DNA of 64,000 bases from Pomacea canaliculata (taxonomy: Eukaryota; Mollusca; Gastropoda; Architaenioglossa; Ampullariidae), in assembly GCF_003073045.1 (NCBI RefSeq), contig NC_037592.1, positions 3,011,371-3,075,370 on the forward strand, in the 5' to 3' direction. Shown here one piece after another: positions 1 through 64,000 of the stretch. The notes below the pieces were generated by a model. That model was not told the DNA's origin. It saw only the letters and a list, made by a program, of their open reading frames with translations, and made no database searches. Positions within the stretch are counted from its first letter, which is position 1. Each line of letters begins with the position of its first letter. A program made the translations under genes and the position numbers.

Positions 1-3000
1 CACTGAAAGAATGAATCATGAATTGTCCTCTGTTACACTAAGTCCACTGCCAATCCATTGTTTTAAAACCTATGTTGGTAACTCAGACTGAGGAAAATTC
101 AATATTATTTCTGAACTATGAAACAGTCTCACCTCCCCTCAAAAACAAAAAAAAAAAAACCCACAAGTCTCTGGGTACATAAAAAAACATTCTCTTACCT
201 AAACACAATAAACATTACAAATCTTGCATATTATTATCTGCCATGGTGTAACCTGTAGTTGTAATGTTTGCACCCTAATAGATTCATACATGGAAAGCTC
301 TCGCACCAGCCACAACCTTCAGTGATGCTTATAAAATGTCTGAATTCAGGTCAATCCATTTATGCTTCCTCTCAAAAATTTATTTAAAAATACCAACCCA
401 CTCTCTGAGACAACCTAATGACACTGTTACATTACATTATCATGTTAACAACTCTAATTCATAAGGATACATGGTGAGTGTAAATGTTGAGAAGTCACAA
501 ACATGCACTCAAAAAAAGGACAATGTTGGATGACTTCTCAGCGAACAGTTATGAGTATGAATTACCTTGGTGTTTAATGGCCTCAGCATAGATTTTCACA
601 TTCAGGCACCCGCACACAAACACAACCATGGCGAGAAAAGTAGGAAGATCTTGTACAGATGGGCTTTTCCACTCTGTATCTTCTCATTGAGTTACACACC
701 TAAATTTGAAAGAAAAGCTGGATTGAAATTACGAAATTTAATTTATAACGTCCATTCCCAAACTGACAACAAAAGTCATTATAGCATAGTTGTCAGAGAC
801 ATTTAAAAGTTATGTTGTTTGTGAGGATGATAGAGAAAGATCAGGACAGATAAACATTCCTTCAAAAGAGGAAACCCTATAAGCCACAAAACAAAAACAA
901 AAAAAAAAACAAACAAACAAAAACACCAAAAACTGAACAATTGGAAACTGCTCAAAAACTTGAGGCGCAGACTGAAAAATACCTGCATTTAGGGTCAAAA
1001 AAGAAAAACTGCATGTTCAGATAAAATGTGCATGCATATTTTTCTTAATATATATATACTCTTTATGCTTCTCCACCCAGTTAATATGAAATAAAGGTGC
1101 CACAGAGTGCAGAGAGTGAATTTCATTCATCAATTAAAAAAAAAGAAAGTCTTATTCATTAGAATATCATTATTGCCTGAGAAAGTGATTGAATAACAGC
1201 TGCAGCCCTGCAGATCTGAGGTTCAAGGCTACATTTTGAGAAGCAGCCATACAAATCAGACATGCAAGAAGAACATGTCAATGGCATATTTTGCAAGTCA
1301 GATGCTCAAGCAATCCAATGTCTTCACAGTAAATGAGATAAGAGATTTCAAAACACAATTACTTAATAATCTTCCTTCTGTGATCTGATGCTATAAATAT
1401 AAGGATAAGATTGTTTTTCATAAAGATGACACGACACTTCATGATAATCGAACATTATTACATGACCTGTAACTGTAATTAACATAGGCTGCACAGCTCT
1501 CTCTTTCAGGCAACACACTAAACAATTTAGTGAAAACCTTGATTGTGGTACTACAACTGATCCAGTGACACTCTAAATTTTTCTTGTAATGCCAAATTAA
1601 ACAAAACTAGATCAGTCTGAAAGTTGATTTGTTCACATACTGTTTAGCATTTCAATACAACTGAATTTAACCTCAAAAACAGCTTTTTAAGCAGAGGGAA
1701 ATTACAACTTTCATATTACATGTTATGTATCATACTCTGAGACAAAAGATTCACTATGTATTCAAATTAAAAATGTGCACAGCAGTTTCACTTGCACATG
1801 ACAAACAAGACTATTGTTCACTTGACAGACAAGTAAGCACTGAATATACTACTAAATGCTTGAGAACATGGTCACATACTAAGAATAAGACAGTCATAGT
1901 TAGACAAAACTGTTGATGTCTGCACTTGTATTTTACAAGTTTTACAGAAGAGATCATTTTAACATGCTGTATAAACAGAAAGGCAAAAAAAAGAATTTTG
2001 CATGGACGACAAAATGTTTCCTTCCAAAAATTTAGTTCTTTCTAAGCTGTTTGGTAGCAAAACTGCAGACATTTGCATCACATCCTTATTTTTTTAAAAC
2101 CATAATTTTTGAAAGTCAAACTCAACATTTGTATTTAGAAAATGCTATAACCCAACAGCAGCAATAACCTATGGCTTTCACTGCATGATCAGATGAAAAC
2201 TGAAAATTAAATACATGCATCCCATCTGTGGAAATTTTGATTTTACACAAAACAAATGACATAAAGTTTTGAAGTAGTTTATGTATTCAGTTAACTGTTT
2301 ATCACAATGGCATATCTATATTCCTTTTCCTGCCTAGATCTCTTATATAGCAAAGGTTTTGGTTTGGTTTTCGGTCAGCACAGCAATCTTGAGCAATTCT
2401 TATCAGTCATTCAAAGCTTTTTTTAAAAATATTTTTCATTTTGCATGTTGGTTCCACAGCTTGTATGTCCTTGACAGGAACAGTATCGTTTATATTTGTT
2501 CTAAGGTAATAGGTGACAAACAGAGAGATTTGATGATCAGCAACTCAAATAGGTGATTTGAGATCAGCAAATTGTCAGGTAAGCTTCTAGCATTTTGTAT
2601 ATATTAGAAGAAGTACTAACAAGAGTTTGTTTTAATGAGTTTAAGAAAATGCTATGCCTGTATGCAGAAGTAATAGGCACTTGAAATCATATTTACCCTT
2701 CACAGTCCAGCTGCCCAAACCATTGATGAATTGTCAGTTGTGGGTCACAAGGGTGTGTGATGTTGCAGGTATGGTTTTAAGCATAAGCTGGAACTTTTTT
2801 GTTTTTTCTATGATGCACCACTTGGCTTATCCCTATCTTGTTACTAGCAATTGTTCTGTTTACATTTTCCTTAGTGTTTTTTTTTTCGTAACTTTTGCAT
2901 TTTAGCACACTTCTCTAGTTATAACATCCTACTTGGTTTAATAAAGTTGGTAATTTGTCAAATACTTTACTATTATCATTTTTAAAACATGCACTTTTGA

Positions 3001-3300
3001 AAACTATTAATTACCTTTGCTGTTATGTCTATTTTTGTTTTTAAAAAATATTTAGAATTGCTGAGGCACTGGAAGGTTGCGATGCCAGCTTTATATTTAC
3101 AATGCATTCTCCTCGTTCGCAATTCCAAGTTTCACTAGAGAAGGCAGAGACCGAGAGAATTCATTAATTCATCTACTTCTAAAAGCTTTTATAAACATGG
3201 GTAAAATAAAAATGCTGTATAATGATGAGAAACTGTAATTTTTAATGCCTGAAATTTGCTGAAATATCAATTTCTCAGGCACAGCTGATTCTTGTGGTGA
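1..3300. other. AT-rich flank without a recognisable gene
   Basis: No reading frame here looks like a conserved protein, and short frames are scattered on both strands without coding character. The DNA is AT-rich with several A-runs. It could be intron or 3'UTR of a gene lying to the left. One interspersed repeat copy (about 2488-2960) lies inside it. Confidence 0.5.
2488..2960 (+). repeat. Interspersed repeat family A, copy 1
   Basis: This segment aligns by eye with two others in the window (31760-32035 and 35925-36325). Shared blocks include a TTTTAATGAGTT-like start, an AGTAA(T/C)AGGCA(C/T)TTGAAATCA block, CAGTCCAGCTGC, a TCTA(T/C)GATGCAC block and a terminal TTAATAAAGTTGGT. The conserved end with AATAAA suggests the 3' end of a non-LTR element or a non-autonomous derivative. 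No protein is encoded. The precise family is unknown. Confidence 0.6.
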
Positions 3301-3373
3301 CCGGTGACCCACTTCTACACAAAGAACTCGGTCGACTCTCGTAGATTTCTTTGCCTTTTCGATTTAAACTTAC

Positions 3374-3700
3374 CTCTGCAGGTCAAATGATCTCATGAAT
3401 AACACTTAATGCGCAAAACATAAGTTTCCTTCTGACAAGTAGAGAAAACTCGAAGTCTTCGCAAACTGAACAGCGGCTTTATGTTCTTTGCACCGGATAA
3501 GGTTTGTTTTGCCCTCAGCAGCCGAAACCGAGTCTTCAGCTTGGCGAAAGCAGCCTTGTAAAATCAGAAGCTACGTTTTCTCAACGCTGTGTAGTTTTCC
3601 TGTCATACCTATAATCTTGAAAGTGTATGTCACGTGCATGAAACATAGCAGACCCAATTAATAAACATCACTAATCTTATCTTAAAGTCAATCGTCCTTT
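3374..3700 (-). other. Possible non-coding first exon of a divergent gene
   Basis: On the minus strand a strong donor, CTGCAGAG|GTAAGT, ends at 3374. It follows a less AT-rich, CpG-containing stretch about 0.5-0.9 kb upstream of the start of the plus-strand hydrolase gene. This arrangement would fit a 5'UTR exon of a gene transcribed to the left from a shared promoter region. No coding sequence supports it, so this is inference from one splice site and composition. Confidence 0.2.
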
Positions 3701-4237
3701 ACCTTTTCCAAGCACCTGTGTAAACAGAAGTCGGTCAGCGGAATGATACTAAATGTATCATCAAGAAAAAAAACCAACACAATCTACTCATACTTTAGTT
3801 TAATTTCGCTAATCTAACAAAAATTAATAGTGAAGTAAGAAAATTGTAAATTGCAAAATGTATTTAAAATGGATCTGATGTGATCATAATATTTCTTCGA
3901 AAATTTGGAAAGGAAGTAAGGGACGATAGCTCCACTTAATATTAATGTCGTCTGCAACGCTATGCTTGAACGTTCGTGGTGAAAGCATGTGAATCACGTT
4001 TACTACAAGATAGAGGTCGGTGATTGGCGATGCCTGAGATAATGTCATTATCATCTTAAAATCTGTGAAAGAGGCTGTAGTTAGAAGTTATTCAGTGGTC
4101 AATATTTAACCGCTATTTCAATACAGGGCATCTATAACAGGTTTTCCTAATCCCATACAAACATCTCGACTGTGCTCATCTATGTCACTGCTTGACTTCA
4201 GTCTTTTGTAAACTGCTGGAAAGATTTTATTATCAGA

Positions 4238-7200
4238 ATGGGAATATCCACATTAAGAAAGTCAAGCGCACTCAATTCAGCAGCAGTAAATTTGTTAAGA
4301 AATAGTGGAAATGTACAGGCGAGCACAAAGGCAACAATTAACAATTTGCGCGCAAGATCGTTGGAAACAGAAGCACAGACAAATTGGCATCACAAAATCA
4401 CCGTGACGGAGAAAAGCACAAAGAAAAGAGGACAATTTATTAAGCTGGAAGTGTCTGTTATTGACACTCATCCAGGTGAAACAGACCGACCGACAGTAGT
4501 GGCCGTTCACGGGAGTCCAGGGTCAGGAATGGACTTTGAACCCCTTATTTCTCATCTTGTAGAAAGTGGAGTTCGGTTTGTTGCTCCCACAACACCAGGT
4601 ATGTCGTTCAGCATAAGTGTAGCCACGATTCATCTGTGTGGTCTGGATATGTGCATGTGAGTATGTGTGTGTTATTGTGTCACGATAAGCATTAACTGTG
4701 GTAAGACAAACAGTCATGATGCTTGTTTTAGTGCCCTTGACTAATTTTAGAAATAAATTGGAAAACAATTACCATGTACCATTGTAAACATTTCTTGTAC
4801 TGCTATAAATGCAGTAAAAAATGCATACATGCAGATTTTATAAATATTTCTGATAGATGATCATTGTAAAGGCCTTCGATCAATTATGTGCTGTCACTGT
4901 CCTAGGACAGCTGTTAGTTCTTCTGCCAAATTTGATTTTGACACAGCAACTTAAAATGTGTACAATGGTAAAGGTAATTTTGTGACCTTATACTTGATGG
5001 GGAGTGAACGTTGAGTTAGACCCCTCACTTATCTTTGGTCCATCTTTTGTGAGGATGATGCCTTTCTCCACTTAGTTTGATGCCTAACCTCAAAAGTGTA
5101 TGGAGTTGGTTTGTCTCTCCACAGCTGTGTCAGATGTGGAAAGTATTCTGCATCACGAGAGTATCAAAATGTCTAGTCTGTGAGCCTTTGGGTTTGGAGG
5201 CTGTTGCTCTAACCACTATAGACTAATCTGCATCTTCAAAATTATGTATTAGAATAATCCTATGCCTAAAGACAAAGTTCCTTGTACTAAAGGCAATACA
5301 TATTAACCACAAAGCATGGAAGAGTTTTATGTTTACTTCTTTGAAAACTGAGTTTAAAAAAATTCATGCTACAGGATTTGAACCAAGCATTGTGGAACCA
5401 TGGAAACTGCTACATCTGGATTACTCCACAAAGGGGCGAGCTTTGTTGTTGGAAAAAGTTCTGAAAGAAATCAGCGTTGACAGGTATTACCCATACATAC
5501 ATATATTACCATTTTGATTTAAAGCATCCTATCTATTTATTTGTAAAAAAGAAGTATTGATTATGTTCTGCTGCAGCTTAACACTTTAACAATAATACTA
5601 GACATCTGTAGGATGGTTTTAAACTATTTTTTAACACTAATACAGGTTATCTTTAATCAGATGTCACTTTTGCTGTCATAAAAGAGCAAATTCCAAAAGA
5701 AGACGATTGTCAAAAGTCAGTTTCTAATTAATATTGCAGGATGTGCCACCAAAGTTTAAATTTTCATGCATTGTGCATTTTTTCATTTCACATGAACACA
5801 CCCATGCATGCTACATTAACTTAAAAATGTATGCCCCTCTCCACCACTACGATCAAAACCTTTGATCTAGGATTAGGCAATAATTATCTGTGTGCATTAT
5901 TGTATGTTTTGTGTGTGTGTGTGTGTGTATAAGAGAGAGAGTGCATATTTTATCATTGCATTTTATGCATTCAATAATTACAATAAAAATTCATTACTTT
6001 TTAGGATAGATCTTCTAATGTCCCACAGTGCTGGAACTTGGACTGGATATAAGATGGCAGCTGAGTGGGAGTGTGTGAAATCTGCTTGCTTTTTGAACCC
6101 TTGTGGAGCAAGACCACACAAGTATATATATATACCTGTCTATTAATGTGACTCACTTCAATTCATACGAGGGCATTTTTAATTATGTTCTCTGTTGTGG
6201 ACTGTTTGTGGCTCTACAAGAAATACAAGAAATCAAAAGCTGTCTCTTGTTTTTCTCTGTTGACAGAGAGGAAAATGAAAACAAACAACTTTATTCTATT
6301 TAGGAACAGTATAGTACTTTTCATTTCATTCAGCGTTTTTTAAAAAGAATACTGTAGCATGAATATTTCCTAATAAGAATGGAAGCAACATGAAGATAGT
6401 GGTAGAAATGAGTATTCTGTTTATTACATTTGTCGATCAATGACAGTCTTAAGTTATGATATCACAGGTCTCTCCGTCCATTTGCATTTGTGCAAACCCT
6501 GGCTTGGATTTTGCAACAGAGAAGTCTGCATTATCTTTTGATGCCACTGATGGAAAGAGTCTACCAAAAAATAGGTAGAGAGACTGATAATATCCACTTA
6601 TTTAAAGCCATTGATGTTGCCCCATCTTCCATCACATAGAAAACAGTGATTTCTTATAGCAGCTGGAGAGAGTTATTTTCTGTTTAGGATCATACTTTCC
6701 AGAGAAGAAGAATAATGGTAAAAAAATGTGCATCATATAAAAGGTTTTCTAAAAGGGAATGGAATGCATTGATTTTTGCATATAGTTAGATGTTTCAAGC
6801 ATTATTATATAAAGTGATTGTAATTATTATAAACATTATTGTAAATTACAAGGCATTGAACATTAGCTGTGAGTTTTGATCAGTCTAAGCCATTCAATTT
6901 CTTATGCTAAAATGTTCAGGATTTACTGGCATCAAAGGGGGAGACCATATTGTTGTTGCACAGAAAATTGTAACTTCGCAAGGATTTGAAGATGTGAGTG
7001 TTCTAAGAGGGCTTTAACGTAGATGTTTACTGTAGCTGATATCATTTTGAAGGTTAACCTAAATAATGAAATAAACTCTTTACAGTTTAGAGTTTCTTGC
7101 TTATTGGAGGAGTAGTCATGGTTCTTAGGGCTAGGGTTAGTGGTTGAGTGAACTGTAAAGGGTTAAACTTAAAGTTTTTAGCATACCTCTGTCATTAACT

Positions 7201-8567
7201 TGTCACTAAAGTAAGATGATTTATCTTATCAATTTTGGTTTCGGAAAAGCCTACATGGATTGAACTGGATTCTAATTTCTAATGTCATTGAAAATAGCAA
7301 CCAATTTGAGAGATGCAGGCAAATAGCAATGTGGCATTGCCATAGTGGGGAGTCAACTTATGTGAACTAACGGAAATGAGATTTGAACTCTTTCCCAACT
7401 GAAGGTGAAAATTGCAGTGTTCACTGCATTGTGTCCTTTGAATAGCAAAGATTTACTTTGTCATTTATAGGGAACTAATATATGTGTAACAAAGTAGACC
7501 TGGTTATTGGAAATTAAGTCAGACTAGCTTTCAAAGCATTTAGGTAGAGGTCTTAAAATAAAGTTTTTTTTAACTTCCACAAATAGATCTATTTCATATT
7601 CTTTTTTCTTTTTGCCTTGATCATTGTGTGCAAAAGGTGATCATTGTGTCCAGCAACAGCAAAATTAACATTAGTACACCTGAAAGTATTCTGATTTGAT
7701 TCCTTCCTAGAGGTGGTTGTTATGTGCAGATTCAGATGTAATCTCTCAAATTTTACTATGCCTATTCCATTTTACTTATACCTTGCTTTCAGATGCCGAA
7801 ATATGCTTATAAGATACGAGAGCGAAAACTTCCACTAGTGTTTGCCTTCACCTTGAATGACAAGATTGTTGAGACACCTGTGTCAAAAGAAATGTTCCTG
7901 AATCATCTAGGAGTACCTCAGCATAACCTCACTAGGTTCAGTGCAGATCAGACTCCAAGTGGGAACTCTTTTTGTGGTAAGCTCATAAGAATTTATTTTC
8001 AAATAATGAACTCATTTTTTTGATTACTTATTTAAACACAAATTAAAAGGTGTTATTAAAAATCATAAAAAATGCCTTTAAGTAACATTTTTTAGATGAA
8101 ACTTTGAGAATTTTTCTTTTTATGATCTACCTCATATTAGTATCTAAATAATTTTAATAAACACAAAAGGCCCATAAACCTGAAGGACATAGGGGCGTGA
8201 ACTGTGTATTTCACCATGTGCAGGCAGAGATTTAAATAGGTTACACCGTTACAGGATCGAGGCAGGAAAGCTCCGCAATGGTTTCAGTTTTATATGAGGG
8301 AGGGTAAAAATAGGAAAGGGTTGGACTTTGTCTTCCATATTCTGTGCCTTAGACACATTGAACCACTTAAGAGTTCATTGTCTCTACAGTCATCATGCCC
8401 TTGATTTTGAGCTTTACTGCTTTTCTATGTGATTTTCAGCGACAGAAGATGGCTGGGTAGCAAGGGGCCTGCTCTTTGAACGTGGAGGTCATGTTGTGCA
8501 TAAAGCCTACTCTAAGATCATTCTGGAACATATAGCGGATCTTCTGGCACATGCACAAAAGTCTTGA
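4238..8567 (+). CDS. Alpha/beta hydrolase, DUF1057-like, possibly mitochondrial
   Basis: Seven exons join with matching phases: 4238-4598, 5375-5483, 6005-6121, 6468-6574, 6920-6993, 7793-7976 and 8440-8567, giving about 360 residues ending in TGA. The first ~45 residues are rich in Ser, Arg and Leu with almost no acid, like a mitochondrial presequence. The fold markers follow: HGSPGSG (oxyanion-hole loop), APTTPGF, the nucleophile elbow MSHSAGTW, NPCGARPHKSLRPF, FTGIKGGD, LNDKIVE (likely acid) and GGHVVHK (catalytic His). These match the uncharacterised alpha/beta hydrolases known from nematodes and molluscs (Pfam DUF1057 type). The substrate is unknown. The elbow begins with Ser instead of the usual Gly. 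All borders are GT-AG and no break is seen, so the gene looks intact. The family call is firm and the mitochondrial location is a guess from composition. Confidence 0.88.
4980..5226 (-). repeat. tRNA-derived SINE-like element (degenerate)
   Basis: Read on the minus strand, the sequence at 5180-5225 starts TAGTGGTTAGAGCAACAGCC, which resembles a Pol III A box. A weak B-box-like GGCTCACAGACT follows about 20 bases later. It lies in intron 1 of the hydrolase gene. The element is old and its far end is uncertain. Confidence 0.35.
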
Positions 8568-8609
8568 CTGAAACATGTGTTGGCTTTTCTTCTGTCCATA
8601 TGGATACAC

Positions 8610-8615
8610 AATAAA
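8610..8615 (+). terminator. Polyadenylation signal of the hydrolase gene
   Basis: AATAAA lies 43 bases after the stop codon, in the expected 3'UTR position. Confidence 0.65.
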
Positions 8616-9419
8616 AATCTGTGATAATTTATGTTCTAGTGGACTTTGTGTACACAAATTTTTCTGTTTTATTAATGAGGAAAAATGTAAGTCATCCTGA
8701 GAGTCTAGGAAGACTGTCATGTCAAGATGCGTGAGATTCTTGTCAAGACTGGGCTGCCACTGTAGAAGCTTAGCATGGGGGAAACAAATGATGAGTTTTT
8801 GAGTTTTCAAGCAATGTGGTAAATAAAGGGCATGCCGTTAATGCTTCACTGTGAACAGAGCAATGAAATAGTTACATGCATAAGTTATAGAGCTGCATAC
8901 CTAGGATTTCTCATCAAACATTCACCCTGATACAGCCTTCACTGTTGGTCTAAACATGGAAGTTTTTTGTAATATCAATGTTACATGTTTTAGCCAAGAT
9001 TATTCCAACACTGTTTATATAGTTAGTACATAATACACCATGCCTGAGTTTAGTTGGGTGTTATATTAGTGAGTTGTGCTTAGCCAGTATAAAGCTAGGA
9101 TTAAAAAAAAAAAAAAATCAGGCAAATGTTAGCTCCCAGTGTTAGGTACCAATGAATAATAAATATTATAGCTAAGGAAAAACCAACGTCGGATCTATAT
9201 TGTATATTTGCTAGAGTACTGCAGAAAAGAGCTAGCATCCAGGCAGTGTTGTATTGTCATCTGGTATTGCTTATGTTGGAAAATCTGTGTGTGTGTGCGT
9301 GTGTGAAACTATATATTGAATTTAATATTCTAGTTGCCCGTGAACAGATTTGGTGGAAGCAGCATTATGTTTATAAAAAAACAAAGTGCCTCTCAAACAC
9401 CCCCCGAATTCGCTTTGTT
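8616..9419. other. Intergenic DNA
   Basis: No coding exon is visible. The stretch holds an A-tract of about 14 bases near 9103 and a short TG/CG microsatellite near 9285-9303. Confidence 0.5.
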
Positions 9420-9815
9420 TAGGAGAAGCTGCAAGAGGCAAAAGCTGCAGGTCTTCAAGGCGAAAGTTAGAGGAAAATTTGGCGCGTTAAACCTGTGGAT
9501 TGTGATGTAGACACTCTCACTGGAAACATCAAAGAGGAGCTACTATCGACAGCCAAGGAGGTTCTAGGACGATATGGGAATAAGAAACAGCCACAGGTCA
9601 CGAATGACATCCTAAATCTTTGTGACCAAAGGAGGGCACCGAAGGGTGGCCAAAGCAAGAACTGGCTTACGAAGGTCACAGACTGGACTGGTCGTCCTGT
9701 ACAGGACCTGCTGACTATCGCCCACAACAGGCAAGAGAGGTGGGTCCTGTCAGCTGCCGCGTCCATCCATGTGATCTCCTCAACCACAGGTGGCGGTCAA
9801 GGGACGGTTGACTGA
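9420..9815 (+). mobile_element. RTE-like LINE relic: pre-RT linker joined to 3' tail
   Basis: The frame reads KVRGKFGALNL, then DCDVDTLTGNIKEEL, STAKEVLGR and DILNLCDQRR. This is the linker that separates endonuclease and reverse transcriptase in RTE-type LINE ORFs. At about 9640 it passes directly into GGQSKNWLTKVTDWTGRPVQ and LLTIAHNRQERWVLSAAAS, which is the C-terminal tail of such ORFs, ending in TGA at 9815. The whole reverse transcriptase core is missing between the two parts, so this is an internally deleted copy. A second tail copy lies on the other strand at 10690-10915. Confidence 0.7.
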
Positions 9816-10468
9816 CAAAAAAATGAACACTGACATGAATCATTAAGCACACTGAATTCCCACACAGCAAATGTAAATGGTAAGCACCCTTAAACATAGT
9901 AAAAGGATTTATTTTTGTTTAGCCCAGTGCAACAACTTGAAGGTGTGTTTCTTATCTAGCAGCTATCATTTCGACAATATGGCACCTACTGACATGACCT
10001 GACTTGTAGAATGTTAACATATCACTGACACCGTGTACTTTTTAAAAAAATACATTTGGTACCAGTGATGTTCGTAGAAATGCACTGGAAATGAAAAATG
10101 CTGTGCGACATGAAATAAAGTGGATACTGTTTAAAACTTGTTTCTCTCACCACTCTCACCCCACCCCATTGTGTGCGTACGTTCGTGTATATGTCAGTCA
10201 TACCTGTAAGCACAAAGAAAGGCGCAACCAACGTTGCCTGGCTTGTGGGTTTTAATCACACTCCCTCCTTATCGATATGCTAAGTATTTCGTGGCATTAT
10301 CCGCCTCAGGCACAGGTAAAAGTACCTGCAAAAGTTAAGACACGCGCTTATCATGAGATGCGATTAGCTTAATAGGACTGTCACGGCGAAGACACGTGTA
10401 CAAAAGAAGTCGGTAAAGGGTTCCTTCATAGAAGAAGCAGTGGAAAAATAGTTTACAAGAGAGACAAA

Positions 10469-13400
10469 ATGTGGAGTTTCATAATCTGGATGTTTCTCTT
10501 TGTACGGTGCCTTCGGTGTGCAGGTATAATTTATATTAATTTGGCATAGGTTTATTTTTCGTTGTTATGTTTTAGGATTTAGGGACTAGCGACTGAGATT
10601 ATAGATATGTATAACCTGTCCATTTAATTTGTGTGTTGGTGTGTATGTTAGTGAGTCGAGCTGACAGTCATGCGAGCACAGGTTGAGTGCAGTCAGTTAC
10701 TTGACCCTTGACCGGTACCTGTCAGTGGGGCGAGCACATGGATAGACGAGGCAGCTGACAAGGCCCACCTCTCTTGACTGCTGTGGGCGATAGTCAGCAG
10801 GTCGTGTACAGGACGACCAGTCCAGTCTTTGACCATCGTAAGTCAGTTCTTGCTTTGGCCACCGCGGCGTCGGCCACCCTCCACGGTGTCTTGGAGATGG
10901 TGTCGAGCCGGTCACGTGGCCAAGGATCAGCTTACTCGCTTGACTATTGAAAACTTACTCATTGATCTCGCCAAAGCAAATATTACACGAACTTAAATCC
11001 TTATAAATGTACTGGGGAAATGCATTTATTCACATGCCATGGAGGACAGGCAAGCATTGAACCAGTCCACAACGAAACAGACCTCATGGTCATTCCTTGA
11101 GTAGGCAAAAGGAAATGGGCAAACTTTAAAGACCAAAATATTTTATCGACATGTAAATCACAGCTAGTCAATCTAACTGGCGTCTGATGACATTAGACCT
11201 TCTCAAAAAGTGTAATGCTGAACGATTTTGTGGGATTGAGAGATCAGGTCTGCGCTTCCACCTAGCGGTCATACCCGTGGCCTTCGGGGGGGCGTTCATA
11301 CAAAAGCCGTCAATGATTGCTCTTGTCTTCTTTACAGACATCTATGTGGACACAGGTAATCCTTACAAACAAGGTCCTCTGGTGGCCGAGTCCTTCTTCG
11401 TGGACAAAGTGAAAGACCATAGTCCTCTGCGCTCGCTTGTCTACTACCCGACAAGTCCTGGACAATATGGCGTCTTTTTCTTCGTTACGGGCTTCAATGG
11501 CATCGCCGTACTGGAGTTCTACAAGGGCTTCTTGGAAGGAGTAGCGCAACACGGGTAACGGGTAGCAGCCTCCACTTCCTCTTTTTAGGTTTATTTCGTT
11601 CAGTTTATTCTGCATAATCGGGGAACAGGGGCTATCCACTCCCATCCCCATCGCACTAGTGCTAAGCTGAAAAAGTAGAAAGGTAAAGGGTTCTGTAGCC
11701 TTATAGCCAGTGGTCAAGTGACTCACAGTACCTTGGGTACGGTACGGCATGAAGGAGGTGAGGCTTAACCTTCTCTTTTCACCATCTTTAACCAGACACA
11801 CAAAAATATACTGGGTAACCTAGGAAGACTCGAACCAGCGAATTTTTATTACAGTCTAGTGCAGCAACTACCATGTTTCGTTACCGCCTTCCCCCCCAAA
11901 AAAAAACAAAAAAACAAAAACAACAACAACACAAAAACAACAACAACAACAACAAACAAACAACAACAAACAAACAACAAACAAACAAACAAACAAACAA
12001 CGAAGGTTTAAACGAAAACGTGCTGCGAGACGTTGACGATTAAAACAAGTCCAGTATTTGTCAACACGCATTTCCCTACGTCCTAATTATTAAATTATTT
12101 ATAAATTAATATCCGAAGACAGATGAATTTGAAATTTTTCTGCTTGATCGATTGATAATGATAATTATAAGGAATAATTATACTTTCCCATATGCGTCTT
12201 TGTCTGGTGGATTTTTTTAACAGCTTCATCGTAGCGGCGTCAGACTTGGTTCCGACTGACCACACAGTTAACTTGGTGGAATAGAAGAAAACTTCTTGAA
12301 GCAGTTGCAATGGGTATGTGGTCATCGCACTATTCTGTGATTTGACGCCTTCAGGTGTGTGCTGGACTAAGCTGAGCACTGTTATTGTATTGTTTGGAGC
12401 GTTTCACAGTAAATGAACAGAAAGCCTATGGACTGCTCATTCTTTGCAGCTACAGAAAAATCTGTCAACGCTGCTGGAGTCACATGTACAGGGAGTGGAG
12501 CCCAGATGGGACAGGGTCTCCATTGGAAGTCACTCTGCTGGAGCTGACACCATTATGTGGATGGTGCAGCAAAACAGCAGCCTCAGTCAGGTAAACCTTT
12601 TTGTCGAAACTCATCATCATCATCAATCATCAATTATCATCATCTGTTTTAAAAATAATGACAGAAAAAACTCAAAGAAGCAAATAAATGAAATGGATTT
12701 CGAGGCCGGACCAATATCCGACAAACAGCCTCAGGCTATGACGATGCGGACTGTTGCAGGCGGTGGTGCTGATGGGTCCCTTTACCACCAACTTCCGGAA
12801 GCCCTTCAACGTGTCGCTACCGGTGCTGATGGTGCAGAACGAGTTGTCTGTCCAGATCCCTGCCTGCATATTTAAAGAGTTTGGCTATCTCCACGTCTGG
12901 GACCTGTGGCAGTCCAAACCCAAAGTCCGCATGAATGTCAAAGTAAAATAAACACAATCTTTTGTCTGTCAGTGTGTGTGTGTGTCCATGTTCACCATTA
13001 TACAAAAGTGACAGCAAGGCAGAGTCATCAGTCATTAGCTACTATCCGTATAATATCGCATATAATATAAACAATAGTGGAGACAAACAGCAGCCTTTAG
13101 GAGAACCTGTACAGGTGACAAAGGATCTGAGAGAAGACCATTAACAGAAACTCTCTGTTGCCTTTTCATTAAAAAGTCCAGGATCCAGAGAGTTAGCTGG
13201 CGAGACAGATATTGTCCACTATTTTCGTCATTTCATCTGTCTCACTTAAAAATGTTAAACTTGAGGAAAAAATGTTTGGACTCCATTCATTCCTTTGTTT
13301 TCATTGGGTGGATAAGTTTTGCGGACATTATATGATGCCATTCTTTTTGTTGCAGGGGTATGGGCATTGCGCGATCGGCGATATGGACCTCTGGGAAAGT

Positions 13401-14251
13401 GAGTTAACAAGCAGGAGTTTGGTGATCTAGCTCTGTGCACTATCAGTCAGTACAAAAATAACGGTTTAACTACAGCAACATGGAGGGAGCCACTTACAGA
13501 CAAGTCAAGCGTGTCCAGTGCCGCAGCTTGTGTGCAACCCTGGATTAGACATATTTAGACTTTTGTGATTTTTTTTATATTTTAGTGTTTTGCATTTTTG
13601 TATTATTTTGTTCTTTAATTGTCTGGTGATTGCTTTAACACTGGGGCCATGCATGGGCTGAATTTCTTTTTGGTATACTGTAAGACTTTATATTGTTGGT
13701 GACAGAGGTTATGGGCTTGACCGGGCAGTAAATACGTTACAACGTCAACATGAATGTGGGTCACGTGCCGACAGGTTGTTCAGAAGTAGTTTGATTGATG
13801 TAATAAGCACAACAGACATGGCGTCTGATATAACACGTAAGGATGGCAAGGTTTGATTAAAGCTGTTTGTGGCGAAATGTTATCTCTAATACATATGACA
13901 TCTCGAACTCACGGTATGCTTCATGGGGATGCTTGATGGATATAACTCTTGAACTCGTAAATTTGTTTTTTAAATAAGATGTTTCTTCTTTTTGTCTTTT
14001 TCTTCACATCGCCCACCAGTCCCTCCCCTGTTCACTCACACAATTGATCACTTTGTTCAGGTTGCAAAGATTTGCACTTTTGCAAGACGAATGGTAACAG
14101 CAGCAGTCTGGAAACTTATCACATCTTCTCACAGGGCATCACCTCCGGCTTCTTGACCAGATACCTGGGAGGCTATGGGCCCAGCCTTGCTTATGTCACC
14201 AACTCAACCCTCATGCCCGTCCAGCTGCTAGACTTTGCGGCTGATATTTGA
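10469..14251 (+). CDS. Secreted chlorophyllase-like alpha/beta hydrolase
   Basis: Seven exons: 10469-10523 (signal peptide MWSFIIWMFLFVRCLRCAG), 11338-11554, 12224-12313, 12450-12590, 12760-12942, 13356-13398 and 14061-14251. Order along the protein: DIYVDTGNPYKQGPL, FFVTGFNG, HGFIVAASDL, the nucleophile elbow IGSHSAGAD, VLMGPF, YGHCAIGDMDLWE, and a Cys-containing C-terminal region ending in TGA. This is the layout of chlorophyllase-like proteins found in molluscs, about 305 residues. Ser and His of the triad are present, but the usual Asp of the LDPV(D/A)G motif is Gly (LMGPF). Exon 3 is 90 bases where the flanking phases require 91 (or 88): the frame entering reads ...HTVNLVE then TAG, while the frame leaving reads IEENFLKQLQW and joins LQKNLSTLL. 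A one-base deletion near 12283, or a sequence error, explains this. Whether it acts on pigments or other esters is unknown. Confidence 0.75.
10690..10915 (-). mobile_element. RTE-like LINE 3' tail, inverted relative to 9420-9815
   Basis: The minus strand repeats the tail seen at 9644-9815: a GGCCAAAGCAAGAACTG block, KDWTGRPVHDLLTIAHSSQE, WALSAASSIHV, then GTGQGSSN and a stop. One internal stop lies in the alignable part, so the copy is decayed. It sits in intron 1 of the chlorophyllase-like gene. Confidence 0.65.
11887..12001 (+). repeat. CAA/CAAA microsatellite
   Basis: A run of A-rich CAA and CAAA units lies in intron 2 of the chlorophyllase-like gene. Short frames here are produced by the repeat and are not genes. 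Confidence 0.85.
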
Positions 14252-14319
14252 ATAACTTACACTGTAAACGTCACTTGCCTGTAAAGTCAAAGGTCATGAT
14301 CGTGAGTGGTAATATCATT

Positions 14320-14325
14320 AATAAA
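14320..14325 (+). terminator. Polyadenylation signal of the chlorophyllase-like gene
   Basis: AATAAA lies about 70 bases after the TGA at 14251. Confidence 0.6.
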
Positions 14326-14964
14326 GTTGATTTAACAAGTAACAGGCCTTTGATGTGTCATATACACAACAGCTTGAGTTTTTGTAGCGGCAGGTGTATC
14401 ACCCGCTGTGGAGAAGGTTTTGTGCGTATGACGATCCAATCAATAGTCATGAGCACGTAGAGGATTTATGGGGAGTGTAGGTACATAATGCCTCGCTTAG
14501 TAAAATAGCCGCCAAGCGGACAAAGTCAGTCTAGCAACTTTGTCACCTAAAAAATAGCGAAGACACTCCAGGATCAGGAAGGTCAGTTTACTCGTACAAT
14601 TTGTTTTTGCTTTGCCCTGAAAAGTAATAGAATAGTACGGGAGTGTACTTTAATTTGAATATCTTAACTGAATACTGTCTCGGAAAAGAAACATTTTCAA
14701 ATACATCATTCATAGCGGGCAATGTTGGTGGTCTTCGCTGAACTGTTATTCTTTAAAGTGACCGTAAAGGATAGGAACTGTAAGTGGTTGACTATTTATT
14801 GGACATGAGAGATATCACGTATCTATTCAAGGTGAGTTTTGGAGTTTTCTCTCCGCTGTCTCACCCAAGCCTCGAACCTCCGATCAGTAACCACAGGACT
14901 AGATATTGTCATATATATATATAAATACTTCGCATAAAATGTTAAGAAATTGTGTTCTATCACG

Positions 14965-15015
14965 ATGGAAGATCACTGCAGGAGGACGTCCCACGTTGGC
15001 TCCTCGTCCAAATGA
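14965..15015 (+). promoter_or_regulatory. Upstream ORF overlapping the transporter start (ATGA)
   Basis: A 16-codon frame starts at ATG 14965 and stops at TGA 15013-15015. The stop shares bases with the presumed transporter start ATG at 15012-15014. This is a layout known to allow termination-reinitiation. It applies only if the transcript includes 14965. An acceptor-like CTGCAG at about 14975-14980 could remove it. Confidence 0.3.
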
Positions 15016-18000
15016 CTGCCCATGACACCCAACTCTCTGGAGGAGCTCCAGACAACACTTCACTCCGAAGAAAGGCATGGTGCAGGTCCAGTCGTGAAAC
15101 CACCTTTCTCCTCGCCTGTTTTGCGGGGGTCTTTGTGGGGTTTGCACTGGGCTTCGGAATCAGCGCCGTGCCTGGGGGCCCTGGCCAGTCCATGATCATC
15201 TGGTTAGGTAACACTGGTCAAAGTTTGGTCTGTTTTTGTTTTAGAGCAATGGTTGTACACTCGATAGGACTTATAAATGTGTCCACGGCAGCAGTGTTCG
15301 ACAGTCAGTCAAAAGCAATGGCTTTTCTGCGTAGCATGCAATGTGAGCTGAACGTTTTTTTATTTCTAAAATAATCAACAAAAATTTGATATTTTCTTAA
15401 CTTTTCCTTTTTTAAACAGTCGGTTTGGGTCACCCACTTTCTGTATGTCCATCCATCATTCTGGCCTTTTTTCGTTCTTTCATTCGTGTGTTCGTTTCTT
15501 TCTCTTTTATGAAATTTCGGTCTCAAAGCCACACAAATCAGTCACCACCGGCACACCTTTTCTGTTTCTTTTCTACCAAAATGATTAAAAAATACAGGTT
15601 TGTAGCATGCCTCTTAACCTTACACCTTCGAATCTCGAAAAATGTGTTTCATCGAAAAGGCAGAAGAGTATATTTCAGCCTGTCAGATTAACTGGAGCTA
15701 ATTTCGAAATCGTCTGATATATTCAAAGCGTGGCTTCTGAATGAAATTGTCTACATTTGTTTTTAACCAATTCTAAATATGTTTAATCAGGACTGCCAGG
15801 TGAGCTGTACATGCGGATGATGAATGCTGCCATTCTACCCCTTGTCATCAGCAGCATCATCGCAGGTAAGAGAGACAGTTTGGAAGACTTATAACGAGCC
15901 TCTTCTGTCTGCACCATATTTTACTCATATTCTGGTGGTTAACAGGAAACCTCAGTGACACCAGTAAAACAGAGTTTTATATGACAATGAAAGTGTGGTC
16001 ACTCTTTCGTTCACAAAGGTTGATGTATGCAAAAGTTTAAAAAGTTTACACCAGATGAGCTAGCTTCAGAAGCAGGTGAGTGTCAGTGTTTGTTGCTTGT
16101 TTTTGGTGTAGGTACAGCAGGACTGAATCCTAAAGTCAACGGACGCATCAGCATAGTGGCCTTCACTTACATCATAGCCACCAACCTCATCGGCGCCATC
16201 ACTGGAGCGGTCATGGCCATGGTCATCAATCCGGGTTAGTATAGAGCGATGATCCTCAGTACAATCTTCAAACAAGAAAATTTAGGGAAAAGTTTTGCTA
16301 CATCATGTTTTCTGTCAGAATTTCGCTCTTTTGGTTCGTTGCTTAAAAAAAAAATTAAATAAAGACAAAGAAAAGAAGACAAAGCAGGCAAAACAGTCGT
16401 ATGAAGAGGAGAAAAATGCAATAGACATTTAACTTCATTAAGGACACTGGTTCCTTTTCCAACAAAAAAATATCATTCTTCATGAGGATATAATTCGCTA
16501 ATCCAAAGCCCTTTATTTTCTTCATATGATGATAACCTCACAGAATAGTTATTTCAGCCATCATAAGCGCATTAGTTCCCTTCACAAGAAACTTTATCTC
16601 ATTGATGATAGATGATTCACTCATCCAAAGCTCATCGAAAACAGTTCATCCACTCATCGCTAACAGCTAGTATTGCTCAGAAGACTGTATTCTCACAGAA
16701 GACAGTTAATTGGCTGGTGCAGGAAGAAGCGGACTCATGACCTCGAAGGGTTCGAAACTCAGCGCCCGCAATCTCAGAACAGAAGACCTCTTTCGTCGAC
16801 TTCATTAGGCAAGAAATATGAAAAACATGTCTCAATCTCTCGATTTGTCAAATGCAACTAAAAAATAATAGGATGACAATGATGACGACGACGATGATGA
16901 TGATGATGATGATGATGAGAAGGAGAGAAGGAGAAATAGATGAGTTTCGGGGTAAACCCGTTTGTGTGCATGTTTGAGTGACTGGAAAAGCGCAAACTCC
17001 TTTATCAGTCAGTTCCGTTACTGCAGGAATCTGGTTCCCGACAACCTGGTGACCGCCACATTCCAGCAGTCTCAAACCCAGTATCGAGAGGTGCAAGCAG
17101 CCAACGGCAGCACGGACAACGCCACGGTGGTCCTGGAACGTTTTGTGTCAACTGGCGGCGGAGCTAATGCCCTAGGTCAGCCCCTAGCTCTCACATTTAT
17201 CTAGGCAAGATTTACTTTCAGATAACTTTAACAGTTTTAGAGGTCATAAACAGTAAAATATTACATTAAGCTGATTGGGAAAGCAAAGTAAACAACAGCA
17301 ACAACAACATAGTCCATGAACTCGTAGTCCTCAATTAAAATTGACCTTTATCACTCACTGGGAACTTCCTTAAGTGTGGAGTTACCCAGTTCCCGACCTG
17401 CAGGCTGCAGTAGAGAAACAAAGTTTTGCAGCTGCCAGCAATTACCCTTTGACCTCTCGCTGTTGACAGGCTTGGTTGTGGCATGCGCAGCTCTCGGGAT
17501 GGCAGCATCGCAGAGCAAAAAGACCGGAGAACCTTTTCTAGCGTTCTTCCGATCATGCTCTGAAGTTATCACTCTCCTGTTGCACCGCATCATATGGTGA
17601 GCAGATTTCAGCATTTCTTTAAACAAGACAAACCGATTTCACTAGCTTGTATGTTAGCAATGGAGCTCTCTAGGCAGACCAAGGTCTTTGTATTCATGTA
17701 TTTGTATCCAAGCACTTTCACTGCCCTCCAGCTAATTTAAGCACAAATAAAAAATTGTCGCAAAAGATATTCTGGATTTTTTTCAAAAAGACATAATTCA
17801 GAATCAGATTTATTTGGTGCTGGTGCAGGTGCTGCTGCCTTGCTTCAGCAGGTGTACTGTGTAAACCTTATCTTCACCAGGTTCACTCCAGTCGGTGTCT
17901 CTAGCCTCATCGCCAGTTCCGTTGCATCGACGAAAAACGTCCTTGTAACGGTGAGGGGCCTTGGCCTCTTTGTACTGTCGGAGACACTTGGCAACGTGGT

Positions 18001-19971
18001 TCTGGCGATCGGAGTTTCGCCCCTCCTCTACTTCCTCGTCGTCCGCAGGAACCCCTTCTCTCTCCTGGTGGGCGCCTCAAGGGCAGTCATCGCTGGAGTT
18101 GCGCCCCCTTCGTCGTCAGTAAAAGTTTTGGATGAGCGTGTGACATGTGTGCGTGCATCCGGTGCCATGGCAACGACATATTGTTATTTTTGTGTCGTCT
18201 GTTGGTGAAAATCCTTGGTCAGAACTCAGTTCCCATATTTAACACCGCAAAGTTTATTTTTAGATTACTGGCGAGTGAGCTTCTTATCGACAGCTTCATC
18301 GAAAGCGTTTTGTATTTTGTCGACTCAGTTCGATTTGAAAGAAAAGAAATATGTCGAAACTCTCATGAACACGAATGAAAATCTAAAGAAGATCAACCCA
18401 AAACAAGAATTTCAAAAGCAAAAATTCTCTCTTCCCCAAACCAGAAAAAAACCAATTAAGTGTACGATAACCAAAGCAAATATGCAACATCAAAAATAAA
18501 CTTTGATCATTATTCTTATTCTAACTTTTTTTTTTTACTGAATCGAAAACACTAGATTAAAAAAAAAAAAAATCAAGTTTTGCAAGAAAGTAATTTTGCC
18601 AGAAAAAAATATTTCAGTGTAACGAGCATTTTAGAGGTCGATTAGCATACGGCCAGGTGGCAGTGTCATAGATGTGTCGGCAGTTAGTTGATTTTATGAC
18701 GACCTGAGTGCCTGGTGGTGTGTCACTGTTTCCCACAGCGCCATCGCCCTGCCAGAGATCATCAAATACCTCGAGGAGAAAGTCCGGGTGGATCATCGGG
18801 TGTCTCGCTTCGTCGTTCCTTTCGCCGTCACGCTTAACCGGGACGGCAGCGTCATGTTCATCACGCTGACGTCACTGTACATAGCGCAGCTGCAAGGCGA
18901 CGTCACTGCCGACGTCATAGTTCTCGTGATGTATGACCATTTTGACCTTTACCCTCTGTCGTTTTCAGCAAGGATTTGGGTGTTCTTAAGCTCAGGACAG
19001 TGATAATAGGTGTTGTCACTAATGAAAACGGCGAGAACATGTGTCACAGTTTATTGTTTAGGTCCTTACTTCCGTCCCTAATATTTAGTAACACGCAACA
19101 TCCGGTTGACGTGTACAAGAGATGACAGCCCAAGCGAGAGACGGTTGCGTGGAAACTGTATAATGGTTTTATTTCCACGCAATAAACTGTTTACATTCAT
19201 TGCCATAATTAATAAGGAAAGTAATGCACTTTGGTATAGCTGTCCTTTTTTCAATCTGGAAATTTAAAATCGTATTTAGAAAAAAATGATGATCTCTGAA
19301 AAACAAAAGCAAACAATCCGAAGAACATTAAATATATTTGATAGACTTTGCAGAAATAGTAATATTATGTGTATTGTGAACTGGGATGTGTTGGTCACGT
19401 TATGCAAATATTTATTATAATTATGTTACCATTCTATAGCGGTAAAACATTGTGTGTGCTGTTTCAAATTATACTTGAAGTGTTATTCTACCGGTATGTT
19501 GGGGTTGACGTATGTTGATTGTCTGTTCGGAAGCTTGTTGGCGACGGCCAGCTCTCTAGCCATACCTGCCATCCCCAGCGCCAGCTTCGTGACCATTCTG
19601 CTCATCCTGTCCTCCATCAACGTCACGCCCGCCAACATCGGCATCCTCATGGCCATTGAGTGGTTCTCGTGAGTATCGCTCACTTTCAGGTGTCAATGAA
19701 GACATTGCTAACAGCAACACATACACACGCTCGCATGGGCAATCATCTCTCTGCACGTGCATTTTGCTTTTGTTTCAGAGACCGGATACGAACAGGTGCC
19801 AATGTGGTCAGCCACATCGTGTGTGGAGCCATAACCAACAAGCTGTGCATGACGTCACTGATGGCCACAGACCTTCTACAGACTACTCCACTTCGTCATG
19901 TCGAGAAGATGGTTATAGTTGAGGAACCTGACTCCGAGAAAGATGAAAGTCATCAGACCTCCCATCAATGA
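15012..19971 (+). CDS. SLC1-family (EAAT-like) transporter with altered cation sites
   Basis: Ten exons: 15012-15207, 15791-15865, 16112-16234, 16763-16808, 17027-17175, 17470-17596, 17881-18114, 18739-18930, 19534-19668 and 19779-19971, about 489 residues. SLC1 landmarks in order: LGLPGELYMRMM, LPLVISSIIAG, LNPKVNGR, FVDFIRNLVPDNL, a Cys-poor extracellular loop with NGS and NAT glycosylation sites, ALGLVVACAALGMA, HRIIWFTPVGVSSLIA, HP1 APPSSAIALPE, TM7 TLNRDGSVMF, HP2 IPAIPSASFVT, and TM8 IEWFSDRIRTGANVVSH. Substrate-site Asp and Arg (DRIRT) are kept. However, NMDGT is NRDGS, the TM7 Glu of EAATs is Ile, the last Asp of NVxGD is His, and the HP2 tip glycines are lost. The intron after 16808 has a GC donor. 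The donor at 18115 is the weak GTCAGT, chosen because it keeps frame; a stronger GTAAAA four bases on does not. ATG 15012 is the first in-frame ATG before TM1. Confidence 0.85.
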
Positions 19972-20077
19972 CGGGATATCTTTAATATTTTTTCAAAAGA
20001 AACGATCAACTTCTTCCCCAGGATCCTTATTTCTCTTCCGGTTTGAAACTTATGGCGAAAAGTACAATATCAGAAGA

Positions 20078-20083
20078 AATAAA
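20078..20083 (+). terminator. Polyadenylation signal of the SLC1-like gene
   Basis: AATAAA lies about 107 bases after the stop at 19971. Confidence 0.5.
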
Positions 20084-22255
20084 ATTATAGTCAGAGTAAC
20101 TAAAGTCCAGGATGTAAAAACCAACAGCCAGATCTCTGAAAGATATAGAGCTGAAAAACATAACAAAGCTGGTAAACAAGACGCATTAGAAACTGGTAAG
20201 CAAGATACACTGGTGAACGCCGGTAAACAAAAATGCATGTCATGGACAACTCGGAGACGAAAGTGGTCAAAGGTGTTGTGGCCCGGATCATTCTAACTGC
20301 GCGTGGGAATGGGAACGTGAGTAAAGGGTGGGAAGGGAGAAAGCAGCTTAAAAACCGTTGCAGCCTCGTGTGCTGAAGAGCGCAGCAACGATTTTGCGTT
20401 GTACTATATCTTTGTGCGCAGTTGTTTCATGTCTGCGCATGCTCCATTACGGCGAATTAATGCGCATGGGATTTGTAACTGTGATTGCCACGCCCTCTGT
20501 CAACAACAAGCTTTGTTGACTACTGCACAGCTGAGGAGATAAATAAGTATATCGCGTGGATCAGCGCTTGACAACCTTCTTCTCGACTGGAACTGAAACG
20601 TCTACACAGCATGTAGATGACTGCGGTTTAACCCTTAAGTCACTTCCATAGTTTATAAATATGTTTATTAAAACAGTAAAATAACAATAACAAATGTGCA
20701 AAAATAATTTATGTCACAATCAGCACTTACTGCAAGAAAAAGTTACAGAATATAACTGCATGGATTGACTGTGGCTTTTACTTAACTGTCACACATGGTG
20801 AACAGTTCTAGCAAGAATATTAATATAATTACCGACATTTATTGTCAAGAACAATTAAGTTTCACAAATAAAAATTTTCTATACACTCCTCACGTTCAAC
20901 TGATTCTTGGCACAAAAATGTTAGGTCAGTTTTTTGCATCCCTTATTACAGTTAAAAATTAATGAGTGCATGAACGAATGGTCATTATACATTTAGCACC
21001 ATCCTTTACATGAATGTAAAGCCTGTAAGTAAATTTGGCAACTAAGCAGCTATTGCTAAGTGTCAGGATATATATATAATGTGTATATAATGTTGGTTTA
21101 GTGCAAGTAAACAAATTAGATCATGCCCTTTAGAAACAGCACCCCCTTTCCTTGTAGTAACACCATGAATCTGTATCCTCTATACAAGTCCACGGTAACA
21201 CTCCATCCTCACTCCTTCTTTATGTGTTGTAATACCTCTTCCTCTGCTGATCACAGATGATGATAATGGTGGTGGCAATAATGATGACGATGATACAAAA
21301 GACAGCTGCCATGCAGTTTTACTTTTTCATTTTACACTTTTCAGCCACAGTGAAACGTTTGCTTAAAGTGTGTAAAAATGCTAAAATACAGACACAATAA
21401 CAAATCTTGCGGAAAGAGATAAACAAAATCTTCAGAAACTATAACCTTTATAAATATAATTATATACAGCCCCGATTCATTATCTACCCACCAGAATCCA
21501 ACACAAATGTCGGGTGAAAGGGTGGTAACATAAAGAGCCATCACTAGGGGTAACTTTTATGGAATTCCATTCTACCACAAGTGCAGGAGAAGCTTGAAGA
21601 CAACAGGTGATGAGATAATGAGACTGTATATACAATGGGAAGTATTATATAACAAAGGTTAATTACTTGGAGACCCTGTTATGATCAGTTTAATGTAGCA
21701 CCTTGGCTATATACTGCAATAAATAAATAAAAGAACAAAAGGAAAGACTTTTCATTTGGAGACTTTCATCAAGTCGAAACAAGGAACACGACATGTACAA
21801 GCAGGTACAATGACGATGTCTGTGCATTCCCATTGCATATAAAATTTTGACTATCTTCATTTTTATTTATATATGTATATAATTATGCATAAAATAGCGA
21901 CATGTATAGAAACTAATCAAAATATAAAACTATTAACATCCAGGCCTTTTCTTCTCCTTGTTCTGCCACCTCCACAAATATAGAGATAAATGATAGTAAT
22001 TCACACAGCTCTATAACCTTAGCTTCCATGCCTCATAAGCTTTCTCAATGGAGACACTTTCAAGGTAATCGACCAAAACCTCATTAACACTTTACCAAAT
22101 TTTGAAACAAATTTAAAAAGATAATGTTGGTAAATTAAAAAAAAAAAAGGATAGAAATAAAAATAAGATCAAAGGATTAGGAGCTCATACACAGACCAGC
22201 ACATAATTTTGCTACTTCCTCAAGTTCTGGTAAGCTGGTCAGGGCTGTCACCAAG
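20084..22255. other. Intergenic DNA and likely 3'UTR of the minus-strand FAM221 gene
   Basis: No exon is recognised. The two neighbouring genes converge here. TTTATT (AATAAA on the minus strand) occurs at 20664-20669 and 20838-20843 and could end the minus-strand transcript, which would give a long 3'UTR of roughly 1.4-1.6 kb. Confidence 0.4.
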
Positions 22256-25200
22256 TTATTTCTTGGAAGAAGAACCTGGTGTTTTGGAGAAGGAGCTCTT
22301 TGGTTTGGGTTCTAAAGACTTGCGATGACCAGCATGCAATGGTCCTTCAAAGCCTCTACCTATGGCTCTCTGGCTTGGGCCTGGACGCCCTGCTTTTAGC
22401 TATGGACCAAAAAGAAGAAAAAGTAACATTATTTTAACAACTTCAATCCAATCTCTGAAAGGAGCAGGCAAGGTTTTATAGGATTGTTACATGCCCATCA
22501 ATGGCTGAGGTGAACATCATTCTCATTCAAACCTTGATGATACAAAATCTTATGTTCCAATTTGTCAGATTGTGTGAATCGTGTCTGGTGTGCAAAGCAA
22601 ACGCAATGACATTCAGAGGACTGGATAGGGTGCGCAGAAAACCTAATGTATTATACTGACATACTGAAATATTGATCTGCTGCTACTGTCTGTCAACAAA
22701 AGCTCAACTTCAAACACCATCCTGAGTGTCTAGGGCAAGCATGTTGAAATAAGATGGAAACCTACTCGTTCCTGGTAGCGACGTTCAAAATAGTCCATGT
22801 CAGACTCCCCTGGCCGGCGCATTGCAGACACTCTCTCCTCCATGTCATCAAATACTTGATCATCAGGGTTCATGAGTTGTCCTTTAAAAAAACAATTTGG
22901 ATATTTTTTTTTAGAAAAGTTAAAAAAATTCTGCACACTCTCAATATGACCCCATACTAACTTCAACATATTTCTGATTTCTATCAATTTTAGGCAACAT
23001 GGTTAATTGAGGTATTAGAAATGCACTTTAGAATATTAGCATGCCCTTCTTTTTCCTTTCGGTAAAATTTATAGATGAGGGGCTAGAAGACTGGGATGTG
23101 TAGCAGTAGATGTTATAGCAAACTTTCCTCAGTCAATCCTGTTGTTGAATGTTTGCCTAACTCCATAGAAGGTTGCAAAAGGTAAAGCAGCAAGAGAGAT
23201 GTACTGCCCTCACAAAATGCTGACCCCAAGAAAAGTAGGGTCTCTAACATTTCACTTCCCAATGACTGAAAGGTCACAGGACTTTTACCCCATCCACTCT
23301 AGATAACACTTACATCTGTAAGGAAGGATACTCAACCTCATTATCTTCAGCACCCTGTGGACCTTCACTAATGTTTTCACTAGTCTGTCTGACCTTTTGT
23401 CCGGTTGATTCATGTTCTGTCAGCTGAAAATCACTATATACATTTTGGTGTTAACTCAAATGCTCACCAGTCTGTCTGTGTGCCATGCTGTGAGCCTTGA
23501 TGGCCTGAACGTTGGCACGCAGAAATGGGTTGTCAGATGAAGTGATTGGCTGGTTAAGGAACTCTTCACTAGGAGCACCTAGCGGCACAATCAATTGGAA
23601 AAAAGCAAATCAAACTTTTAAAATGATACTACACAGCTCTGCTGTTCAACATTACATGCCTCGATGTTTTTGCTGTCTTGAACAAGAGCTGGCAACCTGC
23701 CATCAACAAATAATTTACCTAACTTCATCTTCTCTCATGCCAAATTGTTTTGATTGCAGTAGTATAGATTACAATAAAAACATTATGCTTTATTAAAAAA
23801 AATTTACCTTCATGAATAACATAACCTCATTTACCCACTGGGGCAGTTATAGTGGCTAGTTTTATGCACAGCCTCATGAATGATGCAAGAAGAATTTAAG
23901 CTACAATAACAATTAAAACAATGAATAGATTTGATAATAACCTAAGGTCAGCAGGATAAGAACACAGATTTGATTAAGTGATTTTAGCATCTCACTCTAA
24001 CTAAAGTGCATCTCTATAGGTAATGTGTGAACAATACAATACAACTTTATTCAATTCAAAAAGTGCTCCTACTAGATAATACATAAACATGTTGAAATAA
24101 TTTCTCTCTCTCTCTCTCACACACACACACATTACCAGCAACAATAGATACAGTTAGTGACCTCAGATCACCTCAGGCTAGGACAAGATGACGGCCAGTA
24201 GAGTTTATCAAGTAAATGGCACGTGGAATGAATGAATTGTGGAGATGATTGGTTCTGCATACGGGCATCATGTACTTACTGCCAGACCACAAGATCGAGT
24301 GAGAACTCACATGCCAACACATGATCAGAGATAGAGAGGAAGTGGGATGCCTTCCTAAGGATTTGCTGATGACAAATATCTGTAGACAAAAGTCTGCAGC
24401 CAATATATGATGCTAGACAATTAAATAATTATTAAAATATTGTAAACAGTGAGACCTTTGCCACTGGGGTCCAGGCGCATGTAGCCCTCAGCTAAGGAGG
24501 AGAAGCCTGTGATGCCACCCATTGCTGCGTAGGGTGTGGCCTGACCCACTGGGTGACCCCGCGCCTCGCGCTCCTCGGCTGTTTCGATTATCATCGTGTG
24601 GTCCATGTGTCCAGACCCACAGGCACAGGTGAAAGAGCTCCTAAACCCAGTGCATTTTGTGCATCCAGCTGCCAGGAAACAAAAGACTGGTTTATTTATT
24701 GTTTCACAAAATTTAACAACTGAATAAATTTTACCTGTTGGTGCAAGAAAGCATCAATAGACAACTACTTTTCTGGGAGTCAGATTTTAAATTAGACTAA
24801 TTAGTTTTTTAAAAGGGCTCTAAATCTGGTAATGGATCAGTTGCCAAAGTGATCGAAAAATTCTTCACACTGTTTTTATTTGTGGATCAATCAGCTGATT
24901 GATCAACTGATCCCTCACTCACTCCAAATGCAAAATAATAGGAGAAAAATGTCTAATACATATAACCCAAACCTTTCTTGCAAACATATGGAGCTTTCTC
25001 AAGATGGTCATCAGCAAAGTGTTTGCAAGTGCAGCGAATGGGTTGGCTTCCATTCAGTGGAATGTAATGATATGATACACAGCGGCAGCCTTGGACCTGG
25101 CAAGGGAGCAGAATAGGGCGCTCGCTTGGTATCTCCTCAAAGTCTGTTTTGTGTTGTTTGTATCTAAAAAATATGGACTGCATATTTTAAAGTATTCCTC

Positions 25201-27253
25201 CAGAAAATTGTGCATGGTTGGCACTTTACTTTTAAGGAATATGCAATATGTTCTCTTTTCCTGCAGATTAGAGAAAAGTAAAAATGTTTTCTGTGATTGA
25301 TGAAGTGTGTATGATTTCCTTTTTTGATTAGGGTAAACAAAATAATGAATTTTAACACAGCTAGTTGACCACAATTATCTGAAAGGTTTTGCTTTTCAAT
25401 AGATCTTAATCTCACATAATGTGAGTTTGTAATTGTTTCATGTTATTTATTCTACCTCCTCAAGACTGGTAGAATATAAATCTTGCCATAATCTACCTGT
25501 GTCGGCAAAAACAAGGTGTTTCTGGGCCAATCAATTTGCAGTCCATTCCAGTGGGGGATGAATAGCTTACATACAGTCGGTTTTTTATGCGCTGTCAATA
25601 CACATGAATTTTATCACATATAATTCTGCTCCATTTAAAAAAATATCATTACTTTCATGAATAATAATGAAGCCCTAATGGTATATAATAAATTAATGAG
25701 GACATTGACAGACATTTCACAGTATTTCTTTTCCATGATTTCATAGGCCAAAAATGCAGAGGATTCAAGAAATGTTTATCCCTGATGTTATAAAAATAAT
25801 TTGTCAGTAGAAGAACAACAGTAACATTGTTAATGACTGCATTTGTAAAGTACATTCCACACTTTACAGTGGGTTCATTAGGCTTTAAAAGAACAGATGA
25901 CAGTAAAATACATGTGAGGGTTGATCCACTGAACACTACTCTCAGATAACTACAAATGTTGTCAAGTTGTCAATAACAGTCACAAGGAAAAACTAATGCT
26001 GTACACACACTAACACTGACAATGTCTGTAACATATCAGTTAATGTAATATTTGAAAAGATCATTTACACTAAATGAATCAAGGTGGAATATATGAAATT
26101 AGATAAATAAATACATTTCATCCAAAGAAACAAACATATTTTTATGATGTAAATAAAGTTCTTTCAAATATCCTAAAAGCTCTCAGAAGAAAACAGGTTA
26201 GGGGTAGATACAGAACATAAAAAAATGAATTTTTGTGCAAGTGAGACAATTTATACATACCATTGGAATAACTTTTTTTTTATATGCCTCATATTGTTGT
26301 GGAGACATTAGCACACCACCATCATCTTCACCAACAATTCTGGAAGGGAATATGTTATTGTTGTAATAACTTTATGTTAATACCTTGTTAATGTTAATAC
26401 CTTATCCACCTATAATTGTTATTAACAAGGTTATAATTTAAACAGTTTATATAATTATTCCAACAGATTAAAAACACATTTTCTCTGCTGAACTCTTAGA
26501 TAATAAAGGCAATCGATATGGTACTCAATAAACTTATAACAAGATTTTGAAACAAAGTGTATTACCATAGCTTACTCAATGCCTGAAGTTAATGTCAAAT
26601 GAATGATCAAGTTGTCAACTGCATTCATAAACAACAATGTAGAACAAAAATCAAACTAAAAGTTTATTTAAAGCATGCGGCCTGTATGTTAGAACACCAA
26701 GTGCAGTAGAATAAGAAAGAACAAGAAGACATGTAACAAAACACATACACATAAAGTCATCAAACTGAATAAACAATGAACATGAAAACCTGATTGGGAA
26801 TAGGGCGGGGGGAAATCTGACAGTTACAAGAGAATTAATTAAGCTGGTGAAAGTATATAAATCACGGAAAATTTGTTTAGCATACAAAGCACTCATTCCA
26901 TTTACTTCTCTTGGCACAAAACAGCACGTGATTAAGTTAAGGAAAAAAGATTTTAAGAAGAGATAAACATTCATCCACCTTCCACCCTACCATAAACACA
27001 ATTGTTCTATTTAATCTGAATTGTAGGGTGAGGGGCATTTTGTTAAGGATATATGGAAATCACGGCAAATCAAAAGTATGTACTATAACGCGCGTGACTG
27101 AGTGTAAATGAGTTAATGAGAAGACATACTTAGCAAACTCGATCGTGTGTGTGGATAGACTCGCATCACATACCTGCGGTATTCCAAATATGCGTCAACA
27201 GACGCAGCAGCAGATCCATCAAATTTAAGGTGAAACTGACGCGGGTCAGACAT
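22256..27253 (-). CDS. FAM221A: FAM221A-like protein
   Basis: Eight exons read on the minus strand with agreeing phases: 27174-27253, 26261-26339, 25497-25591, 24973-25163, 24456-24668, 23468-23578, 22766-22881 and 22256-22399, about 342 residues from ATG 27253 to TAA at 22256-22258. Diagnostic blocks are RIVGEDDGGVLMSPQQYEAY, KNRLYVSYSSPTGMDCKLIG, PETPCFCRHRYKQHKTDFEE, CQVQGCRCVSYHYIPLNGSQ, IRCTCKHFADDH, CTKCTGFRSSFTCACGSG and EERGARG-like EEREARGHPVGQ. These match the conserved Cys/His-rich FAM221 domain. The C-terminal ~120 residues are less conserved and basic (ending in a Ser/Lys-rich tail). All introns are GT-AG and nothing is broken. The molecular function of FAM221 proteins is not established. 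A versus B assignment is from memory of the GEDDGG and EEYEEYK-like N-terminus, which favours FAM221A. Confidence 0.88.
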
Positions 27254-29583
27254 GTTGTTTATTAAGTAACACTTCAAGTAGTTTTTAAACAAGTTAAACT
27301 GACAGTGAAGCGGCTCGTGTGTTGAAATCGACCTCTAAGTTATACTTGTTGTAGATTTTATGAGAGCGTCGCCATACTGTTTACATTAACAACAGTTGAT
27401 AGCAAGAAAAGTGTAGTTTGTACTTTCTTCACAGAAGATTCGCCAGGGGAAGCTACTGCTTAGTCTCGCGCTGCTCTAGCGTATGCACGGTCCGTTAGCA
27501 CATTTCAAAAAAAAAAAAAAAGCTTTTACTGAATGCTGTCGATATAATAAAGTAATCGGGATGTGGAGGTTATAAATGATACGCGTTTTCCGTTAATAGT
27601 CAGTACATTACATGGATATTTGGCAGCAGATATTCTTTCCCTCACAAAGCTTTTACAAAGCGGATAACCATATATATATAATCCTTCAATTCTGGCGTTT
27701 GAAGTATAGTTCCTTTTTAAATATTTATTTTCTGCTCGTGAAATCTCCCCTGCAGTGTGTGTGAGAGAGAGAGAGAGGGGGGGGGGTATGATTGACTGAA
27801 TGGATACAAAAGGCGGGAGTTCCGTAACCTTTTGGTTGTTGGGGAGTGAGCTGTTCGATCGTTTCTTACTTTTCTAGGAGTCAGATTTTATTTGTAAGGA
27901 TATATATATATGTTAGTTTTCTCTTCTTCTTACCCTCACGCTGTTGTACTCGTGTCTAGTTGTTCTCGCTTTGTGTATGGATCCTTGTAGACACTGCTGT
28001 ATACTTATGTGACATACAATGAGTGAAATGACGTCCCTATAAAATTGGGAAGATGTGACCAGAGGAATATTTTCTCACCTGTAGATGTTCTCTTTCACGT
28101 CCACACACATTGTCACACTTACCTGTGTGAATTTACAAGCTAACAAACACAAATTCACATTTCAAAAAATTAATTTATTTACAAGATAATAGGTTTATCA
28201 ATTCAAAAATAATCCATTTCTTCATCATATCTTCGCTCTTCAAGCCCGTCCTGTCTCCGGCTCTACACTGTCAACACCTCAGCGCGTGTTTGGAATTTGA
28301 CACTTGAGGTTTATTTTTATTTTCTGACTATGGCACTTGTATGTAAACTATGTCATGATTTTTAAAATCTCCTACAGCTCTTGCCCTGCAGTTTTTTCCT
28401 TTGAGACTCAGAAATAAAACAAAAACCAAGATTAATTGTGTTCACAGACTAAAGGCACAGCATATGTCAAAGCTAGTTCCAGCTGCCAAGAAAGACAGGA
28501 ATGAAAACCCAACAGATAATCGGATGAGTAATGGTAAATCGTTAACTTGTCTCCTACTGTATACAGTGTAACTATTGTGAATGCAGGCTGATGTGTCATT
28601 ATATCTTTCTGTTGGAACTATCAAGTTCGTGAGCAGTACATTTTTTTGGCAAAAGTCCGTTAGGAGACATGTCAACTGTGCATATCACGGCCCTATCTAT
28701 CTATATATATATTTTTTGCACACATAAAAAACGTTTTTGTAGTGTACACTTCTGGGTGTTACGAATAATACACACTTGTTTCATCTACACAGACTTAGCA
28801 CCATGCACAACAACGTGCATTACTTTCGTTCATTTACATACAACAAACACTGTTCTTAAAAAACTACACACATTTACGCACAAAAAACCTCATTTCTCTC
28901 TGCACAAGACTGCAAGGCTAGGACAATGGACAGACCCATCATGAGATACCCTCCTCCCGAAGCAACTTTTCCTGTCTTGTGCAGGTCTTTGACAGTTCCA
29001 GTCGCAGCTAAGCGGAGTTAACGAAGAACACTTGTTGTAGATTTTCTGGAACAGGCGACTGCAACTGATGACTTTCTAGTAGAGTTGGTTCCTGCTGGCA
29101 GTATGACACACCATCAACAACCTGTCACTGACCGCCGTGGAAGGCAGCGGTACACAGAAGGACGCTGGACACAAGGATGCCGCCAGACTAAGAAGCGAAT
29201 ATTGTGGATGGTTTCCTGAAAGACACAAGACAAACGTGTTGAATTTCTCTGGGCTGTGAACGGATCCCACGAATATGTTCTAAGAGTCGTGGCTATTGTC
29301 TTAAAAGTTCTGTTGAGGGGTACGAGAGCGGATATTGGTATTTAGTGGAAGGCTTGCAGACTTTCAGATGAAGACAGAAGCTGCAGAAAGCAAGACAAAT
29401 GGCGAGAAATGGAATGTGTAGGGTAACAGGTGTGTGAGACAGTGAGCAAGAGAGAAAAGCGGAAGGGAACGAACAAGGGAGAGAATTATGCTAAATGTGT
29501 GTATGTGCCAGTGGATGCAATATGTTCCGAGAAAGGAGTGTAGAGATGAAAAAAGCTGAACATCATGATGGAAATGCAAAAAC
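27254..29583. other. Intergenic DNA upstream of FAM221-like gene
   Basis: It should hold the promoter and 5'UTR of the FAM221-like gene at the left, and the 3'UTR of the modular cell-surface gene at the right. An A-run (27508-27521), an AG-rich patch near 27766-27788 and short TATA microsatellites are visible. No exon was recognised. Confidence 0.4.
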
Positions 29584-32500
29584 CTATGAATCTTCTTCTA
29601 TGTTCGATTTTTTTAATATTAAATGAACGCTAGCCGCAATCAAGAAAATGATCGATTGCAACAACAAATGTTTTGTCCATCCACAACCAACGGTGGGAAT
29701 GATTGTTTTCTTTATACCTCGATTCTGTGCTACAGCACTCGACTGCACGCTCTCTCGACACACTTGTTCAATCGCCCTGCGCCTGGTCTGCAGTGTAGCG
29801 GCTGCTGCAGCATCCCCTGGCTGACACAGTCTGGTGGAGTCTGTCAAACAACCTACAAAGCTGTCCACACGTCTGGCAGAGACAGAGAGAAAGGAAGAAT
29901 ACGATTATTTGAAAGATTATTTATACGCCTTCATTACTGTTGCACTACAACAGTGTTGTCCACGTGTGACATCAAGAAAGCGAAAATATGAATGTTTCTT
30001 GGTTAAACTTGAAGCTCACTCATCATCATCATGGAATGGCAAAATGTACAGTAACTGTATAAAGTATACTTCAACTACATTAATGTCAAAATAACATACA
30101 ATACTTTGCATTATTAATAAAAAGACTATGATAATAGTTAACCGTGTTGATACTATGGGTCAGTGAAGCATTATACCAACTGGGAGAGGGCGCAAAGGTA
30201 AGGATAGACGCATCAGTACACCGGCATCAAGCATCCTTTTGTTTCATGTACAGCAGAAATCTCACAATAGAAAATGGCGGCGATCCTAAAGTCTATTGTT
30301 ATGCACACTTCTAGCTTTGCTTGTTATTTCGTGACTCCATGCTCTATCTCCTCTGAATGCCGGAACTTATTAACAAATGCACAATAAAGCTGGGTAAAAA
30401 TGTGAACAATCAGTACAGTAAGCAAGTGAATTACATGTATTGACTTACTCGCACAAGGGATCATGTAGTGGTCTCTGTCCGACATGGTTGTTCCCGAAGG
30501 CTCATTGGATACAGAGGCATTCCACAGAATCAAGTTCTGGAGGCAGGTTCTGTGTGCTGTACAGTTTTCGAAGACTTTCTCGTAAGAGACAATATCTGTG
30601 ACACACACACACCGTTTAAACGAATATACAAATGCTGTCTACTTCAGGTATCCGTTCAAAGCCATCTATTAGTCCATTAGGAATTAAACAATAGGGGATA
30701 GATTCAATATCCTATACAGAGAACTGGTTGTTCTTATCAACACGAGATAAAGAAAAGAAATGGGGATGAGAAGATCGAGGAGGTAGAAAAAAAATAGGGT
30801 GTCAACCCTGGGGAAAAAAAGCGTACTAGGCTTAAGAATCAAAGGGAAGTAACGCTTTTCCCGACTCACCTCTGCAGGCGGCAAGAGTTTCCTCCCTCAG
30901 AAGTTCGAGCGTTCGCTGGTTCTGCCCAACACCGCAGTCATATTCCGTTTTCTGAAGGCAGTCAAGCGTGTCGCCAAGACCACTAAAGACAAATAACCAA
31001 CTGTCGGCTGTCTTTTCTACTCTTCAAATCTTTTGATGCATAGCAGTTTAGAATAATACAAAAGAGAAACTACTAAATTATTTTGTGTCTCAGAGGTTTT
31101 AGGGTGAACGAAAGACACCTACCTGCACTGCGTGTCGTTTGCTTGAAGACACTCCGCTAGCTGAGGACAGCGGAGAAAAATTCCTGCGGAATATACAAGT
31201 GACATAAGGGATAGATTGGGGGATAATTCGTCAATCAACAGCCTGTCATCCTGCGTGTGTGTACAGAGAGTTTATTTGCATGTCTTTGCATTTACAGGCA
31301 TGTCCTCGTGCTTATCTAAACGTCCGTGTGTTTAATTCCATATCTGAATGTTTATTTACATGCTTATGGATTACCTGCATGTCTATTTTTTTTCTAAATC
31401 TGTGTTTATCTGCTTGCCTTCGTGTTCGTGTGTCGGCTTCTCTGTCGTTGTAGAACAGTTGTCCTGCTCTGCCTGGCGGATGACATCCAATACACGAGCT
31501 ACATCAGGATGGCGCCAACAGCTTTCATCAACATTCACGTCAATGCATCGTCGGACAGCGGTGTAATATCTGCAAGAACGGAAACTTTGTCAGAACAGTC
31601 TACTATCGAGGTCCCATATGTCTCACATCTAACTGTCGAGATTGCACTGTCTGCAGGTCTGTTACCCATCACCCTTTTTGTATATCATGTACACAGACAA
31701 CTGCAGAAGTAATGATGACTATATCATTAAGTTATCAGATGATACCACATTGTTATTCTGTTGCAGGGGCATTTTGTTGAGCTCGGGTAAAGTTTAGGAA
31801 TGCTTGTATGTTGAAGTAACAGACACTTAAAATAGTTTATACCGTCTGTAGTCCAGCTTAATCAAATGATTAACTAGGTGCGTGTGCTCATGGGTGTGTC
31901 ATGTTGTATGTTACATCTGCTCTTACTACTGCGTGGTTTTATGATTTCTATTACTTGTCTCATCCCTGTCTGGTAACTAGCATTTTTTGGTAACATTTGT
32001 GACTTAACACAAACGTCTGAACACACTTTGTCTAATCAGATCAGTTTGTTTAACTGTCACTTAAACAGGTTTTGTGTGAAGTCTGAGAAAGCTGTCTGTG
32101 TACACACGTAGTCACCAGGTCACCGGATGTACTCACTGGCAAAGCTTTGCGCGGTCTGCTCCATCAACATGACTCGCCACTTGACCGATTAACCTACCGG
32201 AAGATTCGTTCCTGATGTGCTGGCATCTCCTTAATTTAGCTTGGCATATCATTTCTGTACAATAAAGAAAGAGCGGATAGATTATAAGGCACAGCTCCGT
32301 GAAGGTTCCCGACCGAACATCATTCTGTAAGGAAATAAATTCCAGGTCCCGTCAGACCTCCTCCTCCTCCTCCTTCTCCTCCTCCTCCTCCTCCTCCTCG
32401 TCGTCATCATCATCATCATCATCTATTTCCAAGGATTTTATAAGCATCATAAAACCTTTACAAGGGGCATAACTCTTTGAATATCTGAACAAAAGCTCAT

Positions 32501-35500
32501 AGACAAGATGATGTTCAAGTTAAAAAAATACTTTTTTCTCGAAAGAGAAACCAACCTTGACTGCATAAATTCTGCTGAAGTTTTGTGAGCTCCGCGAGAG
32601 AATCATTCACCCTCGCAAACTGCAGACAGTTGCTGGCCAAACCCTCCAAGCACTGTCCTGTAGAAGTTTTCATGGCCCTTTAAAGAAGGTCTTTAAAGTT
32701 AGAAGGTTTAAAAATTTAGACTTGTACAAAAATAAAATAAATAAGAGGATTATATATGCGAATGCACGGGGATGATAGGGCTACCTAGGTCACTAAAAGG
32801 ATGACATATGTCACTTCTTTGCCTCTATCAAGAGCAGTGAGGTCTACAGACAGAACGATGAATAACCTGGTGAATCCCATTATTCTGACTGCCACTAGGA
32901 TCAATAATCCGTTACTTTTTTCAATCGAGTTGAGCAATGCATTCACATATGATCGATTATATTTTTACATGTTATGATCAGCCCAGGCTTATTCTCAAAC
33001 CCTGACCCTAATCTTAACCCAAAAAGTTACTCAAACCCAAACCCTAACATTAACTAATCCAAATCCAAACCTAAGCCCTGGCGCTAGCTTATGTAGTCAA
33101 CCTAGATGTGCACTTCTCTAACAATCAAAGAAAGAAACAAAGAAACAAATACGAACGATATCAAGAGCAAAGAAACAAAACAAGAAACTTAACTGACTTG
33201 TATTTAAAAAAACAAGAAACTGATAAAAATCAAATCTATGACACTAAAGGACACCGTGATATAGTGGCGCCACCTAAGTAGAGCAAGAGTTAAGGCACAT
33301 AATTCTCTAGTTATCACTAAGTCGTTCAACTCGATAACAAAAATAAAGAAGTAGTCCCGTGTTCTTTCAATCGGTGGGCCGAGAAGTGTTCGAGATCTCA
33401 CTTATCTCGAGGACAGATGTTCGTAAGGGCAGTGACCCTCTCTTGTGCCTGGCTGTGTCCTCGTGCCCACCCTTGTAACCATTTTGGTGCTGACCCCACA
33501 GCGGGGTTATGTAACCAACTAAGTGGGAAAAATATATTGGCCAAGGGAGGGTGACTAATGATCGTAAGCCAGTTATTCTCGATAGCAGGATACAGGATAA
33601 CCTCCAGAAGAGGTTACTGAAGCAGGAATGACAACGATTTCCAGAACTTATCAACTCAACCATGTGCTAGGATCATGGGTATAGATGCTGACAGGAGGAT
33701 CATGGGTATAGACGCTGACAGGAGGATCATGGGTATAGACGCTGACAGGAGGATCATGGGTATAGACGCTGACAGGAGGATCATGGGTATAGAAGCTGAC
33801 AGGAGGATCATGGGTATAGACGCTGACAGGAGGATCATGGGTATAGACGCTGACAGGAGGATCATGGGTATAGACGCTGACAGGAGGATCATGGGTAAAG
33901 AGGCTGACAGGAGGATCATGGGTATAGACGCTGACAGGAAGACTAGCTCCGTACCAACAAGCTTGCTGGATGTTCTCCGGGACTGGAATGGATTCATTCT
34001 GTGCTTGTTTAATGGCCTCTACAGTCGTGTTCTTTGGCTGACATGTCCACAGCTGCCGCTGACAATGCTCTTCTGAAAACAATATAATGGCTGTTATTAA
34101 AAAACTTCTCTTCCCATTGAAGGATAAGTTCTTGTTTTTCTAAATTAGGGGAAGCTCTATCTTTATGTGTGTGTGTGTGCACAGACATGCATCCAAGCGT
34201 GTGTCCAATTGTCACATGCGTACGTCTGTGTAAAATCCAAGCATCGAATAAAACACAGAGTTCGACAAATGCAGCCATCTGAAAAACTGCATTTAAATAG
34301 CAGACGATTCGAAAGGTGAGGAAAATGCAGAGCAGTATAGATGATCACATCTTCATTTTCTGCTCTGGAAGACAGACCACTCATGTAGCACTGGACGCGG
34401 TTTGTATCAGAGCATCCTCCTCTCCGACATGCCAACAAACATCTGATGTCTGAACATGAGCAGTACTCATCTTTACAGTCAATGTCTACATGTAACTCAT
34501 GGTCCCACGGCTCGGGTGTTCTCCATGTACACCATTTTATTGCCACAACTCGCAGATTCCTGACTCAGAAGCCGCTGATGCTCGAGAAAGGTTTGTCAAT
34601 ATTACTTTCAAACACAGAGCTAGAAAACATGTTTGATGTTGCCGATGAACATTGGGGAACAATTCTCAGACGACGCCGAAGTACTGACAATTACTAGAGT
34701 GTGAGTTACTGAAAGTTGTGATCAGCATTGTTCACAAACATTACTAGGTGGGAGTTGCTAAATAGAACTAACATGTTTACACACTTGACCAGGTGTGAGT
34801 TTACCTGGGCCGCACAGTGACCGGTACGTGTCCTTGCTCCTGTTTAAAAATAATGTCACGGCTGAACTCCAGGACAGTGAGTGACAAAATATTCCTCGCA
34901 GTCCGACAGCAACTGTTGGAAGGCACTGTGACAGAAACAAAATAAAGTTTGAAAGGCCAGTGTTATTTTCAGGGTAAACAGACTTTTACAAATAATTATA
35001 CTAGCTTTATGGCTTTAACAATAGTAGGTAAATAGTGTTCTGAGTGTTCTGTCAAAATTTTTTAAATTTAGGACTTTCAAAATTCCCTTTGAACCCTCTA
35101 TTAGTAGTTATCTCTCTTTGAACCCTGTATCAGTTATCTCTCTTTGAACCCTCTATCAGTTATCTCTTTTTACAGTTCATCATCCAACTGTGTTTCGGCA
35201 GTTGTATGTCAATTTTTTTAAACATTGAACTTTACAAGTTAGATGTCCAAATATACAAAACGAAATTAGGCTTAATGGCTTTAAAGACAGAAATCCGGTT
35301 TCTGTAACCTTGGAGAAGTAATAGAAATGAACAGAAATTAGTTAAATGATGAGTAGGCCTGTTACACTAACAGTTGCATTGTATAGTCATTAACTGTCAG
35401 CAAAACTTTAATTATTAGCACTATCTTCGACAAATTATTTCATTTTAAATGTGGTTTATTTTTCCTGAAATCTTTTATCCTTGAGAAAGTGAATAGCCTC

Positions 35501-38500
35501 TCTGTCAACTCAAAGTTTATGAATTGAGAGATTTCATTCAATGTTTGCTTTTGATATAAAACATCAATGTGATAGGTGTTATGTGATCAATATTTTGACG
35601 ACCTACTCACAAAGGTGTGAGTTTGTACATCTTTGATTGTGAAGCACAGTGTGTGCAGGATGTGGCTTGCTTCTGGAAATAACAAGACAGCCGTCACCTC
35701 TGATGTGGCTAAAGCAAGGAAAGTTCAGATGAGAGGAAACAAATGTTGATGAGAAGGACAGGTGTGTGGTCAGACCTGCACGCCTTGAAGATGTTTGTGA
35801 TGTTGACGGGGTCGCTGTTTATGACATTTCTGACCTCGTCGCCATGGTTCTTCACATCTGTCCTGCACGTAGACTGGCGAATCTCACACAGGTCATCTGT
35901 ACATCACAAAGGTCAAAGATAAGAACAGTTTGAACAGCATTGCCAATCTATGTTCTAAGGTAAGTGGTTTCAGGCAGAGGGATGTAGCTTCCCTCAATCA
36001 GGATGAGAAAATTGTTTTAATGAGTTCAGGTATACGGTACGCCATGACTGTATACACAAGTAACAGGCATTTGAAATCACTTGTTGCCTTTAGCAGTCCA
36101 GCTGCTAAACTAGAAATGGATTGTGGTGTGTGTGAGTATGTAGGTGTGCCTTCAGAATAGTCTAGATGTAAGATTGCTTTTTATTTTAAGTTTTCTACGA
36201 TGCACATCCTTATCCTTTATCTTGTCATCGTCGTTGTCTTGTAACTAGAACTCGCTTTGTTTATTTTTGTATCTGAGAACACTTCCCGAGTATTATTGTC
36301 TACTGGGATTAATAAAGTTGGTTCTTGTGTCACTGTCATGGTCATGATCACTGTCACTGTCATTGTTACTCTCAAAATCAACCCGCACTCTCGTGAAAAG
36401 GTCACAAAGCTACACGCATGCGCGTGACGTCACCAGGGAATTTGACTCACATCCGTTTCGCACGAGAACAACGCGCAAGGGTGTGCCCATGGCAACGACA
36501 GTGTGATGCTGGAGCTTCAAGTCCTCCAATGCTTTGTTACTTACAGTCAGACACATAGTCCTTATGTGTTACAGTCACTCATAGTCCTTCAGTGTTACTT
36601 ACTGTCACTCATAGTCCTAGCGTGTTACACTGTCATTCATGTTCATTACATGTTACTTGTGTGTGAGGAATCATTGCTATACTTAGTTCCAAAGTCACGC
36701 CTTCTTTCAATACAATGATATTTTGTTACTATCGAGGATTGTGGCACGCAGGCGACATATTTCTGTGCTCACTGCCCATCCCGCATCCTCAGGATACAAT
36801 GAGAAAACCAATCGCCACTTACAGGGCAAGTAACACTAAACAACATTTTGAAACTCATTAGCAGTAAAGCTGGCATCACACTCTTCTGTTAATTCAACTG
36901 TAATCGACTTGCCGAGCTATATTAGTTTATGGTAGTTCAGGTAGCGAGGTTGGGACCCACCAAGGTGGTGACTGCAACATGAAGGAAATCGTCAGGTGGT
37001 CTCTGTAGGAGACTCGGAGGGATCCCTCGAAAGACTTTGTTTCGAACGCCTGTACCCGTCACTCAGCAGGTTGGGGACAACTAGGGACTGACTATCAGTT
37101 CTTCAACCAACAAGCGTGAGGTAGTTTTGGATTATCTTCAACATAACTTTGCTCGGACGATCAGTCTGTTTGTCATTCGATAGTTCTGACGCTGCTTGAG
37201 GTTCCATTTCTTTGAGAGGCGATGACCAGCGATTGATTTCGTCCCCGAGGCCACTGCTTGGTTGTCCAGATTGTCGATAGAGGCTGAAGTGGAGATGAGC
37301 CTGCCTGAGATCATGGAGCAGCGGAAGACCACCCCCACCACCTCTTCACGTACGAGGAATCCCACGCCACCCACCCTTTCACCCCACAGACTCCGGATCC
37401 TCCCATTAAATGTCTTTTTGTGGAGTTCTTGATGAAGCATAAGAGCTCGATACCCAGTGAGGAAATGTTCTTTACAAGTTTATCTGTGAAGTTTTATCTG
37501 CTCCACCCCACTGTGGACGATCTCTCGATGGAAGTAGACACCATCTTCGCTAAAGAAGGTTACATCATGATAATATTCGACTTTTAAAACAGGCTTTAGA
37601 AGTAGAAGAGAGCGGACTACGTACCAGGGCAATGCCCCATCACACACACTTGATGTTCCTGTGTCTCCGTTCTGCCGGAAGTCGTAACTACGTCCGATTC
37701 CGAGTGCTTCCACTGGCGCATGCGCGTGTGAGTTCCGTAGCCGCACGTGACAGAACAACTGGAAAGCGACTCCCAGGGCCCCCACTCGCCTCCACGTGCG
37801 TGGGTAGAGACTGGAGGACAGAAGCAGAACACACATTAAACCGTGAATGAAACACTGACAGGATTATTTTCTTATCTTGGCTTCCTGTACTCAACATGGA
37901 TAGAGAGACATTTATCACGTAGATGCACACATCCTGCAGTAGACACCACCTTAGCTGCTCAGTCAGAAGCACACTCATGCATGAAGTATTAACTAACACA
38001 ATAAAGCCGTTGTAGAAGTATTTAAAGCTCAACGACCGTTACAACCGTTACAAGAGTGAACACTAGATGAGAGATGATGTATTTGCAACCGAAATACCGG
38101 AGCAGGTCAAGGGGTCAAGAGGTCACAGGATAGACAACAAGGTATTCATTAAGTGAAGACAAGCTGCTGCTTAGGTTTCGAACCAATGTCTGGTTGTTTG
38201 AAATATTACTTAAAGTGAATTTGTTATGAATAAAATACATTGTTGTCTCTTCTACTCTGCTACTTGTCGTGTGAAGACAAACTAAACTAGTTTATTTATG
38301 GCGATATAAAATTTAACCCAAACTAAGATAAACAACAAGAGACAGAACTGATCTGTGTGTGGGATTAGCACTGTCACAGGAAGATTTGCAATTCTACACG
38401 AAATAAATAAATAAATAAATAAAATTTTACAATTCTACACAAAGTATTCACAATGCTTTATAAATGATTGTGTCTACAGGTTAGCAATGATGCATAACAA

Positions 38501-38620
38501 CTGTACATAAAATGTTTATAAGTGTTCACATCACAGTGTGAAGTGTTCATGGTGTTCACAATACCCACACATCAGAAGCGCTGCGGTGAAGATGAAGATG
38601 AAGCAGAATGTTGTATCCAT
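29584..38620 (-). CDS. Membrane-anchored protein with TSP1 repeat and tandem Cys modules
   Basis: Ten exons on the minus strand: 38565-38620 (signal-like MDTTFCFIFIFTAALLMCG, tentative), 37625-37810, 35776-35896, 34805-34925, 33955-34072, 32556-32677, 31123-31183, 30870-30982, 30449-30595 and 29584-29852, about 437 residues. The second exon is a thrombospondin type-1 repeat (GEWGPWESLSSCSVTCGYGT, then QVCVMGHCPG). Later exons carry short modules with a C-x(5-7)-C pair and a further Cys near the exon end: LCEIRQSTC, DCEEYFVTHC, HCQRQLWTC, QCLEGLASNC, RCPQLAEC, DCLQKTEYDC, NCTAHRTC, CLTDSTRLC. The last exon ends with a hydrophobic LLLQSIIFLIAASVHLIL and a short polar tail, suggesting a type I membrane protein. 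Exon 34805-34925 changes frame inside (ends match neighbours only with a one-base loss). Exon 1 ends in phase 2 while the TSP1 exon needs phase 1, so an exon may be missing there. I recognise only the TSP1 domain. Confidence 0.65.
31760..32035 (+). repeat. Interspersed repeat family A, copy 2
   Basis: It matches copies at 2488-2960 and 35925-36325, for example through the AAGTAACAGACACTTAAAAT, GTAGTCCAGCTTAA and GGTAACTAGCATT blocks. It lies in an intron of the modular cell-surface gene. The terminal AATAAA block is not clear in this copy. Confidence 0.5.
32358..32421 (+). repeat. CCT then CAT trinucleotide microsatellite
   Basis: About 14 CCT-like units run directly into CGT and then CAT units. 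It is intronic. Confidence 0.85.
33672..33944. repeat. 27-bp minisatellite, 10 copies, open on both strands
   Basis: The unit is roughly ATGGGTATAGACGCTGACAG plus GAGGATC. Its length is a multiple of three, so it encodes MGIDADRRI repeats on the plus strand and DPPVSVYTH repeats on the minus strand. The array begins 11 bases beyond the donor at 33954 of the modular gene (minus strand), inside the intron, and the exon frame stays open through it. Confidence 0.9.
35085..35172. repeat. About 30-bp direct repeat, 3 copies
   Basis: TTTGAACCCTCTATTAG..AGTTATCTCTC-type units occur three times in a row. It is intronic. Confidence 0.7.
35925..36325 (+). repeat. Interspersed repeat family A, copy 3
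   Basis: This is the best match to copy 1, sharing GTTCTAAGGTAA, GTTTTAATGAGTT, AGTAACAGGCATTTGAAATC, GCAGTCCAGCTGC, TCTACGATGCAC and the end GATTAATAAAGTTGGT. It lies in an intron of the modular gene. Confidence 0.6.
36536..36653. repeat. About 33-bp tandem repeat, 3-4 degenerate copies
   Basis: Units of the form GTTAC..AGTCACTCATAGTCCTT..TGT recur with substitutions and small indels. Confidence 0.6.
37130..37440 (-). mobile_element. LINE endonuclease-domain relic
   Basis: The minus strand reads GRIRSLWGERVGGVGFLVRE and then VVGVVFRCSMISGRLIS. This resembles the GVGF...SDRL/SGRLIS region of the APE-type endonuclease in RTE/CR1-like LINEs. The downstream part (LSKKWNLKQRQNYRMTNR) does not follow the canonical domain, so the copy is broken and short. 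It lies in the intron between the TSP1 exon and the first Cys module. Confidence 0.45.
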
Positions 38621-38778
38621 AACAACCACTGGAGAGGCTGCGGCTGCTGTCACCAAGTCTCCATCCTCCAGGCCAGTGTCCCGCGGCTGTCTGTCTGTCT
38701 GTCGGACCGGCCACAGTCCACAGCGCCGCCTACTCACCCGCCACTTCCGCTGCGGCAACGCTGCACACTGAGCTTTGT

Positions 38779-38960
38779 TCATGCTGTGTGTCTGTGGTTG
38801 TGTGTGTGTGAGTGTGAGTGTGTGAGTGTGTGTGAGTGTGGGTGTGTGTGTGAGTGTGGGGGAGACACTGGGGGAGTGTAAGTGTGTATGTACCTACACG
38901 TGCGAGTGTGTGTGAATGTAAGTGTGCAGGCACCTACACGTGCGTGTGTGTGTGTGTCCA
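38779..38960. repeat. TG-rich microsatellite tract
   Basis: Imperfect TGTG and GAGTG repeats. All frames over it are low-complexity. Confidence 0.85.
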
Positions 38961-39211
38961 GGAGCACTCGTGGGCGAGCTTGTTGTGACTGTAGTGTACT
39001 GGCTTTGTACTTGTTTGACATGTAGGTGTGTGCAGCAGTGAAGTGTTGATACACTTGGCCACGTGTGGAAGTGTTTTTCCCATGTTGCTGCCCACACTTA
39101 CACGTGCGTGCCTGATGTATGAACACCCCATACGTCTGTCGGTGTGTTCGCCTGCCTGTATGTGTGTACACCTCGGTCTGACTGGGTATACGAGTACTTT
39201 CTCTCTCTGAC

Positions 39212-39212
39212 A

Positions 39213-39279
<67 letters not shown>
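39212..39279. repeat. (CA)n microsatellite
   Basis: An almost perfect CA array of about 34 units. The frames across it (VCVC on minus, HTHT on plus) are repeat artefacts. Confidence 0.95.
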
Positions 39280-39281
<2 letters not shown>

Positions 39282-39529
39282 ACAAACACACAAATACACA
39301 GAGTACAGTTTGTTTCAATTCCCAGGTATCTCATTTGTCTTAATATCCAGGTGGAGTAATGAATGCTGTATGCTGCTCCTCTACCTCCATCCATCATCTT
39401 TTCATCATTAACAACAGAAGTAACTATTAAATTTCACAATAAGGGTCAACAGGGTTTTAACATCCCGCCCAGGCTTCAAGACGACATTTGCTAACTGACT
39501 TACCACTCCTACAGGGTCAACTGAACATT

Positions 39530-40850
39530 CTAGAACAAGCTTTCTATGCACTCGGAGTCGTGAGTTTCAAAGAAAAATCATGGTTTATCGTAATGGAGGA
39601 CATTTAGCTACAAGTGGCAAAATAAAGACAAAGAAGTATAAATAGTAAAAAGGTACAAATATTTAGGTTTGTGATGACTACAAAATTGTCCTTTGATGGA
39701 CATCTAAAAAGTGTTTGTGGGAAAGCAGGGGCAAGGTGGGGCAAATATGAAAACGACTAGAGTCTACGAAATATGGAATATTCAGTTTTTTAAGTTGTTT
39801 AATTCTTCTTTAAAACCATTATTACTGTATGTCTCTTAAACATGGAGGTTAACACATTATTGTGCTACAGAATTACTTTCTTGTGTGCAAACATTTCTTG
39901 AATGTGAGATGAGACGCCGAGTGCCAGGGCGTATGGAGAACTAGGCAGACAACCTCTGTATATGTACAGAACTATGTACAATACTATGTACAACACTATG
40001 TACAGAACTGTGCACAACACTATGTACAACACTATGTACAGAACTGTGCACAACACTATGTACAACACTAGGTACAGAACTGTGTACAACACTATGTACA
40101 GAACTGTGTACAACACTATGTACAGAACTGTGTACAGCACTATGTACAGAACTGCGTACAACACTATGTACAACAATATGTACAGAACTATGTACAACAC
40201 TATGTACAGAACTGTGTACAACACTATGTACAACACTATGTACAGAACTATGTACAACACTATGTACAGAACTGTGTACAACACTATGTACAGAACTGTG
40301 TACAACACTATGTACAACACTATGTACAGAACTGTGCACAACACTATGTACAACACTATGTACAGAACTGTGTACAACACTATGTACAACACTATGTACA
40401 GAACTGTGTACAATACTATGTACAACACTATGTACAGAACTATGTACAGCACTATGTACAGAACTGTGTACAACACTATGTACAGAACTGTGTACGGTTT
40501 ATAAAGCTAAGGTTGGGTCAAATGTTCTCAATGTAAATCAGTTCTACAGAATACTCTGAATGTTAATAAGTTCTACAGTAATCAAAGGAAGATGTGTCCA
40601 TGTTGTGCAAACATTGAAGACAAGAAACACTTTATGATGGAGAGTTGTAAGTACGATCATCTACAAGACAAGTATCTCAGTAATGTCAAAACTCACAAAA
40701 GTCTCTTGTTTTTTTGTTACAAAATGAAAACGCCCAGATTAGTCATTTTGTGGAAATGTTTATTTACTTTGTATCAGAGGTTAGGGCAGGACACAAATGC
40801 AACCAAAAATATCAACAGTCGACATCGTCACAGTGTTGTTGTTCTTATGA
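39530..40850 (+). mobile_element. Degenerate CR1/L2-like LINE ORF2 fragment split by a minisatellite
   Basis: Before the array, plus-strand pieces resemble the end of a LINE reverse transcriptase and its following domain: IMVYRNGGHLATSGK, then FFKLFNSSLKPLLLYV. After the array comes the zinc-knuckle region: CPCCANIEDKKHFMMESCKY and HLQDKYLSNV. There are many stops and frame changes. The 12-bp minisatellite at 39958-40495 lies where roughly 150-200 codons of the ORF would be expected. Confidence 0.55.
39958..40495. repeat. 12-bp minisatellite, about 45 copies
   Basis: Units are ATGTACAGAACT, ATGTACAACACT and GTGTACAACACT variants arranged in an irregular higher-order pattern of two or three. 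The 12-bp period keeps all frames open, giving MYRT/MYNT on the plus strand and YIVL/YTVL on the minus strand. It is not a gene. Confidence 0.95.
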
Positions 40851-40946
40851 TTCTAATTACAGTGAAAAATAATTATTGATGTGAGTAATGGTTGTACTTG
40901 ACCTCACATCTGGAGGTCCGAGGCCCTCTGTTAATGAAGTTACAGT

Positions 40947-40948
<2 letters not shown>

Positions 40949-40980
<32 letters not shown>

Positions 40981-41032
40981 GCACACACACACACACACGT
41001 GCACACGTACAAAGAGGTGTGTGTGTGTGTGA
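40949..41032. repeat. (CT)n, (CA)n and (GT)n microsatellites
   Basis: A CT array runs into a CA array, followed by a short GT array. The CA and GT parts could pair as an inverted repeat. Confidence 0.85.
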
Positions 41033-41770
41033 GGTAAGCACAGCACTCAGCGGAGGGTGTATGTGCACCAAGAGGCTGTCTGCTAGTTCCGGCAATAAGT
41101 ATGCGGATATATATGTCTACATAGATAACTGTGCGAGCTGCTTGTCACAGTGAGCCACTATACAGTAGACAGGATACAGTGTCTCCTTGTTAGCCCCACA
41201 GAGTAGTCACACTCAAATTATCTTTCTTTGCCAGAGACAAGGGTTATCCCCCTTAGTATGTGTATGTGTAGGTGTTAGTGTGTATGGCATGGTGTGTAAG
41301 CTAACTATACAGCATGTACACATGTGTATGTCAGTGTGTAGAGCGTGGTGTGAAGGGTGTCACCATGTAGACATCACACCCACACAAGCTGTCTGACATG
41401 TCACGGCCTACACAATACCCACAACTTGTCTCAACTAACCTGGTCCCAGCATAAAAATATTGCCGACTAAAAGTCATGCAATGATAATGAAAAGAGAATA
41501 TCAAGAAAACAATATTAAAAATCGCACGAAACGAGGGCAAATAAACCGTGTTGTTCATATCACAAAGTGGAGTTTGCAACACTGTTCACTCAACTGTCCA
41601 GGGCAGCAGTGACTCGAACAAATATAAAATAATAGACTCAATAACAGGATGGAGATAATTTTAATAACATTGAAAGATGATGTCAAAAGCACATCTCCTG
41701 CTTGAGGAGAACTTGCACGGTCCACACACACAGAGGATGGTGAAGTGGGACACTGAGTGGTGGGCTGAAC

Positions 41771-42076
41771 AGACGATGTGTATAGATGATGTGTACAGAC
41801 GATGTGTACAGATGATTGTACAGACGATGTGTACAGATGATTGTACAGACGATGTGTACATACGAGGTGTACAGATGATGTGTATAGATGATGTGTACAG
41901 ACGAGGTGTACAGACTATGTGTATAGATGATGTCTATAGATGATGTCTACAGATGATGTGTACAGATGATGTGTATAGATGATGTGTACATACGATGTGT
42001 ACAGATGATGTGTACAGATGATTGTACAGACGATGTGTACAGACGATGTGTACAGACGATGTGTACAGACGATGTA
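41771..42076. repeat. 13-bp minisatellite, about 23 copies
   Basis: The unit is GATGTGTACAGAC with 12-bp variants (GATTGTACAGAC) and A/C or T/C substitutions. It lies 1.3 kb from the 12-bp array and shares its TGTACA core. Confidence 0.92.
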
Positions 42077-42396
42077 GAAATTTGTAATTGGAATTTAGTC
42101 CACGAAAGACCCAACACTTTGAAAAGCACATGGAAACAGCTGTCAGACTACTTTACAAACACATCCCACAGCGCGCTGTGACTGTTTGCATGCTGCATGT
42201 TGCTGTGTTGGATATATATGTAAATAAATATAATTATAAAGTAATATTTCATGGGTTAACAGAGATTTGTTTTCACGAATGGCGGCGAGAAAATAAGTTT
42301 TGTCCGCTTCTCTGAGGAACATTCAAGTCCTGTGCGAGGTGGACATTGGTTGTGACGAACACAACATTCGTGGACCGCATTCTGGAACTTTGGCTC

Positions 42397-45300
42397 CTAC
42401 AGCAGTTTGATGAAGATGGCCAGGACCTCAGCTTTCTTATAGGCTGGAAGAAACAATGCAGTCGGTATAACAAAACATAACATACTATTATCATTGGTGT
42501 AATGTACTGTAACAGGTTAACTCGAGTCCAATGCACGGTTAAGCTCAAGATTTATGACAAGTTGATTTTAAAAAAGATTTGCCGACCTTTGTTCCTACAA
42601 TTTCTTGCACGAAGTTTCCAAAGGACAATTACAGCCGAAATTATTTGTTAGACAGCTTGTAGTTTCCGTCCTTCGGGATGTCTTTTCCCTCTTTTACTTT
42701 GTTTACTTGTCTTACTTCAGTTTTAATTCATTGAGAATTGGATTTTTTTTAATTCAAAATTTTCGCGTTTCGCCGTAAAGGGTCAAAACCAATATAAGAC
42801 TTTGAGCAATGCTAATGAGCAGTTGCCATAGCAACCAGTCTACTTTTGCAGTGTTGAGGGAAATGAGGTCATGACCTCGTCTCTCGCGAAAGGAATCTAC
42901 AATTGTTTACATTTTGCCGGAAATAGGCTTTGTCCAAGCCATCGTGAACTCTGACACTTGGCTTCTCATGAGGTTCCGAGATACGAGGACGAAACATGTC
43001 TACTGTCACAACTTTCATCCTTGTGCTGCTTATACGCGTCTGATCCTCTGTGAAAGGCGAACCCGAGATAAAATTATGATTATCCTCGAGAACTGCTGAC
43101 AGATGAATGAAGTTCTGTGTTCAGCTCATTACAGAAATAAGTTGTAATGTTTATGTTAATAGTTCTGGAGAAAGGCAGAATGGCGAAGGTATTCCTCCCT
43201 ACGAAGCACACAGGCTCAAAATACATGTTAGTACTTTGCTAGAATCATAATATCTGTCTTGGGTTGTCCTTTAAATTTCTCGTTATAACAATATAATTAT
43301 CATTTGTAATGGTTAATACACACAAAACTAGTGTGACACTCTTGAGAAAATGCAGGTATGACTACACGTATACTTTCTATAACTGACATTAACACCATTA
43401 CTTTAAGTTAAATGACAATGCTGTGGTAAAACTTCCTTTGTTAGTATATGAAACTGTACTGTCTTAATATCCTATCATTAAAATAAAATCAACATTAAAT
43501 AAGCATCTATAATGAATACAGGTAACATCTCGAAGTCAGAAAATGTTGATAATTTTTAACCTATAATTTTCTACATGATGGACAAGGGTCTGTGTTGGCA
43601 GGTCTTCCGGTGCTTATTTGCTGCACTTTGTAACTGATGCACCCAACCATTGCCGTGACTAGAACCTTCTGGGCTCAGGTGAAAGTAAAAAGATCCAGGT
43701 CATAAACCCTTGTCGGAAATAAGCAATTGCAGCGCCACCTTTCGTGGATGACTGCGGCTTGTCGTCGTCGAGCTCTCGGATGTCGTCAGCAGCTGGGTGA
43801 AAAGTCACCGACACTCCAGTGTCTGATCGACCCGCCATTTCCTGACATCGGCAACCCGGTTATTAACCGCCACTGATACAAAAACCTGCCCCACCCCGCT
43901 GCTGTCAAGTCGTGGATAAGTGATCCGAGTTAGTAATGAAAGAACGAACAAAGTTTGAAAAGAAAAATATTTAAAACACTAACACCACCTTTGTATTTAA
44001 AGCACTACCCACCTCTGTATTTAAAGCACTACCCCACTGTATTTAAAGCACTACACTACCTCACCTCGGTATTTAAAGCACTACCCACACTCGGTATTTA
44101 AAGCACTACCCCATACTTTGTTTTCAAAGCTCTACCTTTACTAAAAAAAAGAAAAGCACTGCCAACATTTATTTTCTTTTAAAAAAACACTATCCGTATC
44201 TTTGTCTTTAAAACACTATTTGTAGAGTCCCGGACATCGACCACAGTCCGGCCTCATACACGAGGTTCATGGAGACTCTGTTACAGCTGGACTCGGATCA
44301 TACTCACGTTCCTGGTTGAAGTCGATCTGAGTCTGAGCAGCATACAGAAACTGTGGTGTTTTGTAGAGTGGGTCGTATGCTACAGTCTCCCCAAGCGTCT
44401 CCTGTGAGGCAAACGGACACCAGTTGGAAGCCTTGCTCAGCACCATGAGCCACCCTGGGTAAGAACACGTGTTGGGGCTGAAGGTCCCGATGTCAAAAGT
44501 TGAGAAATTGCTTCTGCAAACACAAGGTCAGAAGATCCACATCAGTTGCTCTGAATAGAAGATGTGATGGTGATGTGAAGTGTGACACTGCCAGTGATGA
44601 TGGAGACGATGGGAGGTAAGGTCAGTCAGGGAAAGGTCAGATAACAAAGGTCGTCCCCTCACTTTCAGGTCATTGGGGAGCTTGGTGTTAGACACCTTAC
44701 TCTTCTCGGGGCCAGGACTGGTGAGAGATCTGCTACTGGAATTGAGTTCTAAATATAGATACAAACTGTCAAATTATAAACAAGTAAACAATCCAAAGAA
44801 AGAGTAGAAACTTTAATTGATAAATTTGATTTGGTAGATGCATGGAAATAACTTACCACTGAGATAAAACCTTATACCCGGAGAAGAACTTTCCACCACA
44901 GCTTTGGAATCATAGCAAGACCATCAAGACCATGAGGCCAAGCACATTGCTGTTGTATTTATTGTTAGTTTTGTGTTGTTCGTCAATACTTAACCCAATC
45001 TAGGGCCGATTAGCGCGGATGGCAAGTGTGGCAATGAAGCAAGACACACGAACTAAACTTGAGACACTAAGCTGCTCTGCTTCCAGTTGTTGTTCTTTCT
45101 TCTGTTGTTTGCTGAACGCCGTGTGATTACACAATCAATAAAAAGCAAGAACAAACACAGTACAAAGCAAACGAAAACCACGAAATATCCGTGTACATGT
45201 ACAAACAATAAAATATAAACCCCAAAACTGACAAAAATAATCGACACACGCCAGGCATCGGGCGATAAAGAAATAAATGTTCCATTAATGGATTCGAGGA

Positions 45301-48300
45301 CCACCGATGTTTGCTGTGCGAAGTTTTACGCTTTTCACGGATGGTGACGGGAGAACAGGGGACCAGCCCTCTCCATGTTTGTCAGCTACATCTGACCTGA
45401 CGAAGAGAAAGGAGGGACCGCTGGCAGTGTGTGTTCTTCATCGACCACCTGGATGTCCACCACCGAGCTTGTCTCATGTTCTGTAACCAGACCCCGGAGT
45501 CCTGCAGCAGCCTAAGTCCCCGCCATCAGCTCTCGTTATAGCGAAACATTTGCCTTCAGTTGGAAGTAGTTTCTACTCACTCACTGTCCAACAGAACAAC
45601 AGTCTGAGGAGAGACAGATGACAGAAAAAAAGCAAATGAAGAAGCAAGCTGTGCTTAAAGGATAGACACTGAAGTTCTGAAGCTCGTGGGGATTCCGAGC
45701 GTGGGTCGTTTAACCGGTGTAGCATGGATTTGGGGATTGTGAATTGGGAGAAGACTGGTGTGATGGAAGATTAGTTGACAGACAGATTCAATGTGTCATC
45801 TGCAAGCATCTATGAGGCAATAGTTGTCAAAAAACCATCTCTGAGTGGGAAATAATAATGATGCAATTGCAAAACTGGTTGAGCTTCCTTCTGCATCTCT
45901 TGCTTCCAGACTGGTTATATGAGAACTAGATCTTTGAACACAAAAACAAAGCCAGAATTCTGATTTCATCCTGCTTTGTCCTGCTTTTATCCTCCCTTCC
46001 ACGCAGACTGCAGACTTTCCTGGCTTCTGGCAGAGTTCAAACGATGGACCACCTTAACTAGGATTCTTTCCGCCCTCCTCTCAGGTCTTTAGAGAAATTT
46101 AGTGAAGTTATTTTTGTTAACATCCGGTCCACTCCGTTGTTTCTGTTCTGATCATGGTGAGTACATAACAATAACAAAGGTTTTACTGAAATGCAGCCTT
46201 GCCTCGCCTCCATTTGATGGTCTTTGTCTTACAGAGAGACAGACAAATATCAATGCCGGCAACAATAGTCACAACACGAGGATGTTTCGCTTTCACAACT
46301 CGACAGAAATGGTTGTAAAACGACAAACACCAGCCAAACAGATTTAACAAACTATAAAACTGAAGCTGTTTGGGAAAAATGTCGCGTTTCGCGTTTCTTG
46401 TGTGACCGAAGCTTAAGCGAGTTCGTGACCCCTGACCTCCGACCTTTGAAGCCCGCAGAGAATGTTGACGTCACCGCGGAAAGCAGTTACGACTAAAGCA
46501 TTAATCTGTCCAAGCTTCTAACGGTGCTTCTGTAGCCGACACCTTAACTCGCTTGTCGTGTACAGCGGCTCCAATGGCTGCCACGGAAGTGACGTGCGAT
46601 CAGCCAAATGGAGCCTGACGCCCGGCAACATCAGCTCTCGCGCAACTCGGGATCCTGGCGTCTCGCGGGGCGTCAGCAACCATCCACACGGAGAGTGGAA
46701 ACAGGAATCAGGAGGGTTTAACGCTTTGGTGAGGAAGCGGCCATGATTTACGATTGTCTCGCGTATTAGCCGTGTAAACTGTGCGATGAAACTTGAGGAA
46801 GAGTACAGCCAGGCACCCGTACCCGCCACAGGTGGTCCTCACGCTCGCATGAACATGAACATGAACATGAACATGAACATGAACACATGCACACATACAC
46901 ACATACATACACACCACACACACACTCGCACATACACACACATACACATCTTACCCTCGCAGAGAGAAGACTGCCGATGAAGTGCTGGTCAGGTCGGCCC
47001 AGGGACTGGAGAGCAGACGAGAGCGGTCAAACCAGTTGTCCCGCGTGCTTCCGGTCCCATTGAAGACCAGCTTCACCACCTCGGCGCCATTAGTGTACAG
47101 AGACAAACGAACCTGTCAAAATGTCAATCGTAAACAAGTGAAAACAATCGTTAGAGAAGTATAAAGTGAGACTCACATCGTTACAATGTCCGATGACAAT
47201 GGAACCCTAAATGTGACGTCATTACAACGGAACACTTTCCGGTCAAACGGTCATCCAACTGTCACATCATTACAAAATAATGATCGCTTAGTCATACTCA
47301 ATTCATTATCCATTGAAAAATAACATCCCATTGCAAAATAATCCCCATCTATTGCATTATTTCAAATTTGACAAAGTGTCTGAGTCAGAAATAAATTAAA
47401 CATTACATCATTACAAAATAAAGGAATCTGTATAAAGCTGTGATGTATATTGTCTAGTTGTTGTGATCCTATATTTCTCTCTTTCTCTCTCATCACATCA
47501 GTGACTAATTTGCCAAATGAGGGTTAAATCAGTAGTCCAATGGTCTCAAGCCCGAGGTCGAACTGACTATGGGTTGCGATCGAATGGTCGACTTGGCGAA
47601 TGGCCGATTACTCCTCCCCCCCCCCCCCACCCTTCATCAACTGCTTTGTTGTTGTTGTGTTTCTCTGGACGGGCTTCCGTCCTCATGGTCCGCCTTGCGT
47701 GCACGCAACGATCTCCTCCGTGATAACGACGGTTAGCGCTATGACCTTTGCTGAAAGGTTGACAGACAGCAGGTTCAGAGGTCAAGGTAAGAAACATGTG
47801 ATGTAGGGGTGATAGATTATGTAGACATGAATCATGACACGAAAGGGATCCGTACATGATGAAAGTGGAACGTGATATGGACGTGATACAGGCGTGATAC
47901 GGAATGAGTAATCACGTGATGCGGAAAGACATCGACAGGTTGCTATCCTTTGTCTTGTGACGACACCAACAGCTTATTGAGACCGATGCTGATGATCATG
48001 GGTACATGAGGTTCAAAGTCGACCACAAGACACAAAGACACGAAAAAAAAAACCCTCCGAAGAGTGGTTTCTCGTCCCCCTGAACTTTGCCTGATCAATG
48101 ATGCTGGAGGGCCACGTGTCCAGCCAGCTGGTGCGGTAGAAGGATTGGCAGTTGCCCTTGTTGCTGTAGAAACAGTCAAGGGGCACGTCCTCCAGGTGGT
48201 CGTTGCTGTTGACCGAGGTGTTCCACGCCGCCATCATGTTGTCCTCCTGGGTGTTGTCGATGTTGGCATCGCTTTGGGCTCGAAACACCAGAATCCAGTC

Positions 48301-49850
48301 TCCGTCAGTCACTGAAAGAGTGTATCAAAGGGAGTCAGGTGATGGAACGAGCAAAACATCAAATGAATGAAAGACGGAAATAAAGAACAAAGTAAGGGAT
48401 CTGGTCAACAATACTAAAGCTCAGTCCTCGGCTGTGGGCAGAGTTAGGGTTAGGGTTAGCAGAGACAACCTGGAGATGATATTTTGCTGTGAAGACAAGT
48501 CGGACCAGTCCAGTGAAAGCAACCCATGCAGAGTTTTCATGCTCTGGGTTCGAGTCCGAACACGACTTTGGCGGTTTGATGTCGACAGTTACAAGAAAGC
48601 GAAATGGCGAGTTGCTTGCTGCTCAGACAGAATAAACATCAAGAACATCAACATCGCCACAAAACCAACAAAGACGACAACAGCAACAGCAGTTCGAAGC
48701 TAAATCGACAAAACCTCAGTTTAGCTTCTGAGTCGCGGCTCACAACACACGGCGTCCGACAGCAGCAGGTCTGGAGTGCGATTCACGTCGGCACGATAAG
48801 TGTCAGGACACAGACTGTAGAGCCTGCCTCCTTCTCACGCGCATGTGTGTGTGTGTGTGTGAGTGTGTGTGTCTTGGCTTCTCAAGTGGATGCTGTTTGT
48901 CTTTACCTGCCTGAGATTTGTATGTCGATAATACTTCTTTGTGACAAACTTCACTTTACTTTTTATGAGTATTTTGATAACATCTTGTGAGTTATTGTAG
49001 CTTGTTATTGCTTACACAGGTTCCTGTGACTTCTCGGAGTGTTAGCAACAGGGTGGAAGTCAACTAGCGATTGAGGACCCTTGGGGAACTCCAGGACAAG
49101 CCTTTTATTTCCAAGGTATCAAGACCCCGCGGATGTTGTTTTACCCCGGGTACCATAGTCAGAAAGCTGTGGCAAGGTGGACAGGATAAGGAAACATGAA
49201 ATACTGTACTGTCCATTAGGTACGGACCCTTGTGTTCTTGATATTTTCTCGGGGAAACGACTGATCCTTCCTTCATAACTACCCCAGGCTGACTGATGCT
49301 GTGAAGACTGACAGAGGCGCAGGGTTGGGGGATGAGGCTCGAGGACCATCCTGCTTGTCATCCATAGAAACTCTTCTGACACTAAGACCTCTCTCAGTCT
49401 TGTGCAAAGTTCACTGACATTGAAGGAGTCGAGGTACCTTTCAGGATTCTATAAAATATTTTGGTGTGTATCTTAATCAAGGTCTTTCCATGCGAGAACA
49501 TTATAGTTCCATTCACCGAGCAATTTTCCTGTAACTCCACAAGACTGCGAGCATTCAGTCCTCTCTGTGCTACACTTGTCCCTGCACTTCTCCAGTTTTG
49601 TTCTGCAGGGTTTGTTTGTTGACCAGATACTCCCATTCCAGCTGAGATGCATCATCGTTGTCACCATTGAAGCCGAGGCTCAAGATGCTCTTGTTCTTTG
49701 ATGCTTTTTGTGGATGCTCATCTTCTTGGTCCTCTTTCAGCCAATGCAGGTAAGTTTTGAAGTCGGACTTGGATGCTTGAAGAGTTGTCCAGTCACACGA
49801 GGTATTTCTAGAACAGGTCAGTTCTGAGGTCCGACCTAACACAGTCACAG

Positions 49851-49890
<40 letters not shown>

Positions 49891-52093
49891 AAAATTCCAA
49901 ATGTTGGGACCCGAGGTCAGTACGAGCACATCAAAGGTCGTCTCGTGTGACATGGCGAAGCTCAAGGGTCAAGACGATGGACACAACAGACTGACTGTGG
50001 CAATCTATTTCAATAAACATTAAATACTTTGTCTCAGTCTGTATGTGTAGAACATTAAATACTACCTCAAATATACAGAAAGCCGCGGCCGATCAGCAAA
50101 TATAATAGAAACTTGAGAAAAATGTTTTCTTTGTGTGGTGAAAGGATGTCAGGTCGTGTAGGATGAGGTTTGCAACGGGCAGAAAGAAATGTCAAAGGAA
50201 GCAGGTGAAAGCAGGCAGAGGGGGAGAGGGAGGGACCGACAAAGTTCTGCGGCTAAGTTAAGAGGATCGAAACCCATTACCAGTTCAATCGTGTCACTCA
50301 TTCCGCCGTGGCTGCCAGTCTCCCTGACCCTTTGTATCAAACTTACAAAAGCCTTTGTCCTAATCCCACAATACTCTGTAACAAAACGAATGGCGTCGAG
50401 GCGATGGAACCCGACTTCCGGTCAAAGTAATGAGTGACTGGCCAGTCCCTGCGCTGTTGGTACTGGGTTCGTATACACACAGCGCCATCTTCAGGGTCAT
50501 TGAGGTACTCAATAATTTCCTTAGTGAGCTGTTCACACACGGCCCCGAGGAAAGCAGCTTTCATTGCGGTTTGGTCAAAAGGTTTTATGGATTTCTGTAT
50601 TTTTTTAAGCGCTGAGACATCTGATTCCTGTGCCTTCCTTCCTGCAGCTAGCAATCCAGTCCTCGATAAAGCTCGTTTGTTGAAGAGGTGAGAAAGAAAA
50701 GCAGCATGATGAAAGAGTAAAATTTACATTGTGGGGAACAAACGCCTTGCTGTTATATTGTAGTGTTGTTCTGCCAGTGATTCATGCTCAGTTCCCGCAA
50801 AGCAAAGGAAGCTTACAAAGGTCTGCTTTATCCTGACTGACTGGATCATGTTCTTTGGATTTTTTTAGTTTAAGAAACCAGAGCAGCGCTGACGGGAAGT
50901 GTTTCATAACGATTTTTGATACTTTTTATTTATTACCCTTTTTTTTCCCAAGAAAATGAGAACTGACTTGGAAGCATAATTTTTCAGACCGTGCTGTCCT
51001 CCTTTTTGTTGGCAGTGCGGTCGTCTGCCTGGTCGGTCCCCAGGAACCTCTGCTCGCCACCGTCAAGCGGCCAAAAGTGGTTTGGTTGGGGCTCGGCATG
51101 ACACTATAGAGTCCTACATGACACTATACAGTTATACATGACACCATACAGTCCTACATGACACTATACCCAGGGCAGTCCTCAGGGATGTGTGGAAGGA
51201 GGACGCCAACAGGGCAAAGAAAGGACCATGGGTGGTTGACCAGCTTCATGGAGTCTACAGCTCGCCAGGTGGGAGACCTACAGGATCGGTCCCACTGGCC
51301 TTTGTCTCACCATGCCACAACTATTCGCAGAGAGAGAGAGTGGTTCTCCTCAAATCCTTGTTAAGTTTTTATATTCCTTTTTTCTGTTCATCCAGAACAC
51401 AACTTTCAAAGTACGACAACAGAAAAATGTAAATGGGATTTCAACAGAAGAGTCTTGGAAAATTTTCTCTTTAAACTTGAGGGACGCAATATGAATATAA
51501 TTATTTTTTCGAGCTCTCCTGCTTCCAGTCTTCCGTGGATTGATTCCGACATTTTAGCGATAGAGAACTTTCCCCTTCCCATACAGTGAGAAAAAAATAT
51601 AAAAATGTTCAGTTTTGTCCGTCTGTCTGCCTCTCTGTGTGTATGCAAATATAAATACATGTGTGGTAGTTCAAAAGTAAATGTATTATGAATGACTACA
51701 ACTGTAGATTACAATAAAATTAAGTATTTATCTACAATTAGTCTCAGTAAGAAAGTACACAAAGTTCTGACCGTCGGTGTCCAAGGGGCTGTAGTTCTCC
51801 CAGTCACCGTCGGTCTGCACATGCGCACCAAACTGAAAGAAACTGGCGGCGCTGCACTCGCACTGGCCGTCCAGGACCCGGATGTTGACGCTACTGCACG
51901 AGGGGTCTGACGTGCAGGCCACGACGCAAGAGGATCGTCCCCCTGGGCAGTGGCCATCTTGGCAAGGGAGATAACTCTGGGCGCTTGGCAGGCGCATCGC
52001 ACGGCGCCTCTGGTACAGCGTGCTGCGCATGACTGATGACGTCACAAGGGTGACATGCATGAGTGAGAACATCAACGGCCGCGACAACAGCAT
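42397..52093 (-). CDS. Secreted protein: Cys-rich N-terminus plus W-rich extracellular domain
   Basis: Five exons on the minus strand: 51772-52093, 48091-48311, 46955-47112, 44308-44513 and 42397-42443, 317 residues, with every phase agreeing. Exon 1 encodes a probable signal peptide (MLLSRPLMFSLMHVTLVTSS) and a Cys-rich stretch (SCVVACTSDPSCSSVNI, GQCECSAASFF) that resembles a PAN/Apple module. The rest is one domain: TDGDWILVFRAQS, AAWNTS, FYRTSWLDTWPSSIIDQVRL, SLYTNGAEVVKLVFNGTGS, NWFDRSRLLSSPWADL, FSLRG, NTCSYPGWLMVLSKASNWCP, and the end AEVLAIFIKLL. I remember the same motif order from uncharacterised lophotrochozoan extracellular proteins but know no name or function. Intron 2 has a GC donor (CAG|GCAAAG after 48091). 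Intron 1 is 3.5 kb, intron 3 is 2.4 kb and intron 4 is 1.9 kb, and repeats sit in them. Confidence 0.78.
43990..44140. repeat. GTATTTAAAGCACTACCC tandem repeat, about 6 copies
   Basis: An 18-base core recurs with variable C-rich spacers of about 8-14 bases. It lies in the last intron of the secreted W-rich-domain gene. Confidence 0.8.
46849..46884. repeat. (ACATGA)n hexamer microsatellite
   Basis: Six ACATGA/AACATG units, followed by CA-rich sequence up to about 46945. Confidence 0.85.
48443..48459 (+). repeat. Short interstitial telomere-like repeat
   Basis: GTTAGGGTTAGGGTTAG, nearly three TTAGGG units, in intron 1 of the secreted W-rich-domain gene. Confidence 0.6.
49485..49848 (-). other. 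Unassigned reading frames within intron 1
   Basis: Two overlapping minus-strand frames look somewhat coding-like: one with LTCSRNTSCDWTTLQASKSD and one with KLEKCRDKCSTERTECSQSC. The flanking exon phases already splice directly from 51772 to 48311, so they are not needed by the host gene. They could be a relic or chance. I do not recognise a family. Confidence 0.2.
49854..49890 (+). repeat. A30 followed by G7
   Basis: A pure A-tract of 30 bases joined to 7 G. A poly(A) tail of an old retro-insertion is possible, but no element body was recognised next to it. Confidence 0.7.
50343..50720 (-). other. Unassigned long frame within intron 1
   Basis: A minus-strand frame of about 120 codons without stop reads KKIQKSIKPFDQTAMKAAFL, GAVCEQLTKEIIEYLNDPED, GAVCIRTQYQQRRDWPVTHY. 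Composition is like a real soluble protein (acidic and basic residues mixed, few low-complexity runs). It has no ATG at the start of this stretch and no recognised family. It could be a fragment of a mobile element protein or an alternative exon. Confidence 0.3.
51040..51364 (+). mobile_element. LINE ORF2 C-terminal tail relic
   Basis: Pieces in shifting frames resemble the end of RTE/CR1-like ORFs: TVKRPKVVWLGLGMTL (compare the usual RxLxWFGHVxRxD), a GRRTPTGQRKD basic stretch, WLTSFMESTARQVGDLQDRS and LSHHATTIRREREW before the stop. A short tandem repeat (51100-51175) of about 20 bp, GACACTATACAGTCCTACAT, interrupts it. Confidence 0.45.
51100..51175. repeat. About 20-bp tandem repeat, 4 copies
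   Basis: CATGACAC(T/C)ATA(C/G)AGT(C/T)(C/A)TA-type units inside the LINE tail relic. Confidence 0.75.
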
Positions 52094-52178
52094 GCTTGTT
52101 TGTCCTCTCCCTGAACACAAGAAACAAAAGTCAAAAGTTCTTGTCTTTTCATGAAGATCCACCAAGCAGCTTACAGGG

Positions 52179-52182
52179 AAAA

Positions 52183-52221
<39 letters not shown>

Positions 52222-52222
52222 A
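52179..52222. repeat. (AAAT)n microsatellite
   Basis: About 10-11 perfect AAAT units just upstream of the first coding exon of the secreted W-rich-domain gene. Confidence 0.9.
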
Positions 52223-53430
52223 TATGTGGTAAACAGAGATCAATCTGGAGGAGGGCAAACCAAATTATTTTCGTTCAGAAGGTTTTGAAATCTGTTCAAA
52301 TGTACTTATGTCTAATTTCAGACTGGAGTGGTGTCCCCACACTGACAGGGTTGAGGGGTCAACTCTCAACATTTTGGGTTTTTTTTCCTTGGATTTGTTG
52401 TGTTTGTTGTAACCAGCTGCACTTTTTTCTGAAGTCATCAGCATGGTCATTGACTGTTTACTTACCTGTGGCTCTATATTTATTTCTCTGCTAATATCAA
52501 CTCTCTCATCGCCGTTTATCATCTATGACGAACACCATGACAGTTTCTTCATGTTTACAAGTCGTCCCTGGGAGAGACTCCACTTCAGTGCCAGTCACGT
52601 GTTTCAACATCTTTCTGCCATTTCTGCTTTGTGTTCATATGGATATTCCCCTGACGATTTTATCTACGTGTTTGTTTATTGATGTGTTCTGCTTCAGTGA
52701 CTGCCGATCTGTCTCACTGACATGGATGTCATCGGCAGAAGGACGACCTGACATCGCCTGACATCTGACTAGACAGAGCCACAGTGTTGTCTGTCTTGTG
52801 TTTCTGTCTTTGCAATGAGCGGAGACTGGCTTTGACTGGGATGCCGGCTATGAAGCTAGCATGATTATTACAGTTGAAAACTTCCCCAAACACTAGAGAA
52901 TATTTCATTAGAAATTAATGAGTTCTTGCCAATACTGTTGTGAGAAAGTGTTTGTATTGACTTGTCAAATCCTTCGTAGTCTATTGTATTGTGTATGCAC
53001 GCGCATGTGTGTGTGTCCACTAGCCCCTCTTATGCCAAGTACTTTCAATAAGCTGGATTGTAACGAAGGTAAATCCAGGTTGCCAATGAAATCACAGAAA
53101 ATTCAAAGACGAACAAACAAGCAAACACACACACAGATATCTCGCAATACCAAGATAAGATTGTGGGGAGGGATGGCAACTAAACATTTTAAAGGATGAC
53201 AGGGGACAAAAGTGTTGACAGTCCATGACCACACTCACGAAGCCACCATCAGAGGTTACCCGAGGGTTAAACGAGAAAATCAAGAACAACTTCTGGTCTC
53301 CGCAGTTACAATGAAGACTCAAAAACCTGCCGACAGTTATTTGAACTCTAATTACCCTCCATCGTTCTTTCCACTGACACCTATTACCTCAGTTGTTTGA
53401 CATTCTGTTCATCTGTTCACACTTGCTCAA

Positions 53431-53790
53431 TCATTTCCTACCTGTGCAAGTAGTGTGCGGAGATCTCTGACGAAGAAAATTCCAGATGTGCTCTTGATTG
53501 AACTTCTGAAAAATTGTCTCACAGGGTGGCTTTGTCTCACGGGGTGGCAACACGAATAACTGCAGGGTGTGTAGAGTGTGTAGACTTGACTCAGTCTTCT
53601 CTCTAACACATCCAGCCAGCAGGTGACAACGGAGGACAGGTGCCCCAGACACCACCTCCCGTCTCTCAAACCGCCGGACAAATGTGTATTTGACAAAAAG
53701 GCAATAAAGAGGCTGCAAGTGCTCGGGTAGGTGACAACTGAATGCTGCACTCAGCTGCCAGTACCGGAGGAAGTGGGAAAGTGACGTCAC
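53431..53790 (-). other. Unassigned minus-strand ORF
   Basis: A 119-codon ATG-initiated frame (start MTSLSHFLRYWQLSAAFSCH, with spaced Cys residues and a Cys near the end, THTTCTGRK-like) is followed by a donor-like CACAG|GTAGGA. I considered an extra PAN-like exon but the Cys spacing does not fit well. Low confidence as a gene. Confidence 0.15.
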
Positions 53791-53990
53791 ATTGCTCCTC
53801 CCACCTGTAATGCATCAACTTCACACCACGTGCTGCTGGTGCCAGTACCACGTGACGCTGTGGCGACAGCCTGTATCACGTGACACTGTGTTCACAGCCC
53901 GTGTCGCAGCCAACGACTGGTCTATGGTCCCACGCAGCCTCCCGTTCATGACTTTCCTTTCCTCACCGGACTGGGAAGCTTGCTGATAGA

Positions 53991-54027
53991 GGTTATCTAT
54001 TATCTATTGTCTATTATCTATTATCTA
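53991..54027. repeat. ATCTATT microsatellite
   Basis: TTATCTA/TTGTCTA units, about five. Confidence 0.7.
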
Positions 54028-57000
54028 GCGCGGCAGGTGTTGTAGAGTTGTGAAGTGATGAAAATGTTTCCAGGAATGATGCAATGATGAAATGAATGAC
54101 CGCTGGGCAGATACAATGGATGGGCATAGGAGTGATGAGACCGGGTGGATAACCAGTGAACAGATCGCAAGGATGGATAAGATAGGATGGCAGATGAATA
54201 GACAATCATTGACCAGAATAAACAGGATTGAGTCGTTAATTGATTTCATGTTCAAGAAACTATTAAAGTAAAAATATAATCACTATATACATAAAAATAT
54301 AAACATGTTGCTGACACACTAATTGACAATGAAGATATCAGCTCCCCTCAGGGCAGGTTTGTATTTCTCTTTCTGTCTGTTTGTTGTCTTCCTAGAGGGA
54401 TGGAGCGGAAACAGGAGACAATTTCCTATCATTGCAGCAGTTTCGTCTCCTGTTTCATCCCCATTGATGTTGTCTAACCTTTCAATTAGTCTATCTGTGC
54501 AGGCGCCATAAACAGGTCTGCAGCCCATAATTGTTATCTTGGATCCTCAACTCCGCCCCACAAAAAACAAAAACAAAAAACAAAACAGAAAACCACTTCT
54601 TTGATGTTCTGTCCTAATAGTCGAGGACGATGTGGAAGCGTGTAGATGATCAAGTGCGTGTGTCGGTGTGTGTGTGTGTGTTCTGTGGGATACAAGGACT
54701 GTAGTCAGTGTTCAAGCCTTTGCCTGTCTACTGTCTACTAGTGAACTATTCAGTGTTACCTATCATTGTCATTTACCATTATACTAGCCAACTATGTAGC
54801 ATTACCTCTCGCCTGCCATACTTGCTAAAACTTTTAGCCTCCAATATTAACAGCTATCTAAATACAGTATTGTCCATCCCTTAGACTGGATCGGCACACC
54901 CGCAATTCGTGATGACACTAAAGAAGGGTTCGGTGAATGTGCAGATGAAACTTGTGGGTTCGGTACCTCAGACAAGGTTAAGAACAACTGGGTTAGTGTT
55001 ACTTGTCACTCACCTTGCTACCTGTCTCTACTGATTACCCACGCTACGACTATCCCACCATAGTGTTACCTACTGTATGCCACACAAGAACTGTGTTGAC
55101 CGGACTGTCAGTACATCCGGGTGGAAGGCAAAAGATCAACTTAATAACGAAATTTTATCCCCGGCCATTTGCAGCAAGAAAACAACAACAACAACAACAG
55201 CAAAAACCTATTTGTGGGTCGAAAATTGTCTTTCGCCTTGGTCACAAGAAATCCAAAGGAAGACAGAACGCAACAGACTGGAACTTTTTTTTTGAAAGTC
55301 TGAAAGCCGCGGTGGATGGCTGACTTGACATTTCCGCCAGACACCAGGTAACAAAGGACAGCCATGAGGGGGCAGTTAACGTGTCCCTAACGAAACCCCC
55401 GTGACAACCAACTTGAAAAGCGCTCGGCTTAATTTGGCGAGAGAAAGCACCAGGGCAGCACAACAAGGCGGTCCCCCCCGCCGGTGGTCACGTGACGCCA
55501 GCCGCTAAGTGCCGCCATTTGTCGCAGTCATCTCGCCAGGAGCCACAACAAAGGCGGCGACAGCGGCACGACATCAGCGCCCGCCACAACCAGCAGCGCC
55601 AGGGTCAGCGACAGGTGATGTGGCAGGACAGGTAGATACACATGTGCAGCTGTTCTACGGGATGTAGAAGACACTGTACACTCAGTCTTGTGGACTTTCA
55701 GAGTTACAGAAGCCCGAATTACATATAGAGACGGACGATTCTCCCAAACTTTATAGAAAAGGTGAATGAATAAATATCTCCATGGAATGGAGGTATAAAG
55801 ATGGATGACACAATATGAAGGGATTTTTTTGTAGTTCCATGTGCACTTTGTCTTTACACCCATCAAAAGACAAAGGTCCAATTTGTCATTCGTGATGTGA
55901 TGCCGACAGCAGTATCTCACACATACAGGATGTGTAAAAACCAGTTTACTGAGAGAATTCTTAATGTCGCCATTCTCGCTGTCTTTCATTCATCTTGTAG
56001 CACTGAGGCAAAATGTCCTCCGGGGTGCATTTACAATTCTCAACTTGCACAATCACTGGACATCCTCCCCCGGGTGAGTTGTCAGGTGTCGGCCAGCAGT
56101 CTGTGAAGGGCGATGCCAGACATCAGAAACCAAGTGTTTCAAAAACATCAACAGTCTGATAAAATCGTTTGAAACATTGATGTGAGCTCGTTGTTCCTCC
56201 AAACAGACAATGAGCAACGGCTTTGATGTTATCTGCACAGTCGTGGGTACCCTGGGTGTATGAAGTATACAATGATATACATGTGTGTGAGAGTATGTAT
56301 GTGTGTGTTTGTGTATGTGAGTGTGTATGTGAGTATGAATGTGTATATTTGTGTGCGTGTTTAATGTGCTGAGTGTGTGCGTGTGTGTGTGCGTGTTTTC
56401 TCCGAAACGGAGAAGTTTTAAATAAACTTGTAAATGGAGATTTTTAACTCATAAAATCTTCATTTTATTAACGGCTGCAGCTTTGCTGACCACTTCACAT
56501 TTAAAAGATATCCAATGCGTGTTTGTTTTCCAACAATAAACGACTGCATTAGGCGCTGAGAGCATCTCTTTGTGTTCGCGAGGAAGGAGGGGGATGTTTG
56601 TTTGAAAATGTTTTTTATTGCCACCGGGTGGTGGATCCCAACTGATCACCAGACGACTGCTTCCCTTTCACTCCCTCCATTAACTCCTGCTTTCCCCACC
56701 ATGCTCTTCTGTACCAAACATTGCTTTGCTACGAAAAATATTTCTTTGCAATATTGAGCAGGTAGACATGAAACACGAAATACATGTTTGTCTACATGTT
56801 TGTCTACACAAACCACTCAATCTATTATGGATTTAATGCTTTTGTCCTAGTCACCCAGTCACTCAAGATCTGAAAAGCTGTTTGCAAAAGTTCCAGACAA
56901 TGATAGAAAATAATAGAGTTCTCAGCCATGGACACACAGATTTACGAACGAGTGTAAAAAAAACAGTTGTGTAGCATTGTGGGTAACTGGTCAGACCTGA

Positions 57001-60000
57001 CAGACGATAACTATTGGCTTGATAAGACCTGCAATTAATATCAGCTTTTCTTTGATCAGCCCCCTGATGTTTTAGTTATCTCATCGCCTCCACTTACAAC
57101 ATGTTTAGTGCAAGGAAGGACAGAAGTCCTCGTGTCCTTTGATCATTGGGTAGTGAGATGCTCAAGAAATTATTTGTTTGTTGGCGAAGCCTGTTCTCCT
57201 CTCCTCGTTTCTTTATGTTAACCATTTGAATGGGTTCAATCAGGTACCCGATCATCAGCTAGGTCAACTAGAGGAAGTGGTCTGCCCGACATGGACATCA
57301 AACCCACCATTGTGCACCTTGCCTCTGGTCATGGCCTCTTGCTACAACCACTCGGCTCTCCACCGTCGCCATTAAGCGAGAACAGCAAAGGTCAGTGTTA
57401 GTCCTCGTGTTGACTCATTATGTTGATATCGGGTGTTTCTCAATCCATTCTCACAACAATGTGAACAAAACGCAGTAATTGTTTCTCACCAGCTGTCACT
57501 AAATGTTGTTTATTTAACACCTGAAGAAAACATAAACTTCTGAGAGATAGCATTTAATAGAAGACAAGCATCATCAACTCCTTGTCCCCGAAAAACACTC
57601 AGTAAGGGCGATAAATGGTCTGACATAGAAACATTGCAGAATTCTGACAATAGAGGCACGAAAACAAGATTAAAAAGCCACTGACAAATATCGACAGTTT
57701 GTTCTGACAATCGCATGTTCTCTTTGTTCAGCTACCTGACAATCTGATTCACCGCCAGCTTACCTGGTGCAGGTAATCAAGGTGTAATCAAAGCAGTCAG
57801 GTCGTCGTCAATAAGATTAGTATCTTAAGAAGAATACAATGAATTCTGGCAGTTGGCATTCAGAGAGCTCGGTATTTCTGGAGAGACATAATATTTTCTG
57901 AAGGCAAATTAACGATATGAAACGAAACAGAATTTTCTAGAAGCTTTTTCTTAAAGGGTAGAGTTTCTTCACTATTTAAACAGAAATTGGAGGAGTTACA
58001 TTATAATATATCGTCAAAAAAGAATAATGAAACTTTTTTTTAGAGTTTGATGAGATCCTTTTACACTGAAAGATAAATTCTCTTTATTTTATATCATTTT
58101 AAAACAGATCACAGTTTCTTTTTGAATGTCACTAAACTCATATACTCACATCTTCTGATTTCTAAAGGGAAATAATATTTAGCACCTCTAGGACACAAAA
58201 ATGTACTTGAACTCATCACAGCTAATATATGTATAAAACAAGAGGTGTATGACAGTCACCTGAGAGAAAATTCACAAGAAATGTCGAAATACACCGAGGA
58301 CACCAGTACCTACTGGTGATACTGAGAAAGATCAAATTAGTCGGACTGTTTGACAAACGACGGACATTTGTCTGTCCATGACAAAGATCTGTTTCTCCAC
58401 AAATCCCTGAAAGTAAATTTCGTTAGATGAGATCCAGGAGTGGGGAGGAATAAGAACATTAGCAGAAACAACAATGGCATGAAGTCGAGAAAAAAGTTAT
58501 GGAGTGAAAGTATCAGCTCTAAAGCTACTCCATCAACTCCAACATCAGTGCGCATGCTCGGCACTTGAACACGTGATCCGAATGAGAGAACACATTGGTG
58601 GGCTGATGAGGTTCAAGTTGAACTGACGGGTGTCAGTCATCCACAGGCTGGTTTGTGTTGTACCAGGGTGGATTACTGCCAAAGTGGATTCTCAACTGTA
58701 CATTGATTCCTGCTCCAGTCTCGCTTCGTTGGCTGAGTTGTTCGCTCCTTCCCACCACCCGGCTGTTGACAGAGATTTGGTGTCTGGAACCCTTCCTCCA
58801 TCACGGCGAGCCTTTCAACAGCTGCATTAGCACCTTCAATACCTTTTTGTAGCTTTCTTTTTCTTTGTTGTCGTGAGATTTGGTAACATCGAGACACAAA
58901 AGACTTCAACAGAGAGAGAGGAAAGAGAACTTCTGTGTAGGTGAGATGAATGAGAGAGAGAAGGTGTATCTACGAAAGACTGTGTGTGTGTGATCAATTT
59001 GTTTCAGGTTCATTAGCCTACAGAAAAGAAGATAAAATACCAGTGATAAAACAATATTGTAATACAAAATAACGAAACTGTACAATAACTGACCAGAAAG
59101 ATAAAAGTTCAGTGCAGTTTTCAGACATATTTAAGCAAATATTGAAATCAGCACCAATATGAGCGTGACCGTGTGCCTTGTCTTTGTATGACTAATTATG
59201 CAACACTCAGTTTAATGTTTTAATGTGCCTGAGTAGGTGCGAGCGTGTGTTTCTTTGTACATATGTGATTGTGTGAGTGCATGAATGTGTATAAAGTGTC
59301 TGGATGCTTGTATTTGAGTGCGTGTAAATAAAAGGGAGGTAAATAGCTGAAGTATCATATTAGTGAAAACAAATGCAGGTTTATTTTGCGATGTCAGTTA
59401 TATTTAAACACCATTATATTTAAATTTCATGGTATTTTCAGTTTCGAACTCTATCACAAGGAGAGAAGGGGCATGGAGACAAAAATATTATGTCGACCTA
59501 AAAATAAGGCATAAACAGTTGAAGGGAGGTAGCCACCCTTTTCTCTCCGTCTCGTGTGTGTTCCTATAGTTGCCTCCCTTTATAAAGAGCCGCTGCACTT
59601 CATTGGGTTTTGGTACTATAACAATCAACAATGTGCCTTTCTAAGTGTCTAAACCACAAGAGCATCACAGTATAAACGAAACTCCATTATTAAGCCTGCT
59701 TTTAACAAGAAATTCTTGAAGAAAGTTTAAAGGTCACATGTCCACAGCCAAAGAGGGGAATGAATGTAAGTTGGGTGGGAGTTCTTCTAAAAGCGGTTTC
59801 GCACTGTCAGAGGAAAGAGACCTGGGTATATTGGGGTGGGTGATAGGGAAAGGTACAGTATTAGGGAATTTTCGGGGCAGTATTTTCAGTGAGGGGGGTA
59901 GATTGTTTGTTCCATGATGCTGTAGTTGCTGGTGTCCTCCTCCAGAAAGAGATTTAGTTTATAAAGCACAGAGGCTGTCAGCTGCTTGTTTCTCGCTAAC

Positions 60001-61125
60001 GGAAAGGGCACGTCTCTCCAATTTTCGGAAATGTGTTTTATTCAGATACATTTGAAACACATTGCACGCTAGTAGAAATGTAAGGTCATGTATGTTGTTG
60101 GAGTTTTACGCCGTGTCAGCAACTAAGAAGGATTCCCATTCACAGCAAGGATATATAAATTATATATGTGTAATGTATGTAGCGTTCCAGTAATGGAGAC
60201 ATGCAGGAATCAAGACAAGGTTAGCAAAGGGTACGTCAGCTGTCAGCTGTGGAAAAACAAGTCGGTGAGAAAACAAAAACAAACCAATGTTCTGAGACAG
60301 GTTTGCGTGACAACTGGAGCTTACCACCAGTTCGTGACAGTCACTAGTTGACTTGCAGGTTCCACCCGACCTTGCACACGGCGATGTACCAGGAGGTGAA
60401 ACGCTTCAGTTTCGATCCCCGCCCTACGGCATCTCCTCTTTCCACTTCTTTACAATTTTTTTAGGCATTCGTGCAGGTCAGGTTGCTTATGATGTTAAAG
60501 TAACATTTCAGGTGTCCTTTACTTCTCGTTGGCCCAACTGCACTTTACTGATGATGGTGATCCACTTAACTGGTGATCCAGAGGCCATCCATCGACAAAA
60601 GCATTTTCGACTGAGGGGAAAAATGTAAGACAAAACTACTGAGGGGGTTAACTGATCGATAATCGTTAACATCAATGAAAGAAGATAACGGCCTTTGACT
60701 CTTTTGTCAAATTCTCCTCCCCCCCCTCAACCCCCGCCGTTTTATTGCGTGAAATGCGTGCAGTCATCGAAGCATCGACTGCGGCGTAGAGCTAAAGGTG
60801 CCCTTCACTGTGACAAAGAGTAAACAAATAATGCCGAATGATCGTGAGACAGAGTTCAGATATAGATGAACAGGGATAAGATACATTCTAAGGTTCACAG
60901 AGGTGAAGAGGTCAGGGAAGGAGCTCACGCATGCGGTCGGAGGATTCAGCCAACACGCCACACCGACCATCTGTCGAAGATTATTTTATGCATTCCTGGG
61001 GTTTGCTCTTCTTCTTCCATGACTGACCTGTAATTCGATGAATCAGGTATCGAAGAAAGATTAAAGGCATGCAGGTGTGTCTGATTAAATCTTTGGCTGC
61101 AGTTTCTGTGGCGCACGGCAGGCAG

Positions 61126-61195
61126 ACAAAGTGATGTGGACAGGACCTGAGGTCATCTGATGGCCAGCGGACCAGGTAGTCTACTGAAATGTCTA
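61126..61195. repeat. Diverged repeat unit, copy 1
   Basis: Shares ATGTGGAC, GGTCATCTGA(T/C)GGCCAGC, GACCAGG and GTCTACT blocks in the same order with 61841-61912. Confidence 0.6.
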
Positions 61196-61840
61196 CTACT
61201 CTACTTACTCGCATGGGGCACGAGTGAACACTAACCATACAATGTAGGCCCTCTCAGTATCACAGAGAGGGAAATAATAAAGTAGTAAACAAACCAGAAA
61301 TCAAAGAAAAGAAAAGCGAATGAATCCCTCAATTAACGAACCCAACTGATAAACAACTCATATGTACAGTTTCAAAAAATTGTAAACAGAAATGAAAAAA
61401 ATGAATAAACTAGGAAACATCTTACAAAAAACCAAAAACACTTAACAAAAATAAATAAATAAATAAACGTAGTAAATACAAGCGAAAGGAAGAGACACAC
61501 TATCATTCAAATGTCAAAAGCAGACAGTTGATCCCCCTCACAAAGAACTCGATTCTTTTCGCCAACAAAACCAACAAAAGAATCACTCAGTGGGAGCAAC
61601 TGTTCCTTGCAAAGTGCGTCCCGGTGGTCATCTGGATATTCCGGGCCACGAGTGGGAAGTAGTTTGATCCACCCGACTCACCCCGGGAGGTTTTGAAAGC
61701 TGTTCACCTGTAACGAGGTAGAGGGAGGGTGAGGTGAGGGGGACTATCGCGTGTTTGCATGCGACGGGCTCGTTTTTTGTTGTTTTGTTTCGGCGACTGG
61801 GTCTGCTTGGGCGTCAGGACTGGTCATCTGATCCTCTTTG

Positions 61841-61912
61841 ATGACAAAATGATGTGGACCGGCGTTGAGGGTCATCTGACGGCCAGCCGACCAGGAGGTG
61901 GTCTACTTTAAT
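61841..61912. repeat. Diverged repeat unit, copy 2
   Basis: Same-orientation partner of 61126-61195, about 715 bases away. The two could be a local duplication or two copies of one unknown element. Confidence 0.6.
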
Positions 61913-63133
61913 ATCCCTCCCTTGGGCACGAACCTGAGTTCCAAGCGCTGGCTGTGCTTTGATATCTGTAGGACAAGAAAACAGTAAACAGTGTGTGAGT
62001 GAAGGAGTGTGTGACTGAGTGAATAAAACAAAGGCTCCCCGCTCCTTCCTCCCTCTCACGTACTCACATTCATTTTTTTAAAGACTGAGTCACTGCTTGT
62101 AACATCCTCATCTCTCTCTCTCGCACACACACACTGTCATTGCTTTGTTTTTAATGTCCTCAGTGTTTTCAGTCTCAATATAAAGAACGATAGAGAAATA
62201 ACAGAAAGAAGAGGAGGAGGGTAGATAAACTAGCGAAACTCTACTTTTAGCGCTAAACGAAATAGCGGACTTAAGGGATTTTGTTTTCGTTTGTTGAAAC
62301 CTCGTAAATCTCTTCTCCGGAGTCTGTTGACAAAAACAGTTACTCTTGCCTCTGTCTTCTCTCTGTGCCTCGCGCACTGTGGACATGACACCATGACAGA
62401 AGGCCGACGTCACGGGTGTACAGGGAGGACTCCGTGGAATAATCTGCGTGAAGCGTTCTGACGCCTCTCGCGACAGGAAACGAGAAACTCGATCTTTGCC
62501 GCTGACGCCGCGTGCTCTCACGCGAGATCCCCCGAGATCCTGCAGTCAACGTCGTGTCTGCCCCTTTCTATGGGAGATTAGAGAGTTTGAGATTCATGAC
62601 GCGTAGGGAAGACGCGTACTGCAACGGGTAGGGCCCGCCTCTAAGCTACCCGTTCTGAGAAAGCGATTGCGATTAAGCGACGGGAGCGCGAATGCAAGGG
62701 GAAGTAACTGCATGCATAGACAATTTTTTTGCCTCTGAAAGTAAAATAAAAATATGCAAATGCTAGTAGTGACCAGGGATAACCAGTACAATTTAATTTC
62801 AAAATTTCTCAGCATTTCATTCCTGACCCACTATAATTCCTAAGAATAATAAACTATTACACAATCAAAACTTGTTAAATGAAAATGCTACAAAAGATGA
62901 AATTGCTTATGGTTACTGCTTAAATTATGGCATAACTGTAATAGTATATACAGAACAACATAACAAAATAATATATATACATAATTAAAAAACATAAATA
63001 TTACAACTGTATAATAAATAAAAAATTAATAACATAAAGAAATAATTTTTGCCTATGGTATGAAATATTTATTCAAGAGTTATAGATAGTTGTTCCTATT
63101 GCTCTATAATAGTACTAAGAAATATTTAACGGT

Positions 63134-64000
63134 TAAGTCATAGCTGGAAAATGATTATTATGTCCTCACATAAAATGTTAAATTACCGAGACAAACTTGG
63201 CCCAGTAGTTGGCTCTTTTGTAACTGTAAATAGTTTCTGGAAGGATGTTTTAAAAGCGTACGAGATATTTGGAGAAAGTGTTGTGTGTAAACATATTGAA
63301 GAGATTATATCAGAGCCTATTTTTTGTAACAATAAAATTAAGATTGGGAATAAACCATTTCTTTATAGAAGTTGGGTAGACAAAGGGATATATTTAATTA
63401 AACACTTGCTGGATGAAAGAGGTAATTTTTTATCATGTCAAGATGTTAAAAGGATATATGATGTAAACATTAATTTTGTCTCTCTAAATGGTTGCATAGA
63501 AGCCATAAAGGAATATATGCATCAAGACAGAGAGAATGCAACTGAACCATCTCTGCTTGCCTATGACACAAATAAAACTCTAAGTGTAATTCAATCTGTA
63601 CAGAAAGGTGCAAGACTGTATTATGATAACATGGTAACTAATACACATGTGCCTAACTGTTGCTCAAAATGGGATACAAGACTAAATAGAAATGTAGATT
63701 GGCACATTATCTTCAGGAAAGTAGCCAAGATTAAAGATATTAAATTAAAATGGCTCCAAATCAGAGTCTTGCATAGAATACTGGGGACAAAAATAGCTTT
63801 ATTTAATATGGGTCTAGAAATTGATGATTTTTGTAATCACTGTAGAAGTGAAAAAGAAAACATTCAACATATTTTTTGGAAATGTAAATGTGTTCAAGAT
63901 TTCTGGCAAAACTTTCAAAATTATGTGTCAAATAAATGTGGGATTATGACAAAGATGATATTATGTGAACACCTGGTTTTATTTGGATGCAGTAATAACT
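63134..64000 (+). mobile_element. L1/Tx1-like LINE ORF2, C-terminal part, runs off the window
   Basis: One frame stays open for about 289 codons to the window end. It contains LGPVVGSFVTVNSFWKDVLK, FLYRSWVDKGIYLIKHLLDE, WDTRLNRNVDWHIIFRKVAK, KLKWLQIRVLHRILGTKIAL and the zinc-knuckle FCNHCRSEKENIQHIFWKC (C-x2-C...H-x4-C). This is the region downstream of the reverse transcriptase in L1/Tx1-type LINE ORFs. The reverse transcriptase core itself is absent upstream, where an AT-rich non-coding stretch begins, so the copy looks 5'-truncated. The long intact frame suggests a fairly young insertion. Confidence 0.8.

Follow-up and report, generated by a model that had tools for sequence, protein, structure and literature searches.

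A divergent SLC1 subfamily with replaced ion-coupling residues in Pomacea canaliculata

Reconstructed prokaryotic ancestors have recently been used to ask how glutamate transporters lose or gain Na+ coupling, a question that is still open (PMC12668577). A gene at positions 15012–19971 of a 64,000-nucleotide stretch of the Pomacea canaliculata genome, called the window here, brings this question to an animal: a sequence-only reading had described it as an SLC1 paralog that keeps its substrate-binding residues and has lost those used for Na+ and H+ coupling. The locus raises the questions of whether the gene is a divergent family member or a decaying copy, and what kind of transport its protein might support. 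Residue numbering is that of EAAT3 unless stated otherwise.

Gene model and family membership

The gene encodes an SLC1 (PF00375) protein of 484 residues in ten in-frame exons, all on the forward strand, with a small linker exon as the weak point of the model. The Pfam SDF profile matches both protein halves (4.6e-12 and 7.4e-52), scoring 46.1 and 177.1 bits against a gathering score of 27.9, and the best PDB matches are EAAT2 (4.1e-65) and ASCT1 (4.8e-63), which bears out the assignment to SLC1. The ten exons and open frame proposed earlier also hold once the linker exon is added, with exon joints that are not trivial.

Using transmembrane labels that follow what we take to be the SLC1 fold, exon 1 (15012–15207) carries the N-terminus and TM1 and ends in the donor TAG/gtaaca; its ATG at 15012 is an assumed start adopted from the sequence-only reading, and the open frame extends upstream to 14946. 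Exon 2 (15791–15865) encodes TM2, GLPGELYMRMMNAAILPLVISSIIA, and exon 3 (16112–16234) TM3, where YIIATN at 16168 places Asn at a Na3-site Thr; their lengths of 75 and 123 nt recur in all four sister genes described below (L029, L030, L032 and L033). Exon 4 (16778–16808) is a candidate TM3–TM4 linker, TSFVDFIR, with a GC donor (AG/GCAAGA) and an alternative acceptor at 16763, and exon 5 (17027–17175) reads NLVPDNLV..ALG from an acceptor immediately 5′ of RN. Exon 6 (17470–17596; TM4–TM5) shares its 127 nt with L030, L032 and L033, while exon 7 (17881–18114; 234 nt) runs from TM5 through TM6 to the HP1 tip and ends in the in-frame donor TTCGTC/GTCAGT. Exon 8 (18739–18930) covers HP1b (ALPE) and TM7, in which NRDGSVMFI (18836) replaces NMDGT..YE; exon 9 (19534–19668), of 135 nt as in L029, L032 and L033, holds HP2 (SLAIPAIPSAS) and the EW motif, with D440E at 19658; and exon 10 (19779–19971) encodes TM8, DRIRTGANVVSHIVC, in which D444, R447, T448 and N451 are kept and D455 is His, followed by the C-terminus and stop. 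A hexamer matching the polyadenylation pattern lies ∼107 bases past the stop (20078–20083, forward strand).

Two joints needed a decision. Joining exon 3 directly to 17027 produces a phase clash. Extending exon 3 to 16238 and opening exon 4 at 17009 yields an in-frame model of nine exons. We dropped it on two grounds: elsewhere in the genome, six SLC1 genes or partial genes (L025, L029, L030, L031, L032 and L033) put the acceptor directly before RN, and the four sister genes carry a linker exon, FADL(I/L)R, that ends at the same phase as exon 4 of the window gene. This suggests that a small linker exon bridges the gap, with 16778–16808 and its GC donor as the candidate; no linker exon with a GT donor was recognised in a GT-only search of the window. 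Exon 4 is nevertheless the weakest part of the model, as the spliced aligner preferred a start at 16749 plus a 19-nt microexon. At HP1, the donor at 18118 has the better consensus but is out of frame, and we chose 18114 since the HP1 intron occupies the same phase and place in all four sister genes.

By alignment, the HP1, TM7, HP2 and TM8 core occurs in order, and TM5–TM8 aligns with the EAAT2, EAAT1 and ASCT1 rows with a single one-residue gap, the EAAT1 row being the engineered crystal construct 5llm and not the wild type. Over this region the protein is 29–37% identical to three EAATs of the same genome and to the EAAT1 and EAAT2 rows. The earlier statement that the scaffold is kept is too strong, given that 47 of the 102 columns invariant among the three rows are retained (198 columns compared). 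The motif changes read from the letters were recovered, namely YE to FI with Ile at the TM7 Glu, NMDGT to NRDGS with Arg at the Met and the flanking Asn and Asp present, NV.GD to NVVSH with His at the Asp, and SLAIPAIPSAS in HP2, where GAA becomes AIP at the tip. In HP1, the sequence APPSSAIALP is present as described, but the replacement of serines is incomplete, as two of them match S332 and S333 of EAAT3. One further change, absent from that reading, is Asn at T102 (GltPh S93), the TM3 sodium-site Thr. A TM3 placement that reads T92 (GltPh numbering) as Ala was ruled out by the gapless alignment, in which T92 is kept and T93 replaced.

Other exons that restore the canonical motifs would have overturned this picture, and in the window ten SLC1 queries covering TM5–TM8 returned the known exons only at E < 0.1, with three chance matches at E 0.19–0.89. 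For alternative TM1–TM4 exons, the window was searched with its own protein alone.

A subfamily of at least five genes

The genome contains at least five genes of a divergent and old SLC1 subfamily, the window gene among them. These five group as one clade with support 100/100, or 100/99 when the altered motif blocks are removed, which leaves 155 of 223 columns, with 142 used. We compared them with nine canonical rows, comprising the three EAATs of the same genome, EAAT2, ASCT1, the engineered EAAT1 construct and three bacterial sequences (L001–L003 of four loci from a bacterial scan, L004 being left out), at columns filled in at least 7 of the 9. Among 49 canonical-invariant columns, 14 are kept in all five genes, 27 are mixed and eight carry one new residue throughout: Y264F, T315A, T378L, G385A, A387P, D418E, G432S and D433H in window-protein numbering, where D418E is D440E and D433H is D455H of EAAT3.

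Fixed changes across the five genes thus include D455H at Na1, D440E, an Ala to Pro change in HP2 and T102N at Na3, the last against Thr in all four canonical genes of the genome read there. The TM7 NMD motif is NRD in the window gene and NRD, NRD, NAD and SAN in its sisters (M367 position R, R, R, A, A), and the YE proton/K+ motif of TM7b is FI in the window gene and FI, FL, YI and FI in its sisters, so that the E374 proton-carrier position reads I, I, L, I, I. In contrast to these positions, the substrate contacts D444, R447 and N451 are present in all five genes, in accordance with the claim that the Asp and Arg of DRIRT are kept. T101 and the Glu of HP1 PE (ALPE) are also constant, S333 reads S, S, S, T, T, and N366 and D368 are kept in four of five, L030 having lost both. 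A shared signature can be written as TN in TM3, PE in HP1, (N)xDGS in TM7, A(I/L)PxxPS in HP2 and EW..DRxR..N..SHxxC in TM8, although it was derived from the same five genes on which it was scored, and L030 deviates in TM7 (SANGS).

Since four sister genes carry the same main replacements, the window gene seems to represent a conserved new SLC1 branch rather than a degraded duplicate. The literature matches listed describe no subfamily of this kind, which is weak evidence, and the excerpts of PMC5110648, PMC5237233 and PMC2873418 hold nothing on the point. In viral contigs, a search with the nine-exon protein gave three pattern matches and no confirmed relative.

Divergence or decay

The opposing explanation is that the gene is recently dying, with its unusual residues reflecting drift under relaxed selection. 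Its broad divergence at invariant columns, the weak donor at 18114 and the GC donor would fit this, as would apparent frameshifts in L029 (two) and L030 (one), which may reflect either decay or errors in the assembly. When we simulated unselected substitution of the nine-exon coding sequence, none of 300 runs was stop-free at 46% identity (mean 9.5 stops), but 49 of 300 were at 90% identity, so an open frame alone is compatible with recent loss of function. What speaks against drift is that five genes share the replacements and that the replaced codons differ silently between them (His CAC/CAT, Asn AAC/AAT, Arg CGG/CGC/AGG), and for these reasons the earlier conclusion of divergence instead of long-standing decay is supported. 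The exons are also richer in G+C than the introns (0.557 versus 0.375). In addition, dN is below dS in all ten pairs (0.37 versus 1.24 for the window gene and L033), though with dS near saturation the ratio is a rough bound only. We consider a dying gene highly improbable.

Taken singly, the window gene shows no excess loss at ion sites, with 2 of 6 ion-site columns kept against 45 of 96 other invariant columns (p = 0.68). Its substrate contacts are better kept (4/4 versus 43/98, one-sided p = 0.042, the sites being hand-picked), and ligand-contact columns constant in the five genes (8/24 versus 34/175 others) are not significantly enriched (p = 0.10), so two of three enrichment tests are not significant. 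The case that the replacements are meaningful comes from the sister genes and not from the window gene by itself.

Possible modes of transport

Judged by alignment, the SLC1 fold is retained together with the side chains that bind an acidic amino acid, while the Na1 Asp, one of two Na3 Thr, M367, E374 and the HP2 gate tip have changed, at several of these sites to one residue common to the five genes. M367 is the switch that lets Na2 form. Our preferred reading, which we judge to have about an even chance of being right, is an elevator carrier that would move acidic amino acids by exchange or downhill transport, without Na+ and K+ as drivers and perhaps linked to H+. Such a carrier would have abandoned the cycle of three Na+ and one H+ against one K+, would bind substrate without a complete Na+ set, and would exchange acidic amino acids or carry them passively. 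Less certainly, the His at Na1, along with the Arg or Ala found at M367, may substitute for the absent cation, in which case protonation of the His could determine affinity or link transport to H+. Work on EAAT3 is consistent with exchange, as D455N and D455S retain exchange only (D455A and D455E show neither activity; PMC3958442) and with E374Q both K+ coupling and concentrative uptake are lost (PMC10160106). Counting against an uncoupled carrier, the shared change D440E is functional in EAAT3 (PMC3958442), and some Na+ binding may remain because T101 is kept in five genes and N366 and D368 in four.

These same retained residues would also fit a persistence of canonical Na+-coupled transport with shifted sites, and in simulations with Na3 empty, Na+ settles at a neighbouring site even though D455 is not ionised (PMC3958442). 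However, substitution of either D455 or E374 halts net concentrative uptake in EAAT3 (PMC3958442, PMC10160106), and we regard persistence as very doubtful. Conversely, the altered Na1, proton-carrier and HP2-tip positions, taken together, would be expected to stop the canonical cycle, and EAATs possess a separate anion-channel function (PMC8763778), so the proteins might keep the fold without transporting, as an anion channel or as a subunit that assembles with other SLC1 protomers and regulates these or senses glutamate. The better retention of substrate contacts in the window gene, needless for a pure channel, makes this unlikely.

Characterised systems share some features with the subfamily and differ in others. 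The subfamily shares with EAAT1-5 (SLC1A1-3, 6, 7) the Pfam family, the TM3-HP1-TM7-HP2-TM8 order and the EAAT-type R447 with R445, D444 and N451, and, judged by match ends, introns at HP1 and before RN stand where they do in the EAAT genes of the same genome; it differs at NMD, YE, D440, D455, T102 and the HP2 tip. Like ASCT1/2 (SLC1A4, 5), it lacks the proton-carrier Glu, and it has the Phe for Tyr373 of the ASCT1 row, but at E374 and R447 that row reads Gln and Thr, and the window protein Ile and Arg, and ASCT1 retains the NMD and D455 that the window protein has lost. The mosquito dicarboxylate carrier CuqDCT is likewise an animal SLC1 paralogue with altered TM8 residues, and its substrate and ion selectivity are altered (PMC3737229). 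CuqDCT changes D444 (to Asn) and T448 and keeps D440 and D455 (PMC3737229), whereas here Asp444 is present in all five genes and D455 is His.

Bacterial relatives also speak for the preferred reading. H+-coupled members, the ExtH group, are substituted at two of the positions changed here, M311 and D405 (GltPh numbering), as M311L and D405N, and their HP1 has S279E, a putative site of protonation; Na+-independent binding is documented for the uncoupled AncInt (PMC12668577). An H+-coupled carrier, in which the Na1 His and the HP1 Glu would form a proton path and H+ would drive an acidic amino acid as in bacteria, could be proposed, and both residues are invariant in the subfamily. Yet the hydrophobic residue of ExtH at T92 (PMC12668577) is not seen, as T92 is kept; R or A stands in place of L, H in place of N, and Ala or Ile at 279, with the HP1 Glu five places beyond. 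We hold an H+-driven carrier of the bacterial kind to be improbable. The animal intron structure is a further difference from the bacterial systems.

The elevator carrier can be put in a more specific form, which we offer tentatively and expect to be wrong somewhat more often than right: fixed side chains would take the place of the bound cations, Na1 being filled by a His that can be protonated, Na3 by Asn and the NMD switch, in three members, by Arg. The result would be a Na+/K+-free animal carrier of the glutamate type, H+-linked or passive, that arose independently of the bacterial H+-coupled lineage via some of the same positions. Five natural paralogues with substrate contacts kept and ion sites replaced would constitute a test series for coupling residues, with canonical EAAT genes of the same genome available as comparison, and a 'glutamate transporter' annotation could mask proteins whose role is not Na+-driven glutamate clearance.

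The gene model and its surroundings

The forward strand at 15012–19971 encodes a protein of the SLC1 family, in which a profile search matched Pfam SDF (PF00375) to both the N- and C-terminal halves, and for which a structure-database search gave EAAT2, ASCT1 and EAAT1 constructs as the best solved relatives. The sequence-only reading of a divergent gene with an intact frame over ten exons agrees with our model, which spans 484 residues with a single stop, located at the end, and an assumed start codon. In the nine-exon model, G+C was 0.557 in exons versus 0.375 in introns and 0.654 at third positions, and simulated unselected substitution of its coding sequence left 0 of 300 runs free of stops at 46% identity and 49 of 300 at 90%. 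Other exons that might restore the canonical motifs, the alternative raised by that reading, did not appear: queries with the window's own protein and with TM5–TM8 of ten SLC1 proteins found no further SLC1 exon in the 64-kb window.

Two joints of the model were in doubt, since the end of exon 3 is phase-incompatible with the exon at 17027 and since the better-consensus donor at the HP1 tip, 18118, is out of frame; other genes of the genome gave help with the two of them. At the HP1 intron, all four sister genes found in the genome (described below) have the phase of donor 18114. In every sister, moreover, a short linker exon encoding FADL(I/L)R ends before RN, and the acceptor before RN is common to these four and to two canonical SLC1 gene parts of the same genome, L025 and L031. 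The candidate linker exon of the window gene lies at 16778–16808 (+), with TSFVDFIR and a GC donor; the spliced aligner favoured an alternative that begins at 16749 and adds a 19-nt microexon, and the linker exon is the least certain part of the model.

Elsewhere in the window, an alpha/beta hydrolase exon lies at 4196–4657 (+) (DUF1057, 1.7e-8), and 12417–12872, with a nucleophile-elbow-like VSIGSHSAG and no match in the Pfam search, may be a later exon. The nearest recognised gene downstream is on the opposite strand, with FAM221A/B exons at 24424–25186 (−) (4e-29, 3e-27). The tandem arrays at 33621–34139 and 39868–40556, whose repetitive frames (RIMGIDAD-type and TMYNTMYRT-type) stay open over long distances on either strand, are likely satellite-like rather than genes. 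A zf-RVT piece (reverse-transcriptase zinc-binding, 3.6e-7) at 63130–63999 (+) probably belongs to a LINE-type element crossing the window end.

Four sister genes in one clade

A profile search of the genome (440,159,624 bases in 24 contigs; the window is C3:3011371-3075370) gave 28 SDF matches, two of them within the window gene. Reading eleven stretches yielded four genes that match the window gene exon by exon: L033 on C4, L032 on C3, and L029 and L030 on C14 at about 2.10 and 5.78 Mb. Exon lengths agree (75, 123, 127, 231–234, 192–195 and 135 nt) except, in window numbering, at exons 6–7 of L029, with two apparent one-base frameshifts, and exon 9 of L030, with one. These apparent frameshifts may reflect decay or assembly error. 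Three of the five models (window, L033 and L032, the last two with provisional ends) thus contain neither stops nor frameshifts. Exon 8 of L033 was taken as 192 nt; alignment with another query extended it into a stop.

The five genes form one clade with support of 100/100. Support was 100/99 after the HP1 tip, TM7, HP2 and TM8 blocks were removed, which left 155 of the 223 columns, 142 of them used, so the clade is independent of the altered motifs. Over 199–206 columns, the window gene shares 50% identity with L033 and 41–45% with the other three sisters, compared with 29–37% for six canonical animal rows. The canonical rows comprised three of the snail's own EAATs, EAAT2, ASCT1, an engineered EAAT1 construct and three bacterial proteins; in their 49 invariant columns, the five genes keep 14, fix a new residue in 8 and are mixed in 27. 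Two Planctomycetaceae MAG contigs (L001, one of these rows, and L004) encode EAAT-like proteins whose matched parts share 62% and 64% identity with the EAAT1 construct used as query; for bacterial proteins this seems high, and contamination or transfer might account for it.

Residues at the ion and substrate sites

Ligand residues were taken from lists in PMC3958442, PMC10160106 and PMC12668577 and are numbered as in EAAT3, with GltPh in brackets. In all five genes T102 (S93) is N, T370 (T314) is S, D440 (D390) is E and D455 (D405) is H, while T101 (T92) is kept. M367 (M311) is R in the window gene, L033 and L032 and A in L029 and L030; E374 is L in L032 and I in the rest; Y373 is kept in L029 and is F in the others. 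L030 additionally lacks N366 and D368, which are S and N there and intact in the other four. The proposed replacement of coupling residues is thus borne out in the window gene at M367, E374 and D455, and the substrate-binding Asp and Arg (D444, R447), kept in the window gene as proposed, are present in all five genes, together with R445 and N451; T448 reads T, A, S, T and S in the order window, L033, L032, L029, L030. The HP1 tip, given earlier as APPSSAIALP rather than Ser-rich, is indeed changed, but the window gene keeps both S332 and S333; S332 is S in all five, S333 is T in L029 and L030, and the HP1 Pro is always followed by E. The HP2 tips, in the same order, are AIPAIPSAS, AIPGVPSAS, AIPSVPSAG, AIPSVPSAS and ALPSVPSSS. 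The snail's own canonical genes that were read at these sites have the TM3 Thr in 4/4 and NMDGT, YE and the D455 Asp in 3/3.

Codons of the replaced residues differ silently among the genes. Nei–Gojobori dN was below dS in all ten pairs (five exons, four for pairs with L029, L030 partial), which is a rough bound only because synonymous differences, at 0.59–0.67, are near saturation. Substrate-contact columns of the window gene were kept in 4/4 cases versus 43/98 for other invariant columns (one-sided p 0.042), a comparison of small numbers at analyst-chosen sites that include T448 although it varies in the sisters. The window gene alone showed no excess ion-site loss (2/6 kept versus 45/96 other invariant columns, p 0.68), and ligand columns across the five genes were not significantly more constant (8/24 versus 34/175, p 0.10); these results, the frameshifts of L029 and L030 and the losses in L030 weigh against a simple story.

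Possible mechanism and known relatives

Because D444, R447 and N451 are kept, the substrate would be an acidic amino acid, which may bind the subfamily protein without the full Na+ set and be transported through exchange or downhill; His at D455 may link transport to H+. What the sequences show directly is the gene's anatomy, the clade and the replacements common to its members; substrate, coupling and transport direction are inferred. By our reading of the tables in PMC3958442, EAAT3 D455N or D455S leaves exchange alone, D455A or D455E leaves neither, and D440E is functional. According to PMC10160106, EAAT3 carrying E374Q shows neither K+ coupling nor concentrative uptake. For the prokaryotic family, PMC12668577 infers Na+ independence through allosteric change first and site-residue loss later, and describes substitutions at T92, M311 and D405 in H+-coupled members. 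M311 and D405 are altered in the snail subfamily too, but to other residues, and T92 is kept.

Profile and alignment tests place the window protein in SLC1, but by the residues that define those groups it is not an EAAT, an ASCT, a bacterial H+-coupled member or a mosquito dicarboxylate carrier. No published account of such an SLC1 subfamily was among the literature matches listed. The nearest precedent found for an animal SLC1 protein with altered coupling residues is CuqDCT, which, according to PMC3737229, alters different ones.
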